From: Channallabes apus
Taxonomy: Eukaryota > Chordata > Actinopteri > Siluriformes > Clariidae
NCBI GenBank assembly: GCA_030522415.1
Contig: CM060126.1
Location: 1,572,333-1,636,332 of the forward strand
Length of the DNA stretch: 64,000 nt
Reading direction: 5' to 3'
Of this stretch, positions 1-64,000 are shown one piece after another. A program made the position numbers and the translations under genes. Numbering within the stretch: the first letter of the stretch is position 1; every line of letters begins with the position of its first letter. Under the pieces are notes generated by a model. It saw only the letters and a list, made by a program, of their open reading frames with translations, did not search any database and was not told the origin of the DNA.

Positions 1-1390
1 TACTTTACATACACTACAGCTTTTGACACTATTGATCATAGTATTCTTCTTCACAGATTAGAAAATGTAGTAAGAATTAAGGGAAGGGCCCTCTCGTGGC
101 TCAGATCCTATTTGACTGATCGTATTCAGTTTGTAGATTTAAATGGTGCTGCATGTTCTAAAGTGGAGTTTGGTGTTCCACAGGGTTCAGTTTTAGGCCC
201 ACTGCTTTTTTTCTCTTTACATGCTTCCTCTGCGCAACATAATTCATAAGCATGGTATTAGTTTTCATTGTTATGCTGATGACACACAGTTATATGCCTC
301 AGCAAAACTAGATGAGAAAAACCAGCTTATTAAAGTTGAGCAATGTGTGCAGGACATAAGAGATTGGATGTTAATTAACTACCTTCTGCTTAATCCTAAT
401 AAGACAGAAGTTCTATTCATAGGACCACAAGCAGTTAGAAGCAAGCTTTCTGATCACACTGTAACTTTAAATGGCCTTTCTGTTCCATCATGTGCAACAG
501 TAAAAGACCTCGGCGTGATTATAGATTCCAGCCTTTCATTTGAAGCTCATGTAGATAATATCACCAGGATAGCATTCTTTCACCTCAGAAATATTGCCAA
601 GATAAGAAATATATTGTCACTAAATGATGCAGAAAAACTAGTTCATGCTTTTATCACCTCTAGGTTGGACTACTGTAACACCTTACTGTCTGGTTGTTCA
701 ACTAGGTGTATGAACAAGCTTCAGTTAGTCCAGAATGCAGCAGAGAGAGTCCTCACTAGAACCAGAAGATACGAGCACATCACCCCTATCCTATCTTCAC
801 TGCATTGGCTCCCTGTGAAATTTGTAAATACTACTATTGATGTATAAAGCATTAAATGGTCTCGCGCCGCAGTATCTGAGTGAACTGCTAGTGTCTTACG
901 ATCCGCCATGCCTACTTCGATCAAAGGATGCAGGCTGCTTGTCAGTACCGCATATTATGAAAACTACACCTGGGGGCAGAGCTTTTTCTTACAAAGCCCC
1001 AAAATTATGGAATAGTCTTCCAAATAGTGTTCGGGACTCAGACACAGTCTCAGTGTTTAAGTCTAGACTAAAAACCTATTTATTTAATCGAGCATTTTTA
1101 TAAATAGATTTGCCTTAGGTAAAGGAGCAGATCTGGGGGACTCATGGACGTAGAGTATTATGGTGAACTGGTATGTTTAGATGCTGTCTTCCTCAGTCTC
1201 ATTTGATCACTCAGGTTTGTTGATGGTGAAGTGATTGGTTGCTTTACACCTAATGTCTATTTATTCTTCTGGTTCTCCCTTTTAGTTATGTTGTTATAGT
1301 TAGTGCCGGTGTCTCTGCTTGCACTCTACACTAAATATACATTCACATTATACATTGTTTGATTGTGAAGAAGAAGAATTATTATTATTA
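1..1390 (+). mobile_element. L2-type non-LTR retrotransposon, 5'-truncated, decayed
   Basis: This is a reverse-transcriptase remnant of a LINE. The first 210 bases read [13 protein letters not shown], then the [13 protein letters not shown] motif. A one-base gain in a T-run near 206-212 shifts the frame, and the catalytic YADDTQLY motif follows at about 273-296. The chain runs on to SLHWLPVKF near 820, where bases are missing and the frame changes. It resumes at 837-1103 with MYKALNGLAPQYL and the C-terminal PKLWNSLPNSVRDS region typical of fish L2-like LINEs. The 3'UTR runs to a GAAGAAGAA/TTATTA tail near 1370-1390. The endonuclease and ORF1 lie outside the window or are lost. It cannot make a functional protein. 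The same family recurs inverted at 54825-55205. Confidence 0.85.
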
Positions 1391-1583
1391 TAAAAGATCT
1401 GCATTATTTTATTACTTTATCCTCACTGAATTAATCATGACCTCTACTGTAGGTTACATTTTTAGTTTAATTTAGTTAGATTTCTTCCACTATAAATGCT
1501 GTCCTGTATGAATAAACATTAATTAAAATAAAAAAATAAAAATATTTAAATATGGAAATAAATAAATAAAAATAAGTGATTGA

Positions 1584-1605
1584 GATATATATATATATAT
1601 ATACA

Positions 1606-1654
<49 letters not shown>
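1584..1654. repeat. (TA)n microsatellite
   Basis: Nearly pure TA repeat of about 70 bp, broken once by CAG. Confidence 0.95.
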
Positions 1655-1655
<1 letters not shown>

Positions 1656-2195
1656 TTTTTAAAAATAGATTAATTGGATTTACTATAAAAATTTAATAAA
1701 TATAAGAAATGCATTTACCTTTAAACTTATATACTTGTGTTTATATCACTTGTGTTAATATCACTAAGAATTGTAATCTTGTATAGTAAATTTAAGTAAG
1801 TAAAATATTTATGAAATATCTCTGAATCAACACATAATAATGACTTTAAACATATATATAAATTAAGATAAAAATATTTAGCAGTAATCCCATCTGTTGA
1901 AAATTTAATTTTTGCAATTTGTAAATTAGTGCACATTTACTGCACAGACGACCAATTAGCATTAGCATAGATTTGTTTTCATCCTTCCCACACGCATACA
2001 CAGGTGTCTGTAAGGTCACAGCAGTGGTCAGTGTCTCCTTAACCATCACACCCTCCTCAACACTTCACAGACACCCCAGTGATGGGAGAGATGATGGTTG
2101 CCATGGCAACCCAGAGTCGATTTGCAATGGCAGATTCACAGGCTCTCAAACGCTCACGGCTGATCTATGTGTGCTTTATCAGAGAGCACCAGCCT

Positions 2196-2279
2196 CGTCT
2201 CTCTCTCTCTCTCACTTACACACACACATGCAAACGTATACATTCTGAAGTATGCATGAACATAAGTAGCATTCCAAAG

Positions 2280-2323
<44 letters not shown>

Positions 2324-2332
2324 GAGAGAGAG
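2196..2332. repeat. (TC)n, (CA)n and (GA)n cluster
   Basis: A (TC)n run at about 2197-2213 is followed by a short CA run and a (GA)n run at 2283-2332. The TC and GA tracts are mutually complementary and could fold into a hairpin. Confidence 0.9.
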
Positions 2333-4740
2333 AAATGTTGCAGGACATGAATCCCCACCTGTCCAATCAGAATCCAGAAACTGAAAGGGATGTGGTGTAG
2401 AAAAAAAAAGATTGAATAATATGCAGAGGGTGGAACTGGAGGTGTTGGATGGTCCTGTAAATCTCATGAGTTGCTCTTTGTGCCTCCACTCACTCTCCTT
2501 TAGAACAGCCTCAAATAACTAAGGCTGGATTTACGCCGTGTAGCGTCGCGGTTTTCTGTCATCCTGTGCAGCTTCAAGTCACAGAAAAAAGACTTAATTG
2601 ATCGTTTTTTAAAGATCTTTCTTTGAATGGTTGAATATTTTAACCAAATCAAATGGTTTATTCAAATCAGTATCGTACTGTAATATAAATATGCACTAGA
2701 CACTTCCAGAAAAAAATACATAACAAGCATAATTTTAGCGCATAGTTTTCCAGGGTTGAATCCCAATGTTAGACAGAAAACTAGTGCACTATGTAGGGTT
2801 TACAATCCCTTGTTCCACACACCAAGTAGTGCCCTTGATCAGGGATTAGAGAGAGATTTGGAATTCATCAATGTGCTAGTTAGCTTTGTAGCTCACTTTA
2901 CCCGTAAACAACTCGGACGGTTCAGAGGCGATTTGTAACGACTTTATCAGTGATTATTAAGGAGACAGCGTGTTAACATAACGTTATCAGATGTGTGTTC
3001 TTCGCTAATTTGAGATAATTAACTACGAATCCTAACCTAAGCATTTGTATGCTTCAGCTTCCTGTTTTTGGCATCAATGGCGATATTTGTGCAATTGTGC
3101 AATAGTCTTAGTCGTATATTTATATACCAGTGTTGTTTTGCTAATTTCGACTCATTCCCTGAAAACCTTGAGTTTTTTCAAGAAACTACAAAGAAAACTG
3201 TTGAAAAATATTGTTGTGTTGTTGCTCCTGTTTGCACATTTGCACAGTGCACTTTATGTTGTCGTTTGCTGTCTTCTTTTGTCTTTTTATATAGTTTTGT
3301 TAACTTATGGTTTTCATTTGTTGTCTTAGCTAGTCAGCTAATTAGGTGTCTTAGCTAGTTAGTTAGTTTTATTAATGTATGTTGTATGTACAGTATGTAG
3401 TCCTGGAGGAACGTTTCATTTCAAGCCTACAGTAGTTGCCTTGACTTGACTATATATGTCACTTATCATTCCTATTTTTGATCTGCTGTATTTGTATAAA
3501 ATTTAATGAATGAGAGAATTCTTTAAGAAGTTTTAAGACAAGCTAGAGGAGCAAATCAAGCCAACTTTAACTTTTTAGCTTTACATCCAAGTACAAAAAA
3601 AATCCCAAACAATCGAAGAAAATCCCAGCTAGAATACAGTAGATAATATTATATCATCTCTATGTTCATGTGCAGGAACCATGCTCTCTTCACAGAGCGA
3701 GATCTTTGTAAAACAGTCAACAAGAGAGTCTTCTTCATCCTCACATGGGAGATGTACGACAGCGCCAAGCCTGCGAGACAGCTAGTAACCAAATCTCTGG
3801 TGATACTGCGCTGGAACATTAGCATAAACAGAGCGCCTGTGGGGAAGAAGCGGAGAGCACCGCATAACAAGGCAGGCTTGTTTACACAGAGGTGTAACAT
3901 CGAGAATAGAGTTAACCCATGCTGATTGGATAAAAATGTCGCTAATTTAGTTGTTCCTCTCGTTCTCGGTGCTTATGCTAACCGACCAAATGCTACATTG
4001 GCATGCAGACGAGTGAAACTCGAGAAAGTGGTGTTTGTTTCGGTTTTATTCAGAGCAGAGGTGGTGAAATACAACATGCAAGATAATTTTATCCCAAAAT
4101 AATGACAACGATGCAACCAAGCAGCTAGCAGACTTTTATTTCACTCTATTTAATATATTTTTTAATACATAAAATAATGTATATTTGTTTTTGGAGAAGT
4201 CCTTGGTGAATCAAAGGAACTTTTTTTTTTTTTTTTATTAAAGTGTTTAAGCAAGTCTAGTTTAATCTAGTCAATAAACCTTCAAACATCAAAAGTAATT
4301 TTTTATATATTTAAAATGTATAAACACAACCATGTGTTTAATAAAAAGAAGACTCAAAATTCTCCCATAAAAGGATGATGTAAATCACACGTCTTCTAGG
4401 AGCAATCTTCAAGGTGAAAAAAAAGTTTATTTTCTTCCAGAAATAACCAGGAGCACATGTAGAGCTTGGCCTCAGCACGTGTGTGTGTTTGTTCACATAG
4501 TGAAAATGTCACTATGTGATATGCCGATTCTCCAGTGAGCAAAAAAAAACACTCTGTTTTTCATTATAACTAAACGCAGATTAGCTCGATGAGAAACTAC
4601 CACTGCTGCTCCTGACACACACGTCATCTGTTGACCAGCCGAATGACGTCCCTTAATAAGTTCTGTGGGCGGAGCTTTGTGTCCAGAGAAATGTTAAACT
4701 TGACTAATCCTGATTAATGCACCTTTAAAGTCTCGTTTGA

Positions 4741-4985
4741 AAGTGAGAGTGGCGTAGTGGTAAAATGCTCGCCGCCCTATGATCCGGAAATCGCGAGCTC
4801 GATTCCCGGGTGATGCTGTAACCTCTAGCAGCTGCAGGTTTAGGTGGGACGAGAGGTACTTGGTGCTCCCACATTAATCACGGCTCTACAGCCAATCAGG
4901 GGTGTCTGTGAGCTATCCCCTCTGGGAGGAGAGGATAGCACTGTTCATCGAGTGTGTTACGTCGCCCCTCTTCTTTTTTTTGAAT
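4741..4985 (+). mobile_element. tRNA-derived SINE
   Basis: The head carries a pol III A box TGGCGTAGTGG (4750-4760) and a B box GCTCGATTCCC (4797-4807), spaced as in a tRNA. A tRNA-unrelated body of about 170 bp follows and ends in a T-rich tract. No coding capacity. Family name not assigned. Confidence 0.75.
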
Positions 4986-5181
4986 AATGCTCACAATTAA
5001 ATAATTTAAATCATCAAACAAATGTTAATATTACACAAAGATAACCAGATTAAATACATAATGAATTCTGCCCTCTACCAGAAAATCCAGAAGGAGAATG
5101 TTCGCCAATCAGTTCATGACCTCATGCTCAAGTGCAGCACATAGGGCCAGGTAGGTTTGGACAGCTTTTTATCATTTAATA

Positions 5182-6613
5182 CAAACCGGATTCCAAAAAA
5201 GTTGGGACACTAAACAAATTGTGAATAAAAACTGAATGCAATGATGTGGAGATGGCAAATGTCAATATTTTATTAAGGATAGAACAAAAGTTTAATCCTA
5301 GAAAATTTATCATTTTAAAGGAAAAATATGTTGATTCCAAATTTCACGGTGTCAATAAATCCCAAAAAAAGTTGGGACAAGTAGCAATAAGAGGCGGGAA
5401 AAAGTAAATTTGAGCATAACGAAGAGCTGGAAGACCAATTAACAGTAATTAGGTTAATTGGCAACATGATTGGGTATAAAAAGAGCTTCTCAGAGTGGCA
5501 GTGTCTCTCAGAAGCCAAGATGGGTAGAGGATCACCAATTCCCACAATGTTGCGCAGAAAGATAGTGGAGCAATATCAGAAAGGTGTTACCCAGCGAAAA
5601 ATTGCAAAGACTTTGCAGTTATCATCATCAACTGTGCATAATATCATCCGAAGATTCAGAGAATCTGGAACAATCTCTGTGCGTAAGGGTCAAGGGCGTA
5701 AAACCATACTGGATGCCCGTGATCTCCGGGCCCTTAAACGACACTGCACCACAAACAGGAATGCTACTGTAAAGGAAATCACAGAATGGGCTCAGGAATA
5801 CTTCCAGAAACCATCGTCAGTGAACACAATCCACCGTGCCATCCGCCGTTGCCAGCTGAAACTCTACAGTGCAAAGAAGAAGCCATTTCTAAGCAAGATC
5901 CACAAGCACAGGCGTTTTCATTGGGCCAGGGATCATTTAAAATGGAGTGTGGCAAAATGGAAGACTGTTCTGTGGTCAGACGAGTCACGATTCGAAGTTC
6001 TTGTTGGAAATGTGGGACGCCATGTCATCCGGACCAAAGAGGACAAGGACAACCCAAGTTGTTCAGTTCAGAAGCCTGAATCTCTGATGGTATGGGGTTG
6101 CATGAGTGCGTGTGGCATGGGCAGCTTGCATGTCTGGAAAGGCACCATCAATGCAGAACAATATATTCAGGTTCTAGAACAACATCTAGTCATCTCTTTC
6201 AGGGAAGACCCTGCATTTTTCAACAAGATAATGCCAGACCACATTCTGCATCAATCACAACATCATGGCTGCGTAGGAGAAGGATCCGGGTACTGAAATG
6301 GCCAGTCTGCAGTCCAGATCTTTCCCCTATAGAGAACATTTGGCGCATCATAAAGAGGAAGGTGCGACAAAGAAGGCCCAAGACGATTGAACAGTTAGAG
6401 GCCTGTATTAGACAAGAATGGGAGAGCATTCCTATTTCTAAACTTGAGAAACTGGTCTCCTCGGTCCCCAGATGTCTGTTGAGTGTTGTAAGAAGAAGGG
6501 GAGATGCCACACAGTGGCATTAAAATGATTTAAAATTTCCATTAAAATGAGAAATTTTCTCAGTTTAAACTTTTGTTCCGTGATTTATGTTCTATTCTGA
6601 ATAAAATATTGAC
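5182..6613 (+). mobile_element. Tc1-like transposon, right end lost
   Basis: The left end starts after TA (5180-5181). Its inner terminal repeat, around 5260-5289 (GTCAATATTTTATT), is matched inverted near 6588-6613. The outer part of the right terminal repeat is missing, because the sequence switches at about 6614 to an unrelated mariner-like remnant. The transposase frame is also shifted, so the copy can neither be excised normally nor encode its own enzyme. Confidence 0.85.
5466..6523 (+). pseudogene. Tc1-like transposase, frameshifted
   Basis: The product would be a DD34E cut-and-paste transposase acting on the element's own ends. Frame one (5466 to about 6200) has the N-terminal helix-turn-helix DNA-binding region, with KGVTQRKIAKTLQLSSSTV near residues 39-57, and the first catalytic Asp in LWSDESRFEV. 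The frame is lost around 6190-6215. The second frame (to 6523) carries the second Asp in FQQDNARPH and the catalytic Glu in SPDLSPIENIW. All catalytic residues survive but in two frames. The start is the first ATG of the long frame; a second in-frame ATG at 5520 (MGRGSPIP) is the more family-like start. Confidence 0.85.
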
Positions 6614-6644
6614 AAGGCCTGAAGAGATCCATCATTTCTACATG

Positions 6645-6782
6645 CTTGGGCCATTGAAGGAATTCCTGGGAGGCCGATGTTTCAGACATGAAGCAGACAG
6701 TCCGATCATGGCTCCGGCGTACTGAGAAAACTTTCTACCTTGATGGTGTCCAAGCACTAGTGAAACACTGGGATAAGTAGTA
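6645..6782 (+). pseudogene. mariner-type transposase C-terminal fragment
   Basis: After a frame change, the reading GPLKEFLGG, TVRSWLRRTEKTFYLDG and LVKHWDK, ending at a TAG, matches the C-terminal layout of mariner/SETMAR-like transposases (a GPLK block, then WL, FY.DG and a W.K block). It abuts the broken right end of the Tc1 copy at about 6613. Assignment rests on motif memory only. Confidence 0.5.
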
Positions 6783-8045
6783 TAAATAAAGGGTGTTTTT
6801 AATCATGTTCTGCTATTCTATACAATCCAAAGTTCAGCTTTGACTGGAACGACCCTCGTCTACTTATTGCAGCTTTTCTATAGCTGGAAATTGCACATTA
6901 ATGCTGATGATGGACTACATCACACATCTGCAGACACACAGCGTCAGAACAATACACATTAATCTGACTGTTTAATTTTAAAAGGTGAATGCGATGTTTG
7001 GTTCCGTGCCCGTGTAAAAAAGGTGGCTTGGTGAATGGTTCAACTTTTTGGTGCTGGGATGCTACTGAATGAAAGGCTGTATGAATTTGATTTTGGCAAT
7101 AAAGTCAGAGAAGAAATCACAGGCTCACACTGGAGGGTTCGGGAATGAAAGTGTAGAGTTTTCCCCGTTGGGAATAACGGCTGTGTCCTCGCACGCTCTC
7201 TGAAGAGGAAATCATTTCACTAGGCTTTTTTTTTTTTTTTTGACAGGAAAAAGTGATTATTTAAATTTCTCCACTCCTGCTGATTGGTATAATTTTGGAA
7301 GGCAGTATCGGCTCGGCGTCTGGAGAGTTAATTAGCTGTAATGTCTTAGCGGTGGGTCTGACGGATGTGGGAGACCGGCCGATCTACTCCACCGCTTCCT
7401 TTCCTGCTACAATTAAAGTCACGTTGCTTTTTTTTTTTTTATTCAGTTCCTGTGAGAGTCTGAAGCTGGAGTGATAAAAGGTAGAAGAAATAGAGGGCTA
7501 CAGCAGGGGGAATTCTCGTGGCTCAATCTGTGCGTCATTTTTCTTTTTCCTTTTCTTTCTTAAAGGCTACCAGGGTTTTTCTTGTGAACAGATTTGTTCT
7601 TGCTAGCACTTGTTTGCAACACACTTGTTTGCAATACTGACAGAAATCATCACATGACTTTAATGCGACAAACAACATTTAAACATAGTATTTATTAACA
7701 AGATGCAAATCAGCACAAAGCAACAAAGTGATTAGCTGTCCTGTGCAGCCACGCAGCGTTTCTTACCACTAACTTTTGTTCCTACCTGAAATCATACTTC
7801 ATAAGTATTTGTAGAGATGTTTAAAAGATAAATTAAGGTATGAAAGGAAGTAAGAAGTAACTGAGTGTACGTCGCTAGCCAGGGAGCTAATTTAAATAAC
7901 AAACACAATAATTTGTCCACACTATTAAGCTGTGTTTAGCTAGTTAGTTTAAGAATTAACTACAACAGTTTTTATCTAGACAGGCCACACCCACAAGCCA
8001 GGAATTCCTATAAAATAATTAGCATAATGTTAGCGGCATGTTCAA
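6783..8045. other. Intergenic, unique-looking
   Basis: No gene. The stretch 7240-7440 is mixed-composition, non-repetitive DNA with a homeodomain-type TTAATTAGCTGTAAT core near 7330. It could be a conserved non-coding element, but nothing in the sequence alone proves this. Confidence 0.35.
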
Positions 8046-8047
8046 GA

Positions 8048-8085
8048 TTCGAGGAACTTTATTAATCCCAGAGGGAAATTGTTTA
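8048..8085 (-). mobile_element. LINE 3' tail fragment
   Basis: The text GAACTTTATTAATCCCAGAG followed by GGAAATT resembles a 3'-terminal motif of fish LINEs, here in inverse orientation. Too short to classify. Confidence 0.35.
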
Positions 8086-8590
8086 TGCTCGGTTACAGGT
8101 GCTCACAGTTGTTATCTAAGGAAAGGTAGTAAAGGTAATAAATAATAATAATAATCTCCCAAAAAAAAAAAAAAAACTGCATGGTTTGAAAGGGTGACCT
8201 TACTTGTTAAATACAAAATAAAGTTATAAATAAATAATAGAAGGAACGTATAATAAAAAGTAAAAACACACGAAAGTTCCGAGAGCAACCGTACCAAGCT
8301 GCTGCACGCTCGCGCATGCGCAAACTTTTGATGTTGAGAAATCTCACCTAAAATGAAAAATAATATTAGTTTCAACACCAGAACTACATATTTAACATAA
8401 CCTTTAGTCCGTTAGTGATGACAACATGATGACTATGATGCTACTGTAGTTCGTACTGAAAATCCCCACAAATTAACATAATATCCTGAATGAAAAATAA
8501 AGAAATACATCTCACGTGTTATTATTGTCTTTTTAATTCTTTACCATCAAGTGATTGTTAACTATTTGTGTTGCTTGCGATGAGCTTTCG

Positions 8591-8762
8591 CGGCACGGTG
8601 GTGTAGTGGTTAGCACTACTAAGCACTACTAAGGTCGCCTTGCACCTCCAGGGTCCGGGTTCGATTCCCATCTCTGTGTGCATGGAGTTTGCATGTTCTA
8701 CCTGTGCTTGGTGGGTTTCCTCCGGGTACTCTGGTTTCCTCCCACAGTCCAAAGCAGATGTA
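8591..8762 (+). mobile_element. tRNA-derived SINE (widespread teleost type)
   Basis: A box TGGTGTAGTGG at 8599-8609 and B box GGTTCGATTCC at 8658-8668, followed by the body with GTGGGTTTCCTCCGGGTACT and TTTCCTCCCACAGTCCAAAG. The 3' part is truncated. A local duplication of TAAGCACTACTAAG sits between the boxes. Inverted relatives occur at 13985, 20098, 22589 and 63405. Confidence 0.85.
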
Positions 8763-9579
8763 ACAAAAACAATAAGAAGAACAGCTGCACATTCCACCAC
8801 TTTTGATACAGTTAACCAAGCCAAACTTTTTAGAAACTTTTTATTGTTTCATTTATTGTTTAATACTTAGAAGTTCCGTAATTTAGATTTTCTTTTTAAA
8901 TTTATTTATTTTTTTTTTTTATTGGCGCTCCATGTGATCGCCACTGTGCAAGAAGTCGTTGTTCATTCTCGTTATCATCCCCATTTTCTAAAGCTGACAC
9001 GATTTGTTATCCAAAAATAATTACTACGCTTTGACTGACAGGTGTCCACCAGGGGGCGGGCTGTCAGTGCGTCTCACATTCCCTCACTGCTCTGATTGCA
9101 ATTCAGCTCATGTGGGTTTTGCTAACAGCTGCTTTTGTAGCAAGGTGAAGTGGCGCATTAAGAAAAACACTAGACTACAAATGACTTTTGATTAGCATTG
9201 ACAGTCCAATTCGAAGCTGAATCTGTAAGCAGAGACCCTGACCATACACCAGCCCTGCATTTCGCACAAAGAATATGAATGAGTCTGAAAGGAAGAAATA
9301 AAGTATATATGAGATGTATTTATAAAACAGAGCTGTCATCTAATGCTAGAGATCCTAATGCTAGAAACAAAGACGTAGCAGGAAAGGTCTGACTTTCATT
9401 TACCTGCATTAACACACAGCATTGTCCAGTAGGTTTACTGAGTTCTGGATTCTGATTGGTCAGAACAAATTGATTAGTTTTCTGTAACAGCTCTTTTCAG
9501 TAACGCAGGCTTATAGTAATCTGAAATTTCCAACATTATATAGCATATATTATAGCAAGGAGCATGTACACTGGACGTT

Positions 9580-9641
<62 letters not shown>

Positions 9642-9849
9642 CTATGAATGAACTGTGATTAGCTGCAAACATTTGGTAAAGTGAGTTCAATTTCACTTGC
9701 CTGATTACTTCCAGACCTGTTGAATCAAGAAATCACCTAAATAGAACCTGTCTGACAAAGTCACTGATGCGTAAAGATCTCACTACATGCCATGATCTAA
9801 AGAAACAAATGAGGGTAATTTACATTAGCAATCTAGAAAGTGTTGTACA
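8763..9849. other. Intergenic with a (CA)n array
   Basis: No gene. Contains a (CA)29 array at 9580-9638 and, near 9435-9475, a GAGTTCTGGATTCTGATTGG motif also seen around 23905-23940 (inverted) and 24962-24985. That motif is probably a dispersed non-autonomous repeat. Confidence 0.5.
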
Positions 9850-10073
9850 GTAGAGCCATTTTTAAGGCTTTTGGACTCCAGTGAACCGAGAGAGACATTA
9901 TTCTCAAATGGAGAAAACCTGGAACAGTGCCAAATCTTTTCAGGAGCGGCTGGCCGACCAAAATTACAAAAAACAACAAAATTTGCTGATCTGATTCATT
10001 TAAGTGTGACAAATATGCAATCCAATAAAAATCCAAAAAGTGGCACATATTTTTTAACACCACTGTACAGTAT
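9850..10073 (+). mobile_element. Tc1-like remnant, internally deleted
   Basis: Text at about 9871-9965 (ending AGGAGCGGCTGGCCGACC) matches the DNA-binding-domain region of Tc1 transposase genes. It jumps directly to a right terminal repeat ending AACACCACTGTA near 10072. The end resembles that of the intact element at 11958-13577, so this is a deletion derivative of the same or a sister family. Confidence 0.65.
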
Positions 10074-11164
10074 ATACATTTAACTTTATCTGATAATGTT
10101 CATGGAAGGAGTCTCCAGTGTCCGCACTGTGTAAGAGGTTAAACTGTAGATTTTAGGTTTTCTGACATCTTCATGAGGAAGGATTTTTACGCTTCTTTGC
10201 AATTTTTATAATTTTAACTAAATAAATGAGAGACTGCTGAGAAAACGACTGTTTATAGCTGCTGTTATGTGACAAGAGTTCATAACGATCTCATTTCAAG
10301 GACCTTAACTGTGACTATAAATGCATAAAAAGTACAACATGCTGTTCTGTAATTAACACAAAAAAACAAGTATAATAGTAAAGAAAGCATGAAAAATTGA
10401 CTTGAAATTTTTAGTTAAAAATTATTTACCTTACCAACTTATACAAAAATTATTTACCTTACTTATGGGAAATCATAATTTTTTTTAATGTATCTTATGA
10501 TGCATCTGTGTATTATTTTGGATGAGGTGGAGACGTGTGTAGAGGTTTGTGCTCCTAAGAAAAATCCTGAAATAGTATTTTTGTTATTCTTTAAACCTAA
10601 ATTAAGTTCATGCACCATAGCAGAACGAATCCAGAGTGGCTTGTTGTGCATCACCGTCCAGTAGCATTCGGTTAAAGTCAGAGCAGTGTCACACTGTAGA
10701 CATCACACTCACCATGAAGCTTAGAAGGAGCATCCATAATGCCCTGTGCTCTCAGGTCAGATCACATTTATGGCACTGATGAATTATTTTCGTTGCTAAG
10801 ATCCATATCACAATGCGACAAAGACCCCATGACATCCTAAAAATATTGAAGAACGCAGTGGGATTGGGGTCCAAATGGAAAAAATGTTAATCAATCAAGT
10901 TCATACTCCTTCCTAGCCGTGTCATTGTCAGGATCTCAATGTGTCTGTCATGTTAACACGCTGCACACGTGCCATAAATGCGGTAATCACCGTAAGAACG
11001 CCATGCCTACACATTATCTACAACATCGCACACACCTGCCATGGGCATAGCACAATCCTGAAGAGGGCGCTGTGAGAACTCCTCTGATGTAGTAATATGT
11101 CAGTGAAGTCCATAAGGAGAGTTAATTACACCATACCTGGTCAATGCTATCGTTATAAGAATAG
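10074..11164. other. Intergenic, no gene recognised
   Basis: AT-rich. It contains one copy of the dispersed GACTGTTTATAGCTGCTG motif (about 10246-10263), also found near 25413 and, inverted, near 33998 and 47232. Nothing else to annotate. Confidence 0.45.
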
Positions 11165-11408
11165 AAGAAGAATATTCAATTATTTGTCACATGTACTTTA
11201 CAGCACAGCCAAATGTCTTCTTCACATATCCCAATTAGGAAACTGGGGTCAGAGCGCAGGGTCAGCCAGCTTACAGCACCACTGGTGCAGATAGGGTTAA
11301 GGGCCATGCTCAAGGGCTCAACAGTGGCAACTTGGGATGCTGGGGTACGAACCCCCGACCTTCCGATCAGTAACCCACAGCCTTAACTGACTGAGCCACC
11401 ACTGTCCC
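11165..11408 (-). mobile_element. tRNA-derived SINE (second family)
   Basis: On the minus strand the head shows A box TGGCTCAGTCAG (complement of 11387-11398) and B box GGTTCGTACCC (complement of 11343-11353), then a body mentioning CACTGTTGAGCCCTTGAGCA. It differs from the 8591 family and resembles a SINE common in teleosts. Confidence 0.8.
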
Positions 11409-11849
11409 TACAACATGTGATAAGGCCCTAATTAATTCATCTTTCTGCGTCTTACTTTAACCTCACCAGGCTTGTTTTGAACATGACCAAAAAAAAACTG
11501 CATCAGCTTCACTTCAAGGCAGAGAATACTACACCCTTAGCGGATTCTATTGCGTTTCCAAGTTCTTACTGCGTTCACCAAAAATTTATTTATTTTTTTA
11601 TTTATTTAGTGCACATAGTGGAAATGTGGCTCACTGTGATGCAGTAACAGTGTAGCATTAAGAAAATATATAAAAATTGACAATGAATGAAAAATTTATT
11701 TTAAAAACTTAATAAAAATCAGAACAAAAATACAAATTTGAAGACACAAACCTTAAGGTGCTGAATCACAACGTGCAAGTTTTTTACAAATTCTGACTAT
11801 GCATTAAAAAATGTTGTTGATTTACTACTGTACGCCATGACATTAACTG

Positions 11850-11894
<45 letters not shown>

Positions 11895-11955
11895 ATGGTA
11901 GGATTTTCATTTTAGCAATCCTAAAATGTTGAATATTACTTTGACGACAACAAAC
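11409..11955. other. Intergenic with (TTA)n
   Basis: No gene; the only clear structure is a (TTA)n microsatellite at 11851-11893. Confidence 0.6.
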
Positions 11956-12175
11956 TACAGTGGTGTGAAAAACTATTTGCCCCCCTCCTGATTTCTTATT
12001 CTTTTACATGTTTGTCACACAAAATGTTTCTGATCATCAAACACATTTAACTATTAGTCAAAGATAACACAAGTAAACACAAAATGCAGTTTTTAAATGA
12101 GGGGTTTTATTATTTAGGGAGAAAAAAAATCCAAACCTACATGGCCCTGTGTGAAAAAGTAATTGCCCCCTTAAC

Positions 12176-13198
12176 CTAATAACTGGTTGGGCCACCCTTA
12201 GCAGCAATAACTGCAATCAAGCGTTTGCGATAACTTGCAACGAGTCTTTTACAGCGCTCTGGAGGAATTTTGGCCCACTCATCTTTGCAGAATTGTTGTA
12301 ATTCAGCTTTATTTGAGGGTTTTCTAGCATGAACCACCTTTTTAAGGTCATGCCACAACATCTCAATAGGATTCAGGTCAGGACTTTGACTAGGCCACTC
12401 CAAAGTCTTCATTTTGTTTTTCTTCAGCCATTCAGAGGTGGATTTGCTGGTGTGTTTTGGGTCATTGTCCTGCTGCAGCACCCAAGATCGCTTCAGCTTG
12501 AGTTGACGAACAGATGGCCGGACATTCTCCTTCAGGATTTTTTGGTAGACAGTAGAATTCATGGTTCCATCTATCACAGCAAGCCTTCCAGGTCCTGAAG
12601 CAGCAAAACAACCCCAGACCATCACACTACCACCACCATATTTTACTGTTGGTATGATGTTCTTTTTCTGAAATGCTGTGTTACTTTTACGCCAGATGTA
12701 ACGGGACACGCACCTTCCAAAAAGTTCAACTTTTGTCTCGTCGGTCCACAAGGTATTTTCCCAAAAGTCTTGGCAATCATTGAGATGTTTTTTAGCAAAA
12801 TTGAAAAGAGCCTTAATGTTCTTTTTGCTTAAAAGTGGTTTGCACCTTGGAAATCTGCCATGCAGGCCGTTTTTGCCCAGTCTCTTTCTTATGGTGGAGT
12901 CGTGAACACTGACCTTAATTGAGGCAAGTGAGGCCTGCAGTTCTTTAGATGTTGTCCTGGGGTCTTTTGTGGCCTCTCGGATGAGTTGTCTCTGCACTCT
13001 TGGGGTAATTTTGGTCAGCCGGCCACTCCTGGGAAGGTTCACCACTGTTCCATGTTTTTGCCATTTGTGGATAATGGCTCTCACTGTGGTTCGCTGGAGT
13101 CCCAAAGCTTTAGAAATGGCTTTATAACCTTTACCAGACTGATAGATCTCAATTACTTTTGTTCTCATTTGTTCCTGAATTTCTTTGGATCTTGGCAT
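12176..13198 (-). CDS. Tc1-like transposase, intact (340 aa)
   Basis: This is a DNA transposase that binds the element's terminal repeats and moves it by cut-and-paste into TA sites in the nucleus. Its length equals the usual size for the family. Residues 1-60 form the first helix-turn-helix (SGKGYKAISKALGLQRTTV at 21-39), and a second DNA-binding helix region follows to about 110. The catalytic triad is complete: D153 (LWTDETKVELFG), D244 (LQQDNDPKHTSK) and E279 (SPDLNPIEMLW), with exactly 34 residues between D244 and E279 (DD34E). The GRP-type linker motif reads GRL (59-61), a possible weakening change. The start ATG is followed by PRSKEIQEQ, a normal family N-terminus. The stop lies only a few bases inside the left terminal repeat. 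No frameshift or stop is present; activity is not shown by sequence alone. Confidence 0.93.
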   Translation of the reverse strand: MPRSKEIQEQMRTKVIEIYQSGKGYKAISKALGLQRTTVRAIIHKWQKHGTVVNLPRSGRLTKITPRVQRQLIREATKDPRTTSKELQASLASIKVSVHDSTIRKRLGKNGLHGRFPRCKPLLSKKNIKALFNFAKKHLNDCQDFWENTLWTDETKVELFGRCVSRYIWRKSNTAFQKKNIIPTVKYGGGSVMVWGCFAASGPGRLAVIDGTMNSTVYQKILKENVRPSVRQLKLKRSWVLQQDNDPKHTSKSTSEWLKKNKMKTLEWPSQSPDLNPIEMLWHDLKKVVHARKPSNKAELQQFCKDEWAKIPPERCKRLVASYRKRLIAVIAAKGGPTSY

Positions 13199-13359
13199 GA
13201 TGTCTAGCTTTTGAGGTGCTTTTGGTCTACTTCTCTGTGTCAGGTAGCTCCTATTTAAGTGATTTCTTGATTGAAACAGGTGTGGCAGTAATCAGGCCTG
13301 GGGGTGACTACAGAAATTGAACTCAGGTGTGATAAACCACAGTTAAGTTATTTTTTAAC

Positions 13360-13577
13360 AAGGGGGGCAATCACTTTTTCACACAGGGCCATGTAGATTT
13401 GGAGTTTTTTTTCTCCCTTAATAACATAAACCTTCATTTAAAAACTGCATTTTGTGTTCAATTATGTTATCTTTGACTAATAGTTAACGGTTTTTGATGA
13501 GCAGAAACATTTAAGTGTGACAAACATGCAAAAGAATAAGAAATCAGGAAGGGGGCAAATAGTTTTTCACACCACTG
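13360..13577. repeat. Right terminal inverted repeat of the Tc1 element
   Basis: Inverse of 11958 to about 12175, with a few substitutions. The outer direct repeat is at the end (about 13550-13577) and the inner one at about 13361-13384. Confidence 0.9.
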
Positions 13578-13984
13578 TACATCTTCTTGACTGATTGCCC
13601 AAATTTCCAAACTCACAGTATCTTTGTCTTTTTCTGTGTGTATGGTAATAAATTCCAATCAGCCCTTAATTCTGAGTTCATAATCAGTGCATCAATGAAC
13701 ACCAGATTTTTATTTAGCCACGCCCATAAAACATAAAAATAAATAAAAATAAAAAAATGATGACAATATGTGACATATGCTGAGTCATTCAGTAACACCT
13801 TCCAGCCACTGCAGTGCATCAGGTATCACTAATACACACTAATACACACTGACACACACAAAATGTGCTTTCGAAATAAAAAAAAAAAAAAGACTTGCAT
13901 TTGCGTACTTGCATACCCTTGTTTTTATTTTTTCATAACTTTAGAAGCTGTTAAAAGTTGTTATTTGAAAAATACGACCCGTTC

Positions 13985-14112
13985 ATTAATTTATTCCTTC
14001 ATTCCTTTTCTATACCGCTGAGTAATTTACAAACACCAGTTAGCCTAATAAAGCATGTCTCTGAACTACAGGAGGAAACTGGATTACCCGGAGGAAACCC
14101 ACCAAGTACTTA
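13985..14112 (-). mobile_element. SINE fragment
   Basis: Partial inverted copy of the 8591-type SINE. It has TTTTCTATACCGCTGAGTAA at one side and GGATTACCCGGAGGAAACCC at the other, with the middle deleted and the pol III head missing. Confidence 0.65.
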
Positions 14113-14288
14113 ATAACTCATTATAAGACATTATAATGTCATTTTTTTTACTTAATATCTCGCTATTTAAGCTTTGTAAATCATTTAGGATGAAATGACA
14201 AGAAATAACAGAAATAACGAGTTGCTGAGTTAAAATACAGTAACAATAGTACTTCAGAGAATGTAGTTCAAGTCTTCTTAACCAAGTG

Positions 14289-14323
<35 letters not shown>

Positions 14324-16152
14324 ATTCTGACGTACAGGACAATAAGGAACGTGTGACCAGCACGTGCAACCTTATAAATGCAATCTCAGGGTGTGGTAGT
14401 GACATGACCCTCCCCCCAAACCCCTGCCACCCGACAGCTCCCACCTCTGTCTTTCCTGAATCGATAGCTTGTATGGTTGCCGCATTGCTCTCTCAGCCTC
14501 CTGCAGCCTGCTTCTTCTCTTTCACACTCTGTTTTATCAAGGTCATCTGTATCAGGCACGTGGAGTCGTCCCACACGCTGCTTTCTTCCTCCCGTGTAGC
14601 CGTGCACCACCAGTGCCCACTGCTGGGGAAAACGTGGGATTGTCAGTGCGCGGGGATGGGCAGGAAGAAATAAGGAGAACGATATGGCTGTAGGACTGAT
14701 TGTAAAGAACGCTCCGCATCCGTTATGGTTCAGCAGCAAGAGGGGAAAATGTAAAAACATCACAATATGAAAGTTTGGACTGTGAGATTTATTACAAAAT
14801 GATGAAGAATATTTTGTGCATCTTTTCTCGGAGCCACAAAGGTGTTAAAAAGCTCAAATCCCAAAATATTGTGTGTGAAATGTTTTTGGTTTTATCAGTA
14901 TGATTTTTTTTTTTTTTTGCAAAATGCTATAACTCCACATTCTACAGTTTTGTCAAATAGAGAACTCCTACAATTGTGTCTCTTTACATTATAATTCTGA
15001 GATGATTAAGAAATAATTCCAAGCTTAAACAAAAGTTTATGTACAATGAGTTTAGAAGGGAAAAAGCTTGTAACAATCATCTTTTCTGTATCGCGGTATG
15101 TACAGTATCCTTGCTTGCTGCAACTCAGCCAAAAAGCACACTTAGAACACTTTTAGGGCTTTTTTTTTTCATTTCCATCTTTTCAATGAATCACACAATG
15201 TGGTTTTTCTGATGGAAATGAGCCGCATGAAAAGGACAGCGACTCCCTGCGCTGATTAACACGTATCTGCTTGTTAGAGATAAGACACAGCAGGCTGTAT
15301 TATAATCCATACAGCTGAGCTGAGTAATATTGTTCAACTGGGAATTGGTATCATGTGAGGTCTTAGTTTTAGGTCTGCTCACAGACAGGAAGACGATATA
15401 AAACAAAAGAAGATTGGTAGCTTTTATGGAATTTTAAACGCTTTTGGATGATTTGGGGTGCCAATATTTATGGTTAACCCATAGCACTTTGACCTTTTGG
15501 TACAGAAACAAAATTATGTCTTAAGCGACTGTTATAAAGCTTTCTGTTAATTCAAATAGAACACAAAAAGAATTGAACATGGATGAGTGCAGATTCACTG
15601 AAGGGGAAATTACGCAGCACTTGTTTGTTAGGAATTTGTTATCATTCTTAATACATTAGATGTTATTTCTATCCCAAAGCAGTATGGCATTGTATTTATG
15701 CTTCATCTTGTCTCAGTTTTAGACTGAGGTGTAAACTAGCTTTTTATTTGTTTAGTTTTTTGGGACAGAACGAGCAAAGAAATGAGCCACGGTTCAACGA
15801 CCTTATCTTTAAAGCTAACATCTTTAAAGCTAACATCTATATTTCAAGTGTTCAGGAAAAACTAATAAACAACATTAATATAAAATCAAAGTGCAGCATG
15901 TACTGTACGAGTTATTACAAAACAAACCATTTATATCTCGCATGATGCAAATTATTATATATATATTTTTTTTTGCTTGTCCATACTAATTAACTAATAT
16001 TAGAAGTCATGTGTGTCAGCAAGTAACATGACAGCATGGTGTACCTCAGGGGCGTGTCTACGGATCTGAAGTTCTACAATAAGGTAGTATAGAACGGATA
16101 TATGTAGATAACGGAGAAATAAAGGCTAAAAAAGAACAGGAGGGGGGGACAA

Positions 16153-16187
<35 letters not shown>

Positions 16188-16310
16188 TGTACGTGTATAC
16201 ACGTCTGTTTTCCTCAGCGTGAAGCTTGTTTAGACCAGCTGTCCATACTACGATTTTCAGAAGCTGTTCCCGCGGTGTCATCGCTAATTGCCTGGAGCAA
16301 GCCTGCTGTT

Positions 16311-16343
<33 letters not shown>

Positions 16344-16555
16344 TGCATATCAATGATAGTTATCTATGTAATGTATTAAAATACATATTATATTATATTA
16401 TATTATATTATATTATATTATATTATATTATATTATATTATATTATGATTTTTATTGACCTCAGGTTCCTCTAGAGCAGAACACACAATTTTAATGGGAG
16501 GTTTTGTTTATTTTGGATATTCTGAGAATAAACACAACACAGCTACTGTAATATT
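14113..16555. other. Intergenic with microsatellites
   Basis: No gene recognised. It holds (GA)n at 14291-14320, (CA)n at 16154-16183 and 16312-16338, and an (ATATT)n pentanucleotide array at 16384-16446. The stretch 14390-14700 is richer in GC and partly open on both strands, but no splice-bounded or domain-bearing frame stands out. Confidence 0.45.
16384..16446. repeat. (ATATT)n pentanucleotide array
   Basis: About 12 uninterrupted units of the five-base motif. Confidence 0.9.
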
Positions 16556-16975
16556 TGGTTGAAGATGCTTCTGGTGGCCATCAACAAGTTTCTGTCAGAA
16601 CTTAGATACTGGACCTCTCTGTTGAAATCAAACTTGTTGGCTTCTCTGGCACAAACCCAAAAAACTAATTTTGTCCTTGTTTCAACAATCTAGCTGATGA
16701 TGTGAACTTCTGTTGTAGAATTTGGAGATTCTCTTCTATCTTCAGGATTCCATCCAGTTCCCCTGGCAGCAGAATATCTCCAGAGCATGAAGCTATCACC
16801 ATAACCACCATCACCATCATGCTTCACAGCTCGTACAGGGTTCTTGAAGTTCACTTTTCAAAACCTTCCTCCAGTAAGTTTTTCTTGTCCATGTGGTCAA
16901 CTGCAAACTCAGTCAAGATTGAAGGTATGGATTTTGCATCAGGGGCTTCTTGGATCATGGATTTTGGAGCAGTGA
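16556..16975 (-). pseudogene. Tc1-like transposase remnant
   Basis: On the minus strand, words near 16780-16830 correspond to the 'KHGGG..MLWG' neighbourhood of Tc1 transposases (the gene text reading GTGAAGCATGATGGTGATGG inverted). A DHMDKK-LLEEGFEK segment upstream fits too. Frames are broken and neither end is recognisable. Confidence 0.5.
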
Positions 16976-17104
16976 CACTGGCAGGTCTGTACCTTGATGG
17001 TTCCTGTGTTTCTTCCAGACCTGTAACTTATAGTATGTTTATAAGTACCAGTACTTATAGTATGTACAATATTTCTGATCCTAGGATCTCCAGGTGTTTG
17101 GAGA

Positions 17105-17165
17105 CGTTCTTGACCTACAGTCGCCACAGCGAATCATCTGCCTCCATCTAACCCTGACCTCTGCA
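17105..17165 (-). mobile_element. RTE-type LINE 3' end, short
   Basis: About 60 bp (GTCGCCACAGCGAATCATCT onwards) nearly identical to the 3' end of the LINE fragment at 34227-34800, truncated at both sides. Confidence 0.75.
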
Positions 17166-17240
17166 TCCTCTTCTCTCACACCAACTAACGTCATGTAGTT
17201 AGTGCTGACACACTCTTTATGTTGCACAGTGAGGGTACGG

Positions 17241-17273
<33 letters not shown>

Positions 17274-18030
17274 CTAACAGGAAGTGGAGAGGAGTTGGGC
17301 TCGGCAAAGTAAAAGACATTTTCATGACTTTCAGCACCAGTGACTTAATAATCATCGTGCGTGTGTATATATTTTTGATCCTGTGCTGATTTCAGAAAAC
17401 ATAATATAAATGAAACTATGAGAAACCAAGTTCCTGAGATGTAATTTAGAGTTGAATGCTATGTGTTTCATAAAAAAAGTGCTGTGGCATAAACCATGAC
17501 ATTTATTAGGGTTCATTCATAACTGCATGCGACCTTGCCTAATAAAGCTCACAAAGCTTCTGCTCAGAGCTGAGAACATCGAGCAGAGACTTTAATTAAC
17601 ATGCAAATACGATGTATTTTTAGGTTTCGTAGATATTTTTTCACATACGGCTTCCATGATGTGGAGTCGTGTCATAGAAAAGAGTAAGCCAGAGTAAATA
17701 AGAGTGGAAATGAAAATCACAATGTAGGAACAGAAGGTCATAATGTTTGTAATGTTAATAAGGCGACGTCTCTGTACGCTCTCGGTGGGTTACAGGTCGT
17801 GTTTGTGATCGATTCCATGCAAATTTTCAGATTTTTTAATCTCAGCTTGGGAGCTGTTCATTTGAATACAAAAGATGTTTAGAATCAGAAGAAGGAGAAG
17901 GAGATGAAGGCAGCTTTGTTGGTTTGAACAATGAACAACTGGGAATTTTCTGTAACATATTCTTACCCTTTAATATCCTCACAAAAAAAAAGCCAATGGA
18001 ATTTTTGTTTTTGCATTTAAATTTTCTCTG

Positions 18031-18077
<47 letters not shown>

Positions 18078-18345
18078 AAAGGCAACAGTACAAGCCTTGT
18101 CCAAACGGCTGAGATGTCACTTCATGGTAAAAGTACCAAAACATTTACAAATACAATTTGAAAAAAATCTGAAAAAGTTAAAAGTTTTAACAAAATGCTA
18201 TTTTTTTGTATGTGGTGGTTCAACAGCACAGGGGTTGTGTTGCATTTAAAGCAACTGAAGAGGGCATAGTGTTTAAACACACATCAACACTGTGGGGTTG
18301 GATTTTTAAGCATAGCATACTGTACCTCAACTCAGGTGGCACCGT
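17166..18345. other. Intergenic; possible regulatory DNA
   Basis: No gene. Simple repeats (CAT)n at 17250-17273 and (TTA)n at 18032-18074. The stretch 17520-17620 is non-repetitive and carries TTTAATTAACATGCAAATAC, an octamer-like POU site next to a homeodomain-like core. That is suggestive of an enhancer but unproven. Confidence 0.35.
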
Positions 18346-18348
18346 GTC

Positions 18349-18955
18349 GTGATGATGGGAAGTTTGTATCATTTTAGTGACTCGGTTCTTTTAAGCTTTT
18401 TTTTTTTTAGTCATTTTGTTCATTTGGTCAGAAATAAATTAAAATGTTGCGTTTTCAATAAAAAATACCCCCAATACGTCTACATACACAGATTTTGTCT
18501 ATAGTTCCAGTTATGAAAATATTACAATGTAACTAAGGACATATTATAATAAACAGAATGAGCAGCTCCCCTCTTATACCTTCCAGTCTGAGTCGTTCGT
18601 TCTTTTGAATCTATTGCACTGCATAGCGTTAATGGGAGTCACGTGTCAAAAGAACGAACGACTCGAGACTCAATGACCCACTAGCACAATCGTTCAATAC
18701 TGTTTCCTGTGTACTGCACTGCATAGCGTCTGTGGAAGTCACATGTTAAAAGAATCAACGACTCGAGACTTGAAGACTTATTGCTGAGAATCGTTCAAAA
18801 TTGTTTCCTGTATATAAAATACGGAGGTTTTGCGATGCTTTGCGAGCGCGTCCAATAGAAAATGAACAAATCACTCTCCGAGACGACTCGTTCATCTGAG
18901 TCATGTTAAAGATTCATTCAAAAAGAACGAATCGTCCATGAACGACCCATCACTA
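18349..18955. mobile_element. hAT-like non-autonomous element
   Basis: The left end GTGATGATGGGAAGT and the right end ACCCATCACTAG (inverted) are related. The interior has the GTTCGTTCTTTT / AAAAGAACGAACGACTC palindromic words and two diverged copies of a GCATAGCGT...GGAAACAG-type segment, as in a common fish hAT-derived repeat. No transposase is present. The target duplication is not clear because a SINE fragment abuts the right end. Confidence 0.55.
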
Positions 18956-19010
18956 GCACTGTGGCGTAGTGGTTAGCTCCAGGGTCGAGGGTTCGATTCC
19001 CGCCATGGGG
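18956..19010 (+). mobile_element. SINE head fragment
   Basis: A box TGGCGTAGTGG (18962-18972) and B box GGTTCGATTCC (18990-19000) only 17 bp apart, so part of the tRNA-like head is deleted and the body is absent. Confidence 0.65.
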
Positions 19011-19938
19011 TTGGATGGTTCGTTGTTCCAACAACATTTATTTTCATTTATTTACTGTCTTATTTGCTTTAAAAATAAGTGTGACTTTGACTCAAAATGT
19101 GCCGTACCAAAAGGTTGAGCAGAACATTAAAGGGGTAAATTATAAAAGCAAAAAGTTTGCAGAGACATAAGAATATATATTTTTTTACTTTTTTACTAAC
19201 GTTATTTATACAATTATATAATCTAAGTATATGAGAAATTGGTCAAAATTAACAAACAACATGTAGCTAGAAAAGCGGTCATAGCGCAGGACGTCCTCAC
19301 ACGAGTCCTACGAGCTTCCGTAATATTGGACGAAAGGACATAAACCTACTGTATATCAAATCAGAAAGCTAACCCCTCTCTCTGTCTCTCTACTTTGAAA
19401 TTTCTATGTGTTTCTTTCTTTCTTCTTGTTCTTTTCTTTTTATCTTTCTCTGTCTATTTAAATTTCTTTGTCTCCCTGTCACGTTGTATTTGTGTCTCTC
19501 TGTCTTTCTAAATTTCTGTCTGTCATAAGAAGAATGAAACACTTGGGGATGCGATGTAAGAGGAAATTAATCAGTAAAGACGCTTCATCACACCATGCTG
19601 TCGTTGTTGATTAGTTTCCTAACATGGAGTGATTAATTCCTGAGTCAGCTGCATAAATACTGCATTAGCACTAAACATTGTGTAATACTAATGTAGTGTA
19701 CACAACTGTGTGTGTGTGTGTGTGTGTGTGGTTCTTTCTTAGAAGATGCTACTACTACATGCATTTCACACCTCTGCTGCTGATCTGGACGTTTTTCACA
19801 GTTTGACCTGTTTTGTCATCCTCTCGCCCCGATGTTCAGCTGAGACGCGAGCGCTCTCACAGACACACACTCGGTTTATCCAGGGACACGACAGCTAGAG
19901 CTACAGCCACGTCGCATTTCTGTTACAGAGCGCATGGG

Positions 19939-20016
<78 letters not shown>

Positions 20017-20097
20017 GAAGTTATTAAATACACAAATAAATAAACAAATAGATAAATATTTTACTCTATTCATTCTGTTTCTACAAGTATACAGCTT
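19011..20097. other. Intergenic with pyrimidine-rich and GATA tracts
   Basis: No gene recognised. A CT-rich tract lies at 19375-19520, (TG)n at 19707-19729 and a (GATA)n array at 19939-20015. Confidence 0.5.
19939..20015. repeat. (GATA)n microsatellite
   Basis: About 19 uninterrupted tetranucleotide units. Confidence 0.95.
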
Positions 20098-20400
20098 TGT
20101 CCTGTACACAAGGTCACATGGGGCCTGGAGCCTACCCCAGGGTACGCCCCAGACAGGGTGCCAATCCATGACAGAGTACACATGTACCCACCACATACTC
20201 ACACACTCATTTACACACTACAGGAATTTAGGAACGCCAGTCAGCCTAATCTTTGCACTGTGGGAGGAAACCGGATTACCCGGAGGAAAACCACCAGCAC
20301 AGGGAGAACATGGAAACTCCATGCACACAGACAGACCCTGAGGTGGGAATCGAACCCTGACCCTGGAGGTGCAATGCAACAGTAATAACCGCTGGTCACC
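20098..20400 (-). mobile_element. tRNA-derived SINE, near full length
   Basis: Inverted copy of the 8591-type SINE. The B box is the complement of GGAATCGAACC (20346-20356). The body reads through GTGGGAGGAAACCGG and the 3' end reads GGTGCCAATCCATGACAG and CCTGGAGCCTACCCC inverted. It is the longest copy of this family here. Confidence 0.85.
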
Positions 20401-21370
20401 ACCACTTAATAAATAAATAAATAAATAGACAGAAAACGTTTTTAAATAGTTTTTTAAAACTATATTTATTTACTTATTATAAGTAAAGTATGCATGCTAA
20501 ATTAATCAAACATTACTTATGTAATGTACAATGCTAATAAAATGTATGTGTTATTTTAATTAATAATTATCTCTATGTTTATTTTAAACATATAAAAATG
20601 TAAAAATATTTAAGACAAAATACATTTTTATTGTATGCTTTATAATTGTATTTTATATACAATGTAGCAAGAATGCAGCAAGTGAAAAGTTCTAACTGTT
20701 ATTTATTTATATTTTTTTAATAAATAAATCTACTTCTTCTAAAATGTTTATCTATATATATATTTTTTCATTTAAAATAAATGAAGGGCTAATCAGTGTC
20801 TATAAATATTCACAACATTTAGAGCATTAGAGAAAAAGAATTAAAACCTAATTTACTGTTTAGAAATAGAATTTAAACCAGTTTTCTGTCAGAATCGTAA
20901 AGTTGTTTAAAAAAAAAACATAACATATTGAAAGCATCAAAAATCTACTGGTGTCCTGTTGTGACATTATGTTACAGAATATTAGAAAAAAATAAATGTG
21001 TTACAAACAGAGGAAATATAAATATATAAAATATATAATAAATATAAACATGCATGCCCCATGACAAAATTAAATTCAATTTATTGACATATAAATAAAT
21101 CCAAGTATATAAAGTATAAGCTAAAACATTATAAGATCTGTCATTACAAGTGATATAAATAATCTCTGACTGTGAATGTGCAGCATCATAGAAAATCAAA
21201 CTTAGTTCAAATATTGTTTATTCTTATTCAGTTTTTATTTGCTCCTGACTTTGACCAAGTGCACTATTTTATAATTCTTAGAAAAAAACGTCTTTATGGA
21301 TAAAGAAAAAAAATGTCGCTTTAACTCTAAGTCATGATTAGTTGCAAGAAAATTTTATGTAGTTTAAGAA
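20401..21370. other. AT-rich intergenic, no gene
   Basis: Very AT-rich, low-complexity DNA upstream of gene 1; no structure I can name. Confidence 0.5.
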
Positions 21371-21400
21371 AGTGCAATGTGACACTTGTGCACCGGGTTA

Positions 21401-21446
21401 GGTGTGTTGAAGCTCCGCCCAGTTGTGTGTTGAAGCTCCGCCCAGC
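21401..21446 (+). promoter_or_regulatory. Twin GC boxes upstream of gene 1
   Basis: A 23-bp unit (TGTTGAAGCTCCGCCCAG plus linker) is repeated twice, each copy carrying GCTCCGCCC (21412-21420 and 21435-21443), the inverse of an Sp1-type GGGCGGAGC box. It lies about 100 bp before the presumed start codon in otherwise AT-rich DNA, so it fits a TATA-less promoter. Function is inferred. Confidence 0.45.
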
Positions 21447-21545
21447 TGAAGGCGTCAGAAATGTGATATTTTTCATCTCAGTGTGTTTAATGTAGACGGC
21501 TTTAGATTGAGGAGAAAGAAGAAGGAGAAAGAGCAGAGAGAGCTG

Positions 21546-21567
21546 ATGGAGTCCGAGCAGCTTCCAG
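21546..21567 (+). CDS. Gene 1 exon 1 (coding part)
   Basis: Encodes MESEQLP and ends in phase 1 at CCAG/GTAACA. The same frame is open upstream but lacks another ATG. The 5'UTR is presumably within 21450-21545. The coding length of 22 nt equals that of gene 2 exon 1. Confidence 0.7.
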
Positions 21568-24500
21568 GTAACAGCCTTCTGTACCCTCACACTTACACCC
21601 GCACACCTACACCTTCAATTCTACACCCGCACACCTACACCTTCAATTCTACACCCGCACACCTACACCTTCAATTCTACACCCGCACACCTACACCTTC
21701 AATTCTACACCCTCACACCTACACCTTCAATTCTACACCCGCACACCTACACCCACACACCTACACCCTCGCATTCATACAGTCAAATCTACAACTTGCA
21801 TATGTACCATCGCATTTATATTATATATATTATATTATATTACATTTTATATATATATATAGCACTTTTAACAGCGGTCATTGTTACAAAGCAGTTTAAC
21901 AGAATTGTTTTAAAATATGGAAATAAACTTAAAATTAATAAGTATAAATTATAATTTATAATTAACACCCTCACATATACACCTTTGCATCAAAGACATC
22001 TAATGCTGACTATTTAAAAAAAAAGCACTTTTAAAAAACTATATAATTTTTTTGCACAGTGTGGGCCGCATCCCCCTGGTGGGCTGTGAAAGTACTGCAG
22101 GCGGGCTGTCAGAGCAATAAAGCAGTACAAATTATCATGTTCAATTTTGAAATTCAATTAAAAGCTATAAAATATTTACCTTTTTTTGTACTTCATTCGT
22201 TAACGTATCATTTTGTTTTCTTACACAGTATAGCAGACAGAACGTTCACTAATTAATTTTCAGATGTGGTTTTAATGCAGGTTTTTTCTCTTCTCTGTCT
22301 GGTGCAACAAATCGCTGCATGATTTCGAGCGGTCAGTGTAACACCCTGTGTAAATATTGATCTCTCTGACTGTACTCTGATAACGTGCACACTGCACAGT
22401 GGGCGAACTTCATTATAATACTCCTTTTCAAGTAACAGATCAGCTGTTTGTAATTAAATAAATTAAATGAATAAAATGAAGTGCTCTGCACATTAGCTTT
22501 CATGTTTTATGTACTCATTCAGCGTTCATTTATAAACAGAACAGCACTTACAGCAAACACAAAGCACTCACTCTCACTCACTCACTCGTCTTCTATACCG
22601 CTTTATTCAGGGTCGTGGGGGTGGAGCCTATCCCAGGAGGCTTAGGGCATGAGGCGGGGTACACCCGGGACAGGGTGCCAATCCATCGCAGGGCACTCAC
22701 ACACACACACACACACCAGGCAATTTGGGAACACCAATTGGCCTAATCTGGACTGTGGGAGGAAACCGGAGTACCCGGAGGAAACCCACCAAACATGGGG
22801 AGAACATGCAAACTCTATGCACACAGAGACAGGAATCGAGCCTGACCGGGAATCGAACCTGGACCCTGGAGGTGCAAGGCGACAGTCAAACACAAAGCAT
22901 TTAACTTTGAATTTAAATAAATGTAATTAAATAATCAACCTTCCAAATGTGATCTTCCTTCATTCTCTCATTATTCTGATTAACTCTGGTTATTAATCAG
23001 CAGGATGTCATGTTCTTCTCTTTGTAGCTGCGTGGCCTCTATACAGTGATGGAGAGCAGGTGGGCGGGGCCTCTCCTCCATTAGTGGGTGTGTCTGAAGA
23101 CCAGGGAGGCGGTCCTGTAAACCCTGTGACACACCACACAAAGGTTTATTTCATGGATTTGAAGATTCTAGTTGTTATACTGTTTATTATATATAAAAGT
23201 CATTAATGGCATAATAATTGTAGCATAACAGGTAGGATATTTTAACATTAAAATATGAATAACAAAATAATAAACCTAAGCCAAATAATTTAAGGGAAAT
23301 TTTTCAGATAATCATAACACTGATTTGCACTGAAATTTTTTTTTCATATATATCATACAAGTTGTTATTATTATTATTATTGTTATTATTATTGTTATTA
23401 TTGTGTTTGTGGGTCACTGAGTCTGTGTTTGTTTTTGCAATGTTAATAGCTTTTATTACATTACTGCACACATCTAACTAGAGCTACTGTTGTTCCCAGG
23501 ATAAGCCGTGGTCATGTGACAGCTCTGCTTCCTCCTCCGCGGAGAGTGATGATGATGATTTGAGGGCGAGAAAAAAAAAGAAGAAGAAACTAAGAAAAAA
23601 GAAGAGCAAAGTAATTTAGTCAATTTCATATTCCATCCTATTTCCATCTATTGTACTGCAACAAGATAGAAAAAAATAATAACTAAATTACAACTTTACT
23701 GTTAAAAAATTTCTAAGACTGGAGATTCCTTCCTTACATGCTACATAAACATCTCAACGTTTCAACAGTCACACGACGTTTATTTTTTACAATCGCAATT
23801 ACAATAGTAATGTACAATAGTAACAACTTGTATAATCAAACTGTTACTAAAAAACAATGATGAATTATAACAAGAGCACTAATTAAAACCTGCTGTCAGA
23901 AAACTAACCAACCAATCAGAATCCAGAACTTGACATTGCTGTTATATACAGTAACTTGTACAATGTTGGTTTGGAAACATAAAATAATTTCTTCTCCGGA
24001 ACTTTCTATAGAGATCGAGCTCTTCGTCATCATCATCCTCCAGTTCCTCCTCTGACAGTGACAGCAGTGACGTGAGTGAATAATATAACTTAAAAAGAAA
24101 ACTTTGCATTCGTGACATTTTTTAAGTGAATTGTACCAAAATATGTGGCTACTAACAGACCTGCTAATTCAGCTAGCATGCGTTCTATTGTATGACGCAC
24201 TGTGACTAGCAAGAGCACATGATTAGCTATTGTGCTGTTATATTATTTTACATCATGCTAGCTATGCTAATGATTGTTTTTTTTTATATCAAATTACACA
24301 TTTTAAAACATCTCACTGCATTATTAGCTTTTCTGAAATGCTAGCACCATAATACATTCTAGCAAATATCAGCAAGCATGATAGGAACTAAATTGTAAGT
24401 AAAAAAAAACTTATAATTTACAGTAGCTTGTGTGCAGAAGCTAACTTTTTTTTTCAGCTAGCTTCTACACACATGCTAACTTATACGTTTGTTGCTGCTT

Positions 24501-25951
24501 TTAGATGTTTTTCATAATCTACTGTACATAAACCTCTCCAGATATGTGTGAAATGGGGCTTATATTGTTAGTAACATAGATAAATTTAGTATGAGTTGTT
24601 TTGTAGCTACTGTAGGTTTTTGTTCTAGCTAGCGTATCCTCAGGATTAGCTTTTGTAAAGTCACTTTAGTTAAAGTTAGATTTTCTAAAGTTACTTTGAA
24701 GTTTATTAGGAAATGTTTTACAAAGAGACAAATTTATCCACAGGATGAGAAGAAAAAGAAGAAAAAGAGGAGGAGCCAAAGGAAACAGAATGCTGTGATC
24801 ACAGCGATACCCGAGTCAGGTGGGAGAAATCCGCTGCACTTGGAATTTGTTGTTAAATTCTGTAGGATGTTATGTCCTGAATTTATTTATTTTCAACCTT
24901 TCATTAGCAAACGTTTCATTAATATTTATGAGTGATTGTAAATTACATCAGAGCGCCATCGAATTCTGGATCCTGATTGGTTGAAGGGTGTCGACATGGA
25001 ATTGGAACTTTTTTTTAAGATAAGGAAACATTTATTTAACATTAACGTTCTCTGGAGTTTGCAACAGCTGTTGCTTAGCTAATGATTAGCCATTGTGCTA
25101 TGCATATGATTAGTTTATTATTTAAAGTTAAAAAAAACACACACACAATTTAAACCTTAAACAGATATGAAGTGACTAACAGGGTTTCTGTCAGAAGTGA
25201 TGAAAATGGTAGTCATGTAGTTATGGATAAACACGAGTTTTTAAAATGTGGGGGAAAAAAACAACATTATAGCATCATAACTAAGAACAACAACAACAAC
25301 AACATTTTGTATTTCCAGATACGTCCAGAACAGTGTGAGGGTTTCACTTTGTGTGTTTTTTGTCTTATTAATTTCAATAGTGAGAAAAAAGAGAGAGCAG
25401 TGTGGAAGAAGTGACTGTTTATAGCTGCTATAATATAAGCGAGAACACAAACTAGCTTGTTTCCCAAAGATTAAATGGAGCTAGAGATGTATACAAAGTA
25501 TATCAAAAAGAAAAAATTATTTAGGAGGAAAAAATGTCATCTGTGGCTCACTGAAAAAAATATTGCATAAGAGGAATTAGGCACTTCAGGACATTTTTGG
25601 AAAACACATCAAGGTTGGCGTGGCAGCAGTAACTCCGCCTCATGACACCGCCCTGTGGTTGAATATGTTATTGCACCCACACAAGACCGAGTGACTCACG
25701 TTTCCTTTTCTCTTCACCTTACTGTAGCTTGACTCAAGTATGTTTGCACTAGTTGTAGCTTCTCCTCATCAGCCATATAAAACGCTCCACCCTTTTAATC
25801 TTATCTTCAGATACAAATACATCGCCCTTTATGTACACACACACACACACACACACACTGTTAGTTAACTCTCAGCAGAGTGAGTGAATTGGTGTTCATG
25901 TGCATTATTATTCATATACAACACCTTCTTTATGTCCATATAGGGTACAGA

Positions 25952-26005
<54 letters not shown>

Positions 26006-26087
26006 CTACATTTACACTAGTCGACTATTCTGTACATTAAAACAAAGATAGTATCTGGACCAGTAAGTGTGCAATGGATTTTGTATT

Positions 26088-26164
<77 letters not shown>

Positions 26165-26345
26165 ATTATATTATTTCAAAAAAGGAAATATTTACTTGCT
26201 GAACATAGAATTAATTGTAATTTTTTTACACAACAATGTAATGGTGTAGAACTGCTGTTGAATTTCCTGTGGAATGAGAGGAATAAAATCTGCTTGTTAT
26301 CAATTAGTTTTATATAACAGCATAAAACACAGTTTCATGTTGTGT

Positions 26346-26389
<44 letters not shown>

Positions 26390-27127
26390 AGCAGGTCTTG
26401 TGTTGGAAATTGTGTTAACGCCGCTGAAAGAGCTAAACGACGAGGGAGAGATGAAGAAAGCAAAAAAAGACAGCACTAGAGTAAGCACGAGTGTGTGTGT
26501 GTGTGTGTATGTGTGTGTGTGTGTGTGTGTGCGTGTGTACGAGTATATTCCGTATTCATATGTATAATATCAATTTATTCTGCATACACATCGTAAACTA
26601 TAATTAATTAACTATAAATAAATAAATATATACATAGATAGATAAATAAATAAACAAGTAAATAATAAATTATTATTATATTAAGTCTGTACTGTTTTGT
26701 TGATATTTTTATGTATTTCATTGTACAATATTAATCAATTAATTTCTTATCTAACAATGATGTTTATTTATTTATTTGTTCATGTGTTATGTAGAAGAAG
26801 AAGAAAAAGAAGAAAGACAAGAAGAAGAGAAAGCAGAAGAAAAAGAAGAAGAGAAAGAAGAACAAAAAGAAGAAAAAGAAAAAGAAGGTAAAAAGCATGC
26901 AAAAAATAACATCCGTTTACTGGAATTGTCGTTTTAAAATATACTGTATATTTTTCTATTTTCTGTTTTTTTTTTTGTTTGTTTTTTTTAAGGACTCCAG
27001 CTCGTCTTCCTCCTCAGACAGCTCGACATCTGATAGTGAAGATCAGGACAAGAAGAAGAAAAAGAAGAAGAAGAAGAAGAAGAAGAAGAAGAAAAAGAAG
27101 ATGAAGAAGGTACAGAGCTAATAGAAT

Positions 27128-27193
<66 letters not shown>

Positions 27194-30100
27194 TTTAGAT
27201 TCTTTTTGTTCCTGTTTGATTCAGGACTCATCGTCTGACAGCTCCAGCGATGATGAAAAGAAGAAGAAAAAAAAGAAGAAAGACAAGAAAAGAAAGAAGA
27301 AGAAAAAGAAGATGAGAAAAAAGAAAATAGTGAGGAGAAATTTCTAATGTCCTCGTAAAATGTAATAGATTAATAGATACAGTTTCTGTCTTCTTCTACT
27401 TATTCTTATTCTTATTCTTATTGATTTAGTATTATTATTATTATTATTATTTAGTATTCAAGCTCAAGCAGCAGTTCTTCTTCAAGCGAGAGTGAGGATG
27501 AGAAATCAGGCCAGAAACTAAAGAAGGTAGGACAAGTTTAAATATATATATATATATATAATAAAATATTCATTTTTTTTTTATTAACAAAAATAAAATT
27601 AGAATGAGTTTAAAATGATACTGCAACAATATTAATTCAGTAAGTATAGAACAACATATAAAATGTAATAATTTTTCCATTTTAAGCGTCTGCTTCATTT
27701 TTAGCTTCGTCTTATTAAAAGATCAGTCGAGTTGTAGAAACACCACAAGCATGATCAGTGGAAACAGGAAGCACCTGAGCTCAAGTTGAGTCTCATGGCA
27801 AAGGGTGTAAATACTTATGTACATGTGATTTTTGTTGTTGTTGTTGTTGTTTTGTTTAATACATTTGCAAATATTTCAAACAAACTTCTTTCACATTGTC
27901 ATTATGGAGTATTGGATGTAGACTGTTGAGGAAAATAATGAATTTAATTAATTAAGACTGTAACATACAGTACAGTAACACGATGTGGGAAAAGTGAAGC
28001 GCTGTGAATACTTTCCTGATGCTCTGAATAATAAGAAGCTAGAAGTTAGGAAAAAAAATTTTTTATGGTATTTGGAACATTGAAAAAGGTGAACAAATAT
28101 ATTATTTAAATATCTAAATTAAAGAAATTAAAGAAATTCAATTTATATTTAATATAACATTAAAAGTAAACTCTCCCCTTACTATAACCAGTATATGATT
28201 GTCTGATCATTTAATCTTTGTTTGTTTATTTTTTTTATAAAAAGCTAATTAGCTAATGTTTGCTATCGGCTCGTCTCTGAAATCATTTTAGTAATTCTTT
28301 GGACTTTGTTGTTAGCAGGAAACAGGAAAATGCTCACCATGGGGCGATGCTGCTGCTGAGGGAAATGAGGTTTGAGCTCTTAGTTTTATTTATAATTTTA
28401 ATTCATTCTTTATATCGCTAAACTCTGACTACATTAAGATTTTGATACAGATTTTTTTTTTAAACATTCTAAATATAAGGTATAAATTTCCCCCAGTTTC
28501 CCAGGAGCACTCTGTAGACCTGATTGTTCAATTCAATTCAATTCAATTCAATTTTATTTATATAGCGCTTTTAACAATGGTCATTGTCTCAAAGCAGCTT
28601 CACAAAAATTAAAGAAATTAAAAAAATAAAAAAAAAAACTATATATAGAATAATTATATATAAAATAATAAATAAATATATAAAATTATAATAGAAAATA
28701 GATAAATAAAAACAAATAATAATAATAATTGTAGAAAAGAAAATAATTGGAAGTGTGGATGTGTGAGAAAAATGTGCGGATAATAATGAGACGAATGAAT
28801 GAAATTTCTCTGATGAGCAAGCCAAGGGTGACGGCGACGTCACTCGTCGAGTGACGACGATTGTCACTCGTTCGTTACCATGGCTACTTCCCTTAGTTTT
28901 TTCTCTCTTCCTCTTTTTGTGTTTTTTATTTTAACATCTCTGTTTTTTTATTCTGTCACTATTTTGTCTTCACTTTTCTTCTTGTATTCTGTTTTTGGCT
29001 TCACACACTTTGCCCTCGACTTGTTCCCGGTACCCCGTCCCTCCTGTGCATGATGTTCTCTCAGTAATTATTCTGTTTCAGTTCCGGTCCCATCAGATCA
29101 GAAAATATTTTACTGCATGTTTTTAAAACTTATGATTGTAATTTAATACTTCTTTATTTATTTCTGTTCATTTGTCGTTTATAAAATCCAGCTTCTATCA
29201 GCTGAGCTCCTTAACCATTATTAACCATGTGACAAAACTTTGAATAAAAACTTTAGCATGTCTTTCCAGATTAAAGCTTTTTATATAAAATAAATTATAA
29301 AAGTTGAGCTTTTAATACTTTTACATCAAATGTCAAGCCTAAAGTAGAATCTTTCCGTCTCTTTTTTGCTAAACGAGTTTAATCCTCTGGTTGAAGTTGA
29401 CGTGTTTCTGCGCCGCGTTTTATTTCTGTACGTTCGTTATTAAAACCAGTTTGGACTTTACAGAACAGCCGTCACTTTACAGGTCAGAGTTTTGTTCCTC
29501 AGTTTCTAAGATGAAAATGGTGTTGAAGACTCATGAGTCATGTGATCTCTCTCTCTCTCTCTCTCTCTCAGGGGTTATTACAGGGCGAGCTGGAGGGACG
29601 TTCAGGCGTGATGGCTGATGATTGGTCAGCGCCTCCAACAGGTTTGTTTCAAACTGACACACATGTCCTTTCCGCTCTTTTTATTAATCAGTCCATTCTG
29701 TTGCATCACTCCATTCCTTCTATTAAATCTTTCTTTTTTCTCCACTTTTCACCTGAGGTGCGTTTATTTTTACACAATTTTAGCTACAAGGCTAAGGCTC
29801 GGAAGTTAGGATTAGCTTCATTTAGTATTGCTTTAATTTTCTCCTGCCATCACTTTCTTTTTTACACTGTTCTTCTTTGTTTGGTTCTCTTTTCTTTCTT
29901 AATTAATTCATTCATTCATTTAACCACTGTATTTTTATTTAATTTTTTACATTTTTTCAAAATTCGCTTTTTATCAGATCCAATTTACTCATCTAATCCT
30001 TCCCTACATTTTTTACTTCTTACATTAATTAATTTCTTTTTTTTTCTTTCTTACATCTTTATATATTTATCTTTCTTTCACTTTTCTTTTTCCTTTCTGT

Positions 30101-33100
30101 CTTTCCCATTTATGTACATATTAGTTTATTGCCATCATAACTTTCTCCATTTCCTCTTTTTTCTTTCCTTATATTTTTTTCCCATTTATTATTTGTTTTA
30201 TATTATTTCCTGTTTTCCCTTCTAATTTTCTTGCAATTCTTTCTTTAGAAAGAAAAGTAGAAACAAGGTTTATTTACTATCATACAGTATATCACACTCT
30301 ATAAACACTTCTAACTGTAGCTAATTCTACCTTCTGATTGATTTCCCAGCATTCCCTGCGATCTGTGAGGCTGAGAGGACTGATGGGAGATGTGACGATG
30401 GTAAAAGAAGAGAAGAGGAAATGAAAGGGAAGCTAAGGAAAAAGAAAAAGGTCTAGTTAATTAGCAATTCATTAAAAAAAAGATCTTACATTTTTCTCGC
30501 GCTATTAGGTTCTCTGCTTTAATTAAAAACACAGCTAGCATGCTAACTGATGCTAATTCTCACAATGCAAATACTGCAGTTAGCTGTCAGTTAGCAAGAT
30601 CGTCGTGTTAGCTAGCTAGAAATTAAACAAAATAAAGAGATTTAATTAAGTCTGTGAATAAAGTGACTCCTTTATTGTCTTTACCTTTTTAATCTAACCC
30701 AGTATCTTTCCATTAGGATTCTGCTTCATTGTCAGGATCGACCTCCTCCTGCTCAGAGAGTTCCTCCTCAGACAGCGAGGACGACAAGAAGAAGAAAAAG
30801 AAGAAGAAGAAGAAGGTGCACTGTTTATCATAAACATAATAAATCATCTAAAGGATTGGACATAACCTCGTGCTCTTTCCGTCATTTTCAGGTCTCGAGC
30901 TCATCTTCATCTGATTCCTCATCCTCATCGGACGATGATAAGAAGAAAAAGAAGAAGAAAAAGAAGAAGAAAAAGAAGAAGAAGAAGGTGCACTGTTTAT
31001 CATAAACGTAATAAATTATCTAAAAGATTGGACATAACCTCGTCCTCTTTCTGTCATTTTCAGGTCTCGAGCTCATCTTCATCTGATTCCTCATCGGATG
31101 ATGATAAGAAGAAAAAGAAGAAGAAAAAGAAGAAGAAAAAGAAAAAGAAGAAGAAGAAAAAGAAGGTTAAGAAGTATTATAAATATTTAAATAAATATTT
31201 AAATAAATGAATAAATAACAGAAGATGCAGCAGAACTCAACGGAAACACTGAAACACGCGTGTGTATATATGATGCTAATACTGGATCAGATGAATGAAA
31301 TGTTAATGCTATAGGCTGAAGTCAATGAACTTATATTACATCAGTAACGTTAACGTTTGGTTTGTAAAATTCTAATGCTGACTCAGTTATGTGTAGCACA
31401 AGAAAGAGCATACTGTATGTATCTTAATCAACTAATTGCCAATTAAAATACGTAAATGAACAAAATATTTAAATAAAAATAATAAAATGTAGTTAAATAA
31501 ATAAATAAATAAATAAATCATAAACAAACAATAAATAAAAGTATGTATTCATATAGGCAACATGCTAATTTATGCAACTTTAGAATTTGTATAACATTAT
31601 TAATCATGATATTTAATACAGTATTTACAAGAAAATAGATTAAAATTTCTGCATTTATACATCGATTTCCCTTGCTCAGGACTCGAGCTCATCCTCATCG
31701 GACACTTCCTCCTCAGACAGTGAGGATGAAAAGAGAAAGAAGAAGAAAAAGAAAAGAAAGAAGAAGAACAAGAAGAAAATTGTGAGTTCCGTCCTCACGC
31801 TACGAAAAAAAACTTTATCATTTCACGGCCTTCTTATTTTTATTGATTAAAATCAATAAACTGTGCGTTTTAACCATTTATACAGTGTGTTGTTTAGTGT
31901 TTATAATGTTGTGTTACAGGCAAGCAGCTCTTCATCTGACAGTGAGGAGGAACTGAATAAGATGAAGAGAAAGAAAAGTGGAAAGAAGAAAAAGAAGAAG
32001 AAGGTGATTCCGGAATTCAGCTTTAATTTTATACAAACAAACCAAAAAACACAAATAAATATTTGTATTTATAGATTTATATAAATATTATATATTTAAT
32101 ATTTATTATTTTAAAAAAATATTTGATTATTATTTCATTACATTTTTATTATTATATTGTTATAGTTATATTATTTATATTTTGTATTATTTGTATTTCT
32201 ATTTATATAAATTTTTCTCTTTGTTTTTACAATTTTTTTTATTAATATTTTCTACTCATCTTGTTGGTGAATTATTTTACTTTCTGGGGCAGTTTTTTTT
32301 TTTTTTCATCAAATCATGAAAAAAATTTATGCAACTTTTTAAAAACCCAATTTCAGAATAATAAGTTTGATAATTTTTGTCACCTTGTTTCCATCACGTA
32401 TATTGGCCTTTATTGGTCCAGCCCCCTCCCATATATGTGTTGCCATGGCAACCGGTTCCAGCCATTGACTGAACTTTCTGACATGTTTTGATGTCTGTTC
32501 TGCATCAGGGCTCCAGTTCTCCTTCGCCTTGTATCAATGATGAAAAGAAGAAAGATGACTTAAAGGTGAAGAAATAAATTACACTAATATTAAAGGAAAT
32601 ACATTTCTTTATTTTTAACACATTAAAGTGTGTTGGTGACTATATTTTTTAATCAGGTAAAAATAATTTTTTGTTCTTGTTTGTGCGTCCTATTCATCTA
32701 GCTAGCTAAATGTTTTGAAACAAGTGGTAATTAGCATGTTACCAACTAGCCTCAATAGCTAAAATAATATTTATAAGTTACAATGAATTTGACAAATTAG
32801 CTATAAAATAAAAACAAGCACTTTAAACTAATAGTTGATTGGATTCATTAAAAAGAGTCTTTTATTGAATCGCCTCATTTTGATTCTGACTGCGCAGGAG
32901 GAAGTGAAGGAGGAACCTCAGGATGGAGGACGAGAGGACAGAGAGCGATACGACATTTTCCCAGATGATCCCACAGCTGGATTCCCCACAGAGGGGGCGG
33001 AGTCTCAGGGGGAGGGGTCCAGGGTCACTTGGGGAGTCGGGGCTTTAAGCTACAGATTTCACCAGGATCCTGAGAGGAACGGCAACGAGTCTGAGTTTTC

Positions 33101-33125
33101 CATGTTGAACGAGAATGAAGTGTGA
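21546..33125 (+). CDS. Gene 1: 20-exon Ser/Asp- and Lys-repeat protein (about 615 aa)
   Basis: Not recognised as a named family. Twenty exons join with all splice phases consistent and no stop (1848 coding nt). Coding exons: 21546-21567, 23028-23143, 23500-23610, 24012-24071, 24744-24819, 26395-26480, 26795-26887, 26993-27109, 27225-27329, 27455-27526, 28319-28369, 29572-29641, 30350-30450, 30717-30815, 30892-30987, 31064-31165, 31680-31781, 31920-32003, 32509-32565, 32898-33125. Most internal exons are phase 0-0 cassettes pairing a Ser/Asp/Glu block (SSSSSDSED) with a Lys/Arg block (7-20 residues). No signal peptide or membrane segment is visible, and the chain should be disordered. Alternating acidic-serine and lysine blocks recall Nopp140/NOLC1 in style, but its LisH and C-terminal domains are not seen. 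A nuclear or nucleolar scaffold phosphorylated by CK2 is a guess. The start ATG has G at +4. Exon limits are my reading, not transcript-proven. Confidence 0.8.
21588..21772. repeat. 28-bp minisatellite in intron 1
   Basis: About five tandem units of a 28-bp motif with cores CCGCACACCTACACC and TTCAATTCTACA, starting about 20 bp after the exon 1 donor and ending in degenerate CACACCTACACCC copies. Confidence 0.9.
21838..21900 (-). mobile_element. LINE 3' tail fragment in intron 1
   Basis: ATATAGCACTTTTAACAGCG and GTTACAAAGCAG match the inverted 3' end of fish L2-like LINEs, as at 28527. Confidence 0.5.
22589..22885 (-). mobile_element. tRNA-derived SINE in intron 1
   Basis: Inverted 8591-type SINE. 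The B-box complement GGAATCGAACC is at 22849-22859, with a second partial B-box copy (GGAATCGAGCC, about 22832-22842) just inside, so the head is locally duplicated. The body carries a short CA run. Confidence 0.85.
23028..23143 (+). CDS. Gene 1 exon 2
   Basis: Acceptor TTTGTAG, donor AAAG/GTTTAT, phase 1 to 0. Encodes AAWPLYSDGEQVGG and, later, VSEDQGGGPVNP: a non-repetitive segment with one Trp. Confidence 0.75.
23500..23610 (+). CDS. Gene 1 exon 3
   Basis: Acceptor TTCCCAG, donor AAA/GTAATT. Encodes DKPWSCDSSASSSAESDDDD, then a short Leu-Arg linker and a Lys block; the first acidic-to-basic cassette. Confidence 0.8.
24012..24071 (+). CDS. Gene 1 exon 4
   Basis: Acceptor TTCTATAG, donor GAC/GTGAGT. 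Encodes Arg, a run of twelve Ser, then DSDSSD: an acidic-serine half-cassette whose basic half is exon 5. Confidence 0.75.
24744..24819 (+). CDS. Gene 1 exon 5
   Basis: Acceptor ATCCACAG, donor TCAG/GTGGGA, phase 0 to 1. Encodes DEKKKKKKRRSQRKQ, then NAVITAIPES. Confidence 0.8.
25834..26160. repeat. (CA)n arrays in intron 5
   Basis: Three arrays at 25834-25858, 25957-26002 and 26091-26160, the last about 35 uninterrupted units. Confidence 0.9.
26341..26394 (+). promoter_or_regulatory. (TG)n acceptor tract before exon 6 with a CAGCAG end
   Basis: The polypyrimidine tract is replaced by about 23 TG units running to TCCAGCAG. Two AGs three bases apart allow a one-codon NAGNAG choice. A second GT tract begins about 10 bases after the exon 6 donor (26491-26540). 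Confidence 0.6.
26395..26480 (+). CDS. Gene 1 exon 6
   Basis: Phase 1 to 0; donor AGA/GTAAGC. Encodes LVLEIVLTPLKELNDEGEMK, then KAKKDSTR: the only clearly hydrophobic, helix-like segment of the chain (about residues 129-157). Confidence 0.75.
26795..26887 (+). CDS. Gene 1 exon 7
   Basis: Acceptor TTATGTAG, donor AAG/GTAAAA. All 31 codons are Lys, Arg, Gln, Asp or Asn, mostly Lys by AAG. Confidence 0.75.
26993..27109 (+). CDS. Gene 1 exon 8
   Basis: Acceptor TTTTTTAAG, donor AAG/GTACAG. Full cassette: DSSSSSSSDSSTSDSEDQD followed by about 17 Lys and MKK. Confidence 0.8.
27134..27192. repeat. (GT)n in intron 8
   Basis: About 29 units occupying half of the short 115-bp intron between exons 8 and 9. 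Confidence 0.9.
27225..27329 (+). CDS. Gene 1 exon 9
   Basis: Acceptor TTGATTCAG, donor ATA/GTGAGG. Cassette DSSSDSSSDDE, then a Lys-rich block ending MRKKKI. Confidence 0.8.
27455..27526 (+). CDS. Gene 1 exon 10
   Basis: Acceptor TTATTTAG, donor AAG/GTAGGA. Cassette YSSSSSSSSSSESEDEKSG, then QKLKK. Confidence 0.8.
28319..28369 (+). CDS. Gene 1 exon 11
   Basis: Acceptor GTTAGCAG, donor GAG/GTTTGA. Encodes ETGKCSPWGDAAAEGNE, a non-repetitive spacer with a SPWGD motif. Confidence 0.7.
28527..28860 (-). mobile_element. L2-like LINE 3' end in intron 11
   Basis: An inverted pentanucleotide tail (CAATT)n at 28528-28552 is followed by ATTTATATAGCGCTTTTAAC and the CAAAGCAGCTT motif, then AT-rich sequence and GATGAGCAAGCCAAGGGTGA. 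This order is seen in many fish LINE 3'UTRs. No coding part. Confidence 0.65.
29572..29641 (+). CDS. Gene 1 exon 12
   Basis: A perfect (CT)n acceptor tract ending TCAG; donor ACAG/GTTTGT; phase 0 to 1. Encodes GLLQGELEGRSG, then VMADDWSAPPT. Confidence 0.7.
30350..30450 (+). CDS. Gene 1 exon 13
   Basis: Acceptor TTCCCAG, donor AAG/GTCTAG (weak), phase 1 to 0. Encodes AFPAICEAERTDGRCDDGKR, then an acidic-basic block and KGKLRKKKK. Confidence 0.7.
30717..30815 (+). CDS. Gene 1 exon 14
   Basis: Acceptor CCATTAG, donor AAG/GTGCAC. Cassette DSASLSGSTSSCSESSSSDS, then EDDK and a Lys tract. Confidence 0.8.
30892..30987 (+). CDS. Gene 1 exon 15
   Basis: Acceptor CATTTTCAG, donor AAG/GTGCAC. Cassette VSSSSSSDSSSSSDDD then a Lys tract. 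First copy of the tandem exon pair. Confidence 0.8.
31064..31165 (+). CDS. Gene 1 exon 16
   Basis: Acceptor CATTTTCAG, donor AAG/GTTAAG. Duplicate of exon 15: VSSSSSSDSSSDDD, lacking two Ser codons but with a longer Lys tract. Confidence 0.8.
31680..31781 (+). CDS. Gene 1 exon 17
   Basis: Acceptor TTGCTCAG, donor ATT/GTGAGT. Cassette DSSSSSSDTSSSDSEDEK, then a Lys/Arg tract with one Asn and a final Ile. Confidence 0.8.
31920..32003 (+). CDS. Gene 1 exon 18
   Basis: Acceptor GTTACAG, donor AAG/GTGATT. Cassette ASSSSSDSEEELNKM, then KRKKSG and seven Lys. Confidence 0.8.
32509..32565 (+). CDS. Gene 1 exon 19
   Basis: Acceptor GCATCAG, donor AAG/GTGAAG. Encodes GSSSPSPCINDEKKKDDLK, the shortest and most degenerate cassette. 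Confidence 0.75.
32898..33125 (+). CDS. Gene 1 exon 20 (C-terminal)
   Basis: Acceptor CTGCGCAG; ends at TGA. Encodes a unique 75-residue acidic tail: EEVKEEPQDGGRED, YDIFPDDPTAGFP, VTWGVGALSYRFHQDPERN and a SEFSMLNENEV end. VKEEP is a SUMO-like site. This is the best query for finding relatives. Confidence 0.8.
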   Translation, partial: EEVKEEPQDGGREDRERYDIFPDDPTAGFPTEGAESQGEGSRVTWGVGALSYRFHQDPERNGNESEFSMLNENEV

Positions 33126-33352
33126 TTTATGTCATGTGCAGAATTTGGATCACAGCTTTCGTGTTGGAAATGAGTTTAAGTTCTTTATCTCAGAGCTAAC
33201 TGAAGAGATTGCTGATTTGTTACTTAAAGCAATTAGTTTTTTCCTTATGGAGATAGAAATTATTATTTTTTGTAGTTTAGGTTTTAGACAGTTTCTCAGA
33301 TTTTAGATTTCCTCCAATGAGCATCAAAGTCTAAAACGAGTCAGAAGGGACA

Positions 33353-33386
33353 AATAAAATTTAAAAGTTTGCTATTAGCGAATAAA
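33353..33386 (+). terminator. Polyadenylation signals of gene 1
   Basis: AATAAA hexamers at 33353-33358 and 33381-33386, about 230-260 bp after the stop codon, giving a short 3'UTR. Confidence 0.6.
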
Positions 33387-34226
33387 CCTGATTGTAAATT
33401 ACAAACGCTTGGTGGTTGTATGGATGCTAGCTTAACAACACAAATCAATTCATATGATTTACTTTAATAGTCCTGCTATTTCAGAACAAAGAAAAGTTTT
33501 TATTTTTAATAACATTATAGTGAATAAGGCAGCAAGAGTGAAAAAATTGCTAAATAAAAAATTGGACCCAGGTCTCAATTTTTTATAAAAGAATCTGGAC
33601 ACGTGTTTGACTCTTTCACTCCCAGATGGACAGAAATAGAGATTGCGAAGAAAAATGCTACAATTTGATTCTATGGTTTTTAATAATATTATATTTAGGA
33701 CATACATTTGCAATGAACAATACATAAACAACAAATAAGATTTTAGTTTGACTCATGTCATATTAATCTTTAATCATTTTGGTTAAAATGAGATACAGAT
33801 TTTTTTAATTGTTTTTTTTTTTCGGAATTTTGCTTTTTAATAGAAAACAATGTTTTAGGCTGTTTTTACGATTAAATAAAATTAAAATGAAACACCAAAA
33901 GAGCTTTATAGTGTGATGATGTTTGTGGAATTATCTGAATTATGTTTTTCATATAAAATATATTGAAGTCAGTTCCTTTTGTCACTTACATTATAGCAGC
34001 TATAAACACTTATCCGCTCACCAGATTCTCATTATTCTCTCTCTTCAAGTTAATAAGACAAAAATAACCTCTTACTGTACAAAATCTAACCTCCTGATCG
34101 AAAAATTTACTTTAATTAAAAGTTGCAGCTGTACCTCTTTTTGACACTAGAGACTCATTCTTTAAATCATAAAAACTTCACCAAATCAGCAATTATACAG
34201 CATATAGGCATTTCTCCTTATATGAA
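33387..34226. other. Intergenic; first copy of a local duplication
   Basis: No gene. From about 33610 to 34020 the sequence (TGGACAGAAATAGAG, TTGCAATGAACAATACAT, GAGCTTTATAGTGTGA, TTTTGTCACTTACATTATAG) recurs in the same order after 35540. There the second copy is split by the Gypsy element (35770-45714) and a Tc1 copy. Confidence 0.6.
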
Positions 34227-34800
34227 ATACAGTATCTTCTTCTTCTTTGTCTTTTGTCTGTTCCTTCTCAGGGGTCGCCACAGCGAATCATCTGCCTCCA
34301 TCTAACCCTGTCTTCTGCATCCTCTTCTCTCACACCAACTAACTTCATGTCCTCTCTCACTACATCCATAAATCTCGTCTTTGGTCTCCTGCCTTGCAGT
34401 TCCAACCTCAGCATCCTTCTTTCAATATGCTCACAATCTCTCCTCTGAACATCTCCAAACCACCTCAATCTGGACTTCCTCCGAACTCATTGCTTGTCAC
34501 TCCCAAACAGAACCTCAACATTTTCATCTCTGCTGCCTCCTGTCTTTTCTTCAGTGCCACTGTCTCTATAACATCGCTGGTCTCACCACTGTCCTGTACA
34601 CCTTTCCTTTCATACTTGCTGATATTCTTTTGTCACATAACACACCTGACACTTTTCTCCACCCATTCCAGCCTGCCTGTACTTGCCTCTTCACCTCCTT
34701 TCCACACTCTCCGTTGTTCTGGACCGTTTACTGTAAGTACTTAAAGTCCTGCACCTTCTTTACCTCTGCTCCCAGTAGCCTCATTGTTTCACTTGGGTTC
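34227..34800 (-). mobile_element. RTE-type LINE, 3' end (5'-truncated)
   Basis: On the minus strand the C-terminal end of a reverse transcriptase is open from 34468 to 34268: MRWFGDVQRRDCEHIERR, then FMDVVREDMKLVGV and DRVRWRQMIRCGDP. This is the usual C-terminus of fish RTE/Rex3-like elements. The upstream part (to about 34800) is frame-broken. The 3' tail has CTTCTTCTT-type repeats in the plus orientation near 34231. Confidence 0.75.
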
Positions 34801-35769
34801 TTTTTTTAATTTTATTTTCACCCAAGATGTCTTGAAACAAACAACAAAAGATGGAACAGAACCAGACCTAAAACCATTTCAGTTCATCTATTCAGGCTGA
34901 TCTGAAGTATCAGAATCTAAAATAAATAAAAAAATCTGCCAACCAAAGGAGGAAAACATCTCCATATGGTATACGATCAGTTCTGATCCATTAAAAAGTG
35001 TTTAGAGTTCTTGTGTTCAGAGTGTGCACAAGCGCCGCTAAATTATAGAGTTGGAAATCTCAGCATTTGCTGTCATTTACAGTTTTAGCTCATACTGTAC
35101 ATCCAGACTTTAGAAATGGGTTTAAATTAGAAATCTTAAATCTCAGGTGAAGGTTAATAAACTCTCCTTAACAGACTATTTATGTTTCAGTGGCAAAACC
35201 TATAAAAACGTACTTAAAACAAGATTAGATGCATAAACTTAAACAGGAAATCCATGCATTATTTGCATATACTGTGATGACAAACTGTCTTTTCAGCTTA
35301 ATCCCAGGACAATACCGCAAGTTGTTGTTGGTTCAGTTCCAGGATAATTTCAGAGTGTAAACCAACACACCCATTTTTTTTTTTACATTTTTGTAGAACA
35401 GGAAATTCCAGAGTCTCAGGTTACATGATAAACATTCATCATAATCAGTTTTATAGTCACATGACAGGTTGTATCTGTGTTGAAGTGCTGAGATGACCTT
35501 GAAGAGGTTAAATTTCTCAGGAAACTTTAAAACTCTCAGATTGACAGAAATAAAAAATGATGATACATTGTTTTTTCTTTTTCTTTTTTTTGCAATGAAC
35601 AATACACAACTTTTAGTTTAACTCACACTCATTATGTATAAAATGAGATTCAGATTTATCTTTTCTACATGTGGCTTTTTAATAGAAAATTGATTCAGGC
35701 CATTTATGATTAAGGACACAACAGCATTAACAGGATGAACAGTGATGCCTGGACACAATATAAACCCTA
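34801..35769. other. Intergenic; linker of the local duplication
   Basis: No gene. GTTGTTGGTTCAGTTCCAGG (about 35321-35340) with the following AAACCAACACACCC recurs near 47258-47302. This shows that 33610-35400 is one unit of a roughly 1.8-kb tandem duplication. The unit's second copy starts near 35540. Confidence 0.55.
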
Positions 35770-36153
35770 TGTCATGCACACTCAATCTGCGCCCGGCACT
35801 AGGACCCGGAAGTAAGGCGGGCGCCAAACCAGGAAGTATAAAAGAGGTAAACAAACGATGGCTTACCACTCAGTCATTGAGTTCGGCCCATGTCGGTTTC
35901 GGTTGTCGTTTCAGCAAACCGTGAGTACTCACCATTTGGTTTATCTGCTTTCTGCTATTGTCTGTGTATTTATAGGACGCAGGTTAAATTTGTGTTTTTC
36001 CCTTGCTCCGATTTTGTGAGAGTCCTTAGATTAAAGTCGCGTGGTTATCCTGCCTACTCGCCTCTCTCCGCGTTTGTGTTTACCATCCACGCTACATTGG
36101 GCTAACCGCTAAAGCTACGTCTTCTGGTCCCCGAGGTTAGTTCACTCCTGACA
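35770..36153 (+). repeat. 5' LTR
   Basis: 384 bp, TGTCA...TGACA ends. Contains TATAAAAG at 35837-35844. A start about 32 bases after the TATA box would fall on CTCAGTCATT (35869-35878). Confidence 0.95.
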
Positions 36154-36154
36154 G

Positions 36155-36164
36155 AATGACTGAG
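36155..36164 (+). other. Self-complementary primer-binding site
   Basis: AATGACTGAG begins one base after the LTR and is the exact complement of CTCAGTCATT at 35869-35878, the predicted RNA 5' end. There is no tRNA-type TGG primer site. This is the layout of Tf1/sushi self-priming. The gag ATG (36156) lies inside this site. Confidence 0.7.
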
Positions 36165-37145
36165 CCCTCCGCAGTAAACCCAGCGGATCATGCGCACCTC
36201 TGCGACGTGGTAGATCAGCATGCCGCGCTAATTGACAAGCTAACCGGGGAGATCGCTACTTTGCGCCTGGGCCTCCAAGACGTTGCGGCCTCAGGCGGGA
36301 GAACGCGGATCTCCGGGCGGCTGTTGCTGGCGCGGCTAGCGGGCCCCCCCCCCCCCACTGATGTCTTCTTATCATTACCAGAAAAGTGGAACGGCACGGA
36401 TGGGAAGTGCAGTGTGTTTCTGACAGCGCTCGATCTGGTGTTCGAGTTCAATCCCACCAAGTACTCCACTGATCGGCTACGCATTGTTCTTCTCGTCTCG
36501 TTGCTCAAAGGGCAGGCAGCTGAGTGGGCCACGGCAGTTCTCAGAGCAGACACGGACACCGCCCACTCATACAATGAGTTCACCCATCAACTCAGACTCA
36601 CTTTCGAGCACCCAGCGGGCGAGGTGGAGACCGACACAAGACTCTACCACCTGAGGCAGGGAGGATCGTCCGTGAGTCGCTACACAGCGGAGTTTCGTAC
36701 CCTCGCCGTACAGACCACGTGGGGCGATGCAGCGCTCCGGACGTCCTACTACGAGGGCCTGGCTTCTCGAATCAAGGACGAACTAGCCGGGCGAGAGCTT
36801 CCTGCTACCTTGGAGGGCTTGATCCAACTCGCTCTCCGGATCGACCAGCGCCTTCTCTCTCGCCCGAAGCCAGCCCCTCGCACCCTGCCACCTGCACCCA
36901 CCTTCACCATCACCACCCCACGACCCGCAGACTCCGCCTCCTACACCACCCCTGGACATGTCGGTTCTCCACCCCCTGCCGTGGTTGACACAGGAGCCGG
37001 GGAACCCATGCAATTAGGACGCGCCTCCTTGACCGCAGCAGAACGGGAGAGACGGTTTCGCGAAGGACTCTGCGCCTATTGCGGGTCAGCAACACATCAC
37101 CGGGCAGCTTGCCCTCTCCGGCCGGAAAACGCACAGGCCCGGTAA
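36156..37145 (+). CDS. gag-like capsid/nucleocapsid protein (329 aa)
   Basis: Structural protein of the retrotransposon particle. An N-terminal coiled-coil-like segment (HAALIDKLTGEIATLRLGL) is followed by a Pro-rich stretch coded across a 13-C homopolymer. The retrotransposon gag domain follows (LPEKWNGTDGKC, LVSLLKGQAAEWATAVL, RYTAEFRTLAVQTTW). The C-terminal zinc knuckle reads CAYCGSATHHRAAC (CX2CX4HX4C). The frame is intact. The same domain family was domesticated as PEG10 and RTL genes in mammals. pol overlaps its end in the -1 frame, so a -1 shift is expected. GGAAAAC at 37124-37130 is a possible but non-canonical slip site. Confidence 0.9.
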   Translation: MTEPSAVNPADHAHLCDVVDQHAALIDKLTGEIATLRLGLQDVAASGGRTRISGRLLLARLAGPPPPTDVFLSLPEKWNGTDGKCSVFLTALDLVFEFNPTKYSTDRLRIVLLVSLLKGQAAEWATAVLRADTDTAHSYNEFTHQLRLTFEHPAGEVETDTRLYHLRQGGSSVSRYTAEFRTLAVQTTWGDAALRTSYYEGLASRIKDELAGRELPATLEGLIQLALRIDQRLLSRPKPAPRTLPPAPTFTITTPRPADSASYTTPGHVGSPPPAVVDTGAGEPMQLGRASLTAAERERRFREGLCAYCGSATHHRAACPLRPENAQAR

Positions 37146-38019
37146 GAGGGGAGAGACACTCGCCGGGTCACCTTCGTGTCTCCGCCATCACCACCAACTC
37201 CTCCTGTCTCACGGTTCAGGTACACCTCCAGGTTGGCCACAAACGAGTCCGAAGTGATGCATTCATCGACTCCGGGGCAGCAGGTAACTTCATTGACACC
37301 TCGTACGCCAACAAACTGGGGGTAAAACTCGAGGCATTATCCCAGCCCGTTCGAATCACATCTGTCGACGGTCGCCCCCTATCCACCAGCCCAATCATCA
37401 CCCAAACAGAACCCATCACCGTCTCCATCAACCAACACCAAGAACAGCTACACTTTTACGTCACCTCCATCTCATCACCTCCCATCATCCTTGGACATCC
37501 CTGGCTGCTACAGCATGACCCCCTCATCTCCTGGACCCAGAACCGGATCCTCCAGTGGGGCGCGACCTGCAACGAACTATGCCTACGGGCAGCGGCTGGG
37601 ACGTGCTCTAGGGAGTCCGAGGCCCCCGACGTCGACACCAACTCCATCCCAGAGCCGTATCAGGACCTGGCGGAGGTCTTCTGCAAACGGCAAGCCACCC
37701 ATCTTCCTCCGCATCGTCCCTACGATCTCGCCATTGACCTCCAACCCGGTACAGTTTCACCCCGCGGCCACCTCTATTCGCTTACAACCACAGAGACGCA
37801 GGTCATGGAGGAGTATGTGACCAACGCCCTTCGCCAAGGCACCATCAGGCCCTCCTCCTCACCTGCCGCCGCGGGGTTCTTCTTCGTGAAGAAGAGAGGC
37901 GGTGAACTTCGCCCTTGTGTCGACTATCGGGGGCTAAACAACATAACCATCAAAAACCGACATCCATTGCCTCTTACCAACTCAGCCCTGGACGTCCTCT
38001 CTGGCGCCACCATCTTTAC
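37124..38019 (+). pseudogene. pol, 5' part: protease and start of reverse transcriptase
   Basis: In the -1 frame relative to gag. The aspartic protease active site is DSGAAGNFIDTSY near 37270-37308. Then come ILGHPWLLQHDP and the RT N-terminus (GTIRPSSSPAAAGFFFVKK, LRPCVDYRGLNNITIKNRHP). It ends abruptly at LSGATIFT, where a DNA element entered the codons for T and K. The reading frame runs on into the insert and stops at 38080, so the natural protein is lost. Confidence 0.9.
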
Positions 38020-38601
38020 TACAGTGGGAGCCACGTCAAACAGCCGCCTGGAGCATGACTGCTCCGTGGCAGTTCCATGAAGGGTTAATGCAGGCTTCGT
38101 GCATGGAATGTGATCCCCCGCGATGACGCAGTTAACGATGCCCCGCCCCATAAACGCCCCCATGCGCTTTCTAAAAAGATGGTTGCAATGCCGTATAATT
38201 CCGCCAGATGGAGCATTGACTGGCACAGTTAACTGCAGTGTCCAGGAAGCCCAATACCGTATCTTTAATATACAGACAGTTCTTGTATTGTCAACATAGT
38301 TTCATAAATAGATGAAAAAACAACAACAACAAACCGATTAATAAAACAGATTTGTTAAATCACTCAATACATAACCCATGATGATTATGCTATTTATTAT
38401 TTAATAATGAATTAATAAAATTAGTTAGTGAAATATTTTTAAGACATCCTGAAATGATCCTTAAAGACACGGTAGCGGCTGTAATTTGTCTATACCGATC
38501 ATTGTAGGTACGGAATAAAAACGCAGGCTACGTACAGTATTTTATATTACTGTGTATTTTACCTAGTTCCATTTAATATACTGATAGATAATATTTTGCT
38601 G

Positions 38602-38991
38602 CAAAGTAAAGCTCAAAATGTAACGTCTGCTTGGGTTTGTTTTCGTTATATTTTTGATGATGTTTTCGCTGATTTTTTCACTGATAGTCTACAAGTGGCA
38701 TAAGAAAAGCAATTAATGCCGCATGCAACCTGGAATAAATATCTGCCCATATGGATCAGTATTTCTTTAGTCATTTAATCATGCATAATGCTCCCCCGTC
38801 AAAAGATCTGATGGGGCATTAATCACTTATCACAACTGTGAATGGATGCGGCAGCAGAGACAGATTAAATCCCCATAAACACTTGGAAACAATAGTAAAA
38901 AAAAGTTCCAGAGGGTTAGCGCCTGTTATACTAATGTATTTTTACTGATTTTTTTTTTTACTGCTTATATTTCGTTGGGTTTTACGCAATT

Positions 38992-39045
<54 letters not shown>

Positions 39046-39640
39046 ACGAGAGAGAGGATACTCTGACAAGACCAACTTCCGTGTGGCTCCCGTGGCGCAA
39101 TCGGTTAGCGCGTGATACTTATAAAGCGGTCCAGGTGAAGCAGTGCCGAGTTCGAGCCTCGCCTAAAGCATTTTACTGCATATCGCACTATGTATGTGAC
39201 AAATAAAATTTGAATTTGAAAGTAAAGCTTAAAATGTAACTTCTGCTTTGGTTTGTTTTCGTTATATTTTTTATGTTTTCGCTGAAAGTCAAATTGGCAT
39301 AACAAATTGATTAATGGCGCATAATATCTGGAACAAATCTCTGTCCATACGGATCAGTATTTCTTTAGTCATTTAACCAGCATAATGTCCCACATTAAAG
39401 ATCTGATGGGGCATAAATCACTTATCACAACGGTGTATAGATGCAGCAGCAGAGACAGATTTAATCCCCATAAACATTCACACTTGAAAACAAAACTAAC
39501 AGAAGTAAACAGTTCTAGAGTGTTAGTGCCTGTTATCACAGGACAGGAATCACCTACAGGATACTACTGTATTTTACTGCTCATATTTTTTACCCTAGTT
39601 TCATTTGGTTTTATGCGATTTCATGTATTATTTGTGTGTG
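38602..39640 (+). repeat. Direct duplication of about 400 bp inside the insert
   Basis: 38602-39000 and 39218-39640 are diverged copies (shared GATCAGTATTTCTTTAGTCA, AGATCTGATGGGGCAT, AGCAGAGACAGATT, TCCCCATAAACA) with an offset of 616 bp. Between them lie a (GT)n array (38993-39042) and the tRNA-like sequence. Copy two carries about 50 extra bases near its end. Confidence 0.85.
39086..39169 (+). pseudogene. tRNA-Ile(UAU)-like pseudogene
   Basis: GCTCCCGTGGCGCAATCGGT and TAGCGCG form the acceptor and D arm of a vertebrate tRNA-Ile(UAU), with the TAT anticodon in ACTTATAAAG and an intron-like insert before TGCCGAG. The T loop TTCGAGC is present, but the 5' strand of the T stem and variable loop are deleted, and the 3' acceptor strand (CTAAAGC) pairs poorly with GCTCCCG. 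It is therefore unlikely to be functional. Confidence 0.75.
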
Positions 39641-40253
39641 TCTGTGTGTGCACAGTGTGTGTGTGTGTGTGAGTGCGAGAGATAGCGTGAGAGCGCGTGC
39701 GCGAGAGAGGGCTTTCATGCTGATTTATCCAAGGTTACTAAAACCTGGCTTACTACCTATAAAAAATATTTCAATTTAACTCATGGGTCTCAATCACAGA
39801 TGACACGACAAATTATATACTCTGAAACGTTCATTTGAACATTTAAAAATATATACAAAAACACGAATACTAATGTTATCATGGTGTAAATTATTAACAT
39901 TAGGTTAGGTCCTGCCCTTAATTAATTCATATTATAATTACTTTTACATAGTATAGTTACTGGACTGACATGACCAAAACTAGCTATTTCATTTAGCCTT
40001 TCTAAAATCAACCCATATATCATTTATAATCAGAAAACATAAAACATATTATGATCTGTTCAATAGCCCATCTGTTTTAATTTAGTTTGTATTTTTTATT
40101 ATTCATAAGACAACCTTTCAGTTTTGTAAATATTTTAGTTATAGTGTGTTAAGTCTTACTTTAGGTTAAACGTTTTTGAGAATTTTACCATCCAGCTTAG
40201 ATAAATGTTATGTCATTGATTGATAAAATCTGGATTAAGGATATTTTATTATA

Positions 40254-40257
<4 letters not shown>

Positions 40258-40326
<69 letters not shown>
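40258..40326. repeat. (TA)n microsatellite in the nested element
   Basis: About 34 TA units followed by a T-run. Confidence 0.95.
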
Positions 40327-40343
<17 letters not shown>

Positions 40344-41454
40344 TTTAGTTTCCCCCTGAGGGATTGCCACCTTATTGTGGTCTGGGGGTTTGCGTGCCTC
40401 AACACAATTCAGCAAATACAAAACTGTTACTATACAGTAAGGCCAGGTAAAAACAGTGCTTGAACATGATGCCCCCCTCCCCCCACCCCGTGTTGTCTGG
40501 TCTAGAACCGCGCTGCCTCTGACCGTCTTTTGTCTTGTAAATGAGTATTCTCACTCACCTTCCAATCCCCCCCAGCGCACACACTCTGTTTGTACTGTAA
40601 ACTGTACTGTAACTGTGTTTGCTAGGGCACTTGGTTATACACAGTACTTTAATGTATGGAACACTTACTTAACTTACTGGTTTAAACATCGCTTATTACC
40701 TTATTCAGCAAAATAAATTCATTATTAACGTATTGAAGTATTTTAGTTAAGGACAAAAACTGTGCTTGTGTTTAGAACTGCTGAACAGCCGAAAACACAC
40801 ACACACCCATCCCCCCGCCAAAAACACACACACACACACAGAGCAATTAACACCATGTCATACTCAGGAGTGGAAGGTGAGAAACCTCAATGGAGAATAC
40901 CAAGTTTGTCGTTGCTCTTTTGGAGTTCTTAAAACCCAAAACATTTATTTATACTGAGAAAAAATTATTATGGGTCACAATCACAAACACAAATACATAT
41001 AATCAAGTGTTTAACTGGTTTCATTTGTTTCTATGATCAATAATAATTATTATTATTATTTTCAGCCCAACTCTTTGACTATTTAAAACAAAGTTGTGTC
41101 CCATTTTTTGCCCATTGAAGTTGTTGGTTCAACTAAACAATTTTTAAATACCCAAACAATCCCCCAAAATTAAAACACGCAAAACATGACTTTAACAATT
41201 CAATTTATTCTTCCAAAATTAGTCAAAGTTAAAACAGTAATTTATATAAAACAGATGAATACATGTTGTCTTTTTGCTTAAAGTTCATTAAACTACCCGG
41301 ATACACCAGCTGCTTATAAGTCTCTATCTATAGTCCTTTTACATTAAAATATTAATTTTTCAAATATCAAAACTATTAAACATGGAACAGCTGAAGTCTT
41401 TGTTTCCCCCAAAGTACTGTATCAGACATTTTGCAGTTCTATGTTCAGAATATA

Positions 41455-41608
41455 CAGTAGACCTGATCAAACATCATTCTAAAGCTGTCGGACTGTGACG
41501 TCATCCCTCCTACAGCTTCCTCAACAGCTTGTTCAGGCTCCTCCAGTCCTGTAGCTCCAAAAGTCCAGCCGTCAGCCGTCTGACCCCCCAATCCTCCACA
41601 GCGGAGCT
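41455..41608 (-). other. Exon-like sequence (captured host fragment?)
   Basis: On the minus strand, an acceptor-like TTGTCTTTAAGCAG precedes 41608. The following sequence is open for 32 codons (SSAVEDWGVRRL, LLELQDWRSLNKLLRKL) up to a TAG, and it is GC-richer than its surroundings. Whether it is a real last exon or a chance open run is unknown. Confidence 0.3.
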
Positions 41609-42553
41609 CTGCTTAAAGACAACAGGAGAATTTAGTGAAGACAAAGACAAATAAACTTCACAGAACATATAGTTCTAATAAAAATAAAATATATTAATAA
41701 ACCTATTTACCACAGAGTGTGTAAAATACTGTTTTGGGGATTCTGTAATGTAAATAAACTGCCTGTGCTAATGTTAACCAGTGAACAGTGTTAGTGTTAA
41801 CCAGTGAACAGTGTTAGTGTTAGTGTTAACCACTGACTGTCTGTATTATCGTCTGCATTAAATTAACCCAGACTTTACTTAATGCGCTTCTCATACAAAT
41901 AAGTTAAGCGATATAACACTCGTATATGAGCATTAGTTCATCCCTGAAGCCAAACTATAACTTACTGAAGCCCCTCACACACCTCCCCCTCCTCCTCCTT
42001 AACTGATAAACACTTCTGTGTTGTTATCCAGCTCTTTAACTAAGCGCTCGCGCTACCGCGGAAAGTTTGTAAAATATAAACCGGGTTATGAGCGTTACTA
42101 GCTCCTGTACAGCTCCCCTCAGTCTGTGTCCCTCATCAACTGCATCACATTATATTACAGTCACAGAAATAACCTGCAGATTAACTCTTAACCAGAGAAT
42201 AAATAAGCGCTGAATTTATCCAGACAACACGCGGTGAGATTCTCTCAGTATTTACAGAGAACACAAACACTCTTCATCGGGTAGTGCAGCTCTTGTAATA
42301 GGGACATTAATAGTATTGTCGAAGCTTGAGCATGTTTTTGAGTTAAAGTGGAGTGACATTGTGAGTGTGTGACACTGACAGTAAGCTGTAATATTAACTC
42401 CAGACTTGGTAAACAGAACATTAAGTTCTCTAAAGTCACATCTGACCGCTGCTGCTGCTGCCAGTGATATTTAAAACGGCCAATAAAAAACTAAACTGGG
42501 AAATAAACTGTAAACTACCCCAAACACATTTTATAAAATAAAACATCACTTAC

Positions 42554-42640
42554 CACGAATAGTCCGTTAAGCCGCCATCTTCATCTCTGTAGTTTGGTAG
42601 CGTCAGTTCGGCGGGGGTGGAGGCGGGTTGTTAAAATCAC
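42554..42640 (-). other. Promoter-proximal exon-like sequence
   Basis: On the minus strand, GATGAAGATGGCGGCTTAAC contains the YY1 core AAGATGGCGGC, a hallmark of vertebrate core promoters and first exons. It is followed 15 bases on by a perfect donor GTAAGTG at 42553-42547. The short ATG frame stops at once (ATG AAG ATG GCG GCT TAA), so a non-coding or 5'UTR exon is likelier than coding. Confidence 0.35.
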
Positions 42641-42876
42641 GTGATTGCAACTCAGCGCAGCTGGCTTGTTTTAATGTGTTCTTGAGAACGAAGCGCCATC
42701 TAGTGGTGGCACCAGGTAAATGAATAAATAGGGCTTGAATGGGCGTGTTTACTGTGAAATCTTGACACGCCTTTCGGCCAGAAAAGGGAGGGGGGATTAC
42801 GGCGTGCAAAGGCCATTCACACGCCATTCACACTTCAGCCACACTGTCGCGGCTATTTGGTGTGGCTCCCACTGTA

Positions 42877-44740
42877 AGTTGGACCTCTGGAGCGCCTACA
42901 ACTTGGTGCGCATCAGAGAGGGCGATGAGTGGAAGACGGCCTTTATCACCCCTACTGGACACTATGAGAATCTCATCATCCCATTTGGACTGTGTAATGC
43001 CCCCGCCGCATTCCAACATCTCATTAATGATGTCCTTCGCGACATGCTCGGTCGGTGGGCATTCGCCTACCTGGACGACATTCTCATCTATTCACGCACC
43101 ATGGAAGAACATACCCAGCACGTCAGGGCGGTTCTAAAGAGATTACTCGCCCACCAACTGTACTGTAAGTTGGAAAAGTGCGCTTTTAACGAGCGCTCCA
43201 CCACGTTCCTGGGTTTTGTCATCTCGCCCCAGGGTGTGGCCATGGACCCGCAGAAACTAGAAGTTGTGCGTCATTGGCCCCTACCCAAGACCCTCAAGCA
43301 GCTTCAACGGTTTCTCGGGTTTGCAAATTTCTATCGTCGCTTTATCCGGGACTACAGTACAGTTGCCGCCCCCCTAACCGCTCTGACCCGTCCCTCATCT
43401 CTCCCTTTTCACCTCAACCCTGTAGCCGTCTCCGCGTTCCAGTCACTTTGTCACCGCTTCACCACGGCACCGATTCTCCGCCACCCAGATGCCAGTAAAT
43501 CATTCGTTGTAGAGGTGGATGCTTCAGATGTGGGCGCTGGAGCTATCCTCTCGCAACGAGGTCCAGATCAAAAACTACACCCATGTAGTTTTTTCTCCAG
43601 AAAATTTGATTCCACTCAACAGCGATACGGGGTAGGGGACCGCGAGCTGCTGGCCATAAAGTGGGCTCTGGAGGAGTGGCGTCACTGGCTCCAGGGCGCC
43701 AGCGAGCCATTCATAATCTGGACGGACCATCAAAACCTCATCACGATCCAAACCATCAAACAGCTAAACCCACGACAGGCGCGGTGGGCATTATTTTTCG
43801 AGAATTATAATTTTCACCTCTCATACCGTCCGGGATCTAAGAACACCAAAGCGGACGCCCTCTCCCGACAGCTGGAGCTGGACGTTCCCCGGGCGGACCC
43901 CGTGCCTGTCCTTCTCTCTTCCAGGATCATCGCCCCACTCCAATTGGACCTGGAGATGAGAGTTCACCAGGCACAGGTCACAGAGACCGAACCGGCAGGT
44001 GTGCCACCTGGACGACTCTTCGTGCCCGAGGTGATGAGACCAGAGGTCCTCCAGTGGGGACACTCATCGCCGATTTCTGGACATCTGGGCACACGACGGT
44101 CCCTCCAATTTCTCCAGCGGGGCTTCTGGTGGCCGTCCATTACGAGGGACGTCCAAGAGTTCGTTCAGGCATGCCCAGTGTGCGCCAGGGCCAAGAACAC
44201 CAATCGACCAGCCCCAGGTGAACTGCAGCCACTCCCAGTCCCTCGACGGCCCTGGACGCACATTGCCGTCGACTTCATCACGGGCCTGCCGGCCTCCGAA
44301 GGAAAGGACACCATCCTCACGATCGTCGATCGGTTCTCTAAGACCGTGCATCTGGTGGCTCTCGCCGGACTCCCGTCAGCAAAGGAGACAGCAGAGCTGA
44401 TTTTAGAGCATGTAGTCCGTCTGCATGGGTTCCCCAAGGACATCGTCTCGGACAGAGGGCCCCAGTTCACAGCCCGGTTCTGGAAGGCCTTCTGCCGTCT
44501 GATCAACTCCACCTGCAGTCTGTCATCCGGATACCACCCACAGACTAATAGTCAGACGGAGCGGACCAACCAACAGCTGGAGCGCTATCTGAGATGTTTC
44601 GTAGCAGATCGTCAGCGCTCCTGGGCACGCTACCTCATTTGGGCGGAACTATCACACAACCTCCACACCTCCTCTGCCACCAACCTAAGCCCATTTGAGG
44701 TATGCTACGGTTTCCAACCTTTGATGTACCGTAAGAGGTT
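42877..44740 (+). pseudogene. pol, 3' part: RT, RNase H and integrase
   Basis: Resumes the interrupted RT at [15 protein letters not shown]. The RT catalytic motif is YLDDILIYS near 43065-43095. RNase H shows [25 protein letters not shown] and TDHQNL. The integrase has an H-H-C-C zinc region ([10 protein letters not shown] ... CPVCARAK) and the catalytic D-D-E in [17 protein letters not shown] and TERTNQQLE. Near 44720-44760, where a GTTGATGTACCGT-type segment is repeated, the frame shifts. The open frame starts within the nested insert's TIR, so its apparent upstream extension to 42735 is not pol. Confidence 0.9.
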
Positions 44741-44761
44741 GATGTACCGTTCACCCAACAG

Positions 44762-45376
44762 TTGGTCCGCAGATGTCGGCGGCTATGGATTACAACCAAC
44801 CGGGCCATCCAACGTGCCAACGCCAGCTACACCCACCAACACCGCCGTCGACATCCTCCGGGACGACTGTACCACATAGGTGACAAGGTATGGCTTTCCA
44901 CAAAAAACCTCCACCTCCACACCGAGTCAAGAAAACTTTCACCCAGATTCATCGGACCATACCGCATCACCCACAGGATTAACCCTGTCACCTACCGGCT
45001 CCAGCTGCCTGCGGCGCTCCGGATCCACCCAGTATTCCACCTATCCTAATTCAAGCCTTTCATCACCTCACCCATGACTCCACCCACCCCCCCAGCTCCT
45101 CCTCCCCGGATCATCGACGGCGGTCCCGCCTACACCGTGCGCCGAATCCTCGACTCGCGCCCTCGGGGCAGAGGTACTCAGTACCTGGTGGACTGGGAGG
45201 GCTACGGCCCCGAGGAGCGATCTTGGATCCCGGCCCGGTTCATCCTCGACCCCGAGCTAATTCGAGACTACCGTCACAGGGTATCCTCCACCCCAGGACC
45301 GTCAGGAGCCGGTCCTGGACAGGGGGGTACTGTCATGCACACTCAATCTGCGCCCGGCACTAGGACCCGGAAGTAA
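44762..45376 (+). pseudogene. pol C-terminus: GPY/F module and chromodomain
   Basis: After the frameshift: KVWLSTKNLHLHTESRKLSP then RFIGPYRI (integrase GPY/F module) and LPAALRIHPVFHLS. An in-frame TAA at 45047-45049 follows, then continuation in the same frame to a chromodomain ([32 protein letters not shown]; about 45131-45260). The chromodomain would tether integration to marked chromatin and places the element among chromoviruses. Confidence 0.88.
45321..45330 (+). other. Polypurine tract
   Basis: AGGGGGGTAC directly before the 3' LTR, the expected plus-strand primer site. Confidence 0.75.
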
Positions 45377-45714
45377 GGCGGGCGCCAAACCAGGAAGTAT
45401 AAAAGAGGTAAACAAACGATGGCTTACCGCTCAGTCATTGAGTTCGGCCCATGTTGGTTTCGGTTGTCGTTTCAGCAAACCGTGAGTACTCACCATTTGG
45501 TTTATCTGCTTTCTGCTATTGTGTGTGTATTTATAGGACGCGGGTTAAATTTGTGTTTTTCCCTTGCTCCGATTTTTTGAGAGTCCTTAGATTAAAGTCG
45601 CGTGGTTATCCTGCCTACTCGCTTCTCTCCGCGTTTGGGTTTACCATCCATGCTACATTGGGCTAACCGCTAAAGCTACGTCTTCTGGTCCCCGAGGTTA
45701 GTTCACTCCTGACA
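45331..45714 (+). repeat. 3' LTR
   Basis: 384 bp, identical in length to the 5' LTR, with eight substitutions by eye. Confidence 0.95.
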
Positions 45715-46129
45715 CCCTAATGTCTTTCTTCCATTAAAAAAAAAAACAAAAAAACACTAAATGAGCTTTATAGTGTGACTATCTGAATTATGCTCAGGAC
45801 AATAAAACGATGTACTTTTTTAGTCTTACAATTTACAATTACATATTTTTGTTTTATATTTGTTAGAGAATGACATATTTTAATTTCTTTAGTTTTTTTA
45901 TGAAACAAGTCAGTTCCTCTTGTCACTTACATATTTACATATGTACATGTAATTACACGTAACATGTAATGAACATTACATAACATTTATTTGTACAGAA
46001 AAAAAACACTAAAATAAAAAAAAGCCACCAATCTAAACCTTTTTTTTCTTTACTGTCAAACATTAAATCAGTGTAAATGCTTTCTGGTTTAAATCAATAA
46101 ATATTAAAAAAAAAATTGCATTTGTTTAA
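45715..46129. other. Right flank of the Gypsy element; second copy of local duplication
   Basis: No gene. Continues the 35540-35769 text (GAGCTTTATAGTGTGACTAT, AAGTCAGTTCCTCTTGTCAC), matching the block at 33610-34020. The end of this block reappears at about 47230, after the Tc1 insertion. Confidence 0.6.
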
Positions 46130-47223
46130 TGTCAGAATCGAGTGAGGAAGAATTTTTATGTATTTTTTCATAACTTTCATCAAAGTCAGAAGTAAACATA
46201 CACTAAGTTTATTGTGTCTTTAAATAAGCAAAAAAAATTCAGATGATTCCATTCTGAGCTTAAGAAGCTTCTGATAATTGATTCCATTTGAGTTAACTGG
46301 TGGCTCCCCTGTTGAAGCATATAAAGACAAACCTCAAAAACTGAACCCCCTTTTTTGGACATCATGCGAAAATCAAGAGAAGTCGACCAAGACATCTGGA
46401 AAAGAATTGTGGACCTCTACAAGTGTGGCTCATTCTTAGCTGCAATTTCCAGACGCCTGGAGGTCCCATGTTCATCTGTTCAAACAATAATATGCAAGTA
46501 TACACAGGAGGGAAAAGGGCGACGCCATGAAGTCTCAGAACATCATCCCTACTGTGACGTGTGGAGGTGGGAGTATAATGGTGTGGGGCTGCTTTGCTGC
46601 AGAAGGGACTGGTTCACTTTACAACATAGATGGCATCATGAGAAAAGAAAAATATGTGGATATATTTATATTTAAGCAACGTCCGAGGACATCATCCAGG
46701 AAGTTAAAGCTTGGGCACAAATGGGTCTCCCAAATAGACAATGACCCCAAGCATACCTCCAAATTAGTTACAAAGTGGCTTAAGAACAACAAAGTCAAGG
46801 TATTGGAGCGGCCATAAAAAAGCCCTGATCTCAATCCCATTAAAAATTTGTGGACGGCACTGAAATGGCGAGTGCAGTAAAGAAGGCCTGCAAACATTGC
46901 ACCAGTTACACCAGTTCTGTCAAGAGGAGTGGTGAGATTCCAGCAAGCTATTGTAGAAAGCTTGCGGGAAGATAACGTTTGGCCCAAGTGAAACAGTTTC
47001 GGGGCAATTGGGGCAAGTGTACATTTTTGACTGATGAAAGTAATTAAAAAAAGAGAAAAATTCAATAATATTCTCTCTTGCTCAATTCTAACAAATGAAA
47101 ATACATGTTAACATTTATTGATCTAAAACATGAAAAAGTTTACTCTGATTTAATGTTTTACAGTAAAGAAAAAAAAATTGTGGTTTTTTTTCTGAAGTGT
47201 TTGTAACTATCTAGTTCCAACTG
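46130..47223 (+). mobile_element. Sleeping-Beauty-like Tc1 element, deleted
   Basis: The left inner direct repeat is recognisable (TCAGAAGTAAACATACACTA near 46187-46206). The right end is a decayed AGTGTTTGTAACTATCTAG then TTCCAACTG ending at 47223, with TA after it. The outer left end is not certain and may lie as far left as about 45935. The transposase is internally deleted. Confidence 0.75.
46355..46860 (+). pseudogene. Sleeping-Beauty-like transposase, internally deleted
   Basis: The N-terminal helix-turn-helix (KSREVDQDIWKRIVDLYKCG, AISRRLEVPCSSV) runs to about 46510. It then jumps to the catalytic core in another frame (GGGSIMVWGCFAAEGTGSL, QIDNDPKHTSKLV), with an in-frame stop after KVLERP (46815) just before the SPDLNPI-equivalent text. 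The first catalytic Asp region is lost in the deletion. Confidence 0.8.
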
Positions 47224-47583
47224 TAGGTTCTAGCAGCCATAAACACTACTGCATGTTGTTGGTTCAGTTCCAGGTTAGTTTCAGGGGAATAAACCAACAC
47301 ACCCAAGGAAGAGAAATCGTTTTTTTAATTATTATTATTATTATTATTATTACATTTTTGGTGGAAAGTTTTTTACAACGTTCATTGTCGCAAAGCAGCT
47401 TTACAGAATAATACATAAAAAAAATGCAATAGGAAGAAACCTTAAGAAGAACCAGCAGGGATTGATCTGCAGTCGTACTGTGTGTTAGGAGGCTGGAAGT
47501 TCAGAATAACTTCCAATTTAAAATAAATGTTATATAGAAATAATAAAAGCATTACTATGAATAATAATAATTATTGATGTTTA

Positions 47584-47626
<43 letters not shown>

Positions 47627-47630
47627 GTGT
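47224..47630. other. Intergenic; repeat pieces upstream of gene 2
   Basis: No gene. Contains the end of the local duplication (to about 47302), a LINE 3'-tail-like piece (TCATTGTCGCAAAGCAGCTT near 47382-47401, inverted) and (TTA)n arrays at about 47332-47353 and 47583-47625. Confidence 0.5.
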
Positions 47631-47633
47631 GTG

Positions 47634-47641
47634 TGACGTCA
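47634..47641 (+). promoter_or_regulatory. CRE palindrome upstream of gene 2
   Basis: TGACGTCA, a full CREB/ATF site, about 285 bp before the start codon, at the edge where AT-rich repeats give way to GC-richer promoter-like DNA. Four TACTG units follow at 47761-47780. Regulation is inferred only. Confidence 0.45.
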
Positions 47642-47918
47642 CCTTGTTTTTCCCCCATCCTGGCGGCTGAATTCCAAATGCCCCTCTTCTCCCTACCTCG
47701 AGTGTGACTCGTCATAACGAGCTGTTCATTGAGAAACAGACTGAAGCTGTTTGTAGCTGCTGTACTGTACTGTACTGTACTCTCCTGCCTGCACCACGTG
47801 ATTTGGAGCGCGGCCTCGGGTGCGGCGCCGCTGTTTATTCCCGCGAGTCCGCGTTTATCTTCACTTCACTTCTGCACTGAAGAAGCGACTCTGCGCTCAG
47901 GAGGAACCTGCAGTAATC

Positions 47919-47940
47919 ATGGACTTCGACTTGTCTGCAG
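47919..47940 (+). CDS. Gene 2 exon 1 (coding part)
   Basis: Encodes MDFDLSA; ends in phase 1 at GCAG/GTACAG. The 5'UTR lies in GC-richer DNA from roughly 47780. Confidence 0.8.
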
Positions 47941-50900
47941 GTACAGAAGCTCTGATGTCAAACTCCGGGGACTTTATGCGGTTTAGTCTGAATTAACGGC
48001 CTTCATACAGTAATGTCGTTATTAATCATTCGGTGTTTATTAATCATTCGGTGTTTATTAGTCATTCGGTGTTTATCAGTTATAAATAAAGACTGATGTG
48101 AAACCTTACAGACTCAGCGAGCTGCAAAAGTTTGTGTCCTGCTTTGTTTGTAATTCGGAAAAGTACTGAATATTAAAATACATTCATCTAAACATGCAAA
48201 AATAAATAAAGCAGTATCTCGAGCAAGTCGGAAATACTATTATTAGTACTTTTTCTACTACTAATAATAAAAAAACATCTAAAGCATAAAGCAAACTTAA
48301 CTTGAAATATTTTATTTATTTATTTATTTATTTATTTATTTCATTTATTTTATTTTACTAACTTGTATGTATGTAAGGATTTATGAACTTATTTGTTTAG
48401 CTGATTATATATGATTATATTTTATCCTGCGCATGATTGTGTTTTTCTTTGCATTTTCTTCTTCTTTTGTTTTTCCTTTAAGACACTAAAGGAAAAGACA
48501 CTACATAGTTTTAATTTAATTTATTATTTTCTTTACTTTGGATATGGGTATACTAACTTTTACACACGACTGTGTTTTTTTTTTGTTTGTTTGTTTGTTT
48601 TTATTTGTGTGTAATTTTTTGCTGTAAATGAAGACACTAGTGATTTCCTGTCTAACCCTCAGCTGTGGAAACTGACCAGGCGAAGAAGAGCGACGCAAAA
48701 GAGGTCGAGGGAATCTTCGGATCTGGAAAGAAGTCTGAAGACAAGGTGAGTTCGACTGGTTGTGCTTTTAAGTTTATGTCAAAATACACATGTACAGTTT
48801 TGAACTAAAGCTGAAAAACACTGAAAGGACAAAAGGAATTAAGCACACAGATTGTCTTGAGTGTGTGTCCACAGCGAAATAGATAAATTATAGCATTCAG
48901 AAAAACATTTTATTCAGCGTAAAGTAAAAGGGCTTGGTTTCACTGAATAATACATGAGATTTCTTGAGTATCTAAGACCTATTGAAAGCTGACTCAGGTG
49001 ACATCAGGCTGTTCACACCTTTCACCTCAGATGAAATGTAGTTCTTATGCACTCTATAAAGACACACTCAGCAAAAAAAAAAAAAACAACAACAACACAC
49101 AAACAGCAACATTTGTGAACCAATCTTCATCCAGGACCACTATACAGAACTAAACTTCAAATACAAAGCAACAGGTATCAAGTGTTTGTTTTGTGCCAGT
49201 CTTGTTCCAAGATTTCAAAGATCCAACATTTCCAGGGGGGTGCTTTACTTCCTGCTCTTCATTCAGCACCGCACACGCCCATATGACACCATCTTATTAT
49301 CATCTGGCTTTACAGGTTTACAGGAACTGGAGCATGTAGAACAAGTTCCTCTATATGAAGCACCTGTTGGTCAGAGGCTTCTGATGTGCAACCGCAGACA
49401 GTTATTTGTGTAAAATGTAGGCGTTGCTACCGGCAACATCCAGGAAATGTAAAAAGAGTTTTCGTTTTTGTGTCTTTACTGGTTTTAGTGCTTTGCAGAA
49501 TACAGGGTGGGTTAAAAGTAACTAGGCATTAAAATTGGTAATAGAGTCCAATATTTTAAATAAAATTTATTGAAACAAATTGTACTTAATTACATGGAAA
49601 GAGCAAAGCAAATCCTTAAATTTGAACATTCTGTAGGCACCGGTGTCCTCAGATGGCCAGGGGTGGAATTTCTCCTGAAAGAAGTGGTTTGGGATATTGC
49701 TGAGAACCTCCTGAAAATGTCAGAGGCTTTGTCCTGTACATCTCCTCCTTTGCGTAGCCTCTAAGGAAAACAAATCACATGGAGTGAGATCTGGACTCAT
49801 GAGGTCCGTGTTGTCCTAGCCAACGTCCTGGAAAATGCTGGAGGACACACTGGAAGAATTGGAGGCACGGATTCACGGAACTTGTTGACGCCACTGGTGC
49901 ACATTAAAATCGAAAGATTTGCTTTCATTGTTCATATGTAATAAATTACAATACATTTGTATTAGAAATATGGACTTAATTACCAAATTGTAATGACTAG
50001 TTACTTTTCACCCACCCTGTAGTACTATGTTACGTATATTATGTAGTTTATATATTTGTTGTACTGAGCGTTTGGCCAAAGACAAGGACCTGATGCCATC
50101 CCTGGACTTCACTCTTCTCTGTACCTTGTGAACCAGTGAAGGTTTTGTGGATTTTGGTGCAGACGGGTATCTCTCCACTGTCTATCCTCTTCACAAAAAC
50201 TAATGAACCGTCTCCGGGTCATCTGAATGCTCCTCTGTCAGACTTCACACTACTTTCTTTGTCCCACAAGCACCAACATTCAGCTTGAACGAGGCCCTTT
50301 TAAAGCTTTATGCTGGTCTAGAAACTGTTCATGTACACATGGAACACAGATAGGAATTCTTTTTCAGAGTCATGTGAAAGTTCTAGTCCAGAAGGAAAGT
50401 TATTCTTTTTTGTGTACGCAACAAAATCCACTGTTTATCTGTTGCTAGAGTCTGCAAGAACAAATAGACAATTGTATCCTTATTTTGTTGGTTCTGTCTT
50501 TATGTACTGGATCATTCCAGTTAATCACTTGGTTGCTAGTATCCTTATATCTACTGAGGATGGTAGAAGGCTTTGCGAATATGCTGAGAGACTGCAGAAG
50601 GGAATTCTATGGGGGGGGGGGGGGGGGCTAATGGGTGGAGCCAGTGGTTTTGTAGCCATTGGTCCATTTTTTGATCCGGCTTCACCACGGCCAAAAGACA
50701 AAAAAAAACTGTATTTCTAATATATTACACTGAGATCTGTTCATTTGTATTTCCTCACATGCTCAATGTGGCAGGCGCGCTTGTTGATGTGATTGCGAAT
50801 TGTTTTTACAGAGTCATTGCAGAAGGACATCTCACATACGTCCAGTGGTGCGCAGCAATCTATTGAACTTAGCTGCACTCTTGCACTTCGGTAGTCCACA

Positions 50901-53900
50901 AGCTGTGGTATTTCTTTGCAGCTGGTGAAGCTCCACGTCTTTTCACACATCTTGGAATTACATCCCTGTTCATAGAATAAAAAATGAAAGTAAAACCTTA
51001 CAATGAGACTACAGACGCTTGCAGACACATACGATATCTACACAATTTGTTATCAGGTACACAAGCACAGGTTATCTTGTAGCTCCCTTTTATGCAAAAA
51101 GCCAGTGCCTAATAATGTGGCTGACCAGCATATTCACAACTACATTCCTTCAATTCATAGACAATGCAAAACTATTAGTAATCATATGCCAAACAAACAA
51201 TACAGCTAGAGATAAAATATCTAAAAATAAACGCTGCCTTTTGGAAAGTGAAAGCATGCGAGTAACTTTATTTCAGTTGTAAATTTACATTACAGCCATT
51301 TGTACACAAATAATTATTCAATGCTGGATGCAAACAGCAAAAAACTATTATGCCGGATGACATCAGATGCATCTTAGTCACTGTAACTCTGTCCAAGAAA
51401 GAAAGAAAGAAAGAAAGCACCTATATCTAAATCTATAATGGCCAAAAAAATAACATATTAATGTAAAGAAGTGGGGAAAAGGAGAAGAAAATCCACTTAT
51501 TGATCACTCGGTTCATCTTTGACTGGATCAGTTCATTCGTCAAACTGACCCAGTTCTCCATAAGTATCACAAGCTTCTGGTCCACCTGACATGGCTTCAT
51601 CTCTGTTCTCCAACTCAAAAAACAAACAAACAAAGAAAAGCGCTTCTCTCGATATTTAAGAAATGTGTTTTGTTTCCTCATTGAAGCACACCTACAGTCA
51701 GCACGAACAGGCACAGGCAGGCCTAAGCGTGACACTGTCCCCGAAATGACACCGCAATTTACTCGCAGTTACATAAAATGTGCCTATGAACATTACATAA
51801 CATTTATTTGTCAAGAAACTTTATGGAAAGAAGACCATCTAAAATTAATATACACATATTTTCAGAGTTACTACAATATTATTTTATTTATATAATAATT
51901 TGCAAAGTGCTGGATGTCATCCGCAACCCCAGAGGGATAAACCTTCACCAATCATCCTCCAGTTTATACAAGTTAATGAAAAGTCTTAGAGATCTCCAAA
52001 ATGTGTCTGCTAATCTTCTGAACCAGAACTCAGATTCTATCTCTTTGACTCATTTTTTCTAAAGCTCTGTGTCAGTGTCTGTATCTTTAAATGAACTGCA
52101 TCTGATCTTCCCTTTGCAGATGTGTGTTTTCCTAAGCAGTCAGTATGCAGAGACCTGAACATTTTTTTTAACCCATTCAAGGTTCAAAAGGCATTTTTTA
52201 GGCTTTTCCAACGTGAATTTTTGACAAACAAAATAAGAGCAAAAACAAACCTTTTTCAGTAGCAACTGATTTATTATGTGTGCTGAAGAAGTTTTATTCA
52301 TGATGATATTCTCAATGTTCATTGATGTATACTGTAGATTAAAACACAAAGAGCTGAACAAGGGACGTATGAGTTTAACTTAAACTTGTTATATACTTTT
52401 AATTACTTCGTTATTGTCTTCATTGTGCTTTTTCTTGTTAGCTTTTCTGTCCTCTCACTAGATTTGACTTAGACTGAGCTCACTAGGTAAGTTTGTGTTT
52501 TTTGTTCATGGAGCATCATTTGACACTGTTGTCACTTCTTTGATCTGAGGCTGGAGACTCACCATTATTTAGCCTTCGCCACGCTCTGCAATTTCCATGT
52601 TCCCTTGATGCTGCATGCTCAGCTTTTCCTGGAATGGTGGTGTCCCCTGGGATGGACACCACCTGTCTGTCTTGTTTTCTTCTCCACCTCCCTGGTGTTC
52701 CTTGAACATTAAGAGCTCCTTCATTCGACCAGACCAAGAAGAGATGTGCCTGTCTCAGTGTTAAAGAAAGGTAAAGGTGGCATTTCAACAGGGTTGGCTT
52801 CATCAAGTTTGAGGCCTCAGTATATTAGGTTTTCACTTGGCCCAGAAACTCTTATCAGTGCCTCTGCTGACAGCCACATATGCAACATTACAGTAGTCTT
52901 GTGCTCCTTCTTGTGCTCTAGGTTTCAGGAATCTTAATGTCTTAATGTATTTAATGACAAATGTACTATCACTCTGTACCAAGATTCTTTTATCTAGACT
53001 TGAACATTGTGTTGGTATTAAGGGCATAGCCTTAAATGGTTTCAGCCATATTTAACAGGCAGAAGTTTTTCTGTTCATTTACGTGAATTCTATTCATCTA
53101 CTGCCCTTCTTTCTTGTGGTGTTCCCCAAGGGTCCATTTTGGGCCCTACATTGTTTTCTTTGTACTGTATATGCTCCCTTTGGGGGATATTTTTTAAAAG
53201 CACAGCATCTCATTTCATTTTTATGCGGATGATGTACAAATTTATTTGCCTGCCAAAACAAATGACAATTAATTTTTGTCACTACATAATTGCCTGTGAG
53301 ATTTAAAAATATGGTCGGATCAGAACTTTCTTTCTCTTAACGAAAATAAGACTGAGATTGTTATGTTTGGTCGTCCTGGTGATCTGGGTGCTTGTGTAGA
53401 TGCACTTGATGATCTGGGAACGTATATTCGTCCATTTACCAGGAATCTCTGTGTGATTTTTGATGGTGCTTTTAAATTTGATAAACCGATTAGTTCTGTT
53501 ATAGAACTAATGAGACTGTTGGCGGAAGTCAAGGCCTACCTTCCGTGTAAGGAGTTTGAAAGTGTAATTCATGCTTTTATAACGTCAAGACTGGACTATT
53601 GTAATTCTTTATATGTTGGATTGGATCAGTCATCTCTCCAGCGTTGGTACAGAATGCAGCAGCTCGGCTCTTAACTGGGACTAGAAAGCGTGAGCACATT
53701 ACCCCGGTCTTAGCTTCACTACACTGGCTTCCTGTCCGTTTCAGGATTGAGTTTAAGATTTTATTGTTTGTTTTTAAGATTTTAAATGGGTTGGCACCTG
53801 TATATTTATCAGAGCTTTTACATATTCGCACTCCCGTTAGAGAACTGAGGTCGTCTAATCAGTTGCTCCTGGATGTTCCGAGAGCCAGATTGAAATATAA

Positions 53901-55495
53901 AGGTGAACGAGCTTTTTCAGTGGTGGGACCGAAGTTGTGGAACGATTTACCTGCTTACATAAAGTCTGCTCAGAGTGTTGACATTTTTAAGTCATTACTT
54001 AAGACACTTATATTCTTTGGCATTTATTTCTTGAGTTGAGTTTTTGAGACATTTTGAGAACTTTTAATGTATTGATTGATTGTATGTGATCATCTTTTTA
54101 GCGATTGTGAAGAACTTTGATTAACCATGGTTGTTTTTCAAATGTGCTATATAAATAAATGAACAAAACTAACTAAACTAGTCCAGTGATGCCCGGTCAG
54201 CAGTGAGGAAGTCCAACCCCAAACACCTGGGCCCTTAATGGGAACAAGCAATAGCTTGTTTTCCAAATTAGACTCAGAGTTGCTTTTACAATGCAGTTCT
54301 TGTTAAGGGGTGTGTTTCTGTTTTCCTGCCCTGTCAGTTGTATTCCTGCCTCACTGAGGTATGCTGAAACCAGCTAGATATTCCTGCTTCACCAAGACAT
54401 GTATACCCTATCAAGGTATCCTTGCCAGACCCACCAGGGTGTCACTGTTCCACCAAGGCATCCATGTTTCACCACTTCTCTGTTCCATCAGGGTATCCTC
54501 ATTCCACCAAGGTATCCCTGTTTCAATAGGGAATTCGTGTTCCACTAGGGTATCCCAGTTGCTCCAGAGTATCCCCGCTTTATCAAGCTATGCATATCCC
54601 TTCAGCTTATTAGACAGACCAAACGGGCATCCATCTGACGAGATCTCCAAGCAGAAGCAGGACACCAGGACAAGTCAGACAGGCCCAGAGGGCAGAGGGG
54701 TTCTGGATCACCGTCAGCTGGGAGATATATGTGTAGCTTGACAGGGAGAGAGAGAGAGAGAGAGTGAGGAGAAGAGATAGAAGAGCAGAAGAGAAGGAGA
54801 GATAACAGTTAAGTCTGGTCACAGTCACATAATGTATAATGTGAATGTATATTTACTGTAGAGTGCAAGCAGGGACTCCAGCAGGACTAACTATGACATC
54901 ATAACTAAAAGGGAGAACCAGAAAAATAAATAGACATGAGATGTAAAGCAACCAATCACTTCACCATCAACAAACCTGAGTGATCAATAAGAGTAATGAA
55001 GACAGCATCTAAACATACCAGTTCACCGTAATACTCTACGTCCATGAGTCCCCCAGATCTGCTCCTTTACCTTATGGCAAATCTATTTACAAAAATGCTT
55101 GGCTAAATAAATAGGTTTGTAGTCTAGACTTAAACACTGAGACTGTGTCCTTAACATTAATTGGAAGACTATTCCATAACTTCAGGGCTTTGTGTAAAAA
55201 AAAAAAAAAACCTTTGCCCCTGAATACAACATAATTGTTCAGAGATTGTACATAAAAATGTAACTTAACATTATGGATTTTTTTGTTTGTTGTTTTTTAA
55301 CAGGATAAAGAGAAGTGTAAAGACAAGGAAAAATGCAAAGATGACAAGAAGCATAAAGATGACAAGAAGCATAAAGATGACAAGAAGCATAAGGAGGAGA
55401 AGAAGCATAAAGACCACAAAAAGCCTAAAGACCACAAGAAGAAAGAGCACAAAAGGCATGGGGGACACAGCTCCTCCTCCAGTGACGAGGATTAG
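47919..55495 (+). CDS. Gene 2: small Lys/His/Asp-rich protein (98 aa)
   Basis: Three coding exons join in frame: 47919-47940, 48663-48745 and 55304-55495. The product starts MDFDLSAAVETDQAKKSDAK, then EVEGIFGSGKKSEDK, then repeats of a six- to seven-residue unit (DKEKCK, DDKKHK x3, EEKKHK, DHKKPK). It ends GGHSSSSSDED, a strong CK2-type acidic serine tail. It is disordered, very hydrophilic and has no signal or membrane segment. I do not recognise the family. The His/Lys/Asp repeats look like dehydrin-type or metal-binding sequences, but this is only resemblance. The ATG has G at +4. The stop TAG is the last codon before a GTAACG donor; a 3'UTR exon at 58680 follows. Exon phases mirror gene 1. 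Confidence 0.82.
48663..48745 (+). CDS. Gene 2 exon 2
   Basis: Acceptor ACCCTCAG, donor AAG/GTGAGT, phase 1 to 0. Encodes AVETDQAKKSDAKEVEGIFG, then SGKKSEDK. Confidence 0.82.
48746..49500. other. Intron 2 of gene 2, first part
   Basis: No gene or recognisable element; an A-run with CAA repeats near 49072-49098. Confidence 0.5.
49503..50019 (-). mobile_element. mariner-like element, internally deleted
   Basis: 517 bp with inverted ends CAGGGTGGGTTAAAAGTAAC / GTTACTTTTCACCCACCCTG and TA on both sides (49501-49502, 50020-50021). On the minus strand, part of a transposase reads SPDLTPCDLF then GYAKEEMYRTKPLTFS, the region around the third catalytic Asp of mariner-type (DDD) enzymes. The rest of the gene is lost. 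Confidence 0.8.
50022..52929. other. Intron 2 of gene 2, middle part
   Basis: No gene. A 17-G run lies at 50611-50627 and a GAAA tetranucleotide run at about 51397-51417. A short dispersed text GAACATTACATAACATTTAT at 51788 also occurs near 45972. Short open frames show no domain. Confidence 0.45.
50611..50627 (+). repeat. Poly-G run of 17
   Basis: Uninterrupted G on the sense strand of gene 2 intron 2; capable of G-quadruplex formation in DNA or pre-mRNA. Confidence 0.9.
52930..54178 (+). mobile_element. L2-type LINE, 5'-truncated, decayed
   Basis: Reading pieces in several frames: LSRLEHCVGIKGIALNGF near 52990-53040, CGVPQGSILGPTLFSLY near 53115-53165, a degenerate FHFYADDVQIYLP equivalent near 53210-53250, and a long open C-terminal part at 53644-54039 (TRKREHITPVLASLHWLPVR, LKYKGERAFSVVGPKLWNDL). 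The 3' end TGTGCTATATAAATAAATG is followed by an (AACT)n tail at about 54166-54178. Several frameshifts and stops make it inactive. Related to, but not the same subfamily as, the copy at 1-1390. Confidence 0.85.
54365..54600. repeat. Degenerate minisatellite of about 22 bp
   Basis: Imperfect units with TTCCACCAAGGTATCC-like cores (ACCAAGACATGT, CATCAGGGTATCC, CACTAGGGTATCC) repeat about ten times. Confidence 0.65.
54825..55205 (-). mobile_element. L2-type LINE 3' end, same family as 1-1390
   Basis: The complement runs from LWNSLP...VSVFKSRLKTYLF-type coding text through the 3'UTR words GATCTGGGGGACTCATGGAC and TGGTGAAGTGATTGGTTGCT, which are found collinearly at about 1000-1360. 5'-truncated just before an A-run (55196-55210). 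Confidence 0.88.
55304..55495 (+). CDS. Gene 2 exon 3 (C-terminal)
   Basis: Acceptor TTTTTAACAG; encodes DKEKCKDKEKCKDDKKHKDD, more KKHKDD units, and HGGHSSSSSDED then TAG. A GTAACG donor directly abuts the stop codon. Confidence 0.85.
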   Translation, partial: DKEKCKDKEKCKDDKKHKDDKKHKDDKKHKEEKKHKDHKKPKDHKKKEHKRHGGHSSSSSDED

Positions 55496-55544
55496 GTAAC
55501 GACCACTGAACTTTCATTCTAGCATTTAATGTAAGTATTGTAGT

Positions 55545-57191
55545 TAGTGCTGGGCCGATAAACTATATCATATCGAATCGCGATTTATTTGATTTTAATA
55601 ACGATGATAAGCTCTAGAAATTTTTTGCTCAATATGGATTAATCTAAGAGCCAATCACACAGCAGAACAATACGACAACAGCCAATCAGCGTGCAGCTTG
55701 CACCTGCCGTGCACGTCAAAGTTAATTTCCTATCGCACTTTGCGAAGCAAACACCAGGACGACAAAAAAATAAATAAAAAAAGAGTGGAAGCAGCGACGA
55801 AAGTGAATCTAACCTCGAGTTATTATCCAAAGATGTTGAAATTGTCGACAAAAAAGGCAGCACGAACTCCGTTATATGAATGCATCACCCACACAACCAC
55901 ACTGAGAGCATGAACATGCGGCCCGATGCTACTCCGTCAACTAGCAGCGCTAGCAGTGGGGCTGTAGCAAAGCAGATATCGATCGTGTCGTCTTTCGTGG
56001 CCATTACACCTTATGAAAGGTGTCCAAAAGGAACAAGGATATAACCAGGGCCGTTTCTAACTTTCTAGCGAAAGATATGATGCCCCTAAGCACACGAGGC
56101 TGAAGTTTACCTCCTTATTCACAGCTTCTGGTTCGTTTGGCTCCTTATTGTGCAGCGTCTCATTCTGCAGCTGAAGTTTAGCTCCTTATTCGCCTCGTTA
56201 CTAACGGGAGTGTTCATGCTGGCCAAAGCTGCGCAGTTTATCAATAAAACCTTATTTTGGTGGTTTAAACCATTCTGGCCAAGCAAATATGAACTATACA
56301 ACACCTAGCAGGTACACAACTATATAGTAAAAGTGAAATTGTCCTGGTCCAGATTGATAGCTGCATCTAGCCATTGGTAAGTAAGTTAAGCATCTACAAG
56401 TTAAAGTTTTCAGTGCTAAAACAGCTTATGAGGATTTATAACATATCCTACGATTTCACAGCATTTAAGGCGATCACGTTTGACTGCATAATTTAGAAAA
56501 TGCTGTTGTATTCACACCGCCCTAACAAACACCAACTCGCGTGTGGTTGTGCGAAGTAAAGGCGGATAAATAAATAAATGATCGTCTAGACCTGCTTGAC
56601 GCTATTTAATAAATATGCATATATATATATATATATTAAGCATGTTACATGGCGTTAATGTTTTAAAAAGTGAGTAATGCATCTGTTCTACATAAATAAT
56701 GTGATAATTTCTCATAATTCATTCCATGTTTGTTGTCATTGCATGTTTAAGCCATTATGTCAGTTTATTGGGGCCGTGTGAAATAGCCTTCATTTAACTC
56801 TGAACTGTGGGATAAAGAGACAGCCCTAGTGTGTGTGGTCTAAATGTTTATTTCTCATTATTGTTTAAAAATCTCAAAACATTGTAATTTATCATCACAA
56901 GATACTTTTTATCATCACAAACAATTATTTTTTAAAATAAAACTCTTTGCCTTGTAAAGATTCTGAGCATGTGCCTATAGTATCTTAATTTTTAAGGCCA
57001 AATCTGTCATCTGTTTTTGTTAATTTGTGTTTGTTTAATGTAATTTAATTAACCCTGTAATTTTTCTGGCTTCAGTCACTGTTGGGATTCTCTTTTAAAG
57101 CTGGCAGCATCGATATCGAAATATATATCGTTACCGTTCAATATGGGGCAAAATGATGGAGATGACGTTTTTGCCGTATCGCCCAGCACTA
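55545..57191. mobile_element. hAT-like element remnant in the last intron of gene 2
   Basis: The left end TAGTGCTGGGCCGATA is matched inverted by TATCGCCCAGCACTA (57177-57191), with more CGATAT / ATATCG words inside both ends. The interior (55690-56040) contains a broken N-terminal transposase-like stretch. Flanking 8-bp sequences agree only partly (about 5 of 8), as expected for an old insertion. Confidence 0.7.
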
Positions 57192-58466
57192 CTGGTGGTG
57201 TTTACTTGCTGCTGGCATGGAAACAGTGTTTGAAGTGGAACAAGGAATAAACTTATTTAGCAGCTAGCTATTGCATAAATAAAGAGATGCGCTAACGAGG
57301 GAGCTAACTGGCTGTTTGTACACATCATGAGATTAGCTCGAACAGAGTGTCACTAAACACTAACAACATATCAAACTCAAGGTGGCTATAGTTACCTGTA
57401 TTTACCACAGATACAAAAATAAAAGATTTATTGTTTTTTTTTTTTCCAGATTTTTTTGCTAATTATTAGCTGAGATTTACTTTCATTGCATAGCGTTACA
57501 AATGTAGCATAGCTATACAGTATCTATTTTTTCACTTGACATTTGAGTAAAAATGCTGTAAATACAGAGATTATTGTAAATACTAACTTCATTACTTGAT
57601 TACTTTATATTATTCTGATATGAATCTAAAATGTATTCACATGTTTTAATGAGATTTAATTGTACACCAATCCAACATAACACTTGTCTGTACTGTAGCA
57701 GAGCTAGCGTGATAAAGGAATTAGCACATGGACATAAATCTATAACTCGCGGTTTTGAGAGCATTTAGATTAAAAAGTTTAGATTTAGCGTGTATGTTAA
57801 AAATGAAAAGTGATACATGTGTAGGTTGTAGCGAACAGCGTAACACACTCGTTCTGGGTGTGAATTTATTTAAGAGATTCACAAATTCTGCTTTTTATTT
57901 GGCCTGATGTTGCCCCTGTTAGGGTCCTCATGTCACTCAGTTCTAAAGGAGCTTTACTGATTTTGTTCATTTAAAATAAAATGTGATTGAGGCCTTTATT
58001 CTCTTTATCAGATAAAACAGGACGAGGATTTTTATAAGAGTCCAAAGCTCTCGTGGCTGTAGTTTGCACAGGCGTGTCCATGTAAAGATAAAGACGTTGT
58101 AAAGGTCAGACTGGAACGTGATGTAATTCAGGAAGGAACGACTCCGAAGTCTGAAATCTGAGATGAAGAATCTCTGAGCCATTGATGTGAAATGATTGTT
58201 TTTTTTTGTGAAAAGTCACTTTAAGGAGAGAAACTCAAGTGTTTTGCTGTGAGTGTTTGAATGTAGCCACTAGATGTCAGTGTTAAACAGCAAGAATAAA
58301 TTCTCATGTTGAAGATATACATAAAAATGCTGAAATTTTTAATCAATTTTCTATTTTATTATTTCCTGTTGCTGTAAAAAAAAAATTTGCTTAAAATTAT
58401 TTTACAAAGTTAATAACTTTGTATTTGTCAATAGTTTACATTAGACTGTATTTTATTCTTGTTGTT

Positions 58467-58497
<31 letters not shown>

Positions 58498-58679
58498 TTT
58501 ATATTAATCTTTTAAAATTATACAAAACATTTACGTAGTTTACATCTAAATAAAGTAATTAAAATATCAATGATAGATAGATAGAATTGCTACTTTTCAT
58601 AAACAGAAATAAATAATAATAATAATAATAATAATAGAACTAATGTTTAATAACCGACTTTGTTTTTTCTGTGTTTTAG
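57192..58679. other. Remainder of the last intron of gene 2
   Basis: No gene or clear element; (AAT)n near 58472-58496 and 58612-58635 and a short GATA run at 58574-58585. Confidence 0.5.
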
Positions 58680-58815
58680 GAAATCAACCAGAGTGAAGAC
58701 AGATTATTTTTTCTTTCTTCCATTTTTTCCAAAATAAAATCATTGCTGTTAAAATCCGCTTCTAATTATGATGTAGTATAATTTTAAAACAATAAATTTG
58801 TCCCAAATAATTGTA
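58680..58815 (+). other. Gene 2 terminal exon (3'UTR)
   Basis: Acceptor TTCTGTGTTTTAG precedes GAAATCAACCAGAGTGAAGA. AATAAA signals at 58733-58738 and 58791-58796 give two possible poly(A) ends. Wholly non-coding. Confidence 0.6.
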
Positions 58816-60225
58816 TCCCGTCCTCTTCTTATCTTTCTCTCTTGGTGTCCAGTATGTCAGTGTTACAGTGATTGTGTGTCAATGTGCAGGTTTGTCTCTC
58901 GGTTTGTCCACATGGTGGAGACATTTTACTGTTATTCACAGAGACGCAGCGCGCCAAAAAAATCCCCTCACACACACACACACACACACACACCAAACCC
59001 GTGCACTGAGAACAAATCACACAACTCAAGCATTAATATTGTAATAATTCATTACAGATGAATCATGTTTTAATGACGTAATGCTTTAGATCATCGTGAC
59101 TGTCCTGGAAACGAACTCGCTGTGGTTCAGGCTGTAGACGGTGATGATCCTCACCTCGTGTTCTGCAGCTGGTTATTGGTGTTTAATTAACCTGAATTAA
59201 GTGATTAAGAGTCGCGTGGAGTTAAGATATGAAGCGTTACAGACACAGGGGTCAAAGGTCAAATCTGGTTGATTGTACAGTCCTGTGAACCTTATATGTC
59301 TCTTTTCATCCCCTGAACCTGCATCATGTCTTTCCGTTAATTGTCCGTCTTCACACTCGTTTATCCGACTGTCTGATTACCTTCTGCCTCATCCTGTTTA
59401 TCTACATGTACCTATTTTTCTGTCTCTGTCCCCCATCTGTTTTCTTTTTTCACTATACTGTATGTTTTTGCCTTTCTGATTTTTTTCTGTCTTTCTCATT
59501 CTGTCTCTCTATATGAAGACACCACTGGGATCCATTGAAAGTCATCCCTCGATCCGAGGTGTTCTGGGTGTCCCAGGGGTCGAATAGGGTGTCAAAATGT
59601 CAAAGTCCCCACCGGGAGTTACAGTATACAGGGGGTCTGTTCGAAAATACACCAGGCGGTATAAACTTTTTTTTAATAAAAGTTTTTGTCTTTCTGTTTT
59701 TCTGTCCCTTTCTGCTTTGTCTCTCTTCTTCTGTTTTACTAAAGAAACTTTATCAATCTTTTTGTTTCTTGTCTTTTCTGCTTCCCATTGTCTGTGTGTC
59801 CTATCTCTATTTTCTGTCTTGTATCTCTCTCTCTCTCTCTCTCTCTCTTCCTCTATATACAGGTTTATCCTGAACCTTCCTTAAATTTGGCTAGATTTAA
59901 AGATTTACTTTGTCCAGAGGTTCCTCACTGCATGTGTATTTCTGTATTTCTGTCTCGTTAGACACTGGTTACTCACGCAGGGGCCACCGCTAGAGATCGT
60001 GAGTCCACTGAAAGTCTAACGTCCTATGCCCTTAACCTTGACCTTGACCATGAAGCCAAGTCTTTTTAACTTCAATAGAATTTTGAATCATCCACACTTC
60101 ACCCCCCCCCCCCCTCTTTATAACACCGCAGTACTGAGACATCAGGAGAGAGAAGGAGGCAGGAAAACCAACTGTACATTTACAACAGGACTAAACTCAG
60201 GATATACATCATACTGGCAAAAATA
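58816..60225. other. Intergenic, pyrimidine-rich
   Basis: No gene recognised. (CA)n at about 58973-58993, a T/C-rich stretch at 59680-59860 including (TC)n at 59826-59848, and a C-run at 60104-60113. The 59070-59260 stretch is non-repetitive without a frame. Confidence 0.5.
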
Positions 60226-61290
60226 CAGTATTCACTCCCCATCCAAATCATTGAATTCAGGTGATTCCAACCACCTCCATAGTGTATAAAATCAAGCACG
60301 TTGGCATGCAGAGCGCTCCTACACACATTTGTGAAAGAATTGGTTGCTCTCAAGTCCAGTCGTGTAATCTCCGCACTACTAAATATTCCATAGTCAACTG
60401 TTAGTGGAAGCGATTGGGAACGACAGCAACTCAGCCACAAAGTGTTCGGCCACGTATAATTACAGGGCGCGGGGTCAGCGGATGCTGAGACACATACTGT
60501 ACAGTACTGTAGTGCACAGATGTCGACAACTTTTGGCAGAGTCAGTAGGTACAGACCTCCAAACTTCATGTGGCCTTCAGATTAGCTTAAGAACAGTGCA
60601 AAGAGAGCTTTGTGGAATGGGTTTCCATGGCCAAGCAGCTGCATCTAAGTCTTACATCACCGAGTGCAGTGCAAAGCATCGGATGCAGTGGTATAAAGCA
60701 CGACACCACTGGATTCTAGAGCAGCGGAGACGTGTTCTCTGGAGTGACGAATCACGCTTCTCTGTCTCGCAATCTGATGGATGAATCTGGGTTTGGTGGT
60801 TGCCAGGAGAACTTTTGTACTGGGTTTGTACTTGTCTGACTGCATTGTGCCAAGTGTAAAGTTTGGTGGAGGGGGTTGTCTTCAGGCTCGGCCCATTAGT
60901 GCCAGTGGAAGGAACTCCTAATACTTCAGCATACAAAGATATTTTGGACAATTACATGCTCACAACTTTGTGGAAACAGTTTGCGGACGAGCCCTCCGTG
61001 TTCCAGGATGCTTGTCCACCAGTACCGAAAGCAAGGTCCATAAAGATGTGGATGAGAGAGTTTGGTGAGGAAGAACTTGCCTGGCCAGTCCTGACCTCAA
61101 CCCGATAGAACACCTTTGGGATGAATTGGAGCGGAGACTGCGAGCTAGGCCTTTCGTCCAACATCAGTGTCTCACAAATGTAATCCTGGAAGAATGGTCA
61201 AAAACTCCCATAAACACACTCCTGAATGTTGTGGAAAGCCTTCCCAGAGGTGTTGAAGCTGTTATACAAACAAAGCCACCTGGGAATTCA
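60226..61290 (+). mobile_element. Tc1-like transposon, decayed, right end lost
   Basis: The left end follows TA at 60224-60225 (CAGTATTCACTCCCC). Transposase pieces: LQTSCGLQISLRTVQREL at about 60555-60610 (second DNA-binding region), the first Asp in VLWSDESRFSVSQSDG ending in a stop (60782-60784), then LVPVEGTPNTSAYKDILDNY and a mutated second-Asp region (FQDACPPVPKA). The Glu region is frameshifted. An internal deletion removes the N-terminal helix-turn-helix and the GGG-MVWG segment. The sequence passes into a GACA repeat at about 61300. Confidence 0.85.
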
Positions 61291-61301
61291 GCACAGTGCA
61301 A

Positions 61302-61336
<35 letters not shown>

Positions 61337-61354
61337 TAGACAGACAGACAGACA
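61302..61354. repeat. (GACA)n microsatellite
   Basis: About 13 tetranucleotide units with one GATA variant. Confidence 0.95.
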
Positions 61355-61644
61355 GCTCTGCAGAATGTTTATCTGAGAACAGCCAAAACAGTCAGTGTGC
61401 AAAATAAATCATAATCTGCACACCTGGGCTTTAACATCTCTCTTTATTGAGCTGACTACAGTAAAATTGGGCGTGTGCGACACACACACACACACATGCT
61501 GCACGCACACACAGTGCACATCCATCTGTCCCTGCAGGAACAGTGTACAGAAAAGCTGAGTTTTAATTCTGCTGATGCAGCTGCGGCTCTTCAAATATAC
61601 AAACTCCCGATGAAACTTGCAGCATTTTACTCTGCAGCAGTGTA

Positions 61645-61717
<73 letters not shown>

Positions 61718-61872
61718 CAGGACACACCTCCCTCTCACACACACACAGAAACTGGCAACTCCTACCATAAATGTCACATTAACATCTCCTTACTTGAAAC
61801 CTCATATCAGTGAGTCCCTGTGAATGAGCCGTTACTATGGAAACGATAATGCATTAGAACAAGCTCGTTGAT
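61355..61872. other. Intergenic with a (CA)n array
   Basis: No gene; (CA)n at 61647-61713 of about 33 units. Confidence 0.6.
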
Positions 61873-62738
61873 ACAGTAAAGCCGTGGCCATACGTTTTGA
61901 GAAAGACACAAATATTACTTTTCACAATGTCTGCTGGTTTGTGAAAAGTGCACTCAATCATGCAATACACGACAGGACTGATGGTAGCGCTCACCTTCAT
62001 ACATTTCAAAAAGGTCATCAAAGAGAAGCCACTTCTTTCCAGGAAAAACATCTGGAACAGACTGATATTCTGCAAAAGGGACTGGACTGCTGAAGTCATT
62101 TCCTTTGATGAATTCCCTTTATAATTATTATTTTCATTATTATTATTACTATTATTATTTCTGATTGTTTGGAGCATCTGGAGAACAAAAGGTGTCTGGA
62201 GAAGAAAAGGTGAGTGCAACCATCAGTCCTGTGTCATTCCAACACTGAAGCATCCTGTGACCATTCATGTGTGGTGTCGCTTCTCATCTAAGGGAGTGGG
62301 CTCACTCACAAGAACATGGCCATGAATAAAGAGTGGTACAAAAACATCATAAGAGAGCAACTTCTCCCAACCATCTGAGAACAGTTGTGGTGATGAACTA
62401 TGACTTTTCCACCATGATGGAGCTCCTTCGCCATAAGGCAAATGTCATAACTAAGTGTCTCGGGAAACAAAACATGGACATTTTGGGGCCAAAGCCAGGA
62501 AACTCCCCAGACCTTAATCCCATTAAGAACTCCAGGCATTGATTATGTAAGAATGGGCTGCGCCATCAGTCAGGGTGTGGTGCAGAAGATGATTGACGGC
62601 TTGTCAGGGTGAACTGCAGAGGTCTTGGACAAGAAGATCAACACTGCAAAAACTGACTCTCTGCATAAACTTAATGTAATCATCAATAAAAGCCTTTGAC
62701 ACTTATGAAATGCTTGTAATTATACTTCAGTATACCAG

Positions 62739-62785
<47 letters not shown>

Positions 62786-62882
62786 CGGAAACACTGCTCT
62801 GTCAGGAAACTTCTTTAACAAGGAACCTTTCTAATGACTCTTGCTTTTGCTTTACACACGCACACTCGCACACAAACACACA

Positions 62883-62950
<68 letters not shown>

Positions 62951-63057
62951 GTCACAGTGTCATAGTAAACAGTACACGTACACACGGATGTTGACTATAT
63001 GTGTGATGCATGTGCACTGAGACTGAGCATGGGAGATGATTACCCACAATCCCACAG

Positions 63058-63092
<35 letters not shown>

Positions 63093-63270
63093 CCATTGGC
63101 TCAGTTGTGATCACGTGACACTCACCAGACAAAGCGAATGCGTGATACTCGTATGTCAAGACCTCGCTCGTTTATTGAGGTAAAATTAATTTTGAAATTT
63201 TGTTTGTCTTGCAAAACACTTGCAGACCGAGTTACTGTGCCATTCTCAAAACTTTTGGCCCCGGCTGTAA
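61873..63270 (+). mobile_element. Tc1-like transposon (third family), decayed and expanded by microsatellites
   Basis: The left end near 61873-61915 (GCCGTGGCCATACGTTTTGA, GAAAGACACAAATATT) is matched inverted at 63237-63270 (GCCATTCTCAAAACTTTTGG, then CCCCGGCTGTA). Between them, transposase text is recognisable in pieces (GCCAGGAAACTCCCCAGACC, the SPDLNPI region, near 62489-62530; CATCAGTCAGGGTGTGGTGC near 62564), with stops and deletions. CA and GA arrays sit between the gene remnant and the right end. Confidence 0.75.
62742..63089. repeat. (CA)n and (GA)n arrays
   Basis: (CA)n at 62742-62782 and 62879-62948 and (GA)n at 63061-63089, inside the Tc1 remnant. Confidence 0.9.
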
Positions 63271-63339
63271 TCAACACCTTCTGAGCAATTAGGGGTCATC
63301 AGCACTCTGGGCTCACAATGCACTTCTGCTTCCAGCTTA

Positions 63340-64000
63340 GTGATCATCTTCATCACCATCATCATCTTCATCACCATCATCATCATCATCATCATCATTC
63401 ATTCATCTTCTATACCGCTTTATCCTGTATTTAGGGTCGTGGGGACCTGGAGCCTATCCTAGGAGACTCAGGGCACAAGGCGGGGTACACACTGGACAGC
63501 GTGCCAATCCATCGCAGAGCACACACAGACACACACACACACACACTCATTCACACTCTAAGGTCAATTTAGGAACGCCAATTAGCCTAATCTGCATGTC
63601 TTTGGACTGTGGGAGGAAACCGGAGTACCCGGAGGAAACCCACCAAGCACGGGGAGAACATCATCATCATCATCTTCTACTTTATCATTTTCATCATCTT
63701 CATCACACTCAGCACCATCATCATCATCTACTTTATAATTTTCATCATCTTCATCATCTTCATCACAATCGTCATCTTCTTCTTCATCATCATCATCATC
63801 ATTGTCTACTTTATCTTTTTCATCTTCATCACCATCATCTCCTTCATCACCATCATTATCATCTAATTTATAATTTTCATCACCATCATCATCTTCTTCA
63901 TCACCATCTTCTACTTTATCATCTTCATCACAATCATCATCATCATCGTCTTCTTCTTCTTCTACTGTATCATTTTCATCATCACGTCACCTTAACTTCT
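63340..64000. repeat. TCATCA-rich low-complexity tract
   Basis: Trinucleotide ATC/TCA repeats with TTC and CTTTAT interruptions (for example TCTACTTTATCATTTTCATC-type units), interrupted by a SINE and running off the window end. Some units repeat at roughly 40-90 bp spacing. The Ile/Phe-only open frames here are by-products. Confidence 0.85.
63405..63660 (-). mobile_element. tRNA-derived SINE, head lost
   Basis: Inverted 8591-type SINE from TTCTATACCGCTTTATCCTG through GTGCCAATCCATCGCAGAGC to GGAGTACCCGGAGGAAACCC. Truncated before the B box, with the TCATCA tract on both sides. Confidence 0.85.

Follow-up and report, generated by a model that had tools for sequence, protein, structure and literature searches.

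A 20-exon fish gene built of duplicated serine/aspartate and poly-lysine cassette exons and ending in a conserved acidic tail

Long runs of lysine codons lying among simple repeats raise the question of whether they belong to a genuine gene or are microsatellites that happen to read as protein and, if a gene, what kind of product it might specify. This question arises for positions 21546–33125 of a 64 000 nt stretch of Channallabes apus DNA, the whole of which was analysed and is here termed the window. From an ATG at 21546 to a TGA at 33123–33125 on the plus strand, 20 exons separated by 19 GT-AG introns join into one unbroken frame, and the spliced coding sequence is 1848 nt, or 615 codons plus the stop. 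Rejoining the exons reproduced exactly the coordinates, start, stop, exon count and 615 aa length of a preliminary description of this locus, and its proposal that the cassettes are symmetric fits the 13 of 20 exons (3, 4, 7–11 and 14–19) that are phase 0-0. The junctions between exons 1 and 2, 5 and 6, and 12 and 13 are in phase 1; exons 5 and 6, and likewise 12 and 13, are therefore symmetric as pairs. The gene is read as intact and protein-coding, in one open frame over 20 exons.

The repeat unit is a Ser/Asp block at the start of an exon with a Lys block placed against the donor. The first such cassette is exon 3 (23500–23610), and the unit recurs in exons 8 (26993–27109, K17), 9 (27225–27329), 14 (30717–30815, K10), 15 (30892–30987, K16), 17 (31680–31781) and 18 (31920–32003), all placed by the gene model and by the cassette-unit search described below, and in exon 16 (31064–31165, K20), which self-alignment identified as a tandem copy of exon 15 plus intron. 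Partial cassettes, taken from the gene model, are exon 4 (24012–24071), with a Ser/Asp block only, exon 7 (26795–26887), with Lys only, exon 10 (27455–27526), a Ser/Asp/Glu block with a short, weak Lys tail, and the degenerate exon 19 (32509–32565), whose Lys end is also weak. Exon 5 (24744–24819) joins a Lys block to a non-repeat tail and ends in phase 1. The non-repetitive exons of the model are exon 1 (21546–21567), which carries the start codon, encodes MESEQLP and ends in phase 1; exon 2 (23028–23143), with 59 % GC; exon 6 (26395–26480), which has a NAGNAG acceptor and, from the repeat list, TG arrays on both sides; exons 11 (28319–28369) and 12 (29572–29641, ending in phase 1); most of exon 13 (30350–30450), which has a Lys end; and exon 20 (32898–33125), a conserved acidic C-terminal tail containing RVTW and closing with TGA. 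All of these exons, and the flanking elements that follow, are on the plus strand. A 23 bp direct repeat of 1.9 copies (21402–21445), ∼100 bp before the ATG, contains a CCGCCC box, which may be of the Sp1 type, and is a candidate promoter element; two AATAAA polyadenylation-type signals at 33353 and 33381 (33353–33386) follow the stop codon at distances of 228 and 256 bases.

Several simple repeats adjoin these exons. Just past exon 1, intron 1 contains a minisatellite (21594–21753) with a 28 bp unit, 5.7 copies and 98 % matches. The TG arrays around exon 6 occupy 26341–26387, ending 8 bases before it, and 26491–26538, beginning 11 bases after it, and another (27133–27192) ends 33 bases upstream of exon 9. 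TG repeats adjacent to exons are known as TDP-43 sites that promote skipping, as for CFTR exon 9. Skipping exon 6 (86 nt) alone would break the frame; skipping exons 5 and 6 together (162 nt) would keep it.

In order to weigh the gene model against chance, we considered the reading in which AAG microsatellites are merely flanked by fortuitous splice-like sites, or in which the gene is dead. The region is AT-rich and holds many simple repeats, and at least four of its splice sites score poorly, as this reading would have it. When ranked against all AG and GT dinucleotides of the window, using base weights from general knowledge rather than trained ones, acceptors had a median percentile of 96.8 and donors of 95.7, the lowest-ranking acceptors being those of exons 5 (66) and 10 (74) and the lowest-ranking donors those of exons 2 (62) and 13 (68). 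A search for an acceptor, Ser/Asp block, Lys block and donor in one frame returned 11 plus-strand rows in the window, representing eight exons, every one of which belongs to the gene model; the same search found no unit on the minus strand of the window and none on either strand of 60 dinucleotide shuffles of a 13 kb region. Tandem Repeats Finder (rows scoring 50 or more) placed AAG-type arrays at seven sites, all on the plus strand and in exons 7, 8, 9, 14, 15, 16 and 17, and the longest row of each array stops at the exon end or no more than 4 bases from it. Within purine-only codon runs (148 codons), G occupies codon positions 1, 2 and 3 in 7, 11 and 104 cases. The non-repeat exons 2, 11, 12 and 20 have a GC content of 53–59 % against 25–38 % in their flanks, although exons 6 and 13 reach only 43–45 % and cassettes 9 and 16 are the same as their own flanks.

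Comparison of the cassettes with one another gave a further measure of coding function. Nucleotide alignments were made blind to frame, and out-of-phase columns were set aside. Summed over all 25 listed exon pairs, differences at codon positions 1, 2 and 3 numbered 39, 47 and 162. For four cassette pairs, all of which include exon 17 and so are non-independent, they numbered 5, 11 and 38, such that 38 of 54 fell at position 3 (binomial p 3 × 10−8); a fifth named pair, exons 15 and 16, is absent from that list. With lysine tracts removed and exon 10 entered whole, nine of the 36 pairs of Ser/Asp blocks offered 24 or more in-phase columns; these nine differed 2, 8 and 35 times at codon positions 1, 2 and 3, and four chosen pairs of these blocks 1, 3 and 11 times (p 0.002). 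Because pairs share exons, these p-values are rough, but the comparisons all point the same way. The excess at position 3 indicates that amino acids were kept while the DNA drifted, and on these comparisons the amino acid sequence inside the cassettes is evidently under constraint. Adjacent AAA-AAA lysine codons occurred three times against 10.1 expected, as few being seen in 0.15 % of 2000 shuffles of the Lys codons. Such scarcity would fit a tendency to avoid the sliding of ribosomes along poly(A), as outlined in the available part of PMC4363877; as an AAG-rich repeat unit could equally produce the deficit, it was set aside as evidence. The codon-position and shuffle tests lead us to reject the microsatellite artefact, and the frame that is intact across 20 exons and the conservation of exon 20 in other sequence sets (see below) likewise oppose it, so that chance splice sites or a dead gene are scarcely credible. 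That 21546–33125 is a real coding gene is almost certain, and the unit search, the placement of the AAG arrays and the codon-position bias uphold the original contention that such a structure would not arise by chance.

The array also retains a record of how it formed. A tandem duplicate of period 172 (30786–31165) takes in exons 15 and 16 and the intron before each, and across exons 14–16 a stretch of 202 bp is 92 % identical. The duplicated 76 bp intron shows five differences; the two exons themselves differ at a single silent site in the Ser/Asp part and at a single site in the Lys tract, and the changes in length (6 and 12 bases) are each divisible by 3. Comparisons of exon 14 with 17, exons 15–16 with 17, and 17 with 18 gave ∼80 % matches over the exon, and in the 75 bp of intron upstream about half of the columns were alike. 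These similarities in exon and intron among exons 14–18 indicate that successive duplications of exons enlarged the array, and by sequence divergence the duplication of exons 15 and 16 is the youngest step seen in it.

We looked for relatives of the gene with its least repetitive parts. Used alone as a query, exon 20 (75 aa) matched five of six candidates at E ≤ 1 with 61–96 % identity: one at 96 %, which we infer to come from the same or a very close species, and four at 61–65 % over 97–100 % of the query. Lack of conservation of this exon in related fish had been named at the outset as grounds for abandoning the gene; instead, there were five matching proteins, and the alignment of six sequences contains 34 invariant columns, including ERY--F-DDPT and EG-ESQGEGSR-TW. 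The C-terminal end is common to all of the six except P0003, which extends 12 residues beyond it. In P0002 and P0003 the string IPTAQ precedes EEVK and the intron end in the window reads LTAQ, which suggests that both derive from genomic DNA with the CAG acceptor kept. By these alignments conservation is established for exon 20, and for that exon only. When the full-length protein was the query and the search was limited to residues 538–615 or 281–352, none of the 5 and 31 candidates, respectively, matched at E ≤ 1, probably because candidates needed a length 0.55–1.75 times that of the 615 aa protein; exon 20 succeeded alone because the sequences searched are exon-sized. Searches of the 1.16 Gb genome with exon 2 and with exon 20 each gave a single match, and the gene is apparently single-copy. 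On these matches we see a gene rather than a family within this genome, and the earlier suggestion of an undescribed fish gene family may not hold. As to whether it is undescribed, a search of the literature collection used here for lysine-rich exon duplication in teleosts found no matching paper, which does not in itself show the gene to be undescribed, and Nopp140-type terms matched a human-cell paper; fish gene annotations may already include it as a predicted locus without a name. Flanking genes, sought by filtering open frames for GC content and complexity over 200 kb and reading them by eye, included among the frames listed what we take to be an LRFN-type gene lying 82–94 kb before the window begins (at about −94061 to −82143) and, downstream, presumably an IGSF11-type C-terminal exon (about +147960 to +148457). 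These two neighbours gave no name for the cassette gene.

Two genome-wide looks concerned the cassettes themselves. The exon 8 peptide matched exons 8 and 17 alone at E ≤ 1 in a shallow survey in which six candidates were scored, and there may be other lysine-rich genes. The cassette-start pattern AG-GAY-TCN-AGY-TCN-TCN-TCN had four matches in the genome, two of them in the gene (exons 8 and 17); those on C7 and C10 have no lysine block downstream and look like chance.

The predicted protein is dominated by charge. Its 615 aa comprise 175 K, 121 S, 58 D, 48 E and 27 R (by class, 202 K/R, 106 D/E and 135 S/T), with thirteen Lys runs of five or more, the longest of 20, 17 and 16, and 37 CK2-type S/T-x-x-D/E sites. 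Its charge-segregation score lies 19 SD above 300 shuffles, as expected of a block polyampholyte. The C-terminal 75 aa contain one Lys and are net acidic, and the structure predicted for exon 20 alone (pLDDT 51) has no secondary-structure element and no fold. Scanned against Pfam both entire and in three pieces, the protein matched no family at E ≤ 1, with the caveat that the composition correction of HMMER may mask low-complexity matches, and no relatives of the protein were found in the PDB. The alternation of acidic serine and lysine blocks in the manner of Nopp140, but lacking its domains, is accordingly supported as first described.

Nopp140 (NOLC1) is similar in its alternating acidic CK2-type serine and basic blocks and in its many CK2-type sites. 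It also has an N-terminal LisH motif, and neither this (in the N-terminal piece or the whole protein) nor SRP40_C (PF05022) was matched here at E ≤ 1. Treacle (TCOF1) is closer in some respects: in the excerpts available, it is described as having repeated CK2-type serine clusters that alternate with basic segments, its repeat domain being spread over an exon series, exons 6A–16 (PMC7957619), and as a block polyampholyte with K-rich segments (PMC11996177). It differs in that the basic blocks here are near-pure poly-Lys and lie mostly on the acidic block's own exon, in length (615 versus 1488 aa) and in its K-rich C-terminal nucleolar signal, where our protein has a conserved acidic tail; the Treacle profile (PF03546) was also not matched at E ≤ 1, the same composition correction being a caveat. 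The gene could be a divergent fish form of this group that has lost its recognizable domains, rather than an independent gene. The CK2-type acidic serine blocks that alternate with basic ones in both, and the likewise multi-exon repeats of Treacle (exons 6A–16, PMC7957619, in part) would suit this, and such a form is conceivable because zebrafish Treacle matches the human protein in the repeat domain only, with no match to the basic C-terminal domain, according to the portion of PMC11996177 available. We nevertheless consider it unlikely, as Pfam gave no family at E ≤ 1, and so neither SRP40_C, LisH nor Treacle (low-complexity matches may be hidden), the genome's single SRP40_C match (G000:C22:24295659-24295805) lies on C22 whilst the gene is on C23, the conserved tail is not known to resemble either family, and the almost pure Lys blocks lack the Ala/Pro-containing spacers noted for Treacle in the excerpt of PMC7957619.

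Other charged proteins offer further comparisons. The nucleolar disordered regions of POLR1F, POLR1G, NUCKS and LYAR, as far as the accessible part of PMC10936679 describes them, share long Lys blocks, acidic separators and predicted disorder; our protein differs in its Ser/Asp acidic segments, its lack of a recognized domain and its duplicated exons. By sequence alone it also resembles the polyphosphate-binding PASK-motif proteins, a sequence class and not a family, as 301 of 596 windows of 20 residues satisfy the definition of at least 75 % D/E/S/K and one Lys (PMC12345225, in excerpt). Triadin and junctin likewise have many small symmetric, Lys-rich exons, and a membrane protein of that type, with small phase-0 exons coding a charged luminal tail, would have its best candidate segment in residues 121–139, the 19-residue stretch of highest mean hydropathy (1.59). 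This stretch is no clear membrane segment, however, as it contains Pro, Glu and Ser; Ser13 and Lys blocks also precede it, the repeats are Ser/Asp plus poly-Lys rather than alternating Lys-Glu, and no Pfam family was matched at E ≤ 1, making this identity very unlikely.

For the product itself, the reading we prefer, at roughly even chances, is that of a disordered nuclear, probably nucleolar, phosphoprotein that would condense via its charge blocks and has grown by exon duplication. From composition and analogy, it would be an intrinsically disordered Lys/Ser-rich phosphoprotein, nuclear and most likely nucleolar. Phosphorylation by CK2-type kinases would render the Ser/Asp blocks strongly negative; these would pair with Lys blocks of their own and other molecules, the Lys blocks might also contact RNA or polyphosphate, and the protein would condense by complex coacervation, as Treacle does. 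The number of cassettes would set valence, and duplication of exons, perhaps together with skipping in frame, would adjust that number. The strongest analogies are Treacle, where alternating charge blocks stabilize condensates and the K-rich end nucleates them (PMC11996177, available portion), and the nucleolar grammar in which K-blocks with acidic, E-rich regions partition to the nucleolus (PMC10936679, likewise in part). Against a nucleolar location, the acidic blocks here are richer in Ser/Asp than in Glu, which departs from that K-block plus E-rich grammar as given in the same excerpt of PMC10936679. A nuclear chromatin or RNA-processing phosphoprotein acting beyond the nucleolus (in speckles, sperm chromatin or elsewhere), with Lys runs that bind nucleic acid, is the less probable alternative. 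Long Lys runs are expected to bind nucleic acid and here reach 20 residues; on the other side, the protein has 175 Lys versus 27 Arg, and Lys-rich blocky disordered regions favour nucleoli, alternating Arg/acidic ones favouring speckles, in the part of PMC10936679 at hand.

In the condensing phosphoprotein that we favour, a partner would dock on the conserved acidic tail. RVTW is present in five of six aligned exon 20 tails, P0002 having RGTW, and as an RVxF-type docking string it suggests that this partner is protein phosphatase 1, an enzyme that could undo the phosphorylation. An RVxF-like string, by a search pattern taken from general knowledge, occurs in 5.2 % of shuffled tails, and PP1 docking is a lead only.

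A bolder proposal, which we hold to be improbable, is that this is a lineage-restricted fish gene whose poly-lysine cassettes supply a charge-block scaffold absent from fish Treacle, each cassette being a self-contained evolutionary unit. Purine-rich tracts can act as exonic splicing enhancers. The AAG tract would then code the Lys block, supply the AAG|GT donor and act as such an enhancer, and a duplicated exon would therefore be recognized at once and in frame. It has been reported that human Treacle made bipartite zebrafish nucleoli tripartite (PMC11996177, excerpt). If the condensing, cassette-built protein is real, it would provide a naturally occurring set of charge-block proteins whose block number and length are set by whole-exon duplication, and related fish would offer valence variants for testing block number against condensate tuning; exons 15 and 16 catch one such duplication step, with the intron copies still >90 % alike. 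The gene would, moreover, be a conserved one that matches none of the domain families searched.

The remainder of the window holds one further lysine-rich frame and several mobile elements. At 55304–55495 (plus strand) an exon-like frame follows TTTTTAACAG and reads DKEKCKDKEKCK(DDKKHK)n...HKRHGGHSSSSSDED, ending in a TAG stop followed by GTAACG; its sequence suggests the final exon of a further Lys/His-rich gene, and it had no Pfam match at E ≤ 0.01. A human PRR13 sequence, reconstructed from general knowledge, was tried and had no significant match in the window, this frame included (best E 1.8). Frames of Gypsy/Ty3-type LTR elements (gag, aspartic protease, RT, RNase H and integrase) lie at 36141–38077 and 42732–44876 (plus strand), and GC content is 0.59 at 36–38 kb and 0.50–0.52 at 42–46 kb, higher than elsewhere in the window. 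Tc1-type transposase frames occupy 5391–6293 (plus), 12179–13291 (minus) and 60383–60781 (plus), the third of which falls short of the family cut-off. A frame for a reverse transcriptase, presumably of LINE type, is found at 197–844 (plus).
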